Origin: Streptomyces sp. NBC_00250 | GTDB taxonomy: Bacteria > Actinomycetota > Actinomycetes > Streptomycetales > Streptomycetaceae | DNA: 64,000 nucleotides | Assembly: GCF_036192275.1 (NCBI RefSeq) | Contig: NZ_CP108088.1 | Location: 1,178,001 to 1,242,000, forward strand | Direction: 5' to 3' | Part shown: positions 1 through 64,000 of the stretch, piece after piece | Layout of the letters: each line of letters opens with the position of its first letter | How positions within the stretch are numbered: the stretch's first letter is position 1 | Notes under the pieces: model-generated | Database searches by the model: none | Seen by the model: only the letters and a program-made list of their open reading frames with translations | Told to the model about the DNA's origin: nothing | Translations under genes and position numbers: made by a program

Positions 1-813
1 GTCGATCGCCACCGAGCGGATCCCCTGGGGGTGCCGGCGCAGGTAGGTGAGGGCCAGGTCGGTGCCGTAGGAGTAGCCGTAGACGTTCCACTTCTCGATG
101 CCCAGCGCCTTGCGCAGGGCGGCGAAGTCGGCGGCGTTCTCGGTGGTGTTGTAGGCGCGCAGATCGACGCCTTCGGCCGTCAGACGGTCCCGGCACTCCT
201 TCGCCGCCCGTACGAGCCGCCGTCCGGTCGAGGGCGCGTCGTAGCGCAGCCCGACGGCCTCCCCGTAGAACCGGTCGATCTCCGGGCAGGCGAGGTTCGG
301 ACGCGAGTGGAGCCCTCCGCGCTGCGTCATGACGATCAGGTCGCGGTCGCGGTTGACCTTGGAGTCGATCAGGAAGGGGATGGCCCCGATCGCGTCGCCG
401 CCGGGCCCCCCTTCCATGAACACCACCGGGTCCCGGGCCGGCTTCGTCGACGTGGCCGGAATGATGGCCACGGTCAACTCGATGGTCCGTCCGCCACGAT
501 GGGCCCGGCTCTCGGGCACCTCCAGGGTTCCGCACCGGCCGGGGATCGGCTCGGGTGTGTCCGGGCAGGGACCGGACACGAACCGCGCCGGAGCACCACC
601 CGGCGGGGGCCATGGGAGGGCTGACGACGCGGCGCTGCTCGGTGTCGGAGCGACGGCACCCAGGAAGGCGAGGCCCGCTGCGGCAACGGCCGCCCAGGTG
701 CGCGCGTCCCCGGGGCGTCGCCGCGCGTGGTGGCGTTCCCCCCGTTTCCGTACGTGCCGGGCGTTCCCCCGAACGGCCGGTACGCGGCCCGTTCTGTCGT
801 CCTGTCCCGTCAT
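1..813 (-). CDS. secreted alpha/beta hydrolase, tripeptidyl-aminopeptidase-like (C-terminus beyond window)
   Basis: The open frame runs from an ATG at 813 to the window edge, giving 271 visible residues. The N-terminus has an Arg-rich segment and a hydrophobic stretch (about residues 40-60, WAAVAAAGLAFLGAVAP), which looks like a signal peptide. The mature part contains an EGGPGG oxyanion-type loop and the nucleophile elbow GYSYGT with Ser248. This combination is typical of the Streptomyces secreted hydrolases related to tripeptidyl aminopeptidases. The catalytic Asp and His would lie in the missing C-terminal half. The substrate is unknown; an esterase role is also possible. Confidence 0.8.
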   Translation of the reverse strand, partial: MTGQDDRTGRVPAVRGNARHVRKRGERHHARRRPGDARTWAAVAAAGLAFLGAVAPTPSSAASSALPWPPPGGAPARFVSGPCPDTPEPIPGRCGTLEVPESRAHRGGRTIELTVAIIPATSTKPARDPVVFMEGGPGGDAIGAIPFLIDSKVNRDRDLIVMTQRGGLHSRPNLACPEIDRFYGEAVGLRYDAPSTGRRLVRAAKECRDRLTAEGVDLRAYNTTENAADFAALRKALGIEKWNVYGYSYGTDLALTYLRRHPQGIRSVAID

Positions 814-1247
814 GATCCCGTCTCTCCCGCGTGGTTGACCCTCTCGACCGTCCCGGCCGGGACGATGCCGTCCGGCTCGGCCCGCTGCCGCGTGGTTCGA
901 GCGGGCACCGCCGTGGACCAGCCTGAATTCGCGGCGGGAGGTCCACCACCGGTGGGGTCCACTCGGAGCAGCCGGGCGCGACGGGCGGCATCCGGCGGGG
1001 TGTCGACCGCGCTCCTGCCGACCGGGGGTCCCCCGTGGAGGGCCGCCGCCCGTGGCCGCTGGGTTCGACTGCGGGGGCGCAACGCGCTCACGCGCACGAG
1101 GGCGTGGTCTCGGCAGCGGAAACGTCGCCGCCCACCACTTCGATGGCAGTTCAGGTGGGGTTGCGCGTAGGGGCCCGCTCGCGACGACCCGCCTGCGGCC
1201 CCACAGCAAGGGCCGGGACCACCGCCGCCTCACCTGTACGGTTTCGC

Positions 1248-1276
1248 CGGTCCACCTCCGCTCACGCGGAGAGGAC
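1248..1276 (-). repeat. solitary type I-E-like CRISPR repeat unit
   Basis: Read on the minus strand, these 29 bases have the layout of a type I-E repeat: a GTCCTC start, a stem CTCCGC-GTGA-GCGGAG, and the end GGTGGACCG. Relative to the usual actinobacterial CCCCGC/GCGGGG stem, both arms carry one substitution that keeps the base pair (C:G to T:A). No second copy is found 61 bp to either side and no cas gene is in the window, so this is at most an orphan or remnant repeat. A chance palindrome is the alternative. Confidence 0.35.
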
Positions 1277-1460
1277 CGGCCTCGTCGACGGCGGGGGCGA
1301 CGTGCGTCGGGGTGGAAGCTGCTGCACCCAACCCGGACTTGACGATCGGTCAGCAAGGCGGCGAAGGCCGGCCCTGCCGCGCGATCCCCGTTCCGGGTAT
1401 CGGCCGACGGAAAGACATCAAAGGGGCCCCGGAGCTGGGCTATCGAGGTCCCCTCAGACG

Positions 1461-1484
1461 CTGGGGAGAATCCGGGGAGAACCG
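1461..1484 (+). repeat. 24-bp repeat, copy A (partner at 10874-10897)
   Basis: The sequence begins CTGGGGAGAATCCGGGGAGA and matches the copy at 10874 at 22 of 24 positions in the same orientation. Each copy is itself a doubled GGGGAGA unit separated by four bases. The two copies lie 9.4 kb apart near the borders of the left accessory part. It could be an attachment-site scar or simply a shared remnant of one gene family; both copies translate to a WG-(E/D)-SGE-(N/K)-R string in one frame. Confidence 0.45.
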
Positions 1485-1587
1485 GAGCCGCCAACCGCGG
1501 CTCGCCCGCGCCACCGGGCCAACCGCCGTCCAGCTGGCCGCACCACCGCGTGCCCCGGAGAAGATCTGACGCACGCTGCGGCAGAGG

Positions 1588-2016
1588 TCATCCGCCCGCG
1601 AACTCCACTCGGACCAGCCCCTCCCTCAGGGCGATCGCCGCAGCTCGGACACGGCTGTCGCATCCGAGCTTGTCGAAGATGTGCACGATGTGCGTGATGA
1701 CGGTGCGGACGCTGAGCACGAGCCGGGCGGCTATCTCGGGGTTGGAGTAGCCGTGGGCGACGATCAGGCCCAGGACATCGAGCTCGCGCGGGGTGAGGCC
1801 GTACGGGACGCGGAAGGGCCGCTCCGCGAGCACGGCGCAGGCGGGTGCGCCGTCGATCGACGGGACGGAGCGAATCAGATGCAGATCCCTCCATTGGCCT
1901 GTGCGGTCCTGCCACAGGGTTCCGCGGTGGGCCTCGCCCGAGGACGGGAACTCCTGAGCGAGGCCCCATGCGCGGTTCCGCGCCCATGGGTCTCGTCGCA
2001 GTCGAAGCCAAGGCAT
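1588..2016 (-). pseudogene. LuxR-type DNA-binding domain, truncated remnant
   Basis: The 142-residue frame ends in a clear LuxR-type helix-turn-helix: YGLTPRELDVLGLIVAHG, then SNPEIAARLVLSVRTVITH and a FDKLGCDSR turn. LuxR regulators of this sort normally have a long sensor domain in front, but here only about 75 residues precede the HTH and the 5' end runs into a glycosyltransferase fragment on the other strand. This suggests a breakpoint near 1985. It may still make a short DNA-binding protein. The neighbours are all decayed, so a relic is more likely. Confidence 0.55.
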
Positions 2017-2197
2017 GCGGGCTCCCCGTCCTCTACCAACCCGTTCCCGGCCTCACCGAGGCACTGAGCGGCAACCGGCCTCGCGACCGACTTCGCCGAC
2101 CCGCACGCCGTCGCTCGTGAACTCGACCGCCTCCGCACCAGCCCCGGCCTCCTGCCAGCGCTCCGCACGGCCGGCGCCACCAACGCGGCCCGCTCTG
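1986..2197 (+). pseudogene. glycosyltransferase (group 1/GT4) C-terminal fragment, frameshifted
   Basis: From 1986 the frame reads MGLVAVEAKACGLPVL and then PGLTEALSG, the donor-sugar binding E-A-x-A-C-G-x-P-V segment of group 1 glycosyltransferases. A one-base shift at about 2073-2077 moves the match to another frame (ATDFADPHAVARELDRL), which is the usual next segment. The N-terminal two thirds are missing. The fragment stops about where the hydrolase fragment starts, so it is a joined remnant and cannot be functional. Confidence 0.6.
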
Positions 2198-2645
2198 GCC
2201 CAGGTCACCACCCACGAGCTCCTGACCCACACGGCCGGCCTCCCTCTGCGTGCCAACCTCAAGAACCTTTACGGCACGACCCCCAGGACATCCGCGACGG
2301 CGTCCTTCACGAGGCCCTCCACCGCGACCCCAGCCAGGCCGTCGAGTACACCGACCGTGCTGCCCTGATCCTCGGCTACCTGGCCGAGTACCTCGCCGGC
2401 CAACCCCTCGACCACATTGCCGCAAGCTGGATCTGGGAACCCCTCCGTATGGCCGAGACCCGCTTCGGCCCCCTGCCCGCAGACACGACCGCCCGCTGCG
2501 CCCCCACCGAACTCGACGAGGAATCCGGCACCCACCTCAAGGGCGCCGCCCACGACTTCTCTGCCCGTCTTCTCGGAGGCACCTGCGGAATCGCCGGCAC
2601 TTTCTCCACCCTCACCGACCTCAGCCGCTTCCTCCAGCACATGCT
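2198..2645 (+). pseudogene. class C beta-lactamase-like serine hydrolase fragment, frameshifted
   Basis: The match starts with THELLTHTAGLPLR, the loop downstream of the catalytic SxxK in beta-lactamase/PBP4*-like hydrolases. After a one-base shift at about 2277 it continues in a second frame with DIRDGVLHEAL and then VEYTDRAALILGYLAE, which corresponds to the YxN motif. It reaches DLSRFLQHML and breaks off. Both the SxxK-bearing N-terminus and the HxG-bearing C-terminus are absent, so this is a dead remnant. Confidence 0.6.
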
Positions 2646-2870
2646 TGAGCGACATCGAGCGCCGGCCCAGCGTGCAGGTCCGGCTCGACCGCGAGACCCA
2701 CATGCTGTTCGCCGCCGGGCGGTGCTGCAGACCACCCGGTGATCACCTCGGCCGCACCGCTCGCCGAGGTGACCCGCTTCAGGATGAATGGCGCCGCGCT
2801 CCAGTGGACGCCCGCCCCGGTCCGGCATGCCGCACGGCGGCGACCAGGACAGGAAGCGCGCAGGGATGCC
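2646..2870. other. unrecognised decayed stretch
   Basis: Short protein-like strings appear on the plus strand in different frames (VQVRLDRETHMLFAAGR, then LAEVTRFRMNGAALQW), as expected for another frameshifted remnant. I could not assign a family. No promoter or hairpin stands out. Confidence 0.3.
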
Positions 2871-3167
2871 CTAGAAGAGGCCCCCGCGTTCCCCTGCTCT
2901 GCGTCCGCGTTCGTCGGGGGATGTCACGGGGGCGTCGCCGTAGGTGTAGGCGGTTCTGATGTGCCCGTCGCGGGCATGGACGACGACCTGTGCGGGGGTG
3001 TGCTCCTTGGCGTGCCGGCGTGCGGCGTCGAGCGCGTCCTTCTGTGTCCTGTGCGGTTCGTGCAGCAGCCGGCGGCCTTCTCTGCCCTCGACCTGCCACT
3101 TCACCCCCGCGGCCGCCGCCCGCTCGCCGGACGGTGCGACGTGGTAGACGGTCCGTTTCGCTGCCAT
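2871..3167 (-). CDS. DUF2188-family small protein
   Basis: The 98-residue product starts MAAKRTVYHVAPSGE and shows the DUF2188 pattern: a short strand (VYHVAP), a central VKWQVEGR, the helix TQKDALDAARRHAKEH, then VVVHARDGHIRTAYTYG. The family is small, soluble and common in Streptomyces stress regions, with no established biochemical role. A GAGGAGAAGG ribosome binding site precedes the ATG. It is followed by the YbdK-like ligase on the same strand, whose own start is far downstream, so the two need not be an operon. Confidence 0.8.
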   Translation of the reverse strand: MAAKRTVYHVAPSGERAAAAGVKWQVEGREGRRLLHEPHRTQKDALDAARRHAKEHTPAQVVVHARDGHIRTAYTYGDAPVTSPDERGRRAGERGGLF

Positions 3168-3285
3168 GATCCTTCTCCTCGCCTTCCAGGCGGACGCCCG
3201 GCGCCGGAGCGTCGCCGCCCGCTACGAAGCCGGCCTCGTGGCCTGGGGCTTCCTGGCGCCCGCCTCCTTCGTCGGTTCTGGCATC

Positions 3286-4407
3286 TCAGGCTCGGGAGTC
3301 GCTCGTGATACGCGCGCACTGGGTGACCACCGAGGCGAGACTGCCATGCGTACGCAGGAGCTCGCGCTGGATGCGAGCCCCATTGCCCCCTTCCAGCAGA
3401 CCGGCGACGCCTTCGCGGACCCGTTCGTCGTCGCCGCTCTCGACCAAGGCGTCCCTAGCATGGGCGTACAGCGCCTGGACGACCTCCGCCGCCGACGCCT
3501 CCCTCATGGTTTCGGGATGGAGGAGGGGGCCGTCCACACCCGAACGGCCGGCCTGCCATGCCGCCAGCCGCAACAGGTCCGTGCTGACGCGGGAGGGCGG
3601 ATCTCCTTCGCGCCAAGCCTTGGCGGCGGTCTCGACGAGGGCGCGCACCAAGGCGGCGAGGAGTACGGGCGTCGACGCTTCGAGGCACACGTCCGCCACT
3701 CTGACTTCCACCGTGGGGTAGGTGGCCGACAGCCGGGCGTCGAAGTAGATCATCCCCTCGTCGCGCAGGACTCCGGTGTCGAGCATGGCACGGACCTGCT
3801 CGTGGTAGCGATCGGCGGAGCCGAAGACGTCCATCGGGCCGGCCGAGGGCAGCCTGTTCCACACCCGGCTGCGATAACTCGCGTACTTGCTGTCCTGCCC
3901 CTGCCAGAAGGGCGAGTTCGCGCTCATCGCGGTCAGAACGGAAAGCCAGGGCCGGATCCTGTCCAGTACGGCGACACCTTCCTCGTCGGACTCGACCGAG
4001 ACGTGGACGTGGCAGCCGCAGGTGAGTTGCTCCTGCGCGGTCAGGCCGAACTGTTCGCCCAGCCATGCGTATCGCTTGCCGGCGTTCAGCGAGGGCCGGG
4101 CGGGTAGCGGCGAGGTGGCGAGGGCCGCCACGAGGGCGCCTGCGGACGCGGCGTGCCGACCGGCCTCGGCGCGGCACCGGGTGACTTCGTCCCCGAGTTC
4201 GCCCATCTCCGTCACCGGTTTGGTGGCGAACTCCAGCTGTTCCTTCTGCAGTTCCTTCTCGAAGGCGTGTCCTGGCGCGCCATCACCGCGCGGCCGCTGC
4301 CCTGCGGACCGGTCCGCAGCCGCGAGGACAGCACCGGCCAGAGCGAGGGGCTCCCCACTGCGGGCATGCACGAGAAGCAGCTCTTCTTCCACGCCCACGC
4401 TTCTCAT
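3286..4407 (-). CDS. YbdK-type carboxylate-amine ligase (glutamate-cysteine ligase family 2)
   Basis: The 373-residue protein begins MRSVGVEEELLLV, the GVEEE-L-x-V signature of the GCS2/YbdK family. It also has EQLEFATKPV and CGCHVHV, which supply ATP/metal-binding acidic and His residues, and a C-terminal SDSRA. The length fits YbdK enzymes (about 370). Family members ligate Glu with Cys weakly in vitro; true substrates are mostly unknown. This is distinct from EgtA at 41912. It sits among stress genes (DUF2188, CsbD), so a role in stress metabolism is possible but inferred. Confidence 0.85.
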   Translation of the reverse strand: MRSVGVEEELLLVHARSGEPLALAGAVLAAADRSAGQRPRGDGAPGHAFEKELQKEQLEFATKPVTEMGELGDEVTRCRAEAGRHAASAGALVAALATSPLPARPSLNAGKRYAWLGEQFGLTAQEQLTCGCHVHVSVESDEEGVAVLDRIRPWLSVLTAMSANSPFWQGQDSKYASYRSRVWNRLPSAGPMDVFGSADRYHEQVRAMLDTGVLRDEGMIYFDARLSATYPTVEVRVADVCLEASTPVLLAALVRALVETAAKAWREGDPPSRVSTDLLRLAAWQAGRSGVDGPLLHPETMREASAAEVVQALYAHARDALVESGDDERVREGVAGLLEGGNGARIQRELLRTHGSLASVVTQCARITSDSRA

Positions 4408-4496
4408 TCAGCCACCGCCGTTCGCCCCTCTCCACAAGCGGGAACGCGCCGTCTCACATGGGCGCCTCCTCGACCACGACTCACGCCGCCGGCGGA

Positions 4497-4670
4497 TCAG
4501 CCCTTGAAGACGTCCTTGACCTTCTCCTTGGCCTGGCGGGCGTTCCCCTTCGCCTTCTCGGCACGCCCCTCGGCGGTCAGGCGTTCGTTGCCCACCGCAC
4601 GGCCCGCCGTCTCCTTGACCTTGCCCTTGGCCTGCTCGGCCTTGGCCCGACCCTTCTCCTTGCCCGACAT
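4497..4670 (-). CDS. CsbD-family stress protein
   Basis: This is a 57-residue, Lys/Ala/Glu-rich protein starting MSGKEKGRAKAEQAKGK, with an internal duplicated pattern (GKVKETAGRAVGN and GNARQAKEKVKDVFKG) typical of CsbD proteins. CsbD proteins are general-stress (sigma-B-type) proteins of unknown mechanism. I chose the ATG at 4670 because the frame upstream has no family similarity and an AGGGAAG site precedes it. A broken paralogue is found at 8046-8211. Confidence 0.85.
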   Translation of the reverse strand: MSGKEKGRAKAEQAKGKVKETAGRAVGNERLTAEGRAEKAKGNARQAKEKVKDVFKG

Positions 4671-5259
4671 GATCGACCACTTCCCTAACAAACTAGGACT
4701 ACCCGTACATATTAGTTCTGACTGGGCATGCCCATCGAGAAACCTGAGGAAGCACCGTTCCGCACCACCGTGCCGAACGAGAGACCCAACACGGCGAGCC
4801 GGGCGATGCCGAACGCCGTCGTCGTCCGCCACACCTGACCGGACAGAGCGAACAACCGCTCGATTCCCACCTGGCCACCTGGCCACCCCCGAGACCGTCC
4901 CCGAGGCGCTGCCCGAGCCCGTTCCCGCCACCCGTACCCGCAATTTCCCTCCTCACAATTCCCGCATGGACACCGCGGAGGTTGCGGGCCCGCGCCAGCG
5001 CCTCCGCCCACGCCCCGACAGGTGATGCGGACGCACCGAGCAAGCGGACGACGTAGCTCCGCGCAACAATGGAGCAGTGTCCTGACACGAAGGAGTCCCC
5101 TCCCGTATGTCGGCGGCCGAGCAAGGCAGGCAACCCCGTTCCCTCCGAGTCGAGTCGCAGGAAACGGCGGACGCCGGTGAGGGGTCGCGATCCCGGACAC
5201 TCGTCCCCTCGTCATCGACGACGTTTCCCACCCCGACGGCCCCAGAGATCCGGAGGCTC
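4671..5259. other. 589-bp stretch with no confident gene
   Basis: This divergent region lies between csbD (minus) and the methyltransferase (plus) and must hold both promoters. On the minus strand a short frame, 4712-4870, could start at a GTG with an AGGTGG site. It would encode about 52 residues with a hydrophobic segment (AFGIARLAVLGLSFGTVV), but I cannot place it in a family. Nothing else convincing was seen. Confidence 0.4.
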
Positions 5260-5949
5260 ATGGTGCCCACTACGGCTCTGAGCTTCGGCATGCCTCCCAG
5301 ACGGCTCATCGCCCTGCCTGGCGTCTATCGCCCGCAGGCCGACACCTGGCTCCTCGCGGAGGCTCTCTCCCACGAACGGATGGACGCCGACACCGACGTG
5401 CTGGACATCGGCACCGGAACAGGTGCTCTCGCCCTGTCCGCAGCGCGTACCGGGGCCCGGGTCGAAGCGGTCGACGTCTCGTGGCCCGCGGTCATCGCGG
5501 CCGGCCTGAACGCCTTCCGGCAGGGACTGCCACTGAGAGTGATGCACGGCGATTTCGCGACCCGTACCCAGGGCCGACGCTTCGACGTCGTCCTCACCAA
5601 CCCGCCCTACGTTCCCTCGGCGCGACCCCGGCCGCCGCCGCACGGGGCGGCCCGCGCCTGGGACGCCGGCCCCCACGGGCGGAGAGTCATCGACCGCGTC
5701 TGCGCGTGTGCGCCGGCCTTGCTGCGACCCGGCGGGGTCCTGCTGATGGTGCACTCCGGGATGTGCGGTCCACCGGCCACCGTGGCCCGTCTGGAAGCGG
5801 GCGGGCTGGCCGCCGAGGTGACGGCGCGTACCTCGGTCCCGTGGGGTCCGGTACTGCGTGCGCGGCGGACCTGGCTGCGGAGGCAGGGCCTGGCGGGCGA
5901 CGGCGCCGAGCGCGAGGAACTGGTGATCATCCGTGCCGCGCACCCCTGA
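5260..5949 (+). CDS. HemK/MTQ2-like class I SAM-dependent methyltransferase
   Basis: The 229-residue product has the SAM-binding motif VLDIGTGTGALAL, the acidic strand end VEAVDVS, and the (N/D)PPY catalytic motif in VVLTNPPYVPS. This is the hallmark of HemK/PrmC and MTQ2-type N-methyltransferases acting on Gln or related amide nitrogens. The N-terminal PrmC helical domain is absent, so it is closer to the short MTQ2 type. The ATG at 5260 is preferred because of the CGGAGG just upstream and the GVYRPQADTW start of the family core. Its last 17 bases overlap the CDGSH gene, so the two are translationally coupled. The target is unknown. Confidence 0.75.
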   Translation: MVPTTALSFGMPPRRLIALPGVYRPQADTWLLAEALSHERMDADTDVLDIGTGTGALALSAARTGARVEAVDVSWPAVIAAGLNAFRQGLPLRVMHGDFATRTQGRRFDVVLTNPPYVPSARPRPPPHGAARAWDAGPHGRRVIDRVCACAPALLRPGGVLLMVHSGMCGPPATVARLEAGGLAAEVTARTSVPWGPVLRARRTWLRRQGLAGDGAEREELVIIRAAHP

Positions 5950-6259
5950 CGGTGTGGCGCCGTGCGCCATCACCGCGGCGGCCGCCGAAGCACCCTCCGC
6001 CACGGCCCCGTCGGCCACCTCCGCGACCGCCCCGATCCCCTCACGTCCCGCCCGCCGGATCGCCATCGACCCGCAGGGCCCGATCCTGATCGAGGGCCCG
6101 GTGGAGATCGTGCTGGCCGACGGAACTCTCGCCCGATCCGATCGGTTCATGGTCGCGGTCTGCATGTGCCGCCGCAGCCGTGCGTATCCCTGGTGCGACA
6201 CCAGCCACCGATCCCGCGAGCGAGCCGTCGCGCCCACCGAGGACGGGAGACCCCGATGA
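5933..6259 (+). CDS. CDGSH iron-sulfur domain protein
   Basis: The 108-residue product carries one CDGSH motif near the C-terminus: CMCRRSRAYPWCDTSH, i.e. C-x-C, P-x-C-D and a ligand His, which binds a redox-active [2Fe-2S] cluster. The preceding segment (IAIDPQGPILIEGPVEIV) matches the usual domain start; the first 40 residues are low-complexity Ala/Pro. It starts at a GTG inside the methyltransferase gene and its stop overlaps the ATG of the oxygenase-like gene (ATGA). Tight coupling suggests it passes electrons to, or assists, that oxygenase; this is inference. Confidence 0.85.
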   Translation: MPRTPDGVAPCAITAAAAEAPSATAPSATSATAPIPSRPARRIAIDPQGPILIEGPVEIVLADGTLARSDRFMVAVCMCRRSRAYPWCDTSHRSRERAVAPTEDGRPR

Positions 6260-7302
6260 CCCCTCCCAGCCCGAGCGCCCCGGACACCACCACCGGCCCC
6301 CGCCTCGCCGCCGCGCGGGGCGACCTGTCGAGCGCCGTGGAGAGAGCCTTGCGGACCGACCGGCCACCCGCGTACACCGAGGCCAGCATCCGAAGAGCGG
6401 ACCCTTGGGGAGAAGACCTCCAGCTCGCGCTGTACCTGCTGTACGAACTCCACTACCGGGGCTTCGAGGGTGTCGAAGACGATCGCGAATGGGACCCGGA
6501 CCTGCTCCGTCTGCGGCAGGAGTCGGAATCCCTGTTCCTCGACGCGCTGCGCGCCACACTCACCGGTGGGCCCCGATCCGTCGAGGAAGCCTTCGCCCCG
6601 CTGCTCGTCGAACAGGTGAATCCGTCCGACAGCGTCACCCACTACCTGGAAACCGAGGGCGATCTGTGGCAGCTGCGCGAGTACGCCGCCCTGCGCTCCC
6701 TCTACCACCTCAAGGAGGCGGACCCGCACGCCTGGGTCATCCCGAGGCTGACCGGCCGAGCCAAGGCCGCGATGGTGGCCGTCGAGTACGACGAGTTCGG
6801 CGCCGGTCACCCCGAACGCATTCACGCGCAGCTCTTCGCGGACCTCATGACCGACCTCGACCTGGATCCGACCTACGGCCACTACCTGGACCACGCCCCC
6901 GCCCCGCTGCTCGCCACGGTCAATCTGATGTCCCTCTTCGGACTCCACCGGGCCCTGCGCGGAGCCCTGGTCGGCCACTTCGCCTGTGTCGAGGTCACCT
7001 CGCCTCCCGGCTCCCGAAGGCTCGCCAAGGCCATGCGCCGCTGCGGCGCGGGGCCCGCCGCCGAGCACTTCTACGCAGAGCACGTCGAAGCCGACGCCGT
7101 CCACGAACAGGTCGTACGGCGTGAGGTCATCGGCGGCCTCCTCGCCGACGAACCCGCACTGGAGCCGGACATCGCCTTCGGGTGCGAGGCCACCGTCCTG
7201 CTCGAGAACGAACTCGGCGCCCACATCCGCGAAGCCTGGAGGTCGGGGCGCTCAGCGCTCCGCAGTCCCCTGCTGCCTACGGAGCCGAGGAGCCGAACGT
7301 GA
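6256..7302 (+). CDS. haem-oxygenase-like iron-containing redox enzyme (HDO family)
   Basis: The 348-residue helical protein shows the ligand pattern of haem-oxygenase-like diiron/iron oxygenases: an E..H pair in LYELHYRGF (about residue 62), VEYDEFGAGHPERIH (about 176) and YAEHVEADAVHE (about 270). The family includes N-oxygenases and decarboxylases/desaturases of small molecules. The actual substrate cannot be read from sequence. The ATG overlaps the CDGSH stop and its own stop overlaps the GTG of a flavin reductase. The four genes 5260-7784 therefore form one coupled operon with two plausible electron-transfer partners for this enzyme. Confidence 0.8.
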   Translation: MTPPSPSAPDTTTGPRLAAARGDLSSAVERALRTDRPPAYTEASIRRADPWGEDLQLALYLLYELHYRGFEGVEDDREWDPDLLRLRQESESLFLDALRATLTGGPRSVEEAFAPLLVEQVNPSDSVTHYLETEGDLWQLREYAALRSLYHLKEADPHAWVIPRLTGRAKAAMVAVEYDEFGAGHPERIHAQLFADLMTDLDLDPTYGHYLDHAPAPLLATVNLMSLFGLHRALRGALVGHFACVEVTSPPGSRRLAKAMRRCGAGPAAEHFYAEHVEADAVHEQVVRREVIGGLLADEPALEPDIAFGCEATVLLENELGAHIREAWRSGRSALRSPLLPTEPRSRT

Positions 7303-7784
7303 CCGGCCTCGACGGCTTCACCGACGTGCTCGACTACCCGATGTACGCCGTCACGGCGGCAGCACACGGCGAGCAGGGCGGCTGCCTGGTGGGCTTCGCG
7401 TCACCATGCTCGATCGAGCCGCCCCGTTTCATGGTGTGGATCTCCACCGCCAACCGCACCTACCGCATCGCACGCCACGCCTCCCACCTCGCCGTACACG
7501 CCCTGCGCCGCGACCAGAAACAGGTCGCCGAGCTGTTCGGCGGGCGGACCGGCGACGACATCGACAAGTTCGGCAGGGTGGCCTGGCGGCCGGGAGAAGG
7601 CGGAGCGCCGGTACTGGACGACTCCTGCGCCTGGCTCGTGGGCCGGGTACAGGGCATCGTCGACGGAGGAGATCATGTCGGCTTCCTGCTCGCCCCCGTC
7701 GCGCAGAGCCCACCCGGCCCCGCAAGGCCGCCGCTGCTCCGGTTGAGTGACGTCGCCGACCTCTCACCAGGACACCCGGCCTGA
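7299..7784 (+). CDS. flavin reductase-like FMN-binding split-barrel protein
   Basis: The 161-residue product begins (GTG) with GLDGFTDVLDYPMYAVTAA and has CLVGFASPCSIEPPRFMVWIS. That is the loop-strand pattern of flavin reductase-domain proteins that bind FMN and use NAD(P)H. LAVHALRRDQKQVAELFGG follows as in that family. The start codon is fused to the stop of the oxygenase-like gene (GTGA), so translation is coupled. It is a good candidate reductant supplier in this operon, though a direct FMN-dependent activity of its own is possible. Confidence 0.75.
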   Translation: MTGLDGFTDVLDYPMYAVTAAAHGEQGGCLVGFASPCSIEPPRFMVWISTANRTYRIARHASHLAVHALRRDQKQVAELFGGRTGDDIDKFGRVAWRPGEGGAPVLDDSCAWLVGRVQGIVDGGDHVGFLLAPVAQSPPGPARPPLLRLSDVADLSPGHPA

Positions 7785-7889
7785 GATCACGGTGCCGGAC
7801 CGTCCCCGGCCGAAGCTCCGGTCCCGGAAGCCACGAGCGGAAGTGACGCCTACGCTGAGAGGGAATCGTCAGCGGAATCGGAGGACACC

Positions 7890-8045
7890 ATGATTGTCCT
7901 CGGCATCATCTTGCTCGTGATCGGCCTCGTGGCCGGCATCGGTATTCTCTGGACCATCGGGATCATCCTCGTGGTCATCGGCGCCATCCTCTGGATCCTC
8001 GGCGCGGTCGGTCACGAGGTCGGCGGACGCCGGCACTACTGGTAG
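7890..8045 (+). CDS. DUF6131-type 51-residue membrane protein
   Basis: The protein MIVLGIILLVIGLVAGIG continues as two hydrophobic helices (roughly residues 2-22 and 24-43) and ends in VGGRRHYW. Small two-helix proteins with this exact layout and RRHYW-type tail recur in Streptomyces and are annotated DUF6131; their function is unknown. A GGAGGACACC site lies just before the ATG. Its 3' end abuts the degenerate csbD copy on the other strand. Confidence 0.75.
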   Translation: MIVLGIILLVIGLVAGIGILWTIGIILVVIGAILWILGAVGHEVGGRRHYW

Positions 8046-8211
8046 ACAGCCTGCTGCGCCCTTGGCGCGGTCACGGACCGCCTCGCCCGCTTCCCGGGCC
8101 GTGCCCTCCATCTGGTCCGTCTCGCCTTCCGACTCCGGGCGCTTATGCCCGTCGCCTTCCGGCGGCTTCCTTCAGCTTGCCGTTCGACTTCTCCGCACTC
8201 TTGGCAGCCAT
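8046..8211 (-). pseudogene. csbD-like gene with two frameshifts
   Basis: The frame starts MAAKSAEKSNGKLKEAAG as an ordinary CsbD protein and then hits a stop because of a shift at the GGAAGG run. The expected continuation appears first as KATG in a second frame and then as HKRPESEGETDQMEGTARE followed by AGEAVRDRAKGAAG in a third. Two single-base indels therefore inactivate it. The intact paralogue is at 4497-4670. Confidence 0.65.
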
Positions 8212-8357
8212 GGCGGGACTGCTCCCTTCCGGCGGATCGGTTCCATCGGTCACGCCGGCCCCGCACCGGGAATCCCGCCCGTCGACGGAACGTCGTGATG
8301 AGGGCATGGGGCCGTGACGGCCTACGCCTTCCTCCCCGAGCCGGCGGAACGACTCGT

Positions 8358-9980
8358 TCAGAACGTGTTGCGGCGCCGCAGCCCCAGCGGACGGCCGTCC
8401 GGATCGACCAGGACGTGGTGCAGGGGGGTCGACAGCGCCCTCTGTGCCCCGGAGAGGTCCGGGGCTGTGTACCGGCGCAGACGGCCCGCCGGCCGCGGAC
8501 CACGGCGGCCGCCTTCGTGCCACGCGTCGAGCACGGCGGCAGCCTCCTCGAAGGCACCGAAGGCGGTCGCCGGGTCACACAGCACGTCGGGGTCCGCCGC
8601 CTGCTGCCCCTCGGCCCCCTGCACGTCGAGGTGCTCGCGCATGAGCCCCAGGCGCAGCTCCCGGGCGAAGACGCGTGCACCGTCTCCCAGTCCTCCGGGG
8701 TCGCGTGGCCACCGAGAGTCCGGGCGCTCATCGACGACGGCGCAGCTGAGTTCGGAGTCGTGGGTCCACGAGCGGAGGTTGATGTTGTCGGAGCCCACGG
8801 AGGCCCACACGTCATCGATCACGCACACCTTGGCGTGCACGTACACGGGGGTCCCGGCATGGTTCTCCAGTCCGTACACCGCGACCCTGTCGCCGCCCGC
8901 GCGACGCAGCTCGTCCAGGGCGGTGACCCGGCCGACCAGGTTCATGGGCCGGGTGAGCCGGCCGTCCTGCTCCGGGACCGTGGGGATGACTCCGATCATC
9001 AGCAGTCCGGGGTGCCTGGACAGGGCCCGCGCGAAGCAGGCCACGACCTTCGGCGACCACAGGTACTGGTCCTCGACGTAGATCAGTGCCCGGGCCCGGC
9101 GCAGCGCCTTGAGGTACCCCCGTGCGATGCTCCGCTCCCCGTCGGGGGCGAAGGGGTACCCGAGCAGCAGTCGGTTCGGATACGTGCGCAGCAGCTGCAC
9201 GGTGTGTGTGCCGCACGGAGCGGGATCGGCGACCTGCGGCGGCAGGCTGTCCGCGTCGGTGTCCTCCCGGTGCATCAGCGCGCGTAGGCGGGTGACCGGG
9301 CTGCGGCTGAGCGGGGCGGGGTCCTGCCATCGTTCGCGGAAAACTGCTTCGACATCCCCGACGACCGGGCCGCGCAGGGCGAGCTGGACGTCGTGCCACG
9401 GTGGGTGCGGACCGTAGGCGGAGGCCATGGGCAGGGACTGGCGGTCGCCGCGGTGGGTGTCATCATCGTTGCGGTTGCGGCAGAGATCGATTCCTCCGAC
9501 GTACGCCACGTCCAACTCCGGGCGGCCGGGGTGACGCAGCACCACCATCTTCTGGTGGTGCGAGCCGCCGGGCCGTACCCGCATGTCGAGCAGGCACTCG
9601 CCGCCCGCCTCCTCGATCTCCTTGCCGAAGCGGCGGTTCTCCTCCTGGCTGAACCGGAGACCGTCCAGGTGGGACCGCCAGAGCAGCCCCTTGACGACGA
9701 CGTGTCGCCTTGCCGCCCGGCACAGGACCGATCCGATCTCGGTACCCTCCCCGGCGAGCCGCTCCTCGGGATCGCCGCGCCAGTCGGTGAACAGAAGCAG
9801 GTCACCCGAGCGCATCTCGCGGATGGCCGCCAGGAGTTCCCCGAAGTACGCGGCGCCGTGGACCAGGGCGTGTGCCTGATTCCCGTCGGACCAGACCTTC
9901 CCGTCCGGGCGGCGGCTGTCCAGGCGCGTCGCGGTATTGCCGCGTTCACCGGGGGCCAGCAGCCACTCTGCGCGCGTCAC
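8358..9980 (-). CDS. phospholipase D family protein (two HKD motifs)
   Basis: The 540-residue protein has two PLD catalytic half-sites: HHQKMVVL with downstream VAYVGGIDL (His142/Lys144), and VHAKVCVIDDVWASVGSDN (His382/Lys384). PLD enzymes hydrolyse or transfer phosphodiesters through a His-phosphoenzyme; substrates range from phospholipids to nucleic acids. The GTG at 9980 is chosen over one nine codons upstream because a GGAGGG site sits five bases before it and the family usually starts at (M)TRAEWLL. No signal peptide is evident, so it is probably cytoplasmic. Confidence 0.85.
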   Translation of the reverse strand: MTRAEWLLAPGERGNTATRLDSRRPDGKVWSDGNQAHALVHGAAYFGELLAAIREMRSGDLLLFTDWRGDPEERLAGEGTEIGSVLCRAARRHVVVKGLLWRSHLDGLRFSQEENRRFGKEIEEAGGECLLDMRVRPGGSHHQKMVVLRHPGRPELDVAYVGGIDLCRNRNDDDTHRGDRQSLPMASAYGPHPPWHDVQLALRGPVVGDVEAVFRERWQDPAPLSRSPVTRLRALMHREDTDADSLPPQVADPAPCGTHTVQLLRTYPNRLLLGYPFAPDGERSIARGYLKALRRARALIYVEDQYLWSPKVVACFARALSRHPGLLMIGVIPTVPEQDGRLTRPMNLVGRVTALDELRRAGGDRVAVYGLENHAGTPVYVHAKVCVIDDVWASVGSDNINLRSWTHDSELSCAVVDERPDSRWPRDPGGLGDGARVFARELRLGLMREHLDVQGAEGQQAADPDVLCDPATAFGAFEEAAAVLDAWHEGGRRGPRPAGRLRRYTAPDLSGAQRALSTPLHHVLVDPDGRPLGLRRRNTF

Positions 9981-10376
9981 GTCGGCCCTCCAAGGTGCTC
10001 CCGCCACCGGCTGTGGCAGGCGGGGGATGCCTCATCCCGTTCGGCTCTCCCGAGCCTCGTCGGCACCCTCACCTTTCAGCGTCCCACTCCGGGGCGGCCT
10101 GCGGCTCACGCTGCCGGACGGTGTGCGCGCGGTGGCGGACCGGAGCGGATCACCCGTGCGACAGGCCGGGCACACACTGCGGGCACACTGGGGGCGCAGC
10201 CCGCACGGTAGGCGATCTCGCCCTTCCTGCCCATGACCCGGGTCGCTGCGTCGCGCGGGCGGGTGACCGGGGCGTACGTGTGCGTCCCGCTGCGGTGGGT
10301 GGAAGCCCTCCAGAGGGTCTATCTCTGTGCGCACTGGCAGGATGCGGTCCACGTCCTCCTGCGGTGCTCACGGAGT

Positions 10377-10772
10377 ATGACCCTGCAGCACCCTTCGGAA
10401 CGAGGAAGCAAAGGGCGAGGCCAGTTCGAACGCCTCGCGGAGCGAGCGTCGAATCTGACGAGCTCCCCTCTGTTCTTCTCGTTCTGCCTGCTGCTCGTCG
10501 GAGCCTTCATCGTGATCCATGCCGCGGGTTTGTCACTGAGCTGGCAGCTTCTTGTCGGGGACACCATGGTGTCGGTGACCCTGCTGCTGTTGGCGCTCCT
10601 CAAGAACGCCGAGCGGCGGGCAGACCGTGCTGTCCAGCGCAAGCTCGACGCGATTGCGCTGGCACTGTTGGAGGAACACCGACGTACTACTGGTGAGGTA
10701 TTCGACTCTCTCGAGGAGGCCATCGGTGATGCTCATCGCCTTCATATGACAATGATGCGGGGAACTCAGTAG
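10377..10772 (+). CDS. low-affinity iron permease-like small membrane protein
   Basis: The 131-residue product contains ASNLTSSPLFFSFCLLLVG, a first transmembrane segment, and then WQLLVGDTMVSVTLLLLALLKNAERRA. This matches the conserved part of the low-affinity iron permease family found as short forms in bacteria. The C-terminal third is a soluble amphipathic helix (KLDAIALALLEEHRRTTGE). The short bacterial members are assigned to this family by sequence only; iron transport is not established. The ATG at 10377 begins the family-like part. Confidence 0.7.
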   Translation: MTLQHPSERGSKGRGQFERLAERASNLTSSPLFFSFCLLLVGAFIVIHAAGLSLSWQLLVGDTMVSVTLLLLALLKNAERRADRAVQRKLDAIALALLEEHRRTTGEVFDSLEEAIGDAHRLHMTMMRGTQ

Positions 10773-10873
10773 GCGGCATCGTAGCCGCAGTCTCCGACGA
10801 GAATCGATGCGGGTGATCTCCTCGCCCTGCCCCAACGAGCCTCTGACCAGCATTTTTTGCATCCAAGCGAGCT

Positions 10874-10897
10874 CTGGGGAGACTCCGGGGAGAAACG
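10874..10897 (+). repeat. 24-bp repeat, copy B (partner at 1461-1484)
   Basis: The sequence begins CTGGGGAGACTCCGGGGAGA and differs from the copy at 1461 at two of 24 positions. It lies in the 262-bp gap between the iron-permease-like gene and the tandem TetR gene, i.e. at the border between the left accessory part and the sulfatase island. Around it no integrase or tRNA gene was recognised. Confidence 0.45.
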
Positions 10898-11034
10898 ACT
10901 GGCCTTACGGGTACGTCAGCCTCATGTCGGAGCAACGCGGGTTGCCGCTCGGCGGCATCTACGGGACCTGACGGCGTCGGGCTACATCACGGACAGTGCG
11001 ATCAGCGAAGGGCGGGGGGGCCAGGGACTCCCAC

Positions 11035-12216
11035 TCAGGCGGCTGCGGTCAGCAGCTGTGCGCGCCGTTCGTGGGACACGTTGTCGGCGAAGAGCTCGTT
11101 GAGCGCATGCAACAGCCTCTCGGGGATGTGGAGTTCGCTTTCGTACGAGGCATGGAGTTGCAGCCCGTCCCACAGCGCGATGAACCAGGCGGCCTCGGCG
11201 CGGGGGTTCAGATCGGGTCTGATCAGTCTCTGGGTCTGCAGTGAGTGGAGTTCGCTGGTGAGCGCGTCGAGGACGCGGGCGTAGCGGCTCGCGAAATGGG
11301 CGTGCGCGGGGTGGCCAGGGTCGATGGATTCGCACAGCAGCGCGGAGTAGAGCCGTACGCGGTCGGGGACCGTTTCGTTGTATACGGCCCTGCGGTAGAC
11401 GTTGGCGACCTTGTCGTAGGCGGTGACGGGAGTCAGGTAGGCCGTGTCCGCGTCGCGGTCGCGGCGATTGAGGATCGCCGCGAGGAGAGTTTCCTTGGAG
11501 TCGAAGTAGTACAGCAGGGTGCTGTGGTTCAGGCCGATGCCGGTGGCGATGGAGCGCAGACTGGTGGCTCGGTACCCGTGCTGGGCAAAGGCTGTCGACG
11601 CGGCGTCGAGGATCTCCTGTGTGCGGTCGTCCGATGCCGGTCGGCGATCGCTGGGCACGTGTGGCCGGCCGCTGGAGATCTTGGGGATCCAGTCGGCGGA
11701 GGCGCGCGTCCCTGACGTGCAGCGGCGGCCGCCGAGGTGAGCGTGTGTCACCTCGGCCGGGGAGATCTGATCGGGCAGGTAGGCGCTGAGGATCCGGAGG
11801 CCGTCCTGAGTGGCGACGTACTCGAGCGCCGAGCCCTCCTGCGCCGAGTCGACGGCGCTCCGTCGCTCGCGGCGGGTGCGCAGTGCGTCCGCGACGAAGG
11901 AGTGAGCGGGGTGGTCCGGCCCTGCGGCTTCTCCCAGCAGGGTGAGGTGGAGGCGGATGAGGTCGTCGCCGCTGGGCCCGGTCCGCCCTGCCGCTTCCGT
12001 GCGACTCCGCCAGCGTTCCAGCAGGGCTCGGAGCACATCCTCCTTCGAGGCGTAGTGCCGAAGGATCCCCGCGTGGGTCATGCCGATGTTCTTGGCCAGG
12101 GCGCGCAGCGTCGTGGCGGCATATCCACCGGCGGCGAAGGTCTCCTCGGCCGCGTCCAGGATCTGCTCGCGCCGCGCGACGCCCCTGCGGGACGGTGTGC
12201 CGCTGACGTGGGGCAC
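11035..12216 (-). CDS. tandem double TetR-family regulator (two DNA-binding domains in one chain)
   Basis: The 393-residue chain contains two complete TetR units. The first has REQILDAAEETFAAGGYAAT followed by IGMTHAGILRHYASKEDVL (residues 16-62). The second has TQEILDAASTAFAQHGYRAT followed by IGLNHSTLLYYFDSKETLL (about 198-245). Each is followed by a helical ligand-binding part; the first is short. One polypeptide with two HTHs could bind adjacent operators without dimerising with another chain. It is divergent from the MFS/GH2/sulfatase operon, with two matching dyads in the intergenic region, so it is the likely repressor of the island and of itself. Confidence 0.85.
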   Translation of the reverse strand: MPHVSGTPSRRGVARREQILDAAEETFAAGGYAATTLRALAKNIGMTHAGILRHYASKEDVLRALLERWRSRTEAAGRTGPSGDDLIRLHLTLLGEAAGPDHPAHSFVADALRTRRERRSAVDSAQEGSALEYVATQDGLRILSAYLPDQISPAEVTHAHLGGRRCTSGTRASADWIPKISSGRPHVPSDRRPASDDRTQEILDAASTAFAQHGYRATSLRSIATGIGLNHSTLLYYFDSKETLLAAILNRRDRDADTAYLTPVTAYDKVANVYRRAVYNETVPDRVRLYSALLCESIDPGHPAHAHFASRYARVLDALTSELHSLQTQRLIRPDLNPRAEAAWFIALWDGLQLHASYESELHIPERLLHALNELFADNVSHERRAQLLTAAA

Positions 12217-12280
12217 GGCGGCTCCCCCTTCTCGACGGTCGGTGACTCGGCGTGTCCGAGGCTAACAGTCAGATGTTTGT

Positions 12281-12312
12281 AACCAAGTGGTTGACGTTTG
12301 TTACCAGGTGGT
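12281..12312. promoter_or_regulatory. two ACCA-N2-TGGT operators in the divergent promoter
   Basis: AACCAAGTGGTT (12281-12292) and ACCAGGTGGT (12303-12312) are two dyads whose centres lie 21 bp apart, about two helical turns. They are embedded in a 20-bp imperfect direct repeat beginning GTTTGT. A TTGACG hexamer at 12291-12296 may be a -35 element. The position between the tandem TetR gene and the MFS gene makes them the probable binding sites of that regulator. Confidence 0.65.
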
Positions 12313-12378
12313 CAATCGTAGGCGGAGCAGACACCGGCAGGCGTGGAGCACTTCCCGCCAATGACCGAGAGGCATGGC

Positions 12379-13638
12379 ATGACACAGACGTCATCGGCCG
12401 TGAAAGCCCCCGATCCAGAGACACGCACCCGCGTCGACCGCAGGCTCGCGGCATCACTCGGCTTCGCTCAGTTCGGCTCTTTCCTGGTATGGGGGGCTGC
12501 TCCCACGGTGTTGCTCGCGCGGCACCTGGAGGAGATCGACCCGGCCAACAAGGAGGCCAACCTCGCGCTCGTGATCACGGTGGGCGCGGTGGTCTCGGTC
12601 TTCGCACAGCCGGTGTGGGGCCTGTTCTCGGACCGCTCACGCAGTCGGTTCGGCCGACGCGCGCCCTACATCCTGGCGGGTGCGTTCCTGGGTGCGGCCG
12701 GCCTGATCGCGACGGCCCTGTCGCACACGGTGATGACCGTGATCGTCTCGTGGTGTGTCGTGCAGGCCGCCGTGACCGGCGGCAACGGCGTCCTGGTCGC
12801 GATACTTCCCGACCGGGTTCCGGTCGCGGTGCGCGGCACCGTGTCCGCGGTGCTCGGCTTCGGCAGCATGGCCGGAATCCTCGGCGGGCAGGTACTCGCA
12901 TCCGCGCTGGTCCCGCACGGAATGCTGCTGACGTACGGGTGCGTCGCCGGCGTGCTCGTCCTCACGGCTGTGGTGTTCGTCATCGCGTGCCCCGACCCGG
13001 CCGCGCCGAGACGGGAGCGGTCCCGTCTGTCGCTCGCCGACCTGGTGCACGTGGTCTGGGTGAATCCGCGCCGGCATCCCGACTTCGCGTGGGCGGTCGT
13101 CAGCCGCATGTTCCTCCTGCTCGGCTACCACACGGTGGGCGCCTACCAGTTGTACATCCTCCAGGACTACGCGGGGCTGGGACGGGACGAGGCCCTCGCG
13201 GCCATTCCGACCGTGGGGCTCATCAGCCTCTCGGCCGGTCTGGTGGCGGTCCTCGTCTGCGGCCGCCTGTCGGACCGGCTGAACCGGCGCAAGCCGTTCG
13301 TCGCCGTCTCCACGGCGGTCATCGGGCTGGGTCTCGGGATGCCCTTCCTTATGCCCTCTCTGAACGGCGTCCTCATCTACGCGGCGCTCGCCGGCCTCGG
13401 CTTCGGCTGCTACCAGACCGTCGACACCGCACTCATCTCCGAGGTGCTCCCCTCGCAGGAGGACGCGGCCAAGGACCTCGGCGTGGCCAGCCTCGCCAGC
13501 CACGTGCCCCACGTCCTCGCCCCGGTACTGGCCGGACTGGTCGTCGTCCACTTCGGCTACCGGCCCCTGTTCGCGATGGCGTTCACGCTGTCGCTCCTCG
13601 GGGTCCTGTGCGTCCTGCCCATCAAGTCCGTCCGCTGA
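12379..13638 (+). CDS. MFS transporter, probable importer of the sulfated glycan
   Basis: The 419-residue protein has 12 predicted hydrophobic segments. It has the MFS loop motif in GLFSDRSRSRFGRRAP (between helices 2 and 3) and the repeated motif in GRLSDRLNRRKP after helix 8. It is a paralogue of the MFS protein at 36597; both end in nearly the same way (GFGCYxxVDTAL, then IKSVR/IRSVR). The ATG at 12379 has a GAGAGG site at good spacing and is preferred over two upstream ATGs. As first gene of the operon before GH2 and sulfatases it probably imports their oligosaccharide substrate. Confidence 0.85.
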   Translation: MTQTSSAVKAPDPETRTRVDRRLAASLGFAQFGSFLVWGAAPTVLLARHLEEIDPANKEANLALVITVGAVVSVFAQPVWGLFSDRSRSRFGRRAPYILAGAFLGAAGLIATALSHTVMTVIVSWCVVQAAVTGGNGVLVAILPDRVPVAVRGTVSAVLGFGSMAGILGGQVLASALVPHGMLLTYGCVAGVLVLTAVVFVIACPDPAAPRRERSRLSLADLVHVVWVNPRRHPDFAWAVVSRMFLLLGYHTVGAYQLYILQDYAGLGRDEALAAIPTVGLISLSAGLVAVLVCGRLSDRLNRRKPFVAVSTAVIGLGLGMPFLMPSLNGVLIYAALAGLGFGCYQTVDTALISEVLPSQEDAAKDLGVASLASHVPHVLAPVLAGLVVVHFGYRPLFAMAFTLSLLGVLCVLPIKSVR

Positions 13639-18208
<4,570 letters not shown>

Positions 18209-18315
18209 CGCGGACCGGACGTCCCCGGACGGACCGGACCCGACCCGCCCGACCCGCCCGACCCGACTCGGCCACAGAAGCTGATCGCGAACCACAGAAA
18301 CGGAGAACAGAAAGC

Positions 18316-19989
18316 ATGGACGCCGACGTCATCGTCGTCGGGGCCGGACTCGCCGGCCTGGTGGCCGCCCATGAACTGACCAGCCGAGGCCGGAAGGTCG
18401 CCCTTGTCGACCAGGAGGGCCCGAACAACCTCGGCGGGCAGGCGTACTGGTCCTTCGGCGGGCTGTTCCTCGTCGACTCGCCCGAACAACGACGCCTGCG
18501 CGTCAAGGACTCCCTCGACCTCGCGTGGAGCGACTGGCAGGGCAGCGCGGGCTTCGACCGGCTCGACGACGAGGACGCCTGGGCGGTTCGCTGGGCGCGC
18601 GCCTACGTCGAGTTCGCCGCAGGGGAGAAGCGGCCTTGGCTCACCGGCCACGGCATCCGCTTCCTTCCCACTGTCGGCTGGGCCGAGCGCGGCGGCCTGC
18701 GGGCCGGCGGCCACGGCAACTCCGTCCCCCGTTTCCATGTCACCTGGGGCACCGGCACCGGCATCGTCGAGCCTTTCGCCGGCTCCGCCCAGCAGGCGGC
18801 CTCGGCCGGCCTGCTCACCTTCCACCATCGCCACCGCGTCGACGAACTCGTCGTCGAAGGAGGCACCGTGTCGGGGGTGCGTGGGCAGCACCTGGCCGAC
18901 GACCCGGCCCCGCGCGGGGTCACCACCAGCCGGGAGACGACGGGCCCGTTCGAACTCACCGCCCAGGCCGTCATCCTCACCACCGGCGGCATCGGCGCCG
19001 ACCACGACCTCGTACGACAGCACTGGCCCGAACGGCTCGGCACGCCACCGACACAGATGGTGACCGGCGTGCCCGCCTACGTGGACGGACGGATGCTCGA
19101 CATCAGCGCCCGCGCCGGCGCCCGGCTCGTCAACCGCGACCGCATGTGGCACTACACCGAGGGGCTGCGGAACTGGGACCCCGTCTGGCCCGGACACGGC
19201 ATCCGGATCCTGCCCGGCCCCTCCCCCCTGTGGTTCGACGCCCTCGGCCGCCGCCTGCCCGACCCGTGTCTGCCCGGCTACGACACCCTGGGCACCCTGC
19301 GGCACCTGCGCACGACCCCCGACATCGCCGCACACGACCACTCCTGGTTCATCCTCACCCAGAGGATCATCGAGAAGGAGTTCGCCCTCTCCGGATCCGA
19401 ACAGAACCCGGACATCACCGCCAAGGACCGGGCGGCGTTCCTGCGCACCCGCCTGTTCGGCAAGGGCGCCCCCGGCCCCGTCGCCGCGTTCATGGAGCAC
19501 GGCGCCGACTTCGTCGTCGCGAACACACTCGACGAACTCGTCGGCGGGATGAACGAGCTCACCGACCGGCCGCTCCTCGACTCCGATCACATCCGGCGGC
19601 AGATCGAGGCCCGCGACCTCCAGATCGCCAACCCCTACAGCAAGGACGCCCAGATCCAGGGCATCCACAACGCCCGCCGCTACCTCGGCGACCGCCTGGG
19701 CCGCGCGACCGTCCCCCACCGCATCCTCGACCCGGCGGCCGGCCCGCTGATCGGCGTGAAGCTGCACGTTCTGACCCGTAAGACCCTCGGCGGCATCCAG
19801 ACCGACCTCGACTCGCGAGCGCTCGGCCCTGGCGGCCGACCCGTCACCGGCCTCTTCGCGGCAGGCGAGGTCGCCGGCTTCGGCGGCGGAGGCGTCCACG
19901 GCTACAACGCCCTCGAAGGCACCTTCCTCGGCGGCTGCCTCTTCAGCGGCCGCCAAGCCGGCCGCGCCGCCGCCGCGGCCGTCTGCTGA
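18316..19989 (+). CDS. FAD-binding dehydrogenase (fumarate reductase/KsdD-like superfamily)
   Basis: The 557-residue flavoprotein begins MDADVIVVGAGLAGLVAA, the Rossmann dinucleotide-binding motif, followed by VDQEGPNNLGGQA. It ends with GLFAAGEVAGFGGGGVHGYNALEGTFLGG, the C-terminal FAD-binding segment of the fumarate reductase/3-ketosteroid dehydrogenase superfamily. The HGNSVPRFHVTWGTG and RDRMWHYTEG segments mark the actinobacterial KsdD-like dehydrogenase subgroup, whose substrates are unknown. Its place between two sulfatases suggests it oxidises or reduces a sugar released by them. No signal peptide is present. The start has a GGAG site ten bases upstream. Confidence 0.85.
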   Translation: MDADVIVVGAGLAGLVAAHELTSRGRKVALVDQEGPNNLGGQAYWSFGGLFLVDSPEQRRLRVKDSLDLAWSDWQGSAGFDRLDDEDAWAVRWARAYVEFAAGEKRPWLTGHGIRFLPTVGWAERGGLRAGGHGNSVPRFHVTWGTGTGIVEPFAGSAQQAASAGLLTFHHRHRVDELVVEGGTVSGVRGQHLADDPAPRGVTTSRETTGPFELTAQAVILTTGGIGADHDLVRQHWPERLGTPPTQMVTGVPAYVDGRMLDISARAGARLVNRDRMWHYTEGLRNWDPVWPGHGIRILPGPSPLWFDALGRRLPDPCLPGYDTLGTLRHLRTTPDIAAHDHSWFILTQRIIEKEFALSGSEQNPDITAKDRAAFLRTRLFGKGAPGPVAAFMEHGADFVVANTLDELVGGMNELTDRPLLDSDHIRRQIEARDLQIANPYSKDAQIQGIHNARRYLGDRLGRATVPHRILDPAAGPLIGVKLHVLTRKTLGGIQTDLDSRALGPGGRPVTGLFAAGEVAGFGGGGVHGYNALEGTFLGGCLFSGRQAGRAAAAAVC

Positions 19990-20038
19990 CGCCCGTACGC
20001 ACCACCAGACCCATGCCCAGCCCCCAACAGGAGGTTCC

Positions 20039-20992
20039 ATGTCCGCTTGCTGCACTCCGTCAGGCGGCGCACGCTCCATGCCGATGCCGGTCACCGCGAC
20101 GGGCGTGGGAGCGTCGGGCCACGACCGGGCGGAGATGATCCCGCTCTCCGGCGGCGAGTTCCTCATGGGCACGGACGACAGCGAGGGATACCCGGAGGAC
20201 GGCGAGGGCCCTGTCCGCAAGGTCCGTGTCTCGCCGTTCCTGATCGACGCCCACGCGGTGAGCAACGACCGGTTCGAAGCCTTCGTCGCGGCCACCGGCT
20301 ACCGTACGGAGGCCGAACGTATCGGGTGGTCGTACGTCTTCGCCGGGTTCCTGCCCGCGGCCCTGCGCCGTGTTTCGCCCAGGCCCGAAGCCACGCCGTG
20401 GTGGTGCGGGGTGACGGGAGCGGACTGGCGGTCCCCGGAGGGACCGGGCAGTTCCCTGCGAGGCCGTGGTGACCACCCGGTCGTGCACGTCTCGTGGAAC
20501 GACGCACAGGCGTACTGCACCTGGGCAGGCAAGAGGCTGCCCACCGAAGCCGAATGGGAGTACGCCGCGCGCGGCGGCCTGGAGCAGCGCCGTTACCCCT
20601 GGGGGGACGAACTCGACCCGGACGGCACGTTCCGCTGCAACATCTGGCGCGGGCAGTTCCCGTCCAGGAACACCGCGGCCGACGGCTACCGCGGCACCTG
20701 CCCGGTGGACGCCTTCCAGCCCAACGGCCACGGCCTGTACAACATGGCCGGCAACGTGTGGGAGTGGTGCTCCGACTGGTGGTCGACCGGCCATGGCACC
20801 ACCGCGCCCCTCGTTGATCCACAGGGCCCCGCGACGGGTACCTCAAAGGCCATGCGGGGCGGCTCCCACATGTGCCACGCGTCGTACTGCAACCGCTATC
20901 GCGTCGCCGCCCGCACGGCCAACGCCGTCGACGCCTCGGGCGGGAACACGGGTTTCCGCTGTGTGCGGACCCTCGCCGCCCACGATGCCTGA
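20039..20992 (+). CDS. formylglycine-generating enzyme for the neighbouring sulfatases
   Basis: The 317-residue protein has the FGE-sulfatase domain (IPLSGGEFLMGTDD to TGFRCVRTL) with WNDAQAYCTWAGKRLPTEAE and NMAGNVWEW. The decisive feature is GGSHMCHASYCNRYR: Cys279 and Cys284 match the copper-binding active-site pair of aerobic FGE. EgtB-type relatives lack this pair. It therefore should oxidise the Cys of C-x-P-x-R in the sulfatases at 16739 and 21034 to formylglycine in the cytoplasm. AGGAGG lies just before the ATG. A dedicated FGE inside a catabolic operon means the island carries its own activation system. Confidence 0.92.
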   Translation: MSACCTPSGGARSMPMPVTATGVGASGHDRAEMIPLSGGEFLMGTDDSEGYPEDGEGPVRKVRVSPFLIDAHAVSNDRFEAFVAATGYRTEAERIGWSYVFAGFLPAALRRVSPRPEATPWWCGVTGADWRSPEGPGSSLRGRGDHPVVHVSWNDAQAYCTWAGKRLPTEAEWEYAARGGLEQRRYPWGDELDPDGTFRCNIWRGQFPSRNTAADGYRGTCPVDAFQPNGHGLYNMAGNVWEWCSDWWSTGHGTTAPLVDPQGPATGTSKAMRGGSHMCHASYCNRYRVAARTANAVDASGGNTGFRCVRTLAAHDA

Positions 20993-21033
20993 CTCATCGA
21001 CACCTCCCGAACATCCACAGCCAGGAGTTTCCC

Positions 21034-22599
21034 TTGCGCATCATCTACGTGGACGTGGACACGCTCCGCGCCGACCACACCACCCCCTACGGCTATCACC
21101 GTCCGACCACTCCGAACCTCCAGAAGCTCGCCGACAAGTCGGTCGTCTTCGACCGCTACTACTGCTCCGACTCACCGTGCCTGCCCTCCCGGGCCGCGCT
21201 GACGAGCGGCCAGTTCGGCATCACCAACGGAGTGATCGGCCACTACGGCGCCGACGCACAGTTCCGCCTCGAAGCGGGACACGGCCCCGAGCCGCACCGG
21301 CCGCTCCTCGGCCAATGGCTCGGATGGGGCGACCACTACACCGCCTCGATCTCCGTCTTCGCCGAACGCCACCGCGCGTACTTCTTCCACGGCAACTTCC
21401 GCGAGTCGATCCGCGCCAGCGCCAACTGGGGCGACGAGGAGGCCCCCGACATCAACGGAGCGGCCGTCGACTGGCTGCGCCGGCACAAGGACGAGGAGAA
21501 CTGGTACCTCCACCTCACCTACTGGGAGCCGCACACCAACTACACCCAGCCCGCCGAGTGGACCGAGAAGATGGCAGCCTCCGGGCCCGTGCAGGCGTGG
21601 CCCGACGAGGAGACCATCGCCGCGCACGCCGAGATCTACGGGCCGCGCAGCGCCCTGGACCTCCACCACTCGCTGAAGAACCCCCGAGGCACCTCCCCGG
21701 TGCCCCACAACATGCCCGACGCGGTCGCCTCACGGGCCGACTTCGAGCACCTGGTCAACGGCTTCGACGGAGCCATCAGCTACTGGGACCACTACTTCGG
21801 GCAGCTCATGGACACCCTGGAGGAGCTGGGCATCGCCGGCGACACCGCCGTGATCGTCAGCGCCGACCACGGAGAGTCCTTCGGCGAGCTGGGCATGTAC
21901 GCCGAGCACGGCATGGCCAGCGAACCCGTCCACCGGCTCCCCCTCGTCGTCTACTGGCCCGGCCTCACGGACGAACTTCCCGACGAGGCCCGCCACAACG
22001 ACGCGCTCCTCTACAACATCGACCTGGCCCCGACCCTCGCCGAACTCATCGGCCTGGACAAGCCCGCCGGATGGCAGGGCACCTCCTTCGCCCCCGCCCT
22101 GCGCGGCGAACGGATCGACTCCCGCGAGTACCTGGTCCTCGGCCACGGCGCCATGACGTACCAGCGGGCCGTCCGGACCCGCGACCACCTCTACATCCGC
22201 ACCTACCACCCAGGCACCTTCCGCACCGAGTGGGAACAGCTCTTCCACCTCACCGAGGACCCCTACCTCACCCACAACCTCATCGACGAGGAGCAGGAAC
22301 TCGCCACTCTGATGCGTTCCCATCTCGCCGAATGGTGGAACGAGTACGCCGGCCGGCCCGGCTGCCTGCCCGACCCCATGCAGGCCAACCTCCAGACCGG
22401 ACCCATCTACTACAGCCAGCCCGGTCCCTACGCCCAGCACCTCAGGGACACCGGCCGCGCCCACCTGGCCGACCACCTGGAGCAGCGACTCGCCACCCTC
22501 TCCGTACCGGTCCCCTGGCACGCCCCCCACGAGCCCCGCTCACCGGAGATCCTCCAGGGGTGGCTAGCCCACTTCGGACGGCGAGCAGCCGCGACCTGA
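21034..22599 (+). CDS. second type I sulfatase, cytoplasmic
   Basis: The product (521 residues from the TTG start) begins RIIYVDVDTLRADHTTPYG, with metal Asp residues, and has SPCLPSRAALTSGQFG, where Cys49 in C-x-P-x-R is the formylglycine precursor. SADHGESFGELGMY (about residue 276) supplies the distal metal ligands. The TTG start is chosen because AGGAG lies six bases upstream and homology begins there; longer in-frame starts run through the FGE gene. It shares only the fold with the sulfatase at 16739, so the two probably act on different sulfate esters of one substrate. Confidence 0.9.
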   Translation: MRIIYVDVDTLRADHTTPYGYHRPTTPNLQKLADKSVVFDRYYCSDSPCLPSRAALTSGQFGITNGVIGHYGADAQFRLEAGHGPEPHRPLLGQWLGWGDHYTASISVFAERHRAYFFHGNFRESIRASANWGDEEAPDINGAAVDWLRRHKDEENWYLHLTYWEPHTNYTQPAEWTEKMAASGPVQAWPDEETIAAHAEIYGPRSALDLHHSLKNPRGTSPVPHNMPDAVASRADFEHLVNGFDGAISYWDHYFGQLMDTLEELGIAGDTAVIVSADHGESFGELGMYAEHGMASEPVHRLPLVVYWPGLTDELPDEARHNDALLYNIDLAPTLAELIGLDKPAGWQGTSFAPALRGERIDSREYLVLGHGAMTYQRAVRTRDHLYIRTYHPGTFRTEWEQLFHLTEDPYLTHNLIDEEQELATLMRSHLAEWWNEYAGRPGCLPDPMQANLQTGPIYYSQPGPYAQHLRDTGRAHLADHLEQRLATLSVPVPWHAPHEPRSPEILQGWLAHFGRRAAAT

Positions 22600-22666
22600 G
22601 GCGCGGGCCCCGGCCCCCTTCCTCGCCCGCGTCCCGCTCATCACGTCCCGACCTCTGGAAGCCCTC

Positions 22667-23045
22667 ATGAACGCACCTCCGGCATCCCCGGCGCGGCCCT
22701 CTCGCCGGCAGAACAGGCGGCGCTCACCTCGGGCGGCAGTCGCTGAACCACCACGCCCGTACGAGACGTGGTCCGAGCGCTGACCTCTCGGACGGCCCCC
22801 ACGGGATCCAGCGTCCGGGAGGCGATGCCATCGAGGCTGTCGTCTCGCGCCACAGCCTCCCGGCCACCTGCTTCCCGCCCGCCGTCACCCTCGGCTCCTC
22901 CTTGGACCCGGAACTCGCGCACCGCGTCGGCGCGGCCGTGGCACGCGAGGCTTCGGCCCTCGGTGTCTCCGTGGTGCTCGGCCCAGGCATCAACATCAAG
23001 CGCAGTCCACTGTGCGGACGGAACTTCGAGCACTTCTCCACGCAG
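22667..23045 (+). pseudogene. GH3 beta-glucosidase, N-terminal remnant
   Basis: A GH3 N-terminus is readable: LSPAEQAALTSGG, then after damage LSDGPHGIQRPGGDAIEAVV. Next come SLPATCFPPAVTLGSSLDPE and ALGVSVVLGPGINIKRSPLCGRNFEHFS. These are the opening strands of the GH3 TIM-like domain up to the GxxNIxRxPxxGRNFE motif. The frame is broken by an early stop and the remaining 600 or more residues are missing. The match ends abruptly at about 23040, where a minus-strand fragment begins. It was probably the last enzyme of the glycan operon before a deletion. Confidence 0.75.
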
Positions 23046-23147
23046 GATCTCCGCCACCCTCAGCGCGGTCCACCAGTCCTCGTACCGGATACCCGCCTTG
23101 TCTGCCGGCCCACCGACAACCCCACGTGCATCAATTCCCCAGGACAC
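23032..23147 (-). pseudogene. N-terminal stub of a dsDNA-nuclease/NTPase-type gene
   Basis: From a GTG at 23147 the minus strand reads VSWGIDARGVVGGPADKAGIRYEDWWTALRVAEILRGE in pieces; the conserved core is GGPADKAGIRYEDWW. This opening (KAG-x-RYE-x-WW) resembles the start of Streptomyces proteins with an N-terminal dsDNA nuclease-like domain often fused to NTPases. The match is lost at about 23035, exactly at the end of the GH3 remnant. It is a stub left by a deletion or recombination. The family call rests on a short segment. Confidence 0.4.
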
Positions 23148-23479
23148 GACAGCAGACTCCTCACCCGCAGGAGCCAGCAACCAAATGAGCCTATTCGCTC
23201 CGCTGTCGTCCGTAATCCGGCATGCGGAAGTGCACCACGATGCTCATCGGCGAGAACACGGCACACAGCTCGGCAAGCCGCGACGACGTCACCTCGCTGG
23301 CACGGAGACGGCCGTGGCGCTGGCGCCGGCGTCACCGCCGACGAGCCGTAGAAGCACGCCGCATCGGCTGCGCCGCTGGTAGGGGCTGCGAAACCACCCC
23401 TCCCAGTGGCACACCGAAAGCAGGAGACATGGTCGAGCGAACCTTCTTCTGGGATCGCCCACGAGGAGAAAGGCGCAGG
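23148..23479. other. gap with a possible gene tail on the minus strand
   Basis: On the minus strand a frame ends SRLAELCAVFSPMSIVVHF and MPDYGRQRSE before a stop at about 23209, just ahead of the nuclease-like stub. It reads like the C-terminus of a real protein, cut off upstream by a stop at about 23340, and may be the tail of a gene once in operon with that stub. I could not assign it. No other feature is evident. Confidence 0.3.
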
Positions 23480-24445
23480 TCAGCGCACCCGCCCCCGGGC
23501 CTTCAGGTGGGCCGCCGGGACCTCCGGTGCGTCCAGCCGGTCTCCGTCGTAGCCCTTCACCTCGCCGAAGCGGTCGCTCGTCATCCACTCCTCGCGGGCC
23601 TTGCGGATCTCCTCGTCCGTGCGGCCCACGAAGTTCCACCACATGACGATCTCCTCCTCGAAGGGCTCGCCGCCGAGGAGCATCAGGCCGGCGTCGGAGA
23701 CCGCGCGGAGGGGCAGCTCGGTGCGGCCGCAGCCCAGGTAGAGCATGGAGCCGGGGAGGACCGGGACGCCGTCGACATGGGCCTCGCCGGACATGGCCAG
23801 GACGGCGTACTCGAAGTCGGGGTCCAGGGGGAGGTTCGTCTCGGTGCCGGCCGTGAGCGCGAGATCGGCGCCGACGATCGGGGTGTACGTCGTGCCGGGC
23901 GAGATCGCGCCGTCGAGCTCGCCGAGGATGACCGTGGCCGTGAGGCCCGCGGTGGTGATCCGGGGCAGGTCGGCATGGTGCTGGAAGTGCGGCTCCACAT
24001 GGCGGTGGGTGTCGGGGAGGGCCACCCAGAGCTGGGCGCCGTGGAGGAAGCGGGCGTGCGAGGTGGGGCTCTCCTCCGAGTGGGAGATGCCCCGGCCCGA
24101 GGTCATCAGGCCCAGTTCGCGCGGCCGGACGGTCTGAAGGCCGCCGGTGGAGTCCCGGTGCAGGACCTCTCCGTCGTGGAGCCAGCTGACGGTCTGGAGT
24201 CCCATGTGCGGGTGCGGCGGAACCTGCATGCCCGGTTCGTCGGCGATGTCGTCAGGCCCGTAGTGATCCACGAAGGCCCAGGCTCCGACCATCCGGCGGC
24301 CCAGGTTGGGGAGCAGTCGGCGGACCTCGGTCGACTCTCCGAGCTGAACGTGGCGGGGGCTGAGGAGTTCCCGTACCGGCTCGGCGACGACGAATCCGCG
24401 ACCGCCGCACACGGTCAGCGCGGCCTGGCGATCAAGATTGCTCAT
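23480..24445 (-). CDS. pirin family protein
   Basis: The 321-residue bicupin has the pirin signatures PHPHMGLQTVSWLHDGEVLHRDS and MTSGRGISHSEESP, which provide the three His and one Glu binding a metal. It also has the C-terminal EEIVMWWNFVGRTDEEI. Bacterial pirins include quercetinases and regulators of pyruvate metabolism; the role here is open. The ATG at 24445 gives the family-typical start. It diverges from the TPR gene, whose promoter carries a SigR-type signal. Confidence 0.88.
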   Translation of the reverse strand: MSNLDRQAALTVCGGRGFVVAEPVRELLSPRHVQLGESTEVRRLLPNLGRRMVGAWAFVDHYGPDDIADEPGMQVPPHPHMGLQTVSWLHDGEVLHRDSTGGLQTVRPRELGLMTSGRGISHSEESPTSHARFLHGAQLWVALPDTHRHVEPHFQHHADLPRITTAGLTATVILGELDGAISPGTTYTPIVGADLALTAGTETNLPLDPDFEYAVLAMSGEAHVDGVPVLPGSMLYLGCGRTELPLRAVSDAGLMLLGGEPFEEEIVMWWNFVGRTDEEIRKAREEWMTSDRFGEVKGYDGDRLDAPEVPAAHLKARGRVR

Positions 24446-24482
24446 GCTCAACCTGTTCCTGTCCGGAGAGAGTGACCATAGT

Positions 24483-24509
24483 GGAATGTTCAACCATCTC
24501 GGTTTGTTG
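24483..24509 (+). promoter_or_regulatory. SigR-type promoter of the TPR gene
   Basis: GGAAT at 24483-24487 is followed by exactly 18 bases and GTTG at 24506-24509, the GGAAT-N18-GTT consensus of the Streptomyces thiol-stress sigma factor SigR. It lies 57 bases upstream of the GTG start at 24566. Confidence 0.6.
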
Positions 24510-24565
24510 ACCTGGTCGACCACCCCACAGGGTGGCAGATCCGGGCCTCTGGAAAGGGCGAGCAA

Positions 24566-24913
24566 GTGAGCGACACGTACTACGAGTTCGGAACCGCCGG
24601 CGAACGCTGGGACCGGGCCCGGTTCTTCTTCGACGCGAAGGAGTACGGAACCGCCGTGCGCGTCCTGCGCGGCCTGGTCGCCGAGCACCCGGAGCAGACG
24701 GCCCAGCGACTCCTCCTCGCGCGGGCCTACTACCACTCCGCCCAGCTCTCCCGCGCCGAGGCGGAGCTGCGGGAGATCCTGGAGCGCGACCCGGTCGAGC
24801 ACTACGCCCGACTGATGCTGGGTCGCACCCTGGAGCGCCTGGGACGCACGGACGAGGCCGCGCCGCACCTGCGGATGGCCGCCGCGATGGCCGGCGAGAC
24901 TCCCCCGGCCTGA
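24566..24913 (+). CDS. small tetratricopeptide-repeat protein
   Basis: The 115-residue protein has about two and a half TPR units: AVRVLRGLVAEHPEQTAQ, then RLLLARAYYHSAQLSRAEAE, then ARLMLGRTLERLGRTDEAAPHL. It begins SDTYYEFGTAGERWDRARFFFDAKEYGTA after a GTG. TPR domains mediate protein contacts; the partner is unknown. The SigR-type promoter upstream links it to disulfide stress. A possible link to the divergent pirin is only positional. Confidence 0.8.
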   Translation: MSDTYYEFGTAGERWDRARFFFDAKEYGTAVRVLRGLVAEHPEQTAQRLLLARAYYHSAQLSRAEAELREILERDPVEHYARLMLGRTLERLGRTDEAAPHLRMAAAMAGETPPA

Positions 24914-24953
24914 CGCGGCCGGTCCGACGCGGCCGGTCCGACGCAAACGGTCC
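24912..24953 (+). repeat. three tandem 14-bp units
   Basis: GACGCGGCCGGTCC occurs twice back to back (24912-24925, 24926-24939), followed by a variant GACGCAAACGGTCC (24940-24953). They start in the stop codon of the TPR gene. Beyond them, looser repeats of a GCGTGACRCCGCCGCC-like unit run to about 25050. The stretch is non-coding and may be slippage-prone sequence. Confidence 0.6.
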
Positions 24954-25070
24954 GACGTCGGGCGTGACACCGCCGCCTTTGCGCGTGGTGTGACAGCGTC
25001 GCCTTGGCTCGGCGCGTGACGCCGCCGCTCCGACGCGGGCATCCGCCATGCGCCTCCTGACGCCGCCCTG

Positions 25071-25089
25071 ATACCCCCGTCCGGTATAT
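25071..25089 (+). promoter_or_regulatory. CsoR-like copper operator
   Basis: ATACCCCCGTCCGGTATAT contains ATACC and GGTAT arms spaced as in the 17-bp operators of the copper-sensing repressor CsoR of Streptomyces (ATACCCC-N3-GGGGTAT type), with some mismatch in the inner arm. It lies 24 bp upstream of the DUF6153 gene, overlapping a possible -10 (TATATT). It predicts copper induction of the genes 25113-27399. Confidence 0.5.
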
Positions 25090-25112
25090 TCGGCGGCCAG
25101 GAGGTCCTGGCC

Positions 25113-25604
25113 GTGCGTACACACCGAGCAGAACGCCGTCGACGAGCAGAAGGTGCCCTGGCGCACCTTCTGCTCGTCGTCGTGCTCGCGCTCGGGGTGT
25201 TCCTGATGCATGCCGTCGGCCACCCGGAGGGGTCCGGCGGCGGCATGGAGACCACTTCCGCGTCCGCCCACCACTCCGGCGGCGGCATGGAGACCACTTC
25301 CGCGTCCGCCCACCACTCCGGCGGCGGCATGGAGACCACTTCGTCCGCCCACCACTCCGGCGCCGCCTCCCACGACGGCGACGACTCCGACGCCCGGCAC
25401 GAACCGGGCACGGGGATGGACATGACCACGCTGTGCGTGGCCGTCCTCACCGGCTGGCTGCTCATGGGGCTCGTCCGGGCCGCGCTCGGACGACGCCCCG
25501 ACTGGATGGCGCTCCTTCTCGCGCGGCTCACCCCCGCGCTGGGGCCGCACGCGCCCCCGCCCCGACCTCCCGACCTCGCCCGGCTGTCCGTCCTGCGGAT
25601 CTAG
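25113..25604 (+). CDS. DUF6153-type His/Met-rich membrane protein
   Basis: The 163-residue protein has a transmembrane segment at about residues 15-35 (HLLLVVVLALGVFLMHAVG). Then come three tandem copies of SGGGMETTSASAHH, a His/Met-rich linker, and a second hydrophobic segment (MTTLCVAVLTGWLLMGLV). The GTG at 25113 follows an AGGAGG at 8-base spacing. Short membrane proteins of this layout are annotated DUF6153 and often stand next to DUF305 proteins. The extracytoplasmic His/Met repeats would suit Cu(I)/Cu(II) binding; this is inference supported by the CsoR-like site. Confidence 0.75.
   Translation: MRTHRAERRRRAEGALAHLLLVVVLALGVFLMHAVGHPEGSGGGMETTSASAHHSGGGMETTSASAHHSGGGMETTSSAHHSGAASHDGDDSDARHEPGTGMDMTTLCVAVLTGWLLMGLVRAALGRRPDWMALLLARLTPALGPHAPPPRPPDLARLSVLRI
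25233..25355 (+). repeat. three 42-bp in-frame tandem repeats
   Basis: Two exact 42-bp units (25233-25274, 25275-25316) and a third shortened by one codon (25317-25355) encode SGGGMETTSASAHH, SGGGMETTSASAHH and SGGGMETTSSAHH. The near-perfect DNA identity points to recent expansion. It is a coding repeat, not a CRISPR array. Confidence 0.9.
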
Positions 25605-25696
25605 GCCATACCGCCACCGCGGGCGCCTCGCGCTGCCCGTGAACGCCTTCGGCCTGCCCATTTCCGTCTGTACGACCAGCACACGAGGTATCACCC

Positions 25697-26374
25697 ATGC
25701 GTTCCTTCACCCACCGCAGCGCCCGGAAGTTCGCCCTCATCGGCGCCGCCACCGCGACCGGGCTCCTGCTCACCGCCTGCGGCACGGACGACGGCAAGAG
25801 CGGAATGGACCACGGCGCGTCCTCTTCCGCGTCCCCGTCGGCAGCGGCTTCCACCCCTGGTTCCGCCTCCGCCTCGGCCGCTGCCACCGCGGCCGCCGCC
25901 CCCGGCGCCTTCAACGACGCGGACGTCATGTTCGCGCAGATGATGATCCCCCACCACGAGCAGGCCCTGGAGATGGCGGGGCTCGCCGAGGGCCGGGCCG
26001 AGGACCCCGAGGTCAAGAAGCTGGTCACCGCCATCGAGCAGGCCCAGGACCCGGAGATCCGGAAGATGAAGGCCTGGCTCAAGGGCTGGGGCAAGCCCGA
26101 GTCCGCCGGACACGGCTCCGGCGGCGCGGGCGGTCACGGCATGGCCGGAATGATGTCCGAGCAGGACATGAAGGATCTGGCCGCCGTCAAGGGCAAGGCC
26201 TTCGACCGCAAGTTCGCCGAGCTGATGATCGCCCACCACGACGGCGCCGTCGACATGGCCGAGGACGAGCAGAAGAACGGCCGGAACGCCACGGCCAAGG
26301 CGCTCGCCGACGACGTCGTACGGACCCAGTCCGCCGAGGTCGCCACCCTGAAGAAGGTCCTCGCCCGCCTCTGA
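25697..26374 (+). CDS. DUF305 lipoprotein (CopM-like, putative copper-binding)
   Basis: The 225-residue product has a lipobox LLLTACG with Cys28, a low-complexity Ser/Ala linker, and two DUF305 half-domains: DVMFAQMMIPHHEQALEMA and KFAELMIAHHDGAVDMAED. The paired HH and Met residues are the family's putative metal ligands; cyanobacterial CopM binds copper. It would sit on the outer face of the membrane. Between DUF6153 and F510_1955 genes and behind a CsoR-like operator, it is probably a periplasm-side copper protein. Confidence 0.88.
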   Translation: MRSFTHRSARKFALIGAATATGLLLTACGTDDGKSGMDHGASSSASPSAAASTPGSASASAAATAAAAPGAFNDADVMFAQMMIPHHEQALEMAGLAEGRAEDPEVKKLVTAIEQAQDPEIRKMKAWLKGWGKPESAGHGSGGAGGHGMAGMMSEQDMKDLAAVKGKAFDRKFAELMIAHHDGAVDMAEDEQKNGRNATAKALADDVVRTQSAEVATLKKVLARL

Positions 26375-26415
26375 CCGGGCCCGGCTCCACCCGTTCCGTA
26401 CCCGCGCGTGACGCA

Positions 26416-26446
26416 GGCGGCCCGTCCCTCCCCGGGGCGGGCCGCC
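26416..26446 (+). terminator. hairpin after the DUF305 gene
   Basis: GGCGGCCCGTCCC (26416-26428) pairs with GGGGCGGGCCGCC (26434-26446) over 13 bp with one G-T wobble and a 5-base loop. No T-run follows, as usual in high-GC genomes. It could attenuate readthrough into the next lipoprotein gene. Confidence 0.55.
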
Positions 26447-26481
26447 CCCGCCGCATCCCCTGATCCTCAGGCGAAAGAACG

Positions 26482-27399
26482 ATGAAGAAGCCCTTCTCCG
26501 GCCTCTCGGCCCTCACTCTCCCCCTTTCCCTCCGCCGCACCCCCACCCTCACCGCCGCTGCCACCGCCGTCACCATGGCCCTGGCCCTCACCGCGTGTTC
26601 GTCGTCCGGGGCCGCGGCCCCGGAGGGCGGGTCCGGTGCGGCCCTCAGTCACATCCACGGCCTCGGCGTCCGCGGCGACACCCTCTACGTCGCCACCCAC
26701 CAAGGGCTCCACACCCCGGACGCCGACGGCCGACCGACCCCGGTCGGCGACCGCCGCGACGACTTCATGGGTTTCACCGTCACCGCCGAGGGTGCCTTCC
26801 TCGCAAGCGGCCACCCCGCCCCCGGCGGCGACGGGCCCGCCGACCTCGGTCTCATCGCGTCGACGGACTCCGGACGCACCTGGCGGGAGAAGTCACTCGC
26901 CGGGAAGGTCGACTTCCACGCCCTGGACACCGCCCCCGACTCCACCGTCTACGGGTACGACAGCGCCAACGGCCTGTTGCGGGTCAGCGCGGACGGTGTC
27001 ACCTGGGACGACCGTGCCACGCTGCGCGCCCTCGACATCGCCGTCTCCCCCACCGCCCCGAGCACCGTCCTCGCGACCACCGAGACCGGCGTGGCGCGCA
27101 GCACGGACGGCGGCAGGAGCTTCGCCCCGGGTGCGGGCCGGGTCCTCGCGCACGTCTCCTGGGGTGCCCCCGACGCCCTCTTCGGCATCGATCCGAACGG
27201 CGTCCTCTTCCGCGGTACGGGCGGCGGCACCGGATGGACGCGCGTCTCCACCGTCCCGGGCGGAGGCCCGCAGGCGCTCACGGTCGTGGACGCCCGCCGT
27301 CTGCTCGTCGCGACTCAGGACGGCGTGTACGAGTCCCGGGACGCGGGCCTCACCTTCGAGCGGCGGATGGCGGTGAAGTCCGGGAACGACGGCCACTGA
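26482..27399 (+). CDS. F510_1955-family lipoprotein, sialidase-like beta-propeller
   Basis: The 305-residue lipoprotein (lipobox LALTACS, Cys39) contains repeated BNR/Asp-box strings of the S-x-D-x-G-x-T-W type (STDSGRTWRE, STDGGRSFAP) and SRDAGLTFE. It starts its mature part with LSHIHGLGV. This is the F510_1955 glycosylhydrolase-like family, a surface beta-propeller without proven enzymatic activity. It commonly follows DUF305 genes, which supports one copper-linked set here. Confidence 0.8.
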   Translation: MKKPFSGLSALTLPLSLRRTPTLTAAATAVTMALALTACSSSGAAAPEGGSGAALSHIHGLGVRGDTLYVATHQGLHTPDADGRPTPVGDRRDDFMGFTVTAEGAFLASGHPAPGGDGPADLGLIASTDSGRTWREKSLAGKVDFHALDTAPDSTVYGYDSANGLLRVSADGVTWDDRATLRALDIAVSPTAPSTVLATTETGVARSTDGGRSFAPGAGRVLAHVSWGAPDALFGIDPNGVLFRGTGGGTGWTRVSTVPGGGPQALTVVDARRLLVATQDGVYESRDAGLTFERRMAVKSGNDGH

Positions 27400-27412
27400 C
27401 CGACGGCGGCCT

Positions 27413-27430
27413 CGGCGTCCCACGACGCCG
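27413..27430. terminator. hairpin between convergent genes
   Basis: CGGCGTC (27413-27419) pairs with GACGCCG (27424-27430) around a CCAC loop, nested inside a longer imperfect GGCGGCCT/AGGCCGCC pairing. It lies between the plus-strand lipoprotein and the minus-strand amidohydrolase and could serve either. Confidence 0.4.
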
Positions 27431-27511
27431 GCATCCCCACAGCGAAGGCCGCCGGGTCACCCGGACCCGGCAGCCGTTCACCCCCACCGGTGCTCCGCGC
27501 CGCCGCTCCCC

Positions 27512-29185
27512 TCAGTGCTCCACGACCACTTCCCCGCCCACCACCACCGCCTCCGCCACCGTGCCCGGGATCTCCTCCGGGGCGATGCGCAGGATGTCGC
27601 GGGAGAGGACGACGAAGTCGGCCAGCTTGCCGACCGTCAGCGAACCCCGCTCGTGTTCCAGGAAGTTGGCGTACGCCGAGCCCATCGTGTAGCCCTCGAC
27701 GGCGGCGACGACGTCGATCGTCTCGCCCGCCGTCCAGGCCTCCCCGCCACCGGGCGGGCGACGGGTCACAGCGGCGTGGATGCCGACCATGGGGTCCATC
27801 TCGGCCACGTTCCAGTCGCTGGAGAGGGCGAGGACCGCGCCGGCCTCGCTCAGGCTGCGCAGCGGCCAGGCCTTGTGCCAGCGGTCGGGGCCGACGTTCT
27901 CGGCCCAGTCCTGACCCGGTCCCGCGATGTCCGGGGCAGCGTGCCGGGGCTGCATGCAGGCGACGACGCCGAGCGCGGCGAAGCGCGGGGTGTCGGCCGG
28001 GTCGAGGCACTCCACGTGGACGATCTGGTGGCGGGCGTCGCGCGGCCCGTTGGCGGCCCGCGCCCGCTCGACGGCGTCGAGGACGGTACGGATGCCCCGG
28101 TCGCCGGTGGCGTGGACGAAGCACTGGAAGCCGCGAGCGTCGAGCCGGGTGAGCAGGTCGGCGAACTCCTCGGGCGGGTAGAAGGTGTCGCCGCGGTGGT
28201 GGGAGCAGCCGGCGTACGGTTCCAGGAGGGCGGCCGTACGGGGTTCCACGACGTCGTCGATGTACAGCTTGAGCGGGCCGACCCGCAGCCGGTCGTCCGC
28301 GAACTCCTCGGCCACGGCCTGGAATTCGTCCAGGTCGGTGTCGGTCGTGCCGCGCGGGTGGAACAGTGCGGCGACGATCCGGGAGCGCAGGCGGCCCTCG
28401 GCGCGGGCGCGCTGGAAGAGGGCGAGGTCGTCGAGCGAGTTCTGGGGTTCGACGACGGTGGTGATGCCGAAGGCGATGGCGTCGTCGAGGCTCTTGGCGA
28501 GGCGGCCGTACTGCCGGTCCGGCGAGGCCCACGGGACGCCGAGTTCGCGAAGGGCGCGGTGACCGTCGCGGGAGAGCCCCTTGACCGCGAAGTCCTTGAC
28601 GAAACCGGTGGGTTCGCCGGTCGTCGGGTCCGTGACGGCCCGCCCGAAGGGGAGGTCGGTGTGGTCGCGGTCGACGCCGAGCCGTCGGAGGGCGGCGGTG
28701 TTGAGCCAGGCGGTGTGGACGTCGTAGCTGAGCACGAGGGCGGGGGTGTCGCCGGTGGCCGGGTCGAGGTCGGCGGCGGTGGGCATGCGACCGTCGGGGA
28801 CGGCGGAGTAGTCGAAGGCCTCGGCCTCGATCCACTCGGCGTCCGGGTGTGCGGTGTGCCAGGCGCGGATGCGGTCGTGGATCGCGTCGAGGGTGCGGGC
28901 GCCGGCGAGTTGGACGCAGGCGTCGTCGGAGCCGAGGCGGACGTGGTTGTGGGCGTCGACGAAGCCGGGCAGGACGAGCCGTCCGCCGCCGTCGAGGACC
29001 CGGGTGCCGGGCCCGGCCCAGGCGCCGGCCTCGGCGTCGGAGCCGATCCAGACGATCCGGCCGTCACGTACCGCGAGGGCCTCGGCCTCGGGGAGCGCGG
29101 GGTCGACGGTGTGGATCCGGGCGCCGGTGAGGAGGAGGTCGGCGGGGACGGGGGTGTGCGCGGTGGCGGGGGTGGTGCTGTTCAT
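27512..29185 (-). CDS. YtcJ-like amidohydrolase
   Basis: The 557-residue protein has the amidohydrolase metal motif LPGFVDAHNHVRLG and, downstream, FVHATGDRGIRTVLDAV, HVECLDP and LSSDWNVAEMDP, which supply the remaining His/Asp ligands. It ends with GKLADFVVLSRDIL. This is the Amidohydro_3 (YtcJ/LAF3) group that hydrolyses N-acyl or cyclic amide substrates. The next gene upstream is an NCS1 permease on the same strand (70 bp gap), suggesting uptake and hydrolysis of a nucleobase- or hydantoin-like compound. Confidence 0.88.
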   Translation of the reverse strand: MNSTTPATAHTPVPADLLLTGARIHTVDPALPEAEALAVRDGRIVWIGSDAEAGAWAGPGTRVLDGGGRLVLPGFVDAHNHVRLGSDDACVQLAGARTLDAIHDRIRAWHTAHPDAEWIEAEAFDYSAVPDGRMPTAADLDPATGDTPALVLSYDVHTAWLNTAALRRLGVDRDHTDLPFGRAVTDPTTGEPTGFVKDFAVKGLSRDGHRALRELGVPWASPDRQYGRLAKSLDDAIAFGITTVVEPQNSLDDLALFQRARAEGRLRSRIVAALFHPRGTTDTDLDEFQAVAEEFADDRLRVGPLKLYIDDVVEPRTAALLEPYAGCSHHRGDTFYPPEEFADLLTRLDARGFQCFVHATGDRGIRTVLDAVERARAANGPRDARHQIVHVECLDPADTPRFAALGVVACMQPRHAAPDIAGPGQDWAENVGPDRWHKAWPLRSLSEAGAVLALSSDWNVAEMDPMVGIHAAVTRRPPGGGEAWTAGETIDVVAAVEGYTMGSAYANFLEHERGSLTVGKLADFVVLSRDILRIAPEEIPGTVAEAVVVGGEVVVEH

Positions 29186-29254
29186 GCCGGGTGACTCCGT
29201 GACGTGCGTACGAGGGGTGGTGAAGGGGGTGCCGGGGTGGTGTGAGGGGCGACC

Positions 29255-30670
29255 TCAGCCGCGTACCGGCGCCACTGTTCGTCGGGCGAGGAGCACGTAC
29301 ACCAGGGCCGAGACTCCCGCGCCGAGCAGCGTGAGGTCCGCGCCGCCGAGCGGGGCGACGAGCGGGCCGGTCCACAGCTCGGAGTCGCAGGTGAGTGCCG
29401 AGAAGAGGAGGCCGGAGACGAGTGCGATCAGGCCCGCCGGGTGCCAGCCCGAGCGGTACCCGTACGCGCCGCCGGTGCTCGCGTGCAGTCCGGCGGAGTC
29501 GTACGTGCAGCGGCGGAGCACCATGTCGGCGAGGAAGACGCCGCCCCAGGGGGCGAAGACGATGATCAGGAGGGAGAGGAACGAGAGGAGCGAGGTGGTG
29601 AAGTCGGTGAGGAAGAGGGCGCCGAGGGAGCCGACGGCCGTCACGGCGGCGCTGATGACGATGGCGCGGGCCCGGCTCCAGGGGATGCCGAGGACCTGGA
29701 GGTTCAGGCTCGACGAGTAGAGCGTGATGATCGAGTTGGTGACCGACCCGCCGAGGACCAGGGCCAGGAAGAGCGGCTGGAACCAGCCGGGGAGGAGGCT
29801 CTCGGTGCCGGCGACGGCGTCGGTCATGTCGACCTGGGTCGCCGCGGCCACCCCGGCGACGCCCAGGGCGACGGAGGAGACGAAGCCGCCGAGGGCTCCG
29901 CTCCAGGTCACAGCCTTGAGGGAGGTCGTGCGGGGCAGATAGCGGGTGTAGTCGGCGGGCATGGGGAGGTAGGAGAAGGGGCCCGCGAGCATCACGACGA
30001 AGGCGAGGCTCCAGCCGGCGGCGCCGGGCGCGGCGGAGGGGGCGGAGGTGTCGGCGCCGGGCAGGACGAGGACGAGCAGGGCGGCGAATCCCGCGGCGAG
30101 GACGTAGGCCATCCAGCGCTCGGCGAACTGGACGGTGGCGTGGCCCCAGAGGGCGACGGCGAAGGTCAGCGCGAGGGTGACGCCGAGGGCGAGCGCCCGG
30201 GCGGTGGATCCGCCGCTCCAGCCGAGGTCGGCGAAGAAGGCTTCGAGGGCGAGGGTGCCCACCACGGTGTTCACGATCGTGTAGCCGATGCTGACGATCC
30301 AGTTGAGCAGTCCGGCCGGCCAGTTGCCGCGTCGGCCGAAGGCCGCGCGGGAGATGACGAGGGTGGCGGTGCCGGTGCGGACGCCGCTGAGTCCGGCCGC
30401 GCCGATGGCGAGGAAGGAGAGACCGCCGATCACGACGACGGCGGTGGCCTGCCAGAAGGAGAGCCCGAAGGCGACGGCGAGGGCGCCGTTGATCACGTAG
30501 GTGAAGGTGAGGTTGGAGCCGAACCAGAGCCAGAAGACGTCCTTGGCGCTGCCGTGGCGTTCGGCGTCGGGTATGGGGTCGATCCCGTGCTCCTCGACCT
30601 GGAACACCTCGTCCCGGGCCGTCGTCACCGTGGCCGCCGTGGTCCCGGGCGCCGTCTCGTGTCCGAGCAC
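29255..30670 (-). CDS. NCS1-family cytosine/purine-type permease
   Basis: The 471-residue protein has about 12 transmembrane helices and the NCS1 features DVFWLWFGSNLT near the start, ISRAAFGRRGNWPAGLLNW, and PADYTRYLP. The family imports nucleobases, hydantoins, allantoin or related compounds with cations. The GTG at 30670 is chosen because AGGAGG lies 6 bases upstream; a longer frame would run into the palindromic operator. It is likely co-transcribed with the amidohydrolase and repressed by the divergent TetR. Confidence 0.85.
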   Translation of the reverse strand: MLGHETAPGTTAATVTTARDEVFQVEEHGIDPIPDAERHGSAKDVFWLWFGSNLTFTYVINGALAVAFGLSFWQATAVVVIGGLSFLAIGAAGLSGVRTGTATLVISRAAFGRRGNWPAGLLNWIVSIGYTIVNTVVGTLALEAFFADLGWSGGSTARALALGVTLALTFAVALWGHATVQFAERWMAYVLAAGFAALLVLVLPGADTSAPSAAPGAAGWSLAFVVMLAGPFSYLPMPADYTRYLPRTTSLKAVTWSGALGGFVSSVALGVAGVAAATQVDMTDAVAGTESLLPGWFQPLFLALVLGGSVTNSIITLYSSSLNLQVLGIPWSRARAIVISAAVTAVGSLGALFLTDFTTSLLSFLSLLIIVFAPWGGVFLADMVLRRCTYDSAGLHASTGGAYGYRSGWHPAGLIALVSGLLFSALTCDSELWTGPLVAPLGGADLTLLGAGVSALVYVLLARRTVAPVRG

Positions 30671-30683
30671 ACCGCACCTCCTG

Positions 30684-30724
30684 ATCTTGAATGCCGTTCT
30701 AAGTTTTAGAATGGCATTCAAGAT
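30684..30724. promoter_or_regulatory. 41-bp palindromic operator between permease and TetR genes
   Basis: ATCTTGAATGCCGTTCTAA (30684-30702) and its near-exact complement (30706-30724, one mismatch) flank a 3-base centre. TAGAAC on the minus strand and TAGAAT on the plus strand are plausible -10 boxes inside the dyad. A protein bound here would therefore block both divergent promoters. It ends only 2 bp from the permease ribosome binding site. The likely ligand is the TetR protein at 30817. Confidence 0.75.
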
Positions 30725-30816
30725 GTGCGATGGGTTCCGGCCACGTCAAGACCTTCGGGGTTGCGATTAGGGTCGACCCGGAGCAAAGGCACCGGCGGAT
30801 CGGCGGAACGGGGACA

Positions 30817-31476
30817 GTGGCGGTGGCAGGGTCGGCACGACGGCGGGACGGACACGTCACCCAGGAACGCATGCTGGAGGAGGCCATGACGGCGATCGCC
30901 GAGGACGGCCTCTCCTCGCTCACGATGTCGGCCCTCGCGGAGCGACTGGGCACCAGCGGCGGGCACATCCTGTACTACTTCGGCAGCAAGGACCTGCTGC
31001 TGCTCGCCGCGCTGCGGTGGAGCGAGGCCGCGCTCGCCGAGGAGCGTCGCGCGCTGCTGTCACGGCGGACCACGGCCGAACGCAAGCTCGACGGGTTCCT
31101 CCGGCTCTATCTGCCGCGCGGCCCGCGCGATCCGCGCTGGACCCTGTGGATCGAGCTGTGGGCCCGCACCCCCGGCAACAGCGCGCTCGGCGAGGCACAG
31201 GAAGAGCTGGACCGGGGCTGGCAGGAGGACCTGGAGGCACTGCTCGCGGCAGGGGTCGCCCGACGGCGTTTCGCCCCGCTCGACGTCCGTGCCCGCGCCT
31301 CCGAACTCCTGGCCCTGCTCGACGGGTTGAGCACCCGGGTCGTCCTGGGGCAGGAGTCCGGCCGCGATCCCCGGCCCGCCCTGGAGGCCGCCCGGTCGGC
31401 CGCACGGGCGCTCGTCACCCCGTACGCCTCCCACGCCTCCGATACGGACGACGTCCCGGGCGGCACGACGAATTGA
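30817..31476 (+). CDS. TetR-family regulator
   Basis: The 219-residue protein has an N-terminal HTH: TQERMLEEAMTAIAEDGLSS followed by LAERLGTSGGHILYYFGSKDLLL. The C-terminal helical domain is unassigned. GTG at 30817 or 30823 are both possible starts after a GGGGA; longer frames have no family similarity. It is divergent from the permease/amidohydrolase genes and separated from them by the 41-bp dyad, so it is their probable repressor. It ends 7 bp before the convergent oxidoreductase gene. Confidence 0.85.
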   Translation: MAVAGSARRRDGHVTQERMLEEAMTAIAEDGLSSLTMSALAERLGTSGGHILYYFGSKDLLLLAALRWSEAALAEERRALLSRRTTAERKLDGFLRLYLPRGPRDPRWTLWIELWARTPGNSALGEAQEELDRGWQEDLEALLAAGVARRRFAPLDVRARASELLALLDGLSTRVVLGQESGRDPRPALEAARSAARALVTPYASHASDTDDVPGGTTN

Positions 31477-31483
31477 CGGCCCG

Positions 31484-32932
31484 TCAGCCCCGGTAGGCCT
31501 CCAGCAGACGCAGCCACGCCTCGCTCAGGGTCGGGTACGACGGAACGGCGTGCCACAGGCGGGCGATCGGGACCTCGCCGACGACCGCGACCGTCGCCGA
31601 ATGGAGCAGCTCGCCGATGCCCGGGCCGACGAAGGACACGCCCAGGACGACCTCCCGGTCGAGGTCGACGACCATCCGGGCGTGCCCGCGGTAGCCCTGG
31701 GCGTAGAGCCCCGCCCCGGCGACCTGACGCATGTCGAGGTCCACCGCCCGGACCCGGTACCCGGCGCGCTCGGCCTCGGCCAGCGAGAGGCCGACGGCGG
31801 CCGCCTCGGGGTCGCTGAACACCACCTGCGGTACGGCGGCGTGGTCGGCGGTGGCCGCGTGCGGGCCCCAGCTCGCCCCGTCCAGGGGCTCGGTGTTCCC
31901 GGCGCGGGCGGCGATCGCGGCACCGGCGATCCGGGCCTGGTACTTGCCCTGGTGGGTCAGGAGCGCACGGTGGTTGACGTCCCCGACGGCGTAGAGCCAG
32001 TCGCTGCCGGTCACCTTGAGGCTGTCGTCGACGTCGAGCCAGGAGCCCGGCTTCAGACCGACGTTCTCCAGGCCGATGTCCTCGGTGCGAGGAGCCCGGC
32101 CGGTCGCGAAGAGCACCTGGTCGCCCTCGACGTGGTCACCGCCCTCCAGGACGACGGTGACCGGTCCCGTACCCCCGTCGCGTACCACCGCGCTGACCGT
32201 GACGCCGGTACGGACATCCGCGCCCCGCGCGGTGAGCGCCGCGGCCACGTGCTCGCCGACGAAGGGTTCCATCCGGGGCAGCAGGCGCTCGCCCCGGACG
32301 AGCATCGTGACCTCGGCGCCGAGCGCGTGCCAGGCGGTGGCCATCTCCACGCCCACCACTCCCCCACCGACCACGATCAGCCGCCCGGGCACCCGGTCGG
32401 AGCTGGTCGCCTCGCGGCTGGTCCAGGGCCGTGCCCCGGTCAGGCCCGGCAGATCGGGAAGGACGGCGCGGCTGCCGGCGCACACGACGACCGCGTGCCG
32501 GGCGGTCAGGACATGGCGCTCGCCCTCCGGCCCCGCGACCTCGACCCGGCGCGGCCCGAGGAGGCGGCCGTGGCCCCGGAAGATCCGTACGCCGATCGAG
32601 TCCAGCCAGTCCACCTGGCCGTCGTCGGTCCAGTCTCCGACGACGGCGTCCCGGTGGGCGAAGACCTCAAGGGCGTCGAGCGGACCGTAGACCGACTCGC
32701 GCAGGCCGGCGACCTTTCGGGCGTCGGAGCGGGCGAGCACGGGGCGGAGGAGCGCCTTGCTGGGCATGCAGGCCCAGTACGAGCACTCGCCGCCGATCAG
32801 CTCGCTCTCGACGATCGCGGCGCTGAGGCCGGCGGCCCGCACCCGGTCGACGACGTTCTCCCCCACCGGACCCGCGCCCAGGACCACCACGTCGTACTCG
32901 TACTCGTGCTCGCTCTCCACCGTTCGCGTCAT
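31484..32932 (-). CDS. NAD(P)/FAD-dependent pyridine nucleotide-disulfide oxidoreductase
   Basis: The 482-residue flavoprotein has VVVLGAGPVGENV (FAD), the redox disulfide Cys50/Cys55 in GGECSYWACMPSK, a second Rossmann GGGVVGVEMA for NAD(P)H, and WLYAVGDVN. The C-terminal dimerisation domain carries HAVPSYPTLSE. Of the usual catalytic HPT-x-x-E, only a related PSYPTLSE is seen, so it is not a standard lipoamide dehydrogenase. It faces the SigR-promoted thioredoxin gene, which suggests a thiol/disulfide redox role. Confidence 0.85.
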   Translation of the reverse strand: MTRTVESEHEYEYDVVVLGAGPVGENVVDRVRAAGLSAAIVESELIGGECSYWACMPSKALLRPVLARSDARKVAGLRESVYGPLDALEVFAHRDAVVGDWTDDGQVDWLDSIGVRIFRGHGRLLGPRRVEVAGPEGERHVLTARHAVVVCAGSRAVLPDLPGLTGARPWTSREATSSDRVPGRLIVVGGGVVGVEMATAWHALGAEVTMLVRGERLLPRMEPFVGEHVAAALTARGADVRTGVTVSAVVRDGGTGPVTVVLEGGDHVEGDQVLFATGRAPRTEDIGLENVGLKPGSWLDVDDSLKVTGSDWLYAVGDVNHRALLTHQGKYQARIAGAAIAARAGNTEPLDGASWGPHAATADHAAVPQVVFSDPEAAAVGLSLAEAERAGYRVRAVDLDMRQVAGAGLYAQGYRGHARMVVDLDREVVLGVSFVGPGIGELLHSATVAVVGEVPIARLWHAVPSYPTLSEAWLRLLEAYRG

Positions 32933-32957
32933 GGGTGACAGTCTGGCTCAGCGGTGC

Positions 32958-32984
32958 GGAATAGCGCGGCTCGATACGCCGTTG
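32958..32984 (+). promoter_or_regulatory. SigR-type promoter of the thioredoxin gene
   Basis: GGAAT (32958-32962), an 18-base spacer and GTTG (32981-32984) match the SigR consensus exactly in spacing. The thioredoxin ATG is 63 bases downstream. SigR control of thioredoxin genes is well established in Streptomyces coelicolor. Confidence 0.75.
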
Positions 32985-33047
32985 TGCCGGGCGAGTCCCC
33001 AGGGGACCGTGAGGACACCGCCAGGAGATCCCCGAAAGGTAGGAAGC

Positions 33048-33413
33048 ATGAGCACCGTAGAGCTCACCAAGGACAACTTCGACGAGGTCGTGAGCGGCAA
33101 CGAATTCGTCCTGATCGACTTCTGGGCTTCCTGGTGCGGTCCCTGCCGTCAGTTCGGTCCGGTCTACGAGGCCGCCTCGAAGCGCCACGAGGACCTGGTC
33201 TTCGCCAAGGTGGACACCGAGGCTCAGCCGGAGCTGGCGGCGGCGTTCGAGATCCGCTCGATCCCGACGCTGATGATCGTGCGCGACAACGTGGCGATCT
33301 TCTCGCAGCCCGGCGCGCTGCCCGAGGCCGCGCTCGAGGACGTCATCGGCCAGGCCCGGAAGCTGGACATGGACGAGGTCCGCAAGTCCGTCGAGGACGC
33401 CAAGCAGCAGTGA
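33048..33413 (+). CDS. trxA: thioredoxin
   Basis: The 121-residue protein has the thioredoxin fold with WASWCGPCRQF (redox Cys30/Cys33) and the cis-proline loop IRSIPTLMIV. The C-terminus is extended by about 12 residues (MDEVRKSVEDAKQQ). The ATG is preceded by AAAGGTAGGAAG. It reduces protein disulfides in the cytoplasm using thioredoxin reductase. Its SigR-type promoter and the divergent disulfide oxidoreductase are consistent with the trxC locus of S. coelicolor (recalled, not checked). Confidence 0.95.
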   Translation: MSTVELTKDNFDEVVSGNEFVLIDFWASWCGPCRQFGPVYEAASKRHEDLVFAKVDTEAQPELAAAFEIRSIPTLMIVRDNVAIFSQPGALPEAALEDVIGQARKLDMDEVRKSVEDAKQQ

Positions 33414-33419
33414 CCCACC

Positions 33420-33458
33420 GCGAGGGGGGTACGGGAGTCGCTCCCGTACCCCCCTCGC
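33420..33458 (+). terminator. strong terminator hairpin after thioredoxin
   Basis: GCGAGGGGGGTACGGGAG (33420-33437) pairs perfectly over 18 bp with 33441-33458 around a TCG loop, six bases after the stop codon. It lies between convergent genes and may also end thiolase transcription. Confidence 0.85.
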
Positions 33459-33555
33459 GCGCTGTCCCGGGGGCTCGGCCGCCGCGCTCCCTCGCGTGCT
33501 GTCCGGGTGTGTTCCCGCGCCGCGCGCCGGCGCGCGGCGCGGGCTCGGTGGGGCC

Positions 33556-34743
33556 TCAGCGCTCCAGGACCAGGGCGAGCCCCTGACCGACGCCGATGCA
33601 GAGGGCGGCGAGGCCGGTGCCGGAGCCGGCCGCCGCCAGCTGGTGGGCCACCGATCCGGCGAGGCGGGCGCCCGAGGCGCCCAGCGGGTGGCCGATGGCG
33701 AGGGCGCCGCCGCGCGGGTTCACGATCTCGGGGTCGAGTTCCGGCCATTCCGCGAGGCAGCCGAGCGACTGGGCCGCGAAGGCCTCGTTGAGCTCGAAGG
33801 TCCGCAGGTCGGCGAAGGAGCGGCCCGCCTTCTCCAGGGCCCGGCGGACCGCCTCGACCGGTCCGAGACCGAAGAGCTGCGGTTCGATGCCGGTGACGGC
33901 GGAGGTACGGATCCGGGCGAGCGGTTCCCGGCCGGTCTCGCGCAGTCCGTCCTCGTCGACGAGCAGCAGGGCCGCCGCGCCGTCGTTGAGCGGGGAGGAG
34001 TTGCCCGCCGTCACGGTGCCTCCCTCGGGTCGGAAGGAGGGCTTCAGCTTGGCGAGGGCCTCCATGGACGTCGAGTCGCGGATGCACTCGTCACGGGCGA
34101 GGTCCACCGACGGGTAGGGGACGACCTCGTCGTCGTACAGCCCCTTCGCCCAGGCCTCGGCCGCCTTGCGGTGGCTGGCGAGGGCGAAGGCGTCCTGCTG
34201 CTCGCGGGTGATGCCGTGCTTGTCGGCGACGAGTTCCGCGCCCTCGCCGAGGGCGACCGTCCACTCGGCGGGCATGCGCGGGTTCGTCATGCGCCAGCCG
34301 AGGGTCGTCGAGTGGAGCTGCTGGTGGCCGGCGGGGAAGGCCCGCTCGGGCTTCTGCAGGACCCAGGGGGCGCGGGACATCGACTCGACGCCGCCGGCGA
34401 TGGCCACGGAGGCGTCGCCGAGGGCGATGGCGCGGGCCGCCTGGACGACGGCCTCGAGACCGGAGCCGCAGAGGCGGTTGACGGTGACGCCGGGCACGGA
34501 GACGGGCAGCCCGGCGAGCAGGACGGCCATCCGCGCCACGTCGCGGTTGTCCTCTCCGGCGCCGTTGGCGTCGCCGAAGTAGACGTCGTCGACGCGGGCC
34601 GGGTCGAGCGCGGGCGAGCGGTCCACGAGGGCCCGGACGACGTGCGCCGCGAGGTCGTCCGGGCGCACCGGGGCGAGGGAGCCCCCGAACTTCCCGATCG
34701 GGGTGCGGACGGCGTCGACGATGTAGACGTCGCGGATGCTCAT
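33556..34743 (-). CDS. thiolase (acetyl-CoA C-acyltransferase family, PcaF-like)
   Basis: The 395-residue enzyme has all thiolase catalytic residues: Cys92 in NRLCGSGL, His352 in ALAIGHPLGASGAR and Cys382 in AALCIGVGQG. The start (MSIRDVYIVDAVRTPIGKFGG) and length match beta-ketoadipyl-CoA/acetyl-CoA acyltransferases. It could act in fatty acid or aromatic-acid catabolism. No partner genes of either pathway are adjacent. Confidence 0.92.
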   Translation of the reverse strand: MSIRDVYIVDAVRTPIGKFGGSLAPVRPDDLAAHVVRALVDRSPALDPARVDDVYFGDANGAGEDNRDVARMAVLLAGLPVSVPGVTVNRLCGSGLEAVVQAARAIALGDASVAIAGGVESMSRAPWVLQKPERAFPAGHQQLHSTTLGWRMTNPRMPAEWTVALGEGAELVADKHGITREQQDAFALASHRKAAEAWAKGLYDDEVVPYPSVDLARDECIRDSTSMEALAKLKPSFRPEGGTVTAGNSSPLNDGAAALLLVDEDGLRETGREPLARIRTSAVTGIEPQLFGLGPVEAVRRALEKAGRSFADLRTFELNEAFAAQSLGCLAEWPELDPEIVNPRGGALAIGHPLGASGARLAGSVAHQLAAAGSGTGLAALCIGVGQGLALVLER

Positions 34744-34785
34744 CGGTTCTCTCCCACGTGACCTTCGGAACGACTCTGTTCGCCT

Positions 34786-34820
34786 GGTGAAAGGACTTTC
34801 GCCCTAAAGACTTTCGTCTT
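34786..34820. promoter_or_regulatory. paired inverted repeats upstream of the thiolase gene
   Basis: GGTGAAAG-GA-CTTTCGCC (34786-34803, one mismatch) and AAGAC-TTTC-GTCTT (34807-34820) are two adjacent dyads sharing an ACTTTCG core, 43 to 77 bases before the thiolase start. They are likely operator or promoter elements; the regulator is not known. Confidence 0.35.
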
Positions 34821-34934
34821 GGCGCGCGCGCAGAGTCTCTGCCCGAAAAACCGCCATGTCAACGGGCCGTTTCGGGACACGGCCGTGGGAGCCCGGGCGG
34901 GAGCCGAAGGGATGAGGCGAGGAAGCACCCCAGG

Positions 34935-35204
34935 TCAGCCGCGTTCCGCCGGGCGGGCGAGGGCCGTGAGGCCGTAGTCGAGCTCGCGTCCGTCGACGAG
35001 CAGCGCCTCCACCGTGCGCGTCTCGGGGTCGATGTCGGCCCTCATTCCGTGGCCCTCGTAGATCGGGTAGCCCGACTCGCCGTGCCGTCCGGTGGCTTCG
35101 ACGACGGCCGTACGGACCGCGCTGTCCGTGACGGAGGCGCCGCCCCGGTCCTCGACGTGCGCCGGCACCAGCAGGATCTCGAAACGCTGCGGAACTGTGC
35201 TCAT
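34935..35204 (-). CDS. hypothetical protein, 89 residues
   Basis: The product starts MSTVPQRFEILLVPAHVEDR, has a compact mix of strands and helices (SAVRTAVVEATG, GMRADIDPETRTVEALLVDG), no membrane segment and no motif I recognise. Codon use is typical of the genome and third-position GC is high, supporting a real gene. It stands alone between the thiolase promoter and a repeat-rich gap. Confidence 0.5.
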   Translation of the reverse strand: MSTVPQRFEILLVPAHVEDRGGASVTDSAVRTAVVEATGRHGESGYPIYEGHGMRADIDPETRTVEALLVDGRELDYGLTALARPAERG

Positions 35205-35215
35205 GCACCGACGCT

Positions 35216-35410
35216 AAGCGCTCGACGGGCCTCCCGCCGGACGACCGGTCCGGCGGCCCCGCCGGACGAGGTCTCCCCGGGCGTTCCGCCCGGCGAACGG
35301 CCCGGAACGTGCCGTCGGACAAGCGGACCGGAACGTACTGCCGGACGACCGGACCGGAGGCCTTTCACCGGACGGGCGCCCGGCCGCCGGCCTGCCGGAC
35401 GACCGGTCAG
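35216..35410. repeat. degenerate GCCGGACGACCGG-rich repeats
   Basis: Variants of CCGGACGACCGG occur at least four times (near 35230, 35345, 35395 and 35420), mixed with GGACCGGAACGT repeats. The stretch lies between the 89-residue gene and the lacI-type stop. It looks like expanded low-complexity DNA able to form many hairpins and may end transcription of lacI. Confidence 0.45.
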
Positions 35411-36441
35411 CTCGACTCCCGCCGGACGACCTCCGAGGCGAGGAGGGCGCGGGTGCGGGGCGGGACCTCCGGTTCCCGTACGGCCCGGTCGACCAGCTCC
35501 GCCAGTTCGCGTCCGAGCACCATGTCGATCCGTACGGTGCTGAGCCGGGGCCTGAGCAGCCGGCCCAGGAGCAGGTCGTCCGCGCCGACGACGGCGGTGT
35601 CCTCCGGCACGGCGACGCCCGCGTCCTGGAGCGCCCGCATCAGGAGCATGGCGTACTCGTCGTTGTAGGCGAAGACCCCGTCGAGGCCCAGCTCGCGCCA
35701 GCGCGCCGCGAGGGCGTTCGCCGACTCCTCCTCGTACCGCAGCGGCAGGGGGACGACGGTGGCGTCGGTGCCCTCGACAGCGCGCCGCGCGCCTTCGAGG
35801 CGGGGACCGGAGAACATCGCCAGGCCCTGCTCCTCGGGGATGACGACGCCGATCCGGCGCCGTCCGCTCTCCACGAGGTGGGCGGTGGCCACCTCGCCGA
35901 CCCGCCCCTGGTCCATGACGAGGGCGTGGGTGCCCTCGACGCCCTGGGTGCCGAGGGTGATCACCGCCCGTGCCCCGGACCGCTTGAGGATCTCGACGCC
36001 CTGGCCGGTGAGCCGGACCTCGCCGAGCGAGACCACGGCCACCGGGCGGAGCTCGGCCCAGGCGCGGGCGGCCTCCTCGCCTTCGAGGCCGACGCTGCCG
36101 TACTGGACCACCGTGTAGTCGAGGCGTCGCAGGGCCCACTGGAACTCGTTGAAGAACTGGCTGTAGAGGGGCCCGACCGGGACGTGCGAGGTCGGCAGCA
36201 GCACCATCCGGCTGTGGCCGGCGCGCAGGCTGCGGGCGGCGGCGTGCGGCACGTACCCGAGCTCCTCGGCGGCCTCGCGCACCCGGCGGCGGGTGGGCTC
36301 GCTGATGCGGACGGCCGAGGTGTTGTTCAGGACGTACGAGACGGTGGCCCGGGAGACGCCCGCGAGGCGGGCGACATCGGCGCTGGTCGGGACCGCGCGC
36401 CCGGTGGGGCGTTCGGGAGTGCGTTCGGTTGGCTGGCTCAT
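35407..36441 (-). CDS. LacI-family transcriptional regulator
   Basis: The 344-residue protein has an N-terminal LacI HTH and hinge (TSADVARLAGVSRATVSYVLNN to AARSLRAGHSRMV). A periplasmic-binding-protein-like effector domain follows, with FAYNDEYAMLLMRAL and TAVVGADDLLLGRLLRP. The ATG at 36441 begins a normal leader; longer frames run into the operator. It is divergent from an MFS gene, with a perfect 21-bp palindrome between them, so it very probably represses that transporter in response to its substrate. Confidence 0.92.
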   Translation of the reverse strand: MSQPTERTPERPTGRAVPTSADVARLAGVSRATVSYVLNNTSAVRISEPTRRRVREAAEELGYVPHAAARSLRAGHSRMVLLPTSHVPVGPLYSQFFNEFQWALRRLDYTVVQYGSVGLEGEEAARAWAELRPVAVVSLGEVRLTGQGVEILKRSGARAVITLGTQGVEGTHALVMDQGRVGEVATAHLVESGRRRIGVVIPEEQGLAMFSGPRLEGARRAVEGTDATVVPLPLRYEEESANALAARWRELGLDGVFAYNDEYAMLLMRALQDAGVAVPEDTAVVGADDLLLGRLLRPRLSTVRIDMVLGRELAELVDRAVREPEVPPRTRALLASEVVRRESS

Positions 36442-36515
36442 CGCTCCGGCATCTTTCCAGAACGATCCGGCCCAGGGTCTGGCGGATGGCCGGAAACGAG
36501 TGCTACACAATGCTC

Positions 36516-36536
36516 ACACGTGTCACTGACACGTGT
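36516..36536. promoter_or_regulatory. perfect 21-bp palindromic LacI-type operator
   Basis: ACACGTGTCA (36516-36525) and TGACACGTGT (36527-36536) are exact complements around a central C. It lies 75 bp upstream of the lacI-type start and 60 bp upstream of the MFS start, in the only intergenic space shared by both. Confidence 0.85.
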
Positions 36537-36596
36537 CACTACCTCGTTCGATCCGCTTCTCGCCCCCTCGTCGGGCGATCTCCCCAGGAGGGCACC

Positions 36597-37904
36597 GTGG
36601 CCCTTTCCTCCGCCGGGACCGGCTCCGAGACCGGCTCGTCCGGTACCCCCGCCGACCCGTCCGGCTCCATCACCCCGGGGACCGGCGCGCCGGTCCCCGG
36701 CTCCCCCGCAGGCCGGCCGACGCGCGGCCTGCTGCCCCTGCTCCTCGGCGGGAACACCGCGATGTACGCCCTGTACGTCGGCGTTCCCGGGATGCTCCTC
36801 GCGCTCCAGATCGAGGACATCGACCCCGCCGACAAGGTGGCGAACTTCGGCCTCGTCTCCGGCATATCCGCGATCTTCGCCACCGTCTTCAACCCGGTCG
36901 CGGGCGCCCTCTCGGACCGCTCGGGCCGCCGCAACCCGTGGATCCTCGCCGGCGGCCTGCTCGCCCTGCCGGTGATGCTGCTCCTCGGCGGCGTCCACAC
37001 GATCCTGCTGGTGACCATCGCCTGGTGCCTCGGCCAGGCCGTCATGAACGTCTACCAGGCGGCCCTCACCTCCGTGGTGCCCGACCGGGTGCCCCTGGCC
37101 GCCCGGGGCAAGGCCTCGGCGGCCGTCGGCCTCGGTCTCCCCATCGGCTCGACGATCGGCGCCCTCGTCGGCGCAGCCTTCTCCGAGGACTACCGGACCG
37201 GCTACCTCGTCTTCGGCGCGATCGTCGCGGCCACCGCCGTGCTGTTCACGGCCTGCGCCCGCGAGCGGCGCATGCCTCCGAAGGCCCCGCTGCCGGTCAA
37301 GGAGCAGCTCGCGGCCTTCGGCAGCGCCCTCAAGAACCACGACTTCCGCTGGGCCTTCATCGGCCGCGCCCTGCTGATCCTCGGCTACTTCGCCGTCGCC
37401 GGATTCCAGCTGTACATCCTCAAGGACCACACCGAGCTGCCCGCCGGACTGAGCCCCGAGGACGCGGTGGCGATCCTCATGCCGCTCAACGCCGTCGCCA
37501 TGGTGGTCTCCACCGTGCTCGGCGGCTGGCTGTCGGACCGCTACGACCGGCGCAAGCTCTTCGTCGGCGCCTCCGCCGCGCTCGCCGCCCTGGCCCTGCT
37601 CATCCCGGCCGCCTCGACGAGCTGGACCGGGATGCTCGCCTTCTCCGCCGTCAACGGCCTCGGATTCGGCTGCTACATGGCCGTGGACACCGCCCTGGTG
37701 ACCATGGTGCTGCCGAAGGCCGAGGACGCGGCCCGTGACATGGGTGTCCTGAACGTCGCCAACGCGGGGCCGCAGATCGTCGCCCCGTTCGTGGCCTCGC
37801 TGATCGTCTCCCTGAGCGGCGGGTACACGGCACTGTTCTTGATCGCCGCCGTACTGTCGGTACTCGGCGCACTCGCCGTGCGCCCCATCCGCAGCGTGCG
37901 CTGA
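36597..37904 (+). CDS. MFS transporter regulated by the adjacent LacI
   Basis: The 435-residue protein has a Gly/Ser/Pro-rich N-terminal tail of about 45 residues and then 12 hydrophobic segments. MFS motifs are seen in GALSDRSGRRNP and GWLSDRYDRRKL. The GTG at 36597 follows AGGAGG. It is a paralogue of the transporter at 12379. LacI control points to a sugar or related carbon source; the following hydrolase gene may process it. Confidence 0.88.
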   Translation: MALSSAGTGSETGSSGTPADPSGSITPGTGAPVPGSPAGRPTRGLLPLLLGGNTAMYALYVGVPGMLLALQIEDIDPADKVANFGLVSGISAIFATVFNPVAGALSDRSGRRNPWILAGGLLALPVMLLLGGVHTILLVTIAWCLGQAVMNVYQAALTSVVPDRVPLAARGKASAAVGLGLPIGSTIGALVGAAFSEDYRTGYLVFGAIVAATAVLFTACARERRMPPKAPLPVKEQLAAFGSALKNHDFRWAFIGRALLILGYFAVAGFQLYILKDHTELPAGLSPEDAVAILMPLNAVAMVVSTVLGGWLSDRYDRRKLFVGASAALAALALLIPAASTSWTGMLAFSAVNGLGFGCYMAVDTALVTMVLPKAEDAARDMGVLNVANAGPQIVAPFVASLIVSLSGGYTALFLIAAVLSVLGALAVRPIRSVR

Positions 37905-37946
37905 CCCCGGTCGGCGTCCGCCGAGCACCGTCAGAGAGGCAGCACC

Positions 37947-38654
37947 GTGCGCCTGCACACGACCACTTGGGGTTCGGGTGACCGGATCGCCCTGCTCGTC
38001 CACGGCCTCATGGCCGACCACCGCACCTGGCGGCGGGTCGGCCCGGCGCTCGCGGACCGCGGCTACCGGGTGGTCGCGGTGGACCTGCGGGGGCACGGGG
38101 CCAGCGGGCGGGCCGCGGGGCCCGGGGAGTACCGGCCGGAGGACTACGCCGACGATCTCGTCGAGACCCTCCCGGCCGGAGCGGAGCTGGCCGTCGGGCA
38201 CTCGCTCGGCGGGCTGGTCCTGGCCCTCGCCCTCGAACGCCTGAAGCCGGCCCGCGCGGTCTACTCCGACCCGGCCTGGCACCTGAGGGCGGGGCCCGCC
38301 GGATATCGCGCCGAGGCCTTCGTCCGGGGCACGACGATGACCCGGGAGCAGATCCGCGGCTTCAACCCGGACTGGTCGGACGAGGACCTCGACACCGAGA
38401 TGGCGTCGGTACGGGGCTGGGACGAGCGGTCCGCGTACGGTCTGCAGGACTTCGTGGGGGCCGATCTGTGGCCCGCCCGTGCCACCGTCCCCTCGCTGAT
38501 CGTCAAGGCCGACCCGAGCACGCTGGTCTGGCCCGAGGACGCCCGGATGCTGGCGGGCCGCGGATTCACGGTCCGTTCGGTGGCGAAGGCGGGTCACACG
38601 ATCCACCGGGACGACTTCGACGGGTTCATGTCCACGCTGGACGACTGGATCTGA
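37947..38654 (+). CDS. alpha/beta hydrolase
   Basis: The 235-residue protein has LLVHGLMADHRTW (oxyanion loop), VDLRGHGAS, the nucleophile elbow in VGHSLGGLVLAL, and the catalytic His in AKAGHTIHRDDF. No signal peptide is present. It follows the MFS gene by 42 bp on the same strand behind a GAGAGG site, so co-transcription under LacI is plausible. The substrate is unknown (ester or lactone). Confidence 0.85.
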   Translation: MRLHTTTWGSGDRIALLVHGLMADHRTWRRVGPALADRGYRVVAVDLRGHGASGRAAGPGEYRPEDYADDLVETLPAGAELAVGHSLGGLVLALALERLKPARAVYSDPAWHLRAGPAGYRAEAFVRGTTMTREQIRGFNPDWSDEDLDTEMASVRGWDERSAYGLQDFVGADLWPARATVPSLIVKADPSTLVWPEDARMLAGRGFTVRSVAKAGHTIHRDDFDGFMSTLDDWI

Positions 38655-38668
38655 CGTACCGTTCAGGC

Positions 38669-38899
38669 ATGGACGACGCGTCGATGGACTCCTCGATGGT
38701 GGGACTGCTCGGCCGGGTGACCGGCACGATCGGGCCCGGTCTCGTCGGTGAGGTGATCGTCCGGATCCGGGGCGGTGCCGAGCACTTCCTCGCCCATCCG
38801 GCCTCCCCGAAGGAGCGGATCGACGTCGGAACGGTGGTGATGGTCATGGAACATCTCCCTCCACGCACCGTCTATGTCACAGCCGCGTACGACAGTTGA
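38669..38899 (+). CDS. short NfeD-like protein
   Basis: The 76-residue protein has the OB-fold pattern of the NfeD C-terminal domain: LGRVTGTIGPGLVGEVIVRI, then a pair of strands ending VGTVVMVMEHLPPRTVYVTAAY. It lacks the transmembrane and protease parts of full NfeD. NfeD proteins partner flotillin-like SPFH proteins, and a flotillin gene starts 84 bp downstream, which supports the call. Confidence 0.75.
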   Translation: MDDASMDSSMVGLLGRVTGTIGPGLVGEVIVRIRGGAEHFLAHPASPKERIDVGTVVMVMEHLPPRTVYVTAAYDS

Positions 38900-38982
38900 C
38901 GCAACGGTTGAGTGGCGCCCGTCACAGGCGCACACTCCCTTCACCGGATCCGCACCGGCTCCGGTGAAGGGGGACCTTGTCC

Positions 38983-40398
38983 ATGGGCATCGGCATTCTC
39001 GCGGGCGTCGTCGTCGGCGCCTTCGCCGTTCTCATCGCTGTCTTCAAGATGATGTGGCGCGTCGCGGAACCCAACGAGGCGCTGATCATCTCCGGTTCCA
39101 ACCACAAGAACGAGGGTCTCGGCGCGGGGATGGGGTTCCGCATCGTGACCGGCCGCGGCACGCTCGTACTGCCGGGTGTGCAGGCGGTCCGCAAGCTCTC
39201 GCTCGACCTCAACGAGACGCAGCTGTCCGTCGAGTGCGTCACCCACCAGGGCATTCCGCTCAAGGTCCGCGGTGTGGTGATCTTCAAGGTCGGTGACGAC
39301 TTCGTGTCGATCGCCAACGCCGCCCGCCGCTTCCTCGATCAGCAGAAGCTGATGAGCGAGCGGGTGCACATCGTCTTCGCCGGTCATCTCCGTGCCATCG
39401 TCGGCGGGTTGACCGTGGAGGACATGATCCGTGACCGGGAGAAGCTGACCGGGCAGGCGCGTTCGGCCTGTGGCACGGAGATGGAGAAGCTCGGTCTGAT
39501 CGTCGACTCGCTGCAGATCCACGAGATCGAGGACCCGACCGGGTACATCAAGAACCTGGCCGCCCCGCACGCCGCCGCCGTCCAGCGGGACGCGCGGATC
39601 GCGCAGGCCGAGGCGAACCGCCGGGCGACCGAGGCCGAGCAGCAGGCCGCGGCGCGCATGTCGGAGGCGACCCGCGACAGCGAGATCCTCCAGGCGGGCT
39701 ACCAGGCCGAGCGGGACCAGGCCTCCGCGAAGGCCCGGCAGGCCGGTCCGCTGGCCGAGGCGGCCTCGCGCCAGGAGGTCGTCGTCCAGGAGACCCGGGT
39801 CGCCGAGCTGGAGGGACACCGCAAGGAGCAGCAGCTCCAGGCGGAGGTCCGCAAGCCGGCGGACGCGATGGCGTACGAGACCCGGACACTGGCCGCTGCC
39901 GAGCGTGACGCCCGGATCTCGGCGGCCGAGGCCGACGCGAAGGAGACCGAGCTGGCGAGCGCGGCCAAGGCCACCGCGACCCGGCTCACCGGTGAGGCGG
40001 AGGCGGCGGCGCAGCACGCCAAGGGGCTCGCGGTCGCCGAGGCGACCCGGGCGAAGGGTCTGGCGGAGGCCGAGTCGATCAAGGCCCGTGCGGCGGCGCT
40101 CGCGGAGAACCAGGAGGCCGTGGTCGCCCAGCAGCTGGCCGAGAAATGGCCGGAGATCGTCTCCGCGGGTGCGTCGGCGTTCGGGAACGTGGACCAGATG
40201 GTGCTGCTCAACGGCGCCGACGGCATGGCGGACGTGTTCGCCAAGGCGCTGACCATGGGCGGGACCGGGCTCGGGCTGGCCCGGCAGCTGCTGTCCACGA
40301 TGAATCCGGGTGCTCAGGAGCGGCTGGGCACCGGGGTGCCTCCGGCGCCCCGGGCATCGGAGGAGAGCGTTCGGATCACCGTCGGCGACGAGGAGTAG
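38983..40398 (+). CDS. flotillin-like SPFH/band 7 protein
   Basis: The 471-residue protein has an N-terminal membrane segment (GILAGVVVGAFAVLIAVFKM), then an SPFH domain (EPNEALIISGSN through TGYIKNLAAP). A long Ala/Glu-rich coiled coil (about residues 200-370) follows with flotillin AE repeats, ending in a helical tail. Flotillins organise membrane microdomains. An in-frame TTG two codons earlier (38977) has better spacing to GGGGG and may be the true start. It forms a unit with the NfeD-like gene, and a strong hairpin follows it. Confidence 0.92.
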   Translation: MGIGILAGVVVGAFAVLIAVFKMMWRVAEPNEALIISGSNHKNEGLGAGMGFRIVTGRGTLVLPGVQAVRKLSLDLNETQLSVECVTHQGIPLKVRGVVIFKVGDDFVSIANAARRFLDQQKLMSERVHIVFAGHLRAIVGGLTVEDMIRDREKLTGQARSACGTEMEKLGLIVDSLQIHEIEDPTGYIKNLAAPHAAAVQRDARIAQAEANRRATEAEQQAAARMSEATRDSEILQAGYQAERDQASAKARQAGPLAEAASRQEVVVQETRVAELEGHRKEQQLQAEVRKPADAMAYETRTLAAAERDARISAAEADAKETELASAAKATATRLTGEAEAAAQHAKGLAVAEATRAKGLAEAESIKARAAALAENQEAVVAQQLAEKWPEIVSAGASAFGNVDQMVLLNGADGMADVFAKALTMGGTGLGLARQLLSTMNPGAQERLGTGVPPAPRASEESVRITVGDEE

Positions 40399-40424
40399 AC
40401 GGGTAGCGCGAGCGAGGGGTACGG

Positions 40425-40459
40425 CCGGGGCCCGGCGCCGTCATGGCGCCGGGCCCCGG
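40425..40459 (+). terminator. terminator hairpin after flotillin
   Basis: CCGGGGCCCGGCGCC (40425-40439) pairs perfectly with GGCGCCGGGCCCCGG (40445-40459) around GTCAT, 26 bases after the flotillin stop. Confidence 0.8.
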
Positions 40460-40576
40460 CCTCGTACCCCCGTCGGCTCCCCGCCTCGCTCCGTGCTCCG
40501 CCGGGCCGCCACGCTCGGGCTCGGTTCTGCTGGGCCCGGCTCGGTTCGCCTCGGCTCGATTCTGTTCGGCTCTGCC

Positions 40577-40747
40577 TCAGTTGTGGCCGAACTTCCGTTC
40601 CTTGCGGTGCGACGCGTGCTCCACGAGGGGCATCGACGTCTCGCTCTTGGGAGCCGCCGAGCTCTGTTCCTTCGTGGCTGCCTCGGTGCGGTGTTCATGG
40701 CCGCCGGTACGGGCTCCCCGGTTCGTCCGGGTCTGTTTCTTGCCCAC
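40577..40747 (-). CDS. small basic hypothetical protein, 56 residues
   Basis: A GTG at 40747 with GGGAGG seven bases upstream opens a frame reading MGKKQTRTNRGARTGGHEHR and ending VEHASHRKERKFGHN. The protein is Lys/Arg/His-rich, without hydrophobic segments, and unlikely to fold alone. The ribosome binding site and lack of any other use for the 425-bp gap support it. I do not recognise the family; a nucleic-acid or metal-binding role would be a guess. Confidence 0.6.
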   Translation of the reverse strand: MGKKQTRTNRGARTGGHEHRTEAATKEQSSAAPKSETSMPLVEHASHRKERKFGHN

Positions 40748-40824
40748 GATCGTGCCTCCCGTGACGGGTGTCGGACTGTGGTCCGTATCCCCTCAGCCTG
40801 GCACGGGGGTGCGGGCACCGCATG

Positions 40825-41658
40825 TCAGACGGCGGTCGGCCCGACGACCCGGGCGAAGGCGGTCAGCGTCGGCGTGCCCGGGGCGCGGTCGAGTACGGCG
40901 AAGACGATCTCCTCGAAGTGGCCGGCGAAGCGGCCGTCCCCGGTGAGCAGCGCCTTGAACGCTCCGGCGACCTGCTCGGGGTCGTTCTGGAAGACCCCGC
41001 AGCCCCAGGCGCCCAGCACGAGTCGTCGGTAGCCGGCCGCGGCGGCCGTCTCCAGGACCCGCTCGGCGCGGGAGGCGAGGGCGGCCGGCAGGCGGCCGGT
41101 GTGCTCGGGGGTGCGGCGGCGGACGACACCGGCGTTGGGTGCGGGCGAGGTGAGGAAGCCGACGGTGAAGGGCTCGGCGAGGAGGACGCCCCGGTCGTCG
41201 CGGAAGACGGGGACGCGGGGCGAGTGGATGACCCGGTCGGTGTAGAAGACGTCCCGGTCCTCGCGGTGGTGGGCGTAGTAGTCGGGGGCGCGGAGCAGGG
41301 TGGCGTGGAGGGCGGAGGAGCGACAGAGCGCCTCCTCCTGGGCCTGGGCGCCGTTGAGGTAGCCGCCGCCGGGGTTGCGGGCGGAGGCGAAGTTCAGGAC
41401 GGCCACGGGGCGGGTCGCGTCGGCGGCGGTCATGCGCCGGGCCGCGGCGAGGCTGCTCTCGCCGGTGACGTCGAGGGTGGGCGTCCGGTCGGTGTCGGGG
41501 GTGACGGTGACGGGTTCGGGGCCGTGGAGGCGCGTTCCGGCCAGGGCGGCGGTCAGGTCGTCGGCGACGGAGACGGTCCGGCCGTCGGGTGCCTGGTAGT
41601 GGCCTGCGGCAACGATCTCCTCGGTCTGCCGCGCGATCGCGCGCAGTCGTGCACTCAT
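40825..41658 (-). CDS. TIGR02452-family macrodomain-like protein
   Basis: The 277-residue protein shows LNFASARNPGGGYLNGA with AQEEALCRSSALH and, near the end, VLGAWGCGVFQNDPEQVA. These are the ADP-ribose-binding loops of the microbial TIGR02452/DUF2263 proteins, related to poly(ADP-ribose) glycohydrolase and macrodomains. It probably binds or removes ADP-ribose. The ATG at 41658 begins the family-typical MSARLRAIARQTEEIV. It is divergent from egtA. Confidence 0.85.
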   Translation of the reverse strand: MSARLRAIARQTEEIVAAGHYQAPDGRTVSVADDLTAALAGTRLHGPEPVTVTPDTDRTPTLDVTGESSLAAARRMTAADATRPVAVLNFASARNPGGGYLNGAQAQEEALCRSSALHATLLRAPDYYAHHREDRDVFYTDRVIHSPRVPVFRDDRGVLLAEPFTVGFLTSPAPNAGVVRRRTPEHTGRLPAALASRAERVLETAAAAGYRRLVLGAWGCGVFQNDPEQVAGAFKALLTGDGRFAGHFEEIVFAVLDRAPGTPTLTAFARVVGPTAV

Positions 41659-41911
41659 GACCTCAGGATGATCGTTTCGTCCCGGTCGGGACAACAGGAT
41701 TTCCCGGGACGCGGGCGGGACTCCCGGGATTCGCCGACGGCCTTCCGGGGACGGCGTGGGAGCGGGCAGTTTCGGCCGGGCGGGGGCACACGGGGCGCGT
41801 TCGGCCGGTCCGGGGCGCTCTTGCACGCCGCTCGGAGGTGGCTTTAGGTGGAAGCAGCAACTCCCCGGAACCCGGCCCCGACGACCGGCCCGACTACCAG
41901 GAGGTGTACGG

Positions 41912-43171
41912 ATGTCGTCCAGCGGCATACCGCGCGGCGGCCCCGCTCTCACCGAGGCGGAGGCAGAGGACCTGCTGCGATGTATCTGCTTCAAGACCGG
42001 CCCGCCCCGCACCGTGGGGGTGGAGCTGGAATGGCTCGTGCACGAGCTGCGTGACCCCCGGCTCCCCGTCCGCCCTCCGCGGCTCGCGGCGGCCCTCGAC
42101 ACCGTGCGGTCGCTGCCGCTGGTGTCGGCCCTGACGTTCGAACCCGGCGGGCAGCTGGAGCTCAGCTCGCGCCCCGCCGGATCGCTCATGGAATGTCTCG
42201 ACTCCGTCGCCGCCGACCTCCGTGCGGTGCGGTCGGCGCTCGGACCGCTCGGCCTCACCCTCAGCGGATACGGGGTGGACCCCTGGCACGCGCCGCGCGG
42301 CCGGGTGCTCCACGAGCCGCGGTACGACGCCATGGAGGCCGCGCTCGACCGCACGGGCCCGGCCGGCCGGGCGATGATGTGCGACTCGGCCTCGGTGCAG
42401 ATCTGTCTCGACGCCGGTCACGAGGAGCCGGGGCCGCTCGGCTACCACCGGCGCTGGCGGCTCGCCCATCTCCTGGGCGCGGTACTGGTGGCCGTCTTCG
42501 CCAACTCCCCGCTGCACGGCGGCCGTCGTACCGGCTGGCGCTCGACGCGGCAGGCACTGTGGACGGACCTCGACCCCCGGCGGGCCCTCGCGCCTTCGCC
42601 GGACGGGGACCCGCGCGCGGAGTACACGGCGCACGTCCTGGACACCCCGGTGATGTGCGTACGGGCCGACGAGGGGCCGTGGGACGTGCCGGAGGAGCTG
42701 ACCTTCCGCGACTGGCTGCGCACGGGTCTGCCCCGGCCTGCCGACGCCGACGACCTGCGCTATCACATGACGACGCTCTTCCCGCCGGTGCGGCCGCGCG
42801 GCCATCTGGAGCTGCGGATGGTCGACGCGCAGCCGGGCTCGGACGGCTGGATGGTGCCGGTGGCCGTGACGACGGCGGTGTTCGACGACCCGGAGGCGGC
42901 GGAGACCGTGTACCGGGCGATGAAGCCGCTCGCGGAACGGGCGGGTCTCGCCCCCGCCCCGCGCAATCCGCTCTGGCTCGCGGCCGCACGTGACGGGCTC
43001 ACCGACCCCGAGCTCCACTCCGCGGCCCTCGCGGTGTTCGCCACGGCGATGGAGGCGCTGCCCCGGATCGGGGCGAGCGAGGAGGTACGGCGGGCGGTCG
43101 CCGCATTCCACGAGCGGTACGTGATCCCCGGGAGCTGCCCGGCCGACGACCTGGAGGTGGTGACGTCATGA
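41912..43171 (+). CDS. egtA: EgtA, glutamate-cysteine ligase of ergothioneine biosynthesis
   Basis: The 419-residue enzyme makes gamma-glutamylcysteine for EgtB. It has the GCS2-type start of the active site in VGVELEWLVHELRDP, then the conserved blocks FEPGGQLELSS, PRYDAMEAAL, MMCDSASVQICLD, ANSPLHGGR and LELRMVDAQP. AGGAGG lies seven bases before the ATG. The stop overlaps the egtB start (ATGA), and all four egt genes are coupled. Some in-frame upstream sequence could extend it but without similarity. Confidence 0.93.
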   Translation: MSSSGIPRGGPALTEAEAEDLLRCICFKTGPPRTVGVELEWLVHELRDPRLPVRPPRLAAALDTVRSLPLVSALTFEPGGQLELSSRPAGSLMECLDSVAADLRAVRSALGPLGLTLSGYGVDPWHAPRGRVLHEPRYDAMEAALDRTGPAGRAMMCDSASVQICLDAGHEEPGPLGYHRRWRLAHLLGAVLVAVFANSPLHGGRRTGWRSTRQALWTDLDPRRALAPSPDGDPRAEYTAHVLDTPVMCVRADEGPWDVPEELTFRDWLRTGLPRPADADDLRYHMTTLFPPVRPRGHLELRMVDAQPGSDGWMVPVAVTTAVFDDPEAAETVYRAMKPLAERAGLAPAPRNPLWLAAARDGLTDPELHSAALAVFATAMEALPRIGASEEVRRAVAAFHERYVIPGSCPADDLEVVTS

Positions 43172-44493
43172 CGGAGACCCGGACGGAACTCGGCCCCGAG
43201 GCCCTGCGCCGGAAGGCTCTGGAGGCCCTCACCGCCGCGCGGGCCCGAACGGCGCTGCTCACCTCGTGCGTCGAGGACGGCGAACTCACCGCCCAGCACT
43301 CCCCTTTGATGTCGCCGCTGGTCTGGGACCTGGCGCACATCGGGAACCAGGAGGAGCTGTGGCTCTGGCGGGCCGTCGCGGGGAAGGACGCGCTGCGACC
43401 CGAGATCGACTCGCTCTACGACGCCTTCGAGCATCCCCGGGCCACCCGCCCGTCGCTGCCGCTGCTCGCGCCGGGCGAGGCCCGGACCTACGCGGCGGAC
43501 GTGCGGCTGCGGGTCCTCGACGTGCTGGAGCATGCCGAGTTCGACGGACGGCCGCTGCTCCACGCCGGCTTCGCCTTCGGTCTGGTCGCCCAGCACGAAC
43601 AGCAGCACGACGAGACGATGCTGATCACCCATCAGCTGCGGAAGGGTCCCGCCGCGCTCACCGCTCCCCCGCCGCCACCCCTGCGGAGCGGCCCGTTGCC
43701 CGCCGAAGTCCTGGTCCCCGGCGGCCCGTTCACCATGGGGACCTCGGACGAGCCGTGGGCCCTGGACAACGAGCGTCCGGCACACACCCGGGTCGTGCCC
43801 GCCTTCCACATCGACACCGTTCCGGTCACCAACGGGGCCTATCTGGCCTTCATGGCCGACGGCGGCTACACAGATCCGCGCTGGTGGCGGCCCGAGGGCT
43901 GGGCGCAGATCAGGGAGCACGGCATCGCGGCACCGCTGTTCTGGCGCCGGGACGGCGGCCAGTGGCTGCGCCGCCGGTTCGGGGTGACGGAGCCGGTGCC
44001 CGAGGACGAGCCGGTCCTGCACGTGAGCTGGTACGAGGCGGACGCCTACGCGCGCTGGGCGGGCCGGCGGCTGCCCACCGAGGCGGAGTGGGAGAAGGCC
44101 GCCCGGTACGACCCGGACTCGGGGCGCTCGCGCCGCTATCCGTGGGGTGACGCCGATCCGGGTCCCGAGCATGCCAACCTCGGGCAGCGCCACCTGCGTC
44201 CGGCGGCCGCGGGCAGCTATCCGGAGGGCGCCTCGCCGCTCGGCGTACGGCAGTTGATCGGTGACGTGTGGGAGTGGACGGCCAGCGACTTCCTGCCGTA
44301 CCCGGGGTTCACCGTCTTCCCGTACAAGGAGTACTCGGAGGTCTTCTTCGGGCCCGACCACAAGGTGCTGCGCGGCGGCTCCTTCGCCGTCGACCCGGTG
44401 GCCTGCCGGGGCACCTTCCGCAACTGGGACCTGCCGGTGCGGCGCCAGATCTTCGCCGGCTTCCGTACCGCCCGGAACGCGGAGCTCGACTGA
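43168..44493 (+). CDS. egtB: EgtB, iron-dependent ergothioneine sulfoxide synthase
   Basis: The 441-residue enzyme couples gamma-glutamylcysteine to hercynine with O2. The N-terminal DinB-like domain carries the iron-binding His triad: His57 in WDLAHIGNQEE and His143/His147 in QHEQQHDETM. The C-terminal FGE-like domain runs from GGPFTMGTSDEPWALDNERP to FAGFRTARNAELD, with DVWEWTASDFLPY, and lacks the paired Cys of true FGEs. Overlap with egtA (ATGA) and with egtC (1 bp) shows tight coupling. Confidence 0.95.
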   Translation: MTETRTELGPEALRRKALEALTAARARTALLTSCVEDGELTAQHSPLMSPLVWDLAHIGNQEELWLWRAVAGKDALRPEIDSLYDAFEHPRATRPSLPLLAPGEARTYAADVRLRVLDVLEHAEFDGRPLLHAGFAFGLVAQHEQQHDETMLITHQLRKGPAALTAPPPPPLRSGPLPAEVLVPGGPFTMGTSDEPWALDNERPAHTRVVPAFHIDTVPVTNGAYLAFMADGGYTDPRWWRPEGWAQIREHGIAAPLFWRRDGGQWLRRRFGVTEPVPEDEPVLHVSWYEADAYARWAGRRLPTEAEWEKAARYDPDSGRSRRYPWGDADPGPEHANLGQRHLRPAAAGSYPEGASPLGVRQLIGDVWEWTASDFLPYPGFTVFPYKEYSEVFFGPDHKVLRGGSFAVDPVACRGTFRNWDLPVRRQIFAGFRTARNAELD

Positions 44494-45245
44494 TGTGCCG
44501 TCATATCGCCTATGTGGGCGAGCCGGTGGCGCTCGGAGAGCTGATCGTCCAGCCGGAGCACGCTCTGCTGCGCCAGTCCTGGGAGCCCCGTACACAGACC
44601 AGCGGTGTGGTGAACGCCGACGGTTTCGGGGTGGGTTGGTACGCCGAGGGCGATCCGGCGCCGGCCCGGTACCGGCGCTCCGGCCCCATCTGGGGCGACC
44701 TCTCCTTCGCGGACCTCGCGCGGGTGGTGCGCTCCGGGGCGCTGCTCGCGGCGGTCCGGGGGGCGACGCTGCCGGGCGCCGACGGGGAGGCCGCGGCCGC
44801 GCCGTTCGCCGCCGGGCCCTGGCTGTTCAGCCACAACGGCGCCGTCAAGGGCTGGCCGGGCTCGCTCACGCCGCTCGCCGCGACCCTCCCGGCCGGCGAG
44901 CTGCTCGGCCTTGAGGCCCGTACCGACTCGGCACTGCTCTGGGCGCTCGTCCTGCACCGGCTGCGGGCCGGTGACGCGCCGGGCCCCGCCCTGGCCGACA
45001 CGGTGCGGGAGGTCGCCGAGGCGGCCCCCGGCTCCGGCCTCAACCTGCTGCTCACCGACGGGGCGCTGATCGCCGCGACCGCCTGGGAGAACAGCCTCTG
45101 GTACCTGACGGGCCCCGACCGGGTGGTCGTGGCCTCCGAACCGTACGACGGCGATCCGCGCTGGCAGGAGGTCCCCGAGCGCACGCTCGTGACCGCCACC
45201 CGCGCCGACGTCACCCTCACCCCGCTCAAGGAGCCCTCCGCGTGA
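44493..45245 (+). CDS. egtC: EgtC, gamma-glutamyl hercynylcysteine sulfoxide amidohydrolase
   Basis: The 250-residue class II glutamine amidotransferase-like hydrolase starts MCRHIAYVGEP with the catalytic Cys2, exposed after removal of Met1. It contains SGVVNADGFGVGWY, LFSHNGAVKGWPG and ARTDSALLWALVL. It removes the gamma-glutamyl group from the EgtB product. The ATG overlaps the egtB stop by one base and the stop overlaps the egtD GTG by four. Confidence 0.94.
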   Translation: MCRHIAYVGEPVALGELIVQPEHALLRQSWEPRTQTSGVVNADGFGVGWYAEGDPAPARYRRSGPIWGDLSFADLARVVRSGALLAAVRGATLPGADGEAAAAPFAAGPWLFSHNGAVKGWPGSLTPLAATLPAGELLGLEARTDSALLWALVLHRLRAGDAPGPALADTVREVAEAAPGSGLNLLLTDGALIAATAWENSLWYLTGPDRVVVASEPYDGDPRWQEVPERTLVTATRADVTLTPLKEPSA

Positions 45246-46207
45246 GCCCGTTCCAGCTGACCCGTACCCTCGCCCCGGACGCCGCCGGCGCCGATCTGCG
45301 CGCCGACGTCCTCCACGGGCTTCACCGCTCTCCCAAGGAGCTGCCCCCGAAGTGGTTCTACGACGCCCGGGGAAGCGAGCTGTTCGAGGAGATCACCCGG
45401 CTGCCCGAGTACTACCCGACGCGCGCCGAGCGGGCGATCCTGAAGGAACGGGCGCCGGAGATCGCCGCCGCCTCCGGGGCCAGGACCCTGGTGGAGCTGG
45501 GCTCCGGCTCCTCCGAGAAGACCCGGTTCCTGATCGACGCGCTGCTCCCCGGCCTGGACGCCTATGTGCCCGTCGACGTGAGCGAGTCCGCGCTGACCGG
45601 GGCGGCCGAGTCGCTGCTCGCCGAGCGCCCCGGTCTGCACGTGCACGCGCTCGTGGCCGACTTCACCCGGGGACTCGCGCTGCCCGGGACGCCGGGGCCG
45701 CGTCTGGTGGCCTTCCTCGGCGGCACCATCGGCAATCTGCTGCCCGACGAGCGGCGGATCTTCCTCCGCTCCGTACGGGCGATGCTCGCGCCGGGCGACG
45801 CGCTGCTGCTCGGCACGGACCTGGTGAAGGACGAGGCGACCTTGGTGGCCGCCTACGACGACTCGGCCGGGGTGACGGCCGCCTTCAACAAGAACGTGCT
45901 CGCGGTGATCGACCGGGAGCTCGGCGGGGACTTCGATCCGGACGCCTTCGACCACGTGGCGGTGTGGGACCGCGAGCGGGAGTGGATCGAGATGCGGCTG
46001 CGGGCCCGCCGCGCGCTGACCGTGAAGATCCCCGAGCTGGATCTCGTGGTGCCCTTCGCGGCGGGCGAGGAGATGCGGACGGAGGTGTCCGCGAAGTTCC
46101 GTCAGGCCGGCGTACGGGTCGAGCTCGCGGAGGCGGAGCTCGACCTGGACCGCTGGTGGACCGACAGCGAGGGCAGGTTCGCGCTGTCCCTCGCGACGGC
46201 CCGCTGA
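45242..46207 (+). CDS. egtD: EgtD, histidine N-alpha-trimethyltransferase
   Basis: The 321-residue SAM-dependent enzyme converts histidine to hercynine. It has LPPKWFYDARGSELFEEIT, LPEYYPTRAE, the SAM motif LVELGSGSSEKTR, VPVDVSESAL and FLGGTIGNL, and the histidine-binding FNKNVL and EEMRTEVSAKF. It starts at a GTG overlapping egtC. No egtE (the PLP lyase) follows, so the last step must be encoded elsewhere, as is common. Its last 106 bp overlap the convergent acyltransferase gene. Confidence 0.96.
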   Translation: MSPFQLTRTLAPDAAGADLRADVLHGLHRSPKELPPKWFYDARGSELFEEITRLPEYYPTRAERAILKERAPEIAAASGARTLVELGSGSSEKTRFLIDALLPGLDAYVPVDVSESALTGAAESLLAERPGLHVHALVADFTRGLALPGTPGPRLVAFLGGTIGNLLPDERRIFLRSVRAMLAPGDALLLGTDLVKDEATLVAAYDDSAGVTAAFNKNVLAVIDRELGGDFDPDAFDHVAVWDREREWIEMRLRARRALTVKIPELDLVVPFAAGEEMRTEVSAKFRQAGVRVELAEAELDLDRWWTDSEGRFALSLATAR

Positions 46208-47010
46208 GCGGCGGCCGCCAGGGCCCGGCGGTCCGGGTACAGGGCGCCGGGAAGGGGCTCCCGGAGCCGGACGACGGCGGTGAGCCGGCGGGTGGAGACG
46301 ACCCGCCACAGGGATGAGCCGAGCGGATCGTCCCCGACGTACGCGGCGGCGTCCGTGGGCCGGTAGTCGATCCGTACCGGCTGCACGGCGCAGCCGGCGT
46401 CGAGGGCGGCCTGGAACGCGGCCGGGCGGAACCGGCCGCGTTCCCGCCCGCACCAGGTCGAGCCCTCGGGGAAGACGACCACCCGGCCGCCGCCCGCGAG
46501 CACCCCGGCCATCGTCCGCACGGTGCCGGGCAGGGCCCTCAGGCCGTCCCGGTCGATGAAGAGGGTGCCGCCGAGGGCGGCGAGCGTGCCGAGGACGGGC
46601 CAGCGGCGCACCTCCGACTTGGCGACCATCCGGCCGGGCAGGGCGGCCGCGATCAGCGGTATGTCGAGCCAGGAGACGTGGTTGGCGACGACGAGGAGCG
46701 GGCCGCCGGCCGGGGCGGCCGCTCCCTCGTACCGGACGTGGACGCCGAAGGCGCGGACCACCGCCCGCATCCAGGAGCGGACGAGGGCGAGCCGGGTGGC
46801 GGCCGGGAGGAGGCCGGAGGCGGGGGCGAGCAGGAGGCCGAGGAGGACGGTGCCGAGTCCGGCGACCAGCCGGACCACGGCCCGGACGGACCCGGCCGGG
46901 TCCGCCTCGGCGCCGCACCGACGGTGGGCGGACTCGGGGTGGGTGGCGCAGTGGCCCGGGGTGCAGGGCGCCGTGGGGAGCCACGGCGAGGGGGCCGTGG
47001 TCCCGTTCAC
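46102..47010 (-). CDS. PlsC-type 1-acyl acyltransferase, OlsA-like
   Basis: The 302-residue protein has a hydrophobic segment (LVAGLGTVLLGLLLAPASG) and the PlsC motifs NHVSWLD (H-x4-D), FIDRDGL, FPEGSTWCGRERG and VQPVRIDY. Its start overlaps the stop of the OlsB-like gene, so they form a pair. The likely reaction is O-acylation of lyso-ornithine lipid; lysophosphatidate acylation is an alternative. The C-terminal Ser/Arg-rich 30 residues are the antisense of egtD and look non-conserved. Confidence 0.8.
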   Translation of the reverse strand: MNGTTAPSPWLPTAPCTPGHCATHPESAHRRCGAEADPAGSVRAVVRLVAGLGTVLLGLLLAPASGLLPAATRLALVRSWMRAVVRAFGVHVRYEGAAAPAGGPLLVVANHVSWLDIPLIAAALPGRMVAKSEVRRWPVLGTLAALGGTLFIDRDGLRALPGTVRTMAGVLAGGGRVVVFPEGSTWCGRERGRFRPAAFQAALDAGCAVQPVRIDYRPTDAAAYVGDDPLGSSLWRVVSTRRLTAVVRLREPLPGALYPDRRALAAAAQRAVARDSANLPSLSVHQRSRSSSASASSTRTPA

Positions 47011-47903
47011 CGTGCCGGGGCGAGCGAGAGGAAGTGGTTGAGGTAGCGGGGGTTGGTCCGGCGCAGCGAGAGCAGGACGTAGAGGTCGGCGACACCGAAG
47101 TCGGGGTCGTGCGCGGGGGCGCCGCAGACCCAGGCGCCGAGCCGGAGGTAGCCGCGGAGCAGCGGCGGCAGCTCGGTGCGGCCCTCGGGGCGGGTGATGC
47201 CGTCGGGGCTCCAGAGCTTGTGCGGGGTGACCCAGTACTCCTCCGGGGCGAGGTGCTTGGTCCTGACCGTGTCCCAGGTGGCGGCGGCGAGGGTGCCGCC
47301 GTCGGCGAGCGGGAGGGAGCAGCAGCCGGCGAGCCAGTTGTGGCCGGTGCTCGTCATGTAGCGGGCGAGCCCGGCCCAGATGAGGGCGATGACGGCGCCG
47401 TTGCGGTGGGCGGGGTGGACGCAGGAGCGGCCGACCTCGACCAGGTCGTGGCGGATCGGGGCCAGCCGGGTGAGGTCGAACTCGCTCTCGGAGTAGAGGC
47501 GCCCGGCGACGGCGGCCCGGTCGGGCGGCAGGATGCGGTAGGTGCCGACGATCTCGCCGGTGGTCTCCTCCCGTACGAGGAGGTGGTCGCAGTACGCGTC
47601 GAAGGCGTCGGTGTCGAGGCCGGGCTCGGGGCCGTCGAGCCGGGCGCCCAGCTCACCGGCGAAGACCTGGTGGCGCAGCCGCTGGGCGGCGCGGACGTCC
47701 TCCTGGTCGCGGGCGAGTCCGACGAGGTACCGGGGCGTGGGCTCCTCGGCGGGGGCCTGCGGCGTGGACGGCTCGGCGAGGGCCCGGGGCGCGGGCGGCG
47801 CGGTGTGGGCCTGGGGCTGGGGCTGGGCGGGAACGGCGAGCGGCTGCGCGGGGGTGGCGAGCGGCTGCCCGGGGACGGCGAGCGTGGGGGTCGGTGCGGC
47901 CAT
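47007..47903 (-). CDS. OlsB-like N-acyltransferase (GNAT, ornithine lipid synthesis)
   Basis: After a Pro/Ala/Gln-rich tail of about 55 residues the 298-residue protein shows the OlsB/Acetyltransf_5 domain. It has VRAAQRLRHQVFAGELGARL, DAYCDHLLV, IVGTYRILPP, EVGRSCVHPAHRNG and an IALIWAGLARYM helix. OlsB transfers a 3-hydroxyacyl chain from ACP to ornithine. Together with the overlapping PlsC-like gene it makes an olsBA-type pair producing phosphorus-free ornithine lipids. Which amino acid is used cannot be told from sequence. Confidence 0.8.
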   Translation of the reverse strand: MAAPTPTLAVPGQPLATPAQPLAVPAQPQPQAHTAPPAPRALAEPSTPQAPAEEPTPRYLVGLARDQEDVRAAQRLRHQVFAGELGARLDGPEPGLDTDAFDAYCDHLLVREETTGEIVGTYRILPPDRAAVAGRLYSESEFDLTRLAPIRHDLVEVGRSCVHPAHRNGAVIALIWAGLARYMTSTGHNWLAGCCSLPLADGGTLAAATWDTVRTKHLAPEEYWVTPHKLWSPDGITRPEGRTELPPLLRGYLRLGAWVCGAPAHDPDFGVADLYVLLSLRRTNPRYLNHFLSLAPAR

Positions 47904-48041
47904 GTCGGGCTCCTCCGGCGTACGGAAGGGGAAGGGGCGGCGCCGGGCCGTGTGAGCGGCGGCCCGGCTCCTTACTTCTTCCGTGACCGGCTGGATTCGA
48001 CATGACCGTCCGGGGGCTCGCGGGTGTGCGAACGCTGAATG

Positions 48042-49292
48042 CTATTCGGCGAGGGTGTCCGTGATCGCGGCCGAGGCCTTCTTGGCGGCCTTCGAGGGGT
48101 CCTCGCCCTGGAGGACGGCCGTCATGTAGGGCTTGATGGGGTTGTCGGCCTCCACGTCGGCCCACTGGGGGGAGTTCGGGGTGGCCCGGCCGCGCACGGC
48201 GCCCTTGGCCATGACGGCGGTGGCCTCCTGGCCGGCGACGACGGAGGCGAGGCCCTTCTTGTTGGGCACGTAGCCCATGGCGCGGGCGAGTTCGGACTGC
48301 CACTTCTCGCCGGCGAGCTCCTTGACGACCTCCAGGGCCGCCCCGCGCTGGGGTGCGTTCTCCGGGATGATGAGGTCGGAACCGCCCGTGAACACGGCGC
48401 AGGGCTGACCCGGCTTCGAACCGGGTACCGGGAAGTAGCCGAGCTTGTCCTTGAGTCCCGGGTTGGCCTTGAGGATGGTGGCGATGGTGTTGGGCACGGC
48501 GACGAGCTGGGCCACGTCGCCCTTGGCGAAGACCTCGGCCTGCGGCGGGTTCTGCTCGTCGGCGTCCTTCGGTCCCGAACCGAGGGACTGGAGCTCCTTG
48601 TAGTAGGCCATGCCGCGCTGGGCGGCCGGGCTGTGGAGCGCGCCGGTCCACTCTCCGCCCCTGTCGGTGGCGAGTTCGCCGCCCTCGTCCCAGATGAAGC
48701 CGGCGAGGGTGTACCAGTCCTGTCCGGCCAGGTAGATGCCCTGGGAGCCCTTGCTGTTGAGCTTCTCGGTGTCGGCGAGCCACTCGGCACGGGTGGCCGG
48801 GGGCTTGTCGATGCCGGCGTCGGCGAACAGGTCCTTGTTGTAGATGACGATGCGGTTGGCCGCGTACCAGGGGATGCCGTACTGGGCTCCGCCGATGCTT
48901 CCGGGCTCGGCGAGACCGGGCAGCCAGTCCTCGCTGCCGAGGTCGCGGACCGACTCCAGGGTGAGGTCGAACAGCTTCTCGGTGTCGGCGTACTGGGCGA
49001 CCTGGGTGTTGCCGACCTCGATGACGTCGGGTCCGCCGGAGCCCTGGATGGCCTCGGTGACCTTCTTCCCGATGCCCGTCCAGTCCTGGATGGTGATCTG
49101 GAGTTCGACGCCGTCGTGCTCCTCCTCGTACGCCTCGGTGAAGCGGGTGAGGAAGTCCTCGCTGGCGCTGTCCCGCATGAGCCAGATGTTGACGGTCTTC
49201 GTCCCGCCGCCCCCGCCGGGCAGCATCCCGCAGCCGGCGAGGGCGAGCGCGGTGGCGGCTGCCAGGGGGCAGGCGAGATGGCGGTTCTTCAC
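48042..49292 (-). CDS. sugar ABC transporter substrate-binding lipoprotein (orphan)
   Basis: The 416-residue protein has a lipobox (ATALALAGC, Cys21) and then the family 1 solute-binding layout: VNIWLMRDSASEDFL, PDVIEVGNTQVAQYA, YGIPWYAANRIVIYNKDLF and FTGGSDLIIPENAPQ. The GTG at 49292 is chosen because AAGGTG lies about seven bases upstream. No permease or ATPase gene is adjacent, so it must work with components encoded elsewhere. The promoter contains a DasR-like site, suggesting an amino-sugar or chitooligosaccharide ligand. Confidence 0.88.
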   Translation of the reverse strand: MKNRHLACPLAAATALALAGCGMLPGGGGGTKTVNIWLMRDSASEDFLTRFTEAYEEEHDGVELQITIQDWTGIGKKVTEAIQGSGGPDVIEVGNTQVAQYADTEKLFDLTLESVRDLGSEDWLPGLAEPGSIGGAQYGIPWYAANRIVIYNKDLFADAGIDKPPATRAEWLADTEKLNSKGSQGIYLAGQDWYTLAGFIWDEGGELATDRGGEWTGALHSPAAQRGMAYYKELQSLGSGPKDADEQNPPQAEVFAKGDVAQLVAVPNTIATILKANPGLKDKLGYFPVPGSKPGQPCAVFTGGSDLIIPENAPQRGAALEVVKELAGEKWQSELARAMGYVPNKKGLASVVAGQEATAVMAKGAVRGRATPNSPQWADVEADNPIKPYMTAVLQGEDPSKAAKKASAAITDTLAE

Positions 49293-49392
49293 GTAGGTCA
49301 CCTTCTGCGGTTCAGCACAGGGTCGTGCGGCATGGGGGGCTGACCCGACATGGGGGGACCGAACGGGGTGTTCGCGCGGGTATGTGGCCTGG

Positions 49393-49421
49393 ATTCTGGT
49401 CTGGACCAACGGGATGGTCAA
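49393..49421 (-). promoter_or_regulatory. promoter of the binding-protein gene with a DasR-like site
   Basis: On the minus strand TTGACC (49416-49421), a 17-base spacer and CAGAAT (49393-49398) form a good housekeeping promoter. Inside it lies TGGTC-TG-GACCA (49397-49408), which resembles the DasR-responsive element of Streptomyces (consensus ACTGGTCTAGACCAGT). A bound GntR-type repressor would occlude the promoter. Confidence 0.6.
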
Positions 49422-49439
49422 GTCCTTGACCATCCCGTT
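49408..49439. promoter_or_regulatory. 15-bp inverted repeat over the -35 region
   Basis: AACGGGATGGTCAAG (49408-49422) and CTTGACCATCCCGTT (49425-49439) are exact complements around TC. The left arm includes the -35 hexamer and shares a base with the DasR-like site. It could be a second operator, or a hairpin in a transcript from the other direction. Confidence 0.5.
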
Positions 49440-49491
49440 CCGCGCCGTGGACGCACCATCTGTTCCGTTACCGACGGTAATTACCCGTCGG

Positions 49492-50334
49492 TCACTTTTG
49501 GTCGACCGGTTCCCGGTAGTTCATGAACCAGTGCGTGTCGAAATAGCGGGCCATCGTGTACGGGTGCCGCGGGTCGGTGAGGACGCGGCAGACGAACTCC
49601 GCGGTCCCGCAGCCGAAGGGGACGTCCCCGTCGTCGAAGGACCGGACCACGACGGGCCACCGGTCGGGGTCGTCACCGTCGATCCTCCAGCAGTACAGGT
49701 CCTCGTGCTCCGTTCCCGCCCAGATCAGCAGACCCTCCTCCCTGAGATCGGTCCACGGCTCCTGGTTCAGGTCGAGGAATCCGTCGAACGCGCCCTCACC
49801 GAAGGTCTCGACCATGCGCTTGTAGTCGCGCGGCAGCGCGCCGCCCAGGCGCGCCTCCACCTCGGCCCAGTCCAAGTCCGGCCGTCGGGCGGGCTGCGTC
49901 CAGCCGGTGACTCGTTCGAGCCGCTCGTTCCAGTCGAAGCCCTCGCCCGGGCCCTCCTCCGGACCCTCGCCGAAGCCCGGGGCCGGTGAGACCGGCACGG
50001 GTTCCGGCACCACCCTGGGGACGACCACCAGCACCGGCCGCTCGGTCCCCTCGGAGTCCCGCACGGCGCCCGTGCCGACCCATCGATCCCCGTACGCCCA
50101 CGCCCGCATCATCACGACGCGGTCCCCGAAGGGGGCGAGGAGGGCGGCACCCCGGGACTCGTCGACGGTCGGATCGGTGAAGCCGTCCAGGACAAGGGTG
50201 CGTGGGGCGCCGTACCTGCCGTCGAGCAGGCCGGCCAGTTCCCGCGGGGGCACGTCGCCGGGCAGGTACACGTACACGTCACGCGGCCCGATCCGTTCCA
50301 ACAGGTCGTTGACGGTCGCTTGCGTAAGTTCCAT
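49492..50334 (-). CDS. SMI1/KNR4-domain protein
   Basis: The 280-residue protein has a C-terminal SMI1/KNR4-like domain: DLDWAEVEARLGGALPRDYKRMVETFGEGAFDGFLDL, split here as WAEVEARLGGALPRDYK and GEGAFDGFLDL, followed by LIWAGTEHEDLYCW. The N-terminal half (VYVYLPGDVPPRELAGLLDG) is of no recognised family. The SUKH superfamily includes toxin-immunity proteins, but many are stand-alone. The ATG at 50334 is preferred; there is no clear ribosome binding site. Confidence 0.65.
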   Translation of the reverse strand: MELTQATVNDLLERIGPRDVYVYLPGDVPPRELAGLLDGRYGAPRTLVLDGFTDPTVDESRGAALLAPFGDRVVMMRAWAYGDRWVGTGAVRDSEGTERPVLVVVPRVVPEPVPVSPAPGFGEGPEEGPGEGFDWNERLERVTGWTQPARRPDLDWAEVEARLGGALPRDYKRMVETFGEGAFDGFLDLNQEPWTDLREEGLLIWAGTEHEDLYCWRIDGDDPDRWPVVVRSFDDGDVPFGCGTAEFVCRVLTDPRHPYTMARYFDTHWFMNYREPVDQK

Positions 50335-50439
50335 GACGGACAGTGAAGCGCACCGCATCGACAAGACGTTCGATTGTCAGTGGTGGGTGAGACGGTAGGT
50401 GCATCGGGTCGGAAAGCTCGGAAAACAGGGGGAGTTGCC

Positions 50440-51480
50440 ATGTCCGGAACCCAGAACTACATCAACCACGTCGCTCTCGTGCTGGATGCCAGTTCGTCCA
50501 TGTCGCATCTGAGCCGCAAGGTGGTCGACGTCGCCGATCAGCAGATCGCGTACCTCGCCCGCCGGTCGAGGGAGCTGGACCAGGAGACCCGCGTCACGGT
50601 GTACGTCTTCGCCGACAAGGTGGAGTGCGTCATCTACGACAAGGACGTGCTGCGGATGCCGTCGCTGAAGCAGCTCTACCGGGTCGGCGGCATGACGGCC
50701 CTGCTGGCGGCCGCGCTGAAGTCGCAGCGGGAACTCGCGCAGACGGCCCAGCTGTACGGCGACCACAGCTTCCTGACCTTCGTGCTCACCGACGGTCAGG
50801 AGAACGCGAGCCATCGCTGCCCCGACGCCCCCACCAAGAACGCGCGCGAGCTCGTCGGGGCCGTGGCCCGGATGATCGAGACGCAGGAGGACAACTGGAC
50901 GCTGGCCGTCCTCGTGCCCGACCAGATGGGCAAGCGCGAGGCCATGCAGAGCGGCTTCCCGAAGGACAACGTCGCCATCTGGGACGCCACCAGCACCCAG
51001 GGCCTGGAGGAGGCCGGGCAGGTCATCCAGGAGGCCACCGAGAAGTTCATGGTGGGCCGCACCAAGGGCATCCGGGGATCGCGGGCGGTGTTCTCCACGG
51101 GCGCGGACACAGTGAACTCGGACACCGTCAAGGCGGCCGGCCTCGCTCCGGTGGATCCGTCGGGGTACCAGCTGATCCCGGTGGCGCGTGACGCGGCCAT
51201 CCGGGACTGGGTCGTCGAATCCGGGCACACCTACCGTACCGGCGGTGCGTTCTACCAGCTGAGCAAGTCGGAGAAGATCCAGGCACGGAAGCGGATCGCG
51301 GTCCTGGAGAAGAAGACGGACCGGGTGTTCACGGGGCCCGAGGCCCGGGCCCTGCTCGGCCTGCCGGATGCGGAGGCGCGCGTCCGGCCGGACCACAACG
51401 ACGACTTCACGATCTTCGTGCAGAGCACGAGCGTGAACCGGAAGCTGGTAGCGAACACGCGGCTGCTGCTCATGCTCTGA
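50440..51480 (+). CDS. von Willebrand factor A domain protein
   Basis: The 346-residue protein starts MSGTQNYINHVALVLDASSSMS, with the MIDAS D-x-S-x-S at residues 16-20. FVLTDGQENASHRC supplies the later MIDAS Asp. The C-terminal third has no assigned domain (KIQARKRIAVLEKKTDRVFTG). No signal peptide is seen, so it is an intracellular vWA protein, as in many Streptomyces proteins near TerD or phage-like modules. GGGAG lies about seven bases before the ATG. Confidence 0.85.
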   Translation: MSGTQNYINHVALVLDASSSMSHLSRKVVDVADQQIAYLARRSRELDQETRVTVYVFADKVECVIYDKDVLRMPSLKQLYRVGGMTALLAAALKSQRELAQTAQLYGDHSFLTFVLTDGQENASHRCPDAPTKNARELVGAVARMIETQEDNWTLAVLVPDQMGKREAMQSGFPKDNVAIWDATSTQGLEEAGQVIQEATEKFMVGRTKGIRGSRAVFSTGADTVNSDTVKAAGLAPVDPSGYQLIPVARDAAIRDWVVESGHTYRTGGAFYQLSKSEKIQARKRIAVLEKKTDRVFTGPEARALLGLPDAEARVRPDHNDDFTIFVQSTSVNRKLVANTRLLLML

Positions 51481-51506
51481 CAGCACCTGCCGCGCGCCCG
51501 CACCCC

Positions 51507-51545
51507 GGACCGGCCCCCGGCACCGAGCGTGCCCGGGGCCGGTCC
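51507..51545. terminator. bidirectional terminator hairpin
   Basis: GGACCGGCCCCCGGCAC (51507-51523) pairs with 51529-51545 over 17 positions with one mismatch and a CGAGC loop. It lies between the convergent vWA and dodecin genes. Confidence 0.75.
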
Positions 51546-51577
51546 CGGCCGATGCGGCTCGGTCCGCCGGAAAACCC

Positions 51578-51796
51578 CTAGGCGCCCGGCTCTTCCAGCC
51601 GGAAGCCGATCTTCATGCCCACCTGGTAGTGCGCGATCCGGCCGTTCTCGACATGACCGCGGACTTCCGTGACCTCGAACCAATCCACCGCACGGAGCGT
51701 TTCGCAGGCGCGAGTGATCCCGTTCTGGATGGCGGTGTCCACGCCTTCCGAGGACGATCCGACGATCTCCGTGACGCGGTAAACGTGGTCTCCCAT
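51578..51796 (-). CDS. dodecin, flavin-storage protein
   Basis: The 72-residue protein starts MGDHVYRVTEIVGSSSEGVD and contains AIQNGITRACETLRAVDWFEVTEVRGHV with the flavin-stacking Trp39, ending YQVGMKIGFRLE. Both length and sequence are typical of dodecin, a dodecamer that stores flavin. GGAGAGG precedes the ATG. Confidence 0.93.
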   Translation of the reverse strand: MGDHVYRVTEIVGSSSEGVDTAIQNGITRACETLRAVDWFEVTEVRGHVENGRIAHYQVGMKIGFRLEEPGA

Positions 51797-51882
51797 GGCG
51801 GCCTCTCCTTCGCGTTCCGACTCCATCCACACTGCACGGAACCGGGGACCGCCGCGAGTCGAGGTGGGCCACCCCCCTGCCG

Positions 51883-52407
51883 TCACATCGGAGCGGAATG
51901 CAGCCGAACCGGCCCCTCGGGCCAGCGGCTTCCCTCCCGTAGCGGGAACCACATCGTCCGCAGGGGCATCACCGCCGGACCGTCGGGCTGCTCCACCTCC
52001 ACCTCGCCGGCCACCTCGCGCCAGCCGAGCCGCGCGTAGAGACCGGCCACGTCCGGGCGGCAGAACAGCAGCGCGAACTCGGGCCCCAGCGTTCGGGCGT
52101 GCTCAAGGGCCCCGCTGACGACCTGAGCGGACAGCCCGCGGCCCCGCCGGTCCGGGGCGACGGCGACGCCTCCGAGGCCCGCCACATCCATCCGGCTCCC
52201 ACCGGCAGACAGCGGCAGGACGAGCAGCCCCGCGTGTGCGACGAGCCGGTCGTCCTCCCTGATCCCGAAGTGGTGCTCCTTGAGCCGCCAGACCAGACCC
52301 CACTCGGCCACCCCGAACGGATCGACGGTGTCCCCGAAGATCTCGGACTGCTCGTAGGTCTCCAGCCGGACCACGGCCGGCGCCGCGGCATACCGGTCCT
52401 CGGTCAT
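51883..52407 (-). CDS. GNAT-family N-acetyltransferase
   Basis: The 174-residue protein has the acetyl-CoA pyrophosphate-binding segment VAVAPDRRGRGLSAQVV (R-x-x-G-x-G/A) and the C-terminal FCRPDVAGLYARLGWREV. The overall fold is that of GNATs annotated as aminoglycoside-acetyltransferase-like. The ATG shares one base with the stop of the HAD gene, so the two are coupled. The substrate is unknown. Confidence 0.85.
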   Translation of the reverse strand: MTEDRYAAAPAVVRLETYEQSEIFGDTVDPFGVAEWGLVWRLKEHHFGIREDDRLVAHAGLLVLPLSAGGSRMDVAGLGGVAVAPDRRGRGLSAQVVSGALEHARTLGPEFALLFCRPDVAGLYARLGWREVAGEVEVEQPDGPAVMPLRTMWFPLREGSRWPEGPVRLHSAPM

Positions 52408-52895
52408 CAGGTCCGGCCCTCCTTCTCCTGGGCGTCCCTCAGCTCCTCGGACGGGGTCGCCCAGAGGGCGCGCACGACGGGGAACCCGGCCTCCTCGGCC
52501 GCGTCGCAGACCAGCAGGTCGTCGTCGACGAGCATCCTGATCGGGCGGTCGGCGCCCAGTCGGCGCAGGATCTCCACCTTGGTCACCCGGGCCGGCCGGA
52601 AGTCCCGGTTGCGGCGCATGTGGATCGGCCCCTCCGGGAGCCCCTGCGCGGCAAGCCAGGCCAGGGTGTCCCGGCGGCAGCGCTCCGGCCGCCCGGTGAG
52701 GTAGACGACGTCGCATTCCTCGGCCGCCTCGCGGCACAGCGCGATCCCCTCGTCGAGCGGCGGATCGTCGGGCGCCGCGGCGAAGAAGGCGTCCCAGTCC
52801 TTCGGGCGCCGCTCCAGGAAGTGCTGACGGTGGGCGGTCGCGGCGAGCGTGTTGTCGAGGTCGAAGACGGCCAGAGGCCGGTTGTCGGCTGTCAC
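52407..52895 (-). CDS. HAD-superfamily phosphatase (polynucleotide-kinase 3'-phosphatase-like)
   Basis: The 162-residue protein has HAD motif I VFDLDNTLAAT, motif II YLTGRPERCR and motif IV MLVDDDLLVCDAAEEAG. The compact form resembles the 3'-phosphatase domain of polynucleotide kinase and LNS2-type phosphatases. It starts at a GTG and is translationally coupled to the downstream GNAT gene. Confidence 0.8.
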   Translation of the reverse strand: MTADNRPLAVFDLDNTLAATAHRQHFLERRPKDWDAFFAAAPDDPPLDEGIALCREAAEECDVVYLTGRPERCRRDTLAWLAAQGLPEGPIHMRRNRDFRPARVTKVEILRRLGADRPIRMLVDDDLLVCDAAEEAGFPVVRALWATPSEELRDAQEKEGRT

Positions 52896-52973
52896 GGGCC
52901 CCAGCCTAGGAGGCGGGCGGCGGGAGCACCCCGCCCCGGTGGATCACGTGTGCGATCGCGGGTGGGCGATTCG

Positions 52974-52999
52974 GGAATCCCTACCCGCCTCGAACGTTG
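52974..52999 (+). promoter_or_regulatory. SigR-like promoter of the LLM oxidoreductase
   Basis: GGAAT (52974-52978, within GGGAATC) and GTTG (52996-52999) are separated by 17 bases, one less than the optimum 18. The GTG start of the gene is only nine bases after the -10 element, so the transcript would be leaderless. Confidence 0.45.
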
Positions 53000-53007
53000 A
53001 AGCCCTT

Positions 53008-54033
53008 GTGAGCACCTTTCCCGCCGGCATCCGCTTCTCCGTCCTCGACCGCTCCCGTACCCGGGACGGCGAGGACGCCCCCCGGGCCCTGCGCGACACC
53101 GTGCGCCTCGCCCAGGAGGTGGAGGCCCTCGGCTACCACCGCTTCTGGGTGTCGGAGCACCACAGCGTGCCCGGGGTCGCCGGCTCCGCGCCGACGATCC
53201 TCGCGGCCGCCGTGGCCGCCGCCACGTCGGGCATCCGGGTCGGTACCGGCGGTGTGATGCTCCCGAACCACCAACCCATGGTCGTGGCCGAGCAGTTCGG
53301 TGTCCTGGAGTCCCTGTTCCCCGGCCGGATCGACATGGGCGTCGGCCGTTCGGTCGGCTTCACCGACGGCATCCGCCGGGCGCTCGGCCGCGACAAGGAC
53401 GACGCCGACCGCTTCGGCGAGCAGCTCTCCGAGCTCCTCGGCTGGTTCACCGGCGAGCAGACCGCCCACCCGCAGGTGCACGCACGGCCCGCCGAGGGGC
53501 TGCGGGTCCCGCCGTTCGTACTGGCGACCGGCGAGGGCTCGAAGATCGCCGCCGAGGCCGGGCTGCCGCTGGTCATCGGCGATCTGCGCGGCCGTGACCG
53601 GCTGCTCGCCGCCGTCGACACCTACCGCTCCGGTTTCCGCCCCTCCCCGTGGGCCGCCGAGCCGTACGTGATCATCGCCGGGACGGTCGCGGTGGCCGCG
53701 ACCGAGGCCGAGGCCCGGCGGCTGCTGATGCCGGAGGCCTGGTCGCTGGCGTACTCGCGCACCCGGGGTGTCTTCCCGCCACTCGTCTCGCCCGAGGGGA
53801 TCGAGGGACTCACGATGACGGAGAAGCAGCGCGGTTTCTACGAGTCGGGGCTCGACGGCCATGTGCACGGCACGGCGGAGCAGGTGGCCGAGGCCCTGGA
53901 GCGGGCCGTGAAGGAGACCGGGGCGCAGGAGGTCCTGGTCACCACGAGCACCTACGACCGGGCCGCGCTGAGCGAGTCGTACCGGCGGCTCGCGCACGCC
54001 GTCGGTCTGACGGCACCCTTGCCGCCCTCCTGA
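53008..54033 (+). CDS. LLM-class flavin-dependent oxidoreductase
   Basis: The 341-residue protein matches the bacterial luciferase-like single-component group: [57 protein letters not shown] and [12 protein letters not shown]. It uses FMNH2 or F420H2; the cofactor is uncertain. GTG at 53008 sits just after a SigR-like -10 element, so leaderless translation fits. The UvrA-like gene follows after a short gap. Confidence 0.88.
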
Positions 54034-54059
54034 CCAGGACAGATGCGGACCAATAGATA
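54030..54059 (+). promoter_or_regulatory. possible promoter of a leaderless uvrA-like transcript
   Basis: CTGACC (54030-54035), an 18-base spacer and TAGATA (54054-54059) resemble a housekeeping promoter. The ATG at 54070 lies 10 bases beyond, with no ribosome binding site between. An upstream ATG at 54043 with AGGAC is the alternative start. Confidence 0.35.
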
Positions 54060-54069
54060 CCATCCCCCT

Positions 54070-56430
54070 ATGCACGACAGTCCGCATGATCCGTACGTCC
54101 GCGTCCGCGGTGCCCGTGAGCACAACCTCGCCGGGGTGGACGTCGACATCCCCCGCGACGCGCTCGTCGTCTTCACCGGGGTCTCCGGGTCCGGCAAGTC
54201 GTCGCTGGCCTTCGGCACGATCTACGCGGAGGCCCAGCGGCGCTACCTCGAGTCGGTCGCGCCGTACGCGCGGCGGCTGATCCACCAGGTGGGGGCGCCC
54301 GCGGTCGGTGAGATCACGGGGCTACCGCCGGCCGTCTCCCTGGAGCAGCGCAGGTCCTCGCCGAACGCCCGCTCCTCCGTCGGCACGGTCACCACCCTCT
54401 CCAACTCCCTCCGGATGCTGTTCTCGCGGGCCGGCCGCTATCCGGTGGGCGCCGAGCGGCTCGACTCCGACGCCTTCTCCCCCAACACCGCTGCGGGCGC
54501 CTGCCCTTCGTGCCACGGGCTCGGGCGGGTCCACGAGACCGGCGAGGAACTCCTCGTACCGAACCCTGAACTGTCGATCCGTCAAGGTGCCATCGCCGCC
54601 TGGCCCGGCGCCTGGCAGGGGAAGAACCTGCGTGACGTCCTCGACGCCCTCGGGTACGACGTCGACCGGCCCTGGCGCGAGCTGGACGCGAAGGACCGGG
54701 CGTGGATCCTCTTCACGGACGAGCAGCCGGTCGTCACCGTCCATCCGGTACGGGATGCCGATCGCATCCAACGCCCCTACCAGGGCACCTACATGAGTGC
54801 CCGGCGTCATGTCCTGCGCACCTTCTCGGACTCGAAGAGCCCGACGCTGCGCGCCAAGGCCGAGCGGTTCCTCACCAGCGCTCCCTGCCCGGTGTGCGGC
54901 GGCGCGCGACTGCGGCCGGAGGCACTCGCGGTGACCTTCGCGGGCCGGACCATCGCCGAGCTCGCGTCGCTGCCGCTGACGGAGCTGTCCGGGCTGCTCG
55001 CCACCACGACGTCCGAGGGCGGGGAGACCGCGCGCGTCCTCACCGAGGACCTCGTCGCCCGGATCGCGACCGTGACCGAACTGGGTCTGGGCTACCTCGG
55101 CCTGGACCGCGCCACCCCCACCCTGTCCAACGGCGAGCTCCAGCGGCTGCGGCTCGCCACCCAGCTGCGGTCGGGGCTCTTCGGTGTGGTGTACGTCCTG
55201 GACGAGCCCTCCGCGGGTCTGCACCCGGCCGACACCGAGGCCCTGCTCGTGGTCCTCGACCGGCTCAAGGCCGCCGGGAACTCCGTCTTCGTCGTCGAGC
55301 ACCACCTCGACGTGGTCCGGCACGCCGACTGGCTCGTGGACGTCGGCCCCCTCGCCGGGGTGCACGGCGGGCGGGTGCTGCACAGCGGACCACCGCGCGG
55401 ACTGGCGGACGTCGAGGCGTCCGCCACCCGGCGGTTCCTCTTCGACCGGAAGCCGGTGCCCGAGCGGAAGGTACGGGCCCCGGCCGGCTGGCTGCGTACG
55501 GGTCCGGTCACCCGGCACAACCTGCGCGCGGTGGACGCGGCCTTCCCGGTCGGGGTCCTCACGGCCGTCACGGGTGTGTCGGGTTCCGGGAAGTCGACGC
55601 TCGTCGGCGCGCTGACCGAGGAACTCTCCGGAGTGGGACGGCTCGTGACGGTGGACCAGCGGCCCATCGGCCGCACGCCCCGCTCCAACCTGGCCACGTA
55701 CACCGGCCTCTTCGACGTCGTACGGAAGCTCTTCACCGAGACGGAGGAGGCCGGGGCGCGCGGCTACAAGGCCGGCCGCTTCTCCTTCAACGTGCCGGGC
55801 GGGCGCTGCGAGACCTGCCAGGGCGAGGGCTTCGTCTCCGTGGAGCTCCTCTTCCTGCCCAGTACGTACGCGCCCTGCCCCGACTGCCACGGGGCCCGGT
55901 ACAACCCGGAGACCCTGGAGGTCCGGCTGAGGGGGCTCACCATCGCCGAGGTGCTCGACCTCACGGTCGAGGCCGCGGCCGGGTTCTTCGCCGACACCCC
56001 GGCCGCCGCGCGCAGTCTGCGCACCCTGCTCGATGTGGGCCTCGGCTACCTGCGGCTCGGTCAGCCCGCGACGGAGCTCTCCGGCGGCGAGGCGCAGCGC
56101 ATCAAACTCGCCTCCGAGCTCCAGCGGCTGCGCCGTGGCCACACCCTCTATGTTCTGGACGAGCCGACGACCGGCCTCCACCCGGCCGATGTCGAGGTGT
56201 TGATGAGCCAGTTGCACGGGCTGGTCGACGCCGGGCATTCGGTGGTCGTCGTCGAACACGACATGGACGTGGTCGCCACCGCGGACTGGGTGCTCGACCT
56301 CGGGCCGGGCGGCGGCGAGGAGGGCGGCCGGATCGTGGCCACGGGCACCCCGGAGCGGGTGGCGCGGGCGGCGGAGAGCCGCACCGCGCCGTATCTGCTC
56401 CGCGCCCTGGGTCCCGCCGGACGGAACTGA
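54070..56430 (+). CDS. UvrA-like ABC-ATPase (short paralogue of excinuclease subunit A)
   Basis: The 786-residue protein has two ABC modules with Walker [10 protein letters not shown] and GVSGSGKST, Walker [14 protein letters not shown] and [13 protein letters not shown], and zinc modules (CPSC...CPVC and CETC...CPDC). The second ABC signature is a normal [11 protein letters not shown], whereas the first reads [11 protein letters not shown]. At 786 residues it is about 150 shorter than UvrA, fitting the UvrA2/DrrC-like class lacking part of the UvrB-binding region. Such paralogues are linked to drug or DNA-lesion tolerance. It follows the LLM gene closely. Confidence 0.85.
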
Positions 56431-56445
56431 GGTCCGTCCGGCGGG
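56413..56445. terminator. terminator hairpin between uvrA-like and melC2
   Basis: CCCGCCGGACGGA (56413-56425) pairs perfectly with TCCGTCCGGCGGG (56433-56445) across a 7-base loop that includes the uvrA-like stop codon. It ends 2 bp before the convergent tyrosinase stop, so both genes share it. Confidence 0.75.
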
Positions 56446-56446
56446 G

Positions 56447-57274
56447 TCAGGCCGCCGTGTCGAACGTGTAGTGGCGGGTGTGGTCCAGCATGTCCGCCGG
56501 GGTCACGTCGTTCCACGGGCGCATGGTGTCGCCGAGGTCGACGACGTTCGCGGTGCCCGCGGCCGGCAGGTACGGGGACCGGGGGTGGCGGGCCTGCCAG
56601 TCGGCCCACAGCTTGTCGATGAAGGCGTGGTGCAGCCAGAACACGGGATCGTTCGGGGAGACTCCGGTGCCCATCTGACCGCCGACCCAGACGTGGACGC
56701 GGTTGTGGAGGTTCACACCGCGCCACCCTTCGAGGTGGTTGCGGAAGCCGTCCGACGAGCTGTTCCACGGGGCCGTGTCGTAGGTCTCCATGGCCAGGAC
56801 GGAGTCCACCTCGGCGCGGGTGGGGAGCTGGCGGCCGCCCGCGCCGAGGTCGCGCCGGAGGTAGTCGCGGCCGTCGACGCGGACGTTGATCGTCCAGCGG
56901 TTGCCGCTGCGGGCGAACGCGCCGTCGGTGACCTGGCCGTCGCGGGCGCGCCCGGTGCCGCCGAGGAAGTCGGGCGCCCAGAGCGAGGAGCGGGAGGTGC
57001 GGTCGGCCGTCCAGTCCCAGTAGGGGAGGTTGACCGTCGGGTCGACGGACTGCAGCGCCTGCTCGAACTCTATGAGGAAGCGACGGTGCCAGGGCAGGAA
57101 CGACGGCGAGCGGTGGCCGACGCGGTCGCCGTTGTCGGTGTCGCTCATGATGAAGGCGTTGTGCGTGGTGACGAAGGTGTCGTACCGCCCGGAGCGCTTG
57201 AGCTCCAGGAGGGCGCTGACGAAGCGCCGCTTCTCGTCGGCGGTGAGGGAGGCCTGGTTCTTGCGTACGGTCAT
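56447..57274 (-). CDS. melC2: tyrosinase MelC2
   Basis: The 275-residue enzyme has all six copper ligands at the canonical Streptomyces positions: His38 (THNAF), His54 (VGHRSPSF) and His63 (LPWHRRF) for CuA, and His190, His194 (NLHNRVHVW) and His216 (WLHHAFID) for CuB. It oxidises tyrosine to DOPA-quinone for melanin. It has no signal peptide and is exported with MelC1, whose gene lies 23 bp upstream. Confidence 0.97.
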   Translation of the reverse strand: MTVRKNQASLTADEKRRFVSALLELKRSGRYDTFVTTHNAFIMSDTDNGDRVGHRSPSFLPWHRRFLIEFEQALQSVDPTVNLPYWDWTADRTSRSSLWAPDFLGGTGRARDGQVTDGAFARSGNRWTINVRVDGRDYLRRDLGAGGRQLPTRAEVDSVLAMETYDTAPWNSSSDGFRNHLEGWRGVNLHNRVHVWVGGQMGTGVSPNDPVFWLHHAFIDKLWADWQARHPRSPYLPAAGTANVVDLGDTMRPWNDVTPADMLDHTRHYTFDTAA

Positions 57275-57297
57275 GGTGGGTGCCGTTCCTGGATCGA

Positions 57298-57690
57298 TCA
57301 GCCGAGGGTGAGGGGTACGAGCGGGGCGCCCTGGAGTTCACGGACGGCCGCGCGGGCCAGCGACTTGGGCGTGGCGACGGGCTCGTAGTGGTTGATCACG
57401 CTGATCCAGGTGCCGTCGGCGTTCTGCATGACGTGCAGTTCCTCGCCGTCGATCGTCACGGAGTAGCCGCCTCCGTGGTGCCCCCCGTGGTGGCCTCCGC
57501 CGTGCGCGGGCCCGCCCTTGATGCGGCGGCCCTGGTAGACCTCGTCGAAGGACGCCGGGGCCGGGCCGGCCGCGGGAGCGGCGGCCCGGGGAGCGTCGGC
57601 GACGGCGGAGCCGGCCAGGGCGAGGCCCGCGGCGGCCCCTGCGGCCCCCGCGGCGACGCCGAGAACCCGGCGGCGGGTGATGCTGGACAT
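57298..57690 (-). CDS. melC1: MelC1, copper chaperone and export partner of tyrosinase
   Basis: The 130-residue protein has a twin-arginine signal ([16 protein letters not shown]) and a His/Gly-rich segment ([13 protein letters not shown]) typical of MelC1. The mature C-terminus is the conserved [24 protein letters not shown]. MelC1 delivers copper to apo-MelC2 and carries it through the Tat pathway. A GGGGG site precedes the ATG. Confidence 0.96.
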
Positions 57691-58004
57691 GAAACCCCCA
57701 AATGGTCTGTGCGACCGGGGGTTTGGTCATATGCCCCCGGCAGTCCTCATCAGTACCCGGGGGTGAGGGTGGGGCGGAAATCGCCGGAAGTCGGTTGGCC
57801 GCGAAGTGGACAACGTGCCATGAAATGTACAGACTTGAACGGAGTTGATCTTGCTGTCCGCATGACCGACAGGGCCCCGAGGCGAAGATCTTACGGAGAA
57901 AGTGATCGTTTCGTGAATGATCTTTCGACTCGGGGTGCGCCGTGTGGCGGAGCCCACGCCCCAAGACTGTCCTGATCCGGACTCCGCCCCGAACCCCCGC
58001 CTCC
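57691..58004. other. melC promoter region, 314 bp without a gene
   Basis: Two dyads are visible. CCGGGGG (57715-57721) with CCCCCGG (57734-57740) could form a leader hairpin or operator near the melC1 start. A looser GAAAGTGATC/GATCTTTC pair lies at about 57897-57927. Beyond these I see only the sdhB 3' flank without a clear terminator. Confidence 0.4.
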
Positions 58005-58751
58005 CTACCCCTTCACCTTTCGCTGCGCCCGCAACCACTCCCTGTTCATCGCCGCGATCGACGGCAACGGGATCCCCTTCGGGCAGGCCGTCGCGCACTC
58101 GCCCGTAAGAGTGCAGCCGCCGAAGCCCTCCGCGTCCATCTGGCCCACCATGTCCAGGACGCGTGTCTCGCGCTCGGGGGCGCCCTGGGGCAGGACGTTG
58201 AGGTGGTTGACCTTGGCCGAGGTGAAGAGCATCGCCGAGCCGTTCGGGCAGGCCGCCACACACGCTCCGCAGCCGATGCATTCGGCATGCTCGAACGCGA
58301 GGTCGGCGTCGGCCTTCGGGACCGGCGTGGCATGGGCCTCGGGGGCCGAGCCCGTCGGGGCGCTGACGTAGCCTCCGGCCTGGATGATGCGGTCGAAGGC
58401 GGAGCGGTCGACGACCAGGTCCTTGACGACCGGGAAGGCGGAGGCGCGCCACGGCTCGATGTCGATGGTGTCGCCGTCGTCGAAGGACCTCATGTGGAGC
58501 TGGCAGGTCGTGGTCCGCTCCGGCCCGTGGGCGTCACCGTTGATGACGAGGCTGCACGCGCCGCAGATGCCCTCGCGGCAGTCGTGGTCGAAGGCGACGG
58601 GGTCCTCGCCCCGCAGGATGAGGGCCTCGTTGAGGGTGTCGAGCATCTCCAGGAAGGACATGTCGGCGGAGATGCCGTCGACGTCGTACGTGGACATGGC
58701 GCCGGCGGCGTCGGCGTTCTTCTGGCGCCAGACGCGCAGGGTGAGCTTCAT
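58005..58751 (-). CDS. sdhB: succinate dehydrogenase/fumarate reductase iron-sulfur subunit
   Basis: The 248-residue subunit has the [2Fe-2S] ligands in [15 protein letters not shown] with a distal Cys in TTTCQLH. Two ferredoxin-type clusters follow: [17 protein letters not shown] and [16 protein letters not shown]. It transfers electrons from SdhA to the membrane anchor. Its ATG overlaps the sdhA stop, and it is the last gene of sdhCAB. Confidence 0.96.
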
Positions 58752-60691
58752 GCGTAGCTCCGCTGGGTGGGGTGGACGTACTCGAAGACGAGGTCTTCCT
58801 TGTGCAGGACGGGGGCGGCGCCCTCGTTGAACTCCCAGGCCGCGGCGTAGGAGAACTCCTCGTCGCGTCGGGCCGCCTCGCCGTCCGGCGTCTGGGACTC
58901 CTCGCGGAAGTGACCGCCACAGGACTCGGCCCGGTTCAGCGCGTCGAGGCACATGAGCTCGGCGAGTTCCAGGTAGTCGACGATGCGGTTGGCCTTCTCC
59001 AGGGACTGGTTGAACTCCCGGCCCGTTCCGGGGACCTTGATCCGGCTCCAGAACTCCTCGCGGATCTCCGGGATGCGGGCCAGTGCGGTCCGCAGGCCCG
59101 CTTCCGTGCGGGCCATCCCGCAGTACTCCCACATCAGTTCGCCGAGTTCGCGGTGGAAGGAGTCGGGGGTGCGGTCGCCGTCGACCGCGAGGAGGAGGTT
59201 CAGCCGGTCCTCGGTCTCGGCGAGCACCTCCCGCACGGCCGGGTGGTCGTCGGTGACGGGCTCCGCGTGGGGGTGCCGGGCGAGGTAGTCGTTGATGGTG
59301 GCCGGGAGCACGAAGTAGCCGTCGGCGAGGCCCTGCATGAGGGCGGAGGCGCCGAGCCGGTTGGCTCCGTGGTCGGAGAAGTTGGCCTCGCCGATGGCGA
59401 AGAGGCCGGGGACGGTGGTCTGCAGGTCGTAGTCGACCCAGAGTCCGCCCATCGTGTAGTGGACGGCGGGGTAGATCCGCATGGGGACCTCGTACGGGTT
59501 CTCCGCGGTGATCCGCGCGTACATGTCGAAGAGATTGCCGTACTTCTCCTCGACGGCCGCCCGGCCCATGCGGCGGATCGCGTCGGCGAAGTCGAGGTAG
59601 ACCCCCTGGCCGCCGGGCCCGACGCCGCGGCCCTCGTCACAGACGTTCTTGGCGGCGCGAGAGGCGATGTCACGGGGGACGAGGTTGCCGAAGGAGGGGT
59701 AGATGCGCTCCAGGTAGTAGTCGCGCTCGTCCTCGGGGATGTCGGCGGCGGGGCGGGTGTCGCCCTTGGCCTTGGGAACCCAGATGCGGCCGTCGTTGCG
59801 CAGCGACTCGCTCATCAGCGTCAGCTTGGACTGGTGGTCGCCGGTGCGCGGGATGCAGGTGGGGTGGATCTGGGTGAAGCAGGGGTTGGCGAAGTACGCG
59901 CCGCGCCGGTGGGCCCGCCAGACGGCGGTGGCGTTGGAGTTCATGGCGTTCGTCGACAGGTAGAAGACGTTGCCGTAACCGCCGCTCGCGAGGACGACCG
60001 CGTCCGCGTAGTGGGTGGAGATCTCGCCGGTGATCAGGTCACGGGCGACGATGCCCCGGGCCCGCCCGTCGACGACGACCAGGTCGAGCATCTCCGTACG
60101 GGCGTGCATCTCGACGTTTCCGGCGGCGATCTGCCGGGACAGGGCCTGGTAGGCGCCGAGGAGGAGCTGCTGGCCGGTCTGGCCGCGGGCGTAGAAGGTG
60201 CGGGAGACCTGGACGCCGCCGAAGGAGCGGGTGTCGAGGAGTCCGCCGTACTCGCGGGCGAAGGGGACGCCCTGGGCGACGCACTGGTCGATGATCTCGA
60301 CGGAGATCTGGGCGAGGCGGTGGACGTTGGACTCGCGGGCCCGGAAGTCGCCGCCCTTGACGGTGTCGTAGAAGAGGCGGTGGATGGAGTCGCCGTCGTT
60401 GCGGTAGTTCTTGGCGGCGTTGATGCCGCCCTGGGCGGCGATGGAGTGGGCGCGGCGCGGGGAGTCCTGGAAGCAGAACTGGACGACGTGGTAGCCCTGT
60501 TCGGCGAGGGTGGCGCCGGCCGAGCCGCCGGCGAGACCGGTGCCGACGACGATGACGCGGTGCTTGCGGCGGTTGGCGGGGTTGACCAGCTTGGCCTGGA
60601 AGCGGCGGGTGTCCCAGCGTTCGGCTACAGGTCCTGCGGGGGCCTTGTGATCGACGACCGGTTCTCCGGTCGCGAAGTCGAGGAAGCTCAT
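58748..60691 (-). CDS. sdhA: succinate dehydrogenase/fumarate reductase flavoprotein subunit
   Basis: The 647-residue flavoprotein has the Rossmann [15 protein letters not shown], the covalent FAD site His82 in [12 protein letters not shown], the active-site region [13 protein letters not shown], and [16 protein letters not shown]. Its C-terminus is HPTQRSYA. The ATG lies one base before the sdhC stop region, and the 3' end overlaps sdhB by four bases. It oxidises succinate to fumarate at the inner face of the membrane. Confidence 0.96.
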
Positions 60692-60692
60692 G

Positions 60693-61424
60693 TCAGCTCA
60701 CCACTCCGGTCATGACGGCGACGGGGACGGAGACGAAGCCCGCGGTCAGGACGAGCGCGAGGGCGGTGGCGAGGCCTCGCAGGAGGCGCTCGCGGCGGGC
60801 GCTGCCGATGCCGAGGGTCTGGGCGGCGCTCCAGAAGCCGTGGCGGACGTGGAGGCCGACGGCGAGCATGGCGACGATGTAGACGACGTTGCCGTACCAG
60901 GTGGAGAAGGTGTCGACGACGTTCTGGTAGGGCTTGCCCTCCTCGAAGCCGCCGGGGTGGACGGTGCCGGTGGTCAGGTCGAGGACGTGCCAGACGATGA
61001 AGAGGGCGAGGATGATCCCGCCCCAGCGCATGGTGCGGGTGGCGTACGAGGAGCGCTTGCGGCGGTGGACGTACGCGGTGGGGCGGGCCTTCACGTCACG
61101 GCGGCTGAGCTGGTACGCGGAGACGGCGTGGGCCACGACGGCGGCGAGGAGCACGATCCGGACGAGCCAGAGGGCCCACTCGTGGTGCAGGACGGGGGCG
61201 CCCATGACCCGCAGCCAGTGGCCGTAGGCGTTGAACTCCTCGGGGCCGAAGAAGACCTTCAGGTTGCCTGCGACATGGGCGACGAGATAGCCGAGCATGA
61301 GCAGCCCGCTGACGGCCATGACCGTCTTCTTGCCGAGGGTCGATGACAGGAATCCGCGTGACGGTGTGGGGGACGGCGGGCGGCCCGTCGTCCGGTCCCT
61401 CGTGGGTGCCAGAGCCATGCCCAT
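60693..61424 (-). CDS. sdhC: succinate dehydrogenase cytochrome b subunit (single membrane anchor)
   Basis: The 243-residue protein has five hydrophobic segments, with haem-ligand His candidates in [35 protein letters not shown] and [12 protein letters not shown]. This is the fused single-anchor, di-haem type B architecture shared with menaquinone-using enzymes of Gram-positives. ATG at 61424 or 61418 are both possible. It is the first gene of sdhCAB and faces a LysR gene. Confidence 0.92.
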
Positions 61425-61477
61425 GACGCTAGGGCCGAAGGCCCCGAGAGGTCCAAGACATGGTCCGGCTGATATCG

Positions 61478-61492
61478 ATAGGCCACTCCTAT
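61478..61492. promoter_or_regulatory. LysR-type binding box between sdhC and lysR
   Basis: ATAGG (61478-61482) and CCTAT (61488-61492) form a 15-bp dyad fitting the T-N11-A LysR consensus, centred 31 bp before the regulator's start. A TATCGATA palindrome overlaps its left side. It is well placed to control both divergent promoters. Confidence 0.6.
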
Positions 61493-61515
61493 GAAAGTCG
61501 CCTACTCTGGTGTTC

Positions 61516-62427
61516 ATGCAGTTCCAGCAGCTCCTCTACTTCGTCGCCGTGGCCGAGACCCGCCATTTCACCCGGGCCGCAGAGCGCGTCCATGTCTCGC
61601 AGCCCTCGCTCTCCCAGCAGATCAAGGCCCTGGAACAGGAGTTGGGCGCCGAGCTGTTCAGCCGCGCCCGGGGCAACATCACGCTCACGGACGCGGGCGA
61701 GGCCCTGCTGCCGCTCGCCCGACGCATCCTCGCCGACACCGAGACGGCCCGGATCGAGGTGCAGGAGCTGGCCCAGCTGAAGCGGGGCCGGGTGCGGCTC
61801 GGCGCGACCCCGAGCCTGTGCACGGGGCTGCTGCCGGACGTCCTGCGGGCCTTCCACGACCTGCACCCGGGCATCGAGCTCCTCATCGAGGAGGGCGGCT
61901 CGCACGATCTCGTACGGGAGCTGGCACGCGGGGCCCTCGACCTGGCGCTGGTCGTCCTGCCGCTGCCGACCCCGTCACCGGCCCTGACCACGGTCGAGCT
62001 GCTCCGGGAGGACCTGGTGGTGGTCTCCTCGGCGTCGGCCCCGGCGCCACGCCGTCCGGTGCGCATCACCGACCTGCGGGACCAGCCGCTCGTGATGTTC
62101 CGGCACGGCTACGACCTGCGGGAACTGACCGTGGCGGCCTGCCGTGCGGAGGGCTTCGAGCCCACCTTCACGGTCGAGGGCGGCGAGCTGGACGCGGTCC
62201 TCGGTTTCGTACGGGCCGGGCTCGGGCTCGCGGTCGTCCCCGCGATGGTGGCGGCCCGCGCCGGCCGGGACCTCCGCGTGACCGCCCTCGCCCGGCCGGG
62301 CCTGCGCCGGACGATCGCCCTGGCACACCGGAGCGATGTGGCGCCTCCACGGGCGGCGCGGGAACTCCAGCGGATGCTGCTCGCCTCGCGCCGGGGTGGC
62401 CCCGAACGGGCGATGGACGTCGGCTGA
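61516..62427 (+). CDS. LysR-family regulator divergent from sdhCAB
   Basis: The 303-residue protein starts MQFQQLLYFVAVAETRHFTR, with the LysR winged HTH (AAERVHVSQPSLSQQIKALE, then LFSRARGNITLTDAG). A co-inducer domain follows, with VRLGATPSLCTGLLPDVL and a hinge. The ATG at 61516 is used; an in-frame GTG two codons upstream is also possible. Position and the LysR box suggest control of sdhCAB, perhaps by a carboxylate. Confidence 0.9.
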   Translation: MQFQQLLYFVAVAETRHFTRAAERVHVSQPSLSQQIKALEQELGAELFSRARGNITLTDAGEALLPLARRILADTETARIEVQELAQLKRGRVRLGATPSLCTGLLPDVLRAFHDLHPGIELLIEEGGSHDLVRELARGALDLALVVLPLPTPSPALTTVELLREDLVVVSSASAPAPRRPVRITDLRDQPLVMFRHGYDLRELTVAACRAEGFEPTFTVEGGELDAVLGFVRAGLGLAVVPAMVAARAGRDLRVTALARPGLRRTIALAHRSDVAPPRAARELQRMLLASRRGGPERAMDVG

Positions 62428-62513
62428 GGCAGCCGTCGCCCGAGTGACCTGCCCCTCCTGGGCCCCCGTAAATCCGCGTGCGACCGACGTCGGGCGACTG
62501 CGAACATGCCCGT

Positions 62514-64000
62514 ATGGTCCACGCTCTCGAACACCTGGTCGTCCGGCACACCCACCGTCTCCCCCACCCCACCGGTCCGGCCGGGGACGGGTCAGCCGCC
62601 GTTCGCAGGTTCGACGCGGCCCTGATGACCGCCGGGTTCAAGCTCTCGGCCGAGCTGATCGAGCGCCTGTCGGGCTTCGCCGAGCCGACGGTCGTCGAGA
62701 CCGCGGTACGCACCCTGGCCACGGTCCGCGAACTCGTCGGCGACCATGTGCGGCACAACGTCTACTTCGTCGACTTCCCGGCCAACGTGCCGGACACGCT
62801 CGACTTCTGGATGGCGTGCGTGGCCGAGGCGCTCGACGACGTCGACGCCCGCGCCGACACGGTCGACCGGCTGCGGGCCGGCGTCCTCGACCTGCTGACC
62901 CTCCCGTCGTACGGCCGCTACCGGCACACGTACGAGGAGATGCTCGCCGCCCACGACGAGCTGATCGCGGCGGCCGGTGACCGGCTGACGGTGCTCCACC
63001 CGGGCGCGGACGGGGACGCCGAGGTCACCGGGGTCTATCTGGCCCTCGCCGGCAGCACCACTCCGCTCGGCGAGGAGCATCTGCGCGATCTGGCCGTGCT
63101 CGCCGAGCACTGCGCGGACGGCCCCCAGCCCGAGACGATCACGGTCCGGGAGAACCGCGCCGTCGTCAACCACGCCCGGCTGCGGGTGGGCGCGGCTCCG
63201 CTGCTCGACACCGTGACCGACGTCCTGCGGCTGGCCTGCGCCCTCGCGGAGGGCGATGTCACCCTGCGCGAGCCGACCCGTTTCCGCGCGCTGTCCCGCC
63301 CGTACCGCCGCGCCCTGCTCGCGGGGCTCGACGCGGTCGTGGCCGCGTCCCCGGCCAAGCTCGCGGACGTGTCCGCGCACGCCGAGGCGTGGAAGCGGCT
63401 CGGGGAGCGGCTGCACCCCCACGAGCACCCGCACCGGCCGCACGCGGCGGAGGTGTTCGCCGTGGCCCGGGGCGAGCGGAAGGTGCCGTCGTTCGACAGC
63501 CGAACGGAGGAGATGCTCGGTCGGGGTGATGTCACGGCCGCGGCGGAGCTGCTGGCGTCCCACGCTCCGGGCCGCCTGTTCCGTGCCCTGGACCGGCTCC
63601 TTCGCGGTGCGGCGGACGGCAAGGAGCGGGAGGCGGTCCTCGCGGCCGTCGAGCGGGCCGCGCCGGAGGTGTCGGGCCGGGTCGTCCTGTCCGTGCGCGA
63701 GCACCTGCAGAACCGGGCGGGCGGGAGCGGTGGGGAGCGCCGGGTGTTCGTGAACCGGGAGGGCAAGGCCTGGGTCACCGCCGACACGCGTCCGGCCCTT
63801 GAGGACATCGACCGCGAGCGGCTCATCGCGGTCCTCGATGCCGAGACCCGGCACCGACTCCCTACCCCGGGGCACCTGTTGATCGACCCGGACGTGCTGG
63901 ACGTGGCCCTGCCGTTGAGCGGCCGGGCGGCCTCGGCGGGGCTCGGCGTGCTGCCGCGCGGCTCGGTCTCGCCGGTCGAGGGGGAGCTGCTGCGCTTCTT
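62514..64000 (+). CDS. MXAN_6230/SCO0854-family protein (C-terminus beyond window)
   Basis: The open frame runs 495 residues to the window edge. It begins MVHALEHLVVRHTHRLPHP and continues with a helical region (LMTAGFKLSAELIERLSG, then HNVYFVDFPANVPDTLDFW). Later come FVNREGKAWVTAD, HLLIDPDVLDVALPLSGRAA and GVLPRGSVSPVEGELLRFF. The last block matches my memory of the MXAN_6230/SCO0854 proteins, which go on into a TerD-like part and a RING-type end. Function is unknown; a link to tellurite-resistance (Ter) modules is suspected. The RING part cannot be checked here. Confidence 0.6.
   Translation, partial: MVHALEHLVVRHTHRLPHPTGPAGDGSAAVRRFDAALMTAGFKLSAELIERLSGFAEPTVVETAVRTLATVRELVGDHVRHNVYFVDFPANVPDTLDFWMACVAEALDDVDARADTVDRLRAGVLDLLTLPSYGRYRHTYEEMLAAHDELIAAAGDRLTVLHPGADGDAEVTGVYLALAGSTTPLGEEHLRDLAVLAEHCADGPQPETITVRENRAVVNHARLRVGAAPLLDTVTDVLRLACALAEGDVTLREPTRFRALSRPYRRALLAGLDAVVAASPAKLADVSAHAEAWKRLGERLHPHEHPHRPHAAEVFAVARGERKVPSFDSRTEEMLGRGDVTAAAELLASHAPGRLFRALDRLLRGAADGKEREAVLAAVERAAPEVSGRVVLSVREHLQNRAGGSGGERRVFVNREGKAWVTADTRPALEDIDRERLIAVLDAETRHRLPTPGHLLIDPDVLDVALPLSGRAASAGLGVLPRGSVSPVEGELLRF

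Follow-up and report, generated by a model that had tools for sequence, protein, structure and literature searches.

What does a streptomycete gain from a gene cluster that encodes two sulfatases, a LacZ-type glycosidase, a membrane carrier and a sulfatase-activating enzyme side by side? Most of what is known about the breakdown of sulfated glycans comes from marine and gut bacteria that secrete the enzymes. Among the titles and abstract openings listed by word searches of open papers, none described an operon of this kind. We addressed the question in Streptomyces sp. NBC_00250, using a 64,000-nucleotide stretch of contig NZ_CP108088.1 (positions 1,178,001 to 1,242,000; hereafter the window). 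Computation revealed the gene content, active-site motifs, tandem operator-like sites, a 22-kb difference from a same-species genome and modules in multiple families. Our best reading, which we consider fairly probable, is substrate-induced cytoplasmic catabolism of small sulfated β-glycosides by an operon that was probably acquired horizontally.

A divergent regulator gene and six co-directed genes (MFS, GH2, SulfA, FAD, FGE and SulfB) are all intact, with no internal stops in any of the seven and third-position GC of 0.86–0.92. The co-directed genes are spaced, in order, by a 30-bp gap, an 8-bp overlap and gaps of 107, 49 and 41 bp. Coordinates are those of open reading frames; the gene caller had skipped the FAD and FGE genes. 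Pfam domain matches of the operon proteins exceed their cut-offs. An earlier note on this DNA, made from the letters alone, had described this arrangement of six genes in one orientation beneath a divergent regulator, and the coordinates and spacings bear it out. Features beyond that note are the double TetR make-up of the regulator, the GH3 fragment that follows SulfB and two further true FGEs elsewhere in the genome. Positions within the window are as follows.

1421–23469, no strand: 22,049-bp segment missing from same-species genome G004, from flank comparison
11035–12216, minus strand: double TetR regulator, 393 aa, PF00440 in two stretches
12278–12294, plus strand: predicted operator 1, TGTAACCAAGTGGTTGA, pseudo-palindrome
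12299–12315, plus strand: predicted operator 2, TGTTACCAGGTGGTCAA, pseudo-palindrome, starting 21 bp after operator 1
12379–13638, plus strand: MFS transporter, 419 aa, PF07690 152.5 bits, PF13347 57 bits
13669–16746, plus strand: putative LacZ-type GH2 β-galactosidase, 1025 aa, five GH2 Pfam domains
16739–18208, plus strand: SulfA, predicted S1-type sulfatase, formylglycine site Cys53 (CAPSR)
18316–19989, plus strand: FAD-dependent dehydrogenase, PRK12834 family, 557 aa, NF009472
20039–20992, plus strand: formylglycine-generating enzyme (FGE), Cys279/Cys284
21034–22599, plus strand: SulfB, predicted S1-type sulfatase, Cys49 (CLPSR), TTG start with CAGGAG upstream
22785–23039, plus strand: GH3 β-glucosidase gene fragment, similar to a Nocardia albiluteola GH3

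Both sulfatases carry the PF00884 domain (150.5 and 121.5 bits against a cut-off of 25) and a C-x-P-S-R motif, at Cys53 in SulfA and Cys49 in SulfB, the very cysteines named earlier. The C, S and R of the motif are invariant across alignments of 51 rows for SulfA and 49 rows for SulfB, and structural models of both proteins have the sulfatase (S1) fold. Domain, motif and modelled fold together predict that SulfA and SulfB are formylglycine-dependent S1-type sulfatases. Among the families listed, the top fold-comparison ranks of both mix substrate classes, and we rejected fold ranking as decisive for the substrate. Neither fold nor sequence comparison placed either sulfatase in a subfamily. Choline sulfatases, which the earlier note had named as a finding that would count against it, fit poorly: SulfA scored 154.7 bits and SulfB 103.7 (the latter taken from P0006, which is SulfB with an upstream in-frame extension), far under the TIGR03417 cut-off of 433.45 bits. 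SulfA lies near SpAS1/SpAS2, which we take to be broad aryl sulfatases. The closest SulfB proteins among the matches listed are from Streptomyces (96% and 86% identity).

The activating enzyme is a true FGE, as claimed, with a PF03781 match of 285.1 bits and the catalytic pair Cys279/Cys284. Its best match in the PDB (5nxl, 409 bits) carries a kinase name as the depositors' label, and the eleven rows that follow, at 367–408 bits, bear the name FGE or sulfatase modifying factor 1. The genome encodes three FGEs with the cysteine pair, two besides that of the operon, so the idea that this is the only FGE in the genome was rejected, and the description of the module as self-contained, in the sense of depending on its own FGE, is not supported. 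An FGE gene is close to SulfB in 15 of 22 related stretches.

Where would these enzymes act? We judged localisation by proxies, namely domain start, motif position and N-terminal hydropathy. The Pfam sulfatase match of SulfA already begins at residue 5, and 27 residues precede the domain of GH2. A motif that presumably surrounds the first metal ligand starts at residue 9 in 48 of the 49 SulfB-family rows (one row lacks a match) and at residues 10–17 in 47 of the 51 rows of the SulfA family (in one row it starts at 43, and three lack a match). Peak 12-residue hydropathy near the start is 0.60 for SulfA, 0.58 for SulfB, 0.92 for GH2 and 0.97 for FGE, compared with 1.76 for a single Tat-like control; the 2.61 of the FAD enzyme is read as a Rossmann strand. 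By these proxies export signals are not evident and the catabolic enzymes look cytoplasmic, in line with the earlier claim that they lack signal peptides. Cytoplasmic-looking enzymes in turn support, by inference, the proposal that uptake precedes desulfation. Predictions reported in PMC6388578 place 141 and 106 soluble sulfatases in the cytoplasm of two strains, so a cytoplasmic location is not in itself a novelty for sulfatases.

The regulator is a fusion of two complete TetR units, each with its own PF00440 match. Its N- and C-terminal halves share 30% identity with one another, and each is nearer to its Nocardioides counterpart (48% and 56% identity). Among 394 genomes of the class the double TetR is present only in the window's own, and a literature search on fused TetR pairs gave nothing relevant among the matches listed. 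We predict that it represses the operon. Exact matches to the operator pattern occur in the 9.27-Mb genome only at the two sites in this promoter, and the number expected in the shuffled window with one mismatch allowed is 0.01. With one mismatch allowed across the whole genome, the pattern has three matches and a backward control six, so rarity alone is not the argument. A Nocardioides turkmenicus locus (L044) carries tandem operator-like sites at 5536 and 5557, with the same 21-bp spacing. A regulator this rare lends itself to the study of how a single chain can regulate, and together with its predicted operators it offers a handle for finding the inducer.

GH2 has five domains over cut-off (PF02837 sugar-binding, PF00703 core, PF02836 TIM-barrel, PF16353 domain 4 and PF02929 small-chain) and scores 687.9 bits against a cut-off of 999 for the NCBIfam equivalog NF052611; by sequence it appears LacZ-like but distinct from that named equivalog. 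It accompanies SulfB in 3 of the 22 related stretches, two of these from one genome. GH3 is the commoner partner, recurring in nine, and 13 of the 22 have neither glycosidase of these types. Across 85 alignment columns the GH3 fragment of the window is 60% identical to residues 48–131 of the N. albiluteola GH3. It scores 99.4 bits, whereas 50 mononucleotide shuffles reached 26.6 bits at most, and no second GH3 piece scored above 20.4 bits in 22551–24000. Crude hydropathy gives the MFS protein 8 (strict) or 13 (loose) membrane-like stretches. The FAD enzyme matches NF009472 at 943.8 bits (cut-off 476), within a superfamily that includes ketosteroid dehydrogenases. Homologues at 79–84% identity occur in 70 of the 198 other genomes of the genus searched, and among 29 short FAD loci read by eye a sulfatase lies within 1.5 kb only in G185, a SulfB genome. 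A module-specific FAD enzyme was thus rejected, and its role in the operon is weak.

Homologous modules occur in several families. The full set is in one stretch of N. turkmenicus, L044, which has homologues of all seven genes (double TetR, MFS, GH2, SulfB, SulfA, FGE and FAD) and the tandem operators, but differs from the window in gene order, an intact GH3 and a nearby SulfC. SulfC also occurs in a second type of Streptomyces SulfB locus (L020 in the same genome, L040–L043, and plasmids L080 and L081). That type shares with the window a SulfB of 76–77% identity, an FGE and an MFS carrier, although the carrier is of another type, the FGE is divergent and only 54–55% identical, the regulator is PadR, and the stretches compared contain no GH2, SulfA or double TetR. 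Bacteroidetes sulfated-glycan utilisation loci likewise bring sulfatases, a glycosidase, a transporter and a regulator together in a single locus. The operon described here, however, has no evident export signals, uptake of MFS type, TetR-type control and an FGE within the operon, and a Pfam scan of the seven operon genes found no SusC/SusD pair, the mark of a Bacteroidetes-type locus.

In the mechanism we propose, the MFS carrier would import a small sulfated β-glycoside, and in the cytoplasm the co-encoded FGE would turn Cys53 (SulfA) and Cys49 (SulfB) into formylglycine. SulfA and SulfB would then strip sulfates from different positions, after which the LacZ-type GH2 could free the exposed β-galactosyl unit; of the GH3 β-glucosidase that relatives carry intact, a fragment is left here. 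The FAD enzyme might oxidise or reduce what is set free, aglycone or sugar. Bound at two asymmetric operators, the double TetR would keep the divergent promoter repressed until it meets substrate or product. If so, a compact, regulated cytoplasmic module with its own FGE and with homologues in Nocardia and Nocardioides would make sulfated glycosides an overlooked nutrient of soil actinomycetes.

Other substrates and purposes have to be weighed. One candidate group, which we consider rather doubtful, is that of plant heterosides in sulfated form (sulfates of aryl, flavonoid or terpenoid glycosides), whose aglycone would be the substrate of the FAD enzyme. The L044 GH3 matches PDB 7pjj at 1043.7 bits; this is BcpE2 of Streptomyces scabiei, which, according to PMC9426481, frees glucose from all tested plant heteroside types. 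The same GH3 type occurs at L038, L039 and L107 (at least 70% identity to that of L044), and the ketosteroid dehydrogenase kinship of the FAD enzyme points the same way. All that the window holds, however, is part of a GH3 gene of a more distant type, resembling that of L037 (38% identity to the L044 enzyme in the best piece). In the genome to which the window belongs, the nearest full-length relative of the L044 GH3 lies elsewhere (64% identity), and the FAD enzyme is not confined to this module. The substrates suggested in the earlier note, oligosaccharides from sulfated galactan, mucin or keratan on which galactose-specific sulfatases would act before LacZ, are unlikely. Sulfur scavenging, in which many organic sulfate esters are desulfated in the cytoplasm and the glycosidase and dehydrogenase are bystanders, would suit the proximity of SulfA to SpAS1/SpAS2 and the 13 stretches in which SulfB lacks both glycosidases. 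Against it stand the predicted regulator, a TetR whose exact sites occur at no other promoter and which is not a known control of sulfur starvation, and the retention of GH2, MFS and both sulfatases together in Nocardioides, and we regard it as very unlikely. Glucosinolates, also considered, carry one sulfate and are a poor fit to two or three sulfatases.

The module also looks mobile, as the earlier description of it as transferable implied, on the evidence of a same-species difference and a family-mixing SulfB tree. In G004, window positions 1–1420 and 23470 onward are separated by 11 bp. Six relatives with the pirin region were compared: both flanks are adjacent only in G004, and the other five match the pirin side only. 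A 23-row SulfB tree, which left out close Streptomyces homologues and whose window row possibly came from a gapped alignment, grouped GH2-bearing loci across three families (support 97/91). Streptomyces boluensis (82%) was the row closest to that of the window in path length as well as identity, and the supported fork (97/91) joined the window with Nocardioides and Nocardia, the window–Nocardia fork having 86/55. A 45-row tree, with 22 of at least 120 homologues added and the ungapped window protein, placed the window SulfB with Streptomyces P0014 and P0015 (97/98), within a nine-row group (91/93) that includes P0016, Nocardia and a Nocardioides–Kitasatospora pair. There the Kitasatospora SulfB sits beside Nocardioides (100/100), with other Streptomyces in the same group. 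This mixing of families suggests horizontal transfer, and on the strength of the SulfB trees we read the 22-kb difference as probably an insertion and not a deletion. The FGE tree left the window's place within an eight-row group unresolved.

A more specific version of our preferred reading is offered tentatively: a mobile module for wholly intracellular desulfation, then deglycosylation, of polysulfated small β-glycosides, probably plant or algal heterosides, under a single-chain pseudo-heterodimeric TetR whose halves would read different operator halves. Elsewhere in the window, a further FGE-domain match lies at 43696–44475, where the surrounding gene set looks like one for ergothioneine biosynthesis.

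The earlier note had proposed a sulfated-galactoside island at 11035..22599. The operon is real, with all seven genes intact and in the positions claimed, and the active-site cysteines of both sulfatases and of the formylglycine-generating enzyme (FGE) are those it had given. The genes and three further features are as follows.

11035–12216 (−), double TetR regulator
12379–13638 (+), MFS transporter
13669–16746 (+), GH2
16739–18208 (+), sulfatase SulfA (Cys53)
18316–19989 (+), FAD enzyme
20039–20992 (+), FGE (Cys279/Cys284)
21034–22599 (+), sulfatase SulfB (Cys49)
Starts 12278 and 12299, 21 bp apart, regulator–MFS intergenic region, two pseudo-palindromes TGTWACCANNYGGKYRA, predicted operators
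22785–23039, 185 bp after SulfB, GH3 fragment, an 85-column match (60%) to residues 48–131 of a Nocardia albiluteola GH3
L020:13297–17200 (own genome, 889–893 kb), second SulfB/SulfC/FGE locus, SulfC being a further sulfatase

The six catabolic genes are co-directed, with one 8-bp overlap and other spacings of 30 to 107 bp. We refined the MFS start to ATG 12379 and that of SulfB to TTG 21034, the N-terminus of SulfB being exactly the family consensus MRIIYVDVDTLRADH. No export signals were apparent in SulfA, SulfB, GH2 or FGE from start hydropathy, which was 0.58–0.97 across the four compared with 1.76 in a single control, a Tat-like sulfatase of the same genome with an RR start. The FAD protein has a hydrophobic start (2.61), read as a putative Rossmann strand. 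We consider it reasonably probable that the operon serves substrate-induced intracellular catabolism of small sulfated β-glycosides. The cytoplasmic logic and mobility proposed earlier are probably right, whereas a galactan or mucin source becomes one option among several.

The divergent regulator contains two complete TetR units in a single chain (two PF00440 stretches). Its halves share 30% identity with each other and 48% and 56% with the corresponding halves in Nocardioides turkmenicus; since each is closer to its counterpart, the fusion is older than the split of the two copies. We detected only 41 proteins matching the regulator at E 1e-30 or better among 7994 scored candidates from a 5.8-billion-sequence collection. 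At 1e-45, the regulator matched in 1 of 394 class genomes, the window's own, and among 22 related SulfB stretches a full-length double TetR was found in the N. turkmenicus locus (L044) alone. The operator pattern was built from the sites of the window and L044, and matches there by construction. Elsewhere in the genome, beyond the operon promoter, there were no exact matches and one with a single mismatch. With one mismatch allowed across the whole genome, a backward control outnumbered the pattern (6 versus 3 matches), and rarity alone therefore proves little. The informative evidence is the tandem: 0.01 matches are expected per shuffled window with one mismatch allowed, and L044 has the same 21-bp tandem upstream of its MFS–GH2 operon, plus a third, looser copy. 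We infer that the two unlike TetR halves may read unlike half-sites. One more exact match lies at L044:75–91, 5′ of a glycosyltransferase-like gene.

A 23-row tree grouped the window SulfB with L044 and two N. albiluteola loci (L037 and L048; support 97/91), the only GH2-bearing loci in that set; the nearest protein by path and identity was from Streptomyces boluensis (82%). When 22 further homologues were added (45 rows), the window SulfB clustered with two proteins from Streptomyces (96% and 86% identity; support 97/98). The surrounding nine-row group (91/93) includes Nocardia, another Streptomyces and a Nocardioides–Kitasatospora pair (100/100). This mixing of families suggests horizontal transfer. 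Kitasatospora putterlickiae has one match to SulfA, at 72%, and one to the regulator, at 61% across 54% of its length; for each, the longest listed contig is 58,666 bases, which hints at a further copy.

In G004, a genome labelled as the same species, 11 bp separate window 1–1420 from the window sequence that starts at 23470, and the window's genome thus has about 22,049 bp extra, flanked by a TAP-like α/β hydrolase gene and a pirin gene. Five other relatives for which the pirin region was fetched match on the pirin side only, so that the flank comparison alone does not say insertion. The segment is composite, since three blocks within 2869–8049, separated by gaps, match another G004 contig, 397 kb long, in its end region (86–92%). 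A non-exhaustive scan of the island ORFs revealed no integrase.

The GH3 fragment scored 99.4 bits, whereas the highest-scoring of 50 mononucleotide shuffles reached 26.6, and no other GH3 piece nearby exceeded 20.4 bits. We label it truncated despite an open frame of 226 codons (22671–23351), because only 85 columns resemble an enzyme of about 750 residues. The reference N. albiluteola GH3 is located between MFS and SulfB. Given this fragment and the presence of both enzymes in L044, the ancestral module is likely to have encoded a galactosidase as well as a glucosidase. The L044 GH3 matched PDB 7pjj (BcpE2, a β-glucosidase of Streptomyces scabiei) at 1043.7 bits, and PMC9426481 describes BcpE2 as freeing glucose from many plant heterosides. 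Plant heterosides are a lead rather than a result, since the window fragment belongs to a GH3 more distant from the BcpE2 type; the L037 enzyme, of the fragment's type, matches the L044 GH3 at 38% in the best piece.

SulfB was present at 1e-60 or better in 7 of 295 genus genomes, including the window's own. The second SulfB of this genome, at about 890 kb (76% identity), belongs to a different locus type with a divergent FGE, SulfC and MFS, a type that two large linear Streptomyces plasmids carry as well. At L020:1746–2447 (877.8 kb), a sulfatase match in two pieces is apparently broken. Our survey covered 22 SulfB stretches of at most 25.6 kb, which are non-independent, as L037 and L048 come from one genome and L020 from the window's own. 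FGE occurred in 15 (at 50% or better), SulfC in 12 (60% or better), SulfA in 7 (50% or better; the L036, L045 and L046 copies are cut by stretch ends) and FAD in 3; GH3 was found in 9, GH2 in 3 and neither type in 13. The GH2–MFS–GH3–SulfB sets on the L037 and L048 scaffolds are identical over 21,533 bases, which reflects either a duplicated stretch or a repeat in the assembly.

With 943.8 bits against a cut-off of 476, the FAD protein belongs to the PRK12834 dehydrogenases. It has a 64% paralogue elsewhere in the genome and copies at 79–84% in 70 of 198 other genomes searched. Among 29 short FAD loci (1.5 kb each side, read by eye; one without called genes), several had a TetR-like neighbour and a sulfatase neighbour was seen only in G185, a same-genus genome with SulfB. 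The enzyme was probably recruited into the operon. The genome has three FGEs with the cysteine pair, the other two beside different sulfatases, which makes the operon FGE convenient rather than clearly essential here. The third lies with two sulfatases at L022:5617–16723 (own genome, 8.64 Mb), near genes resembling an oligopeptide-type ABC transporter. A gene set at window 41756–46207 resembles ergothioneine biosynthesis, and the FGE-domain match at 43696–44475 would be its EgtB.
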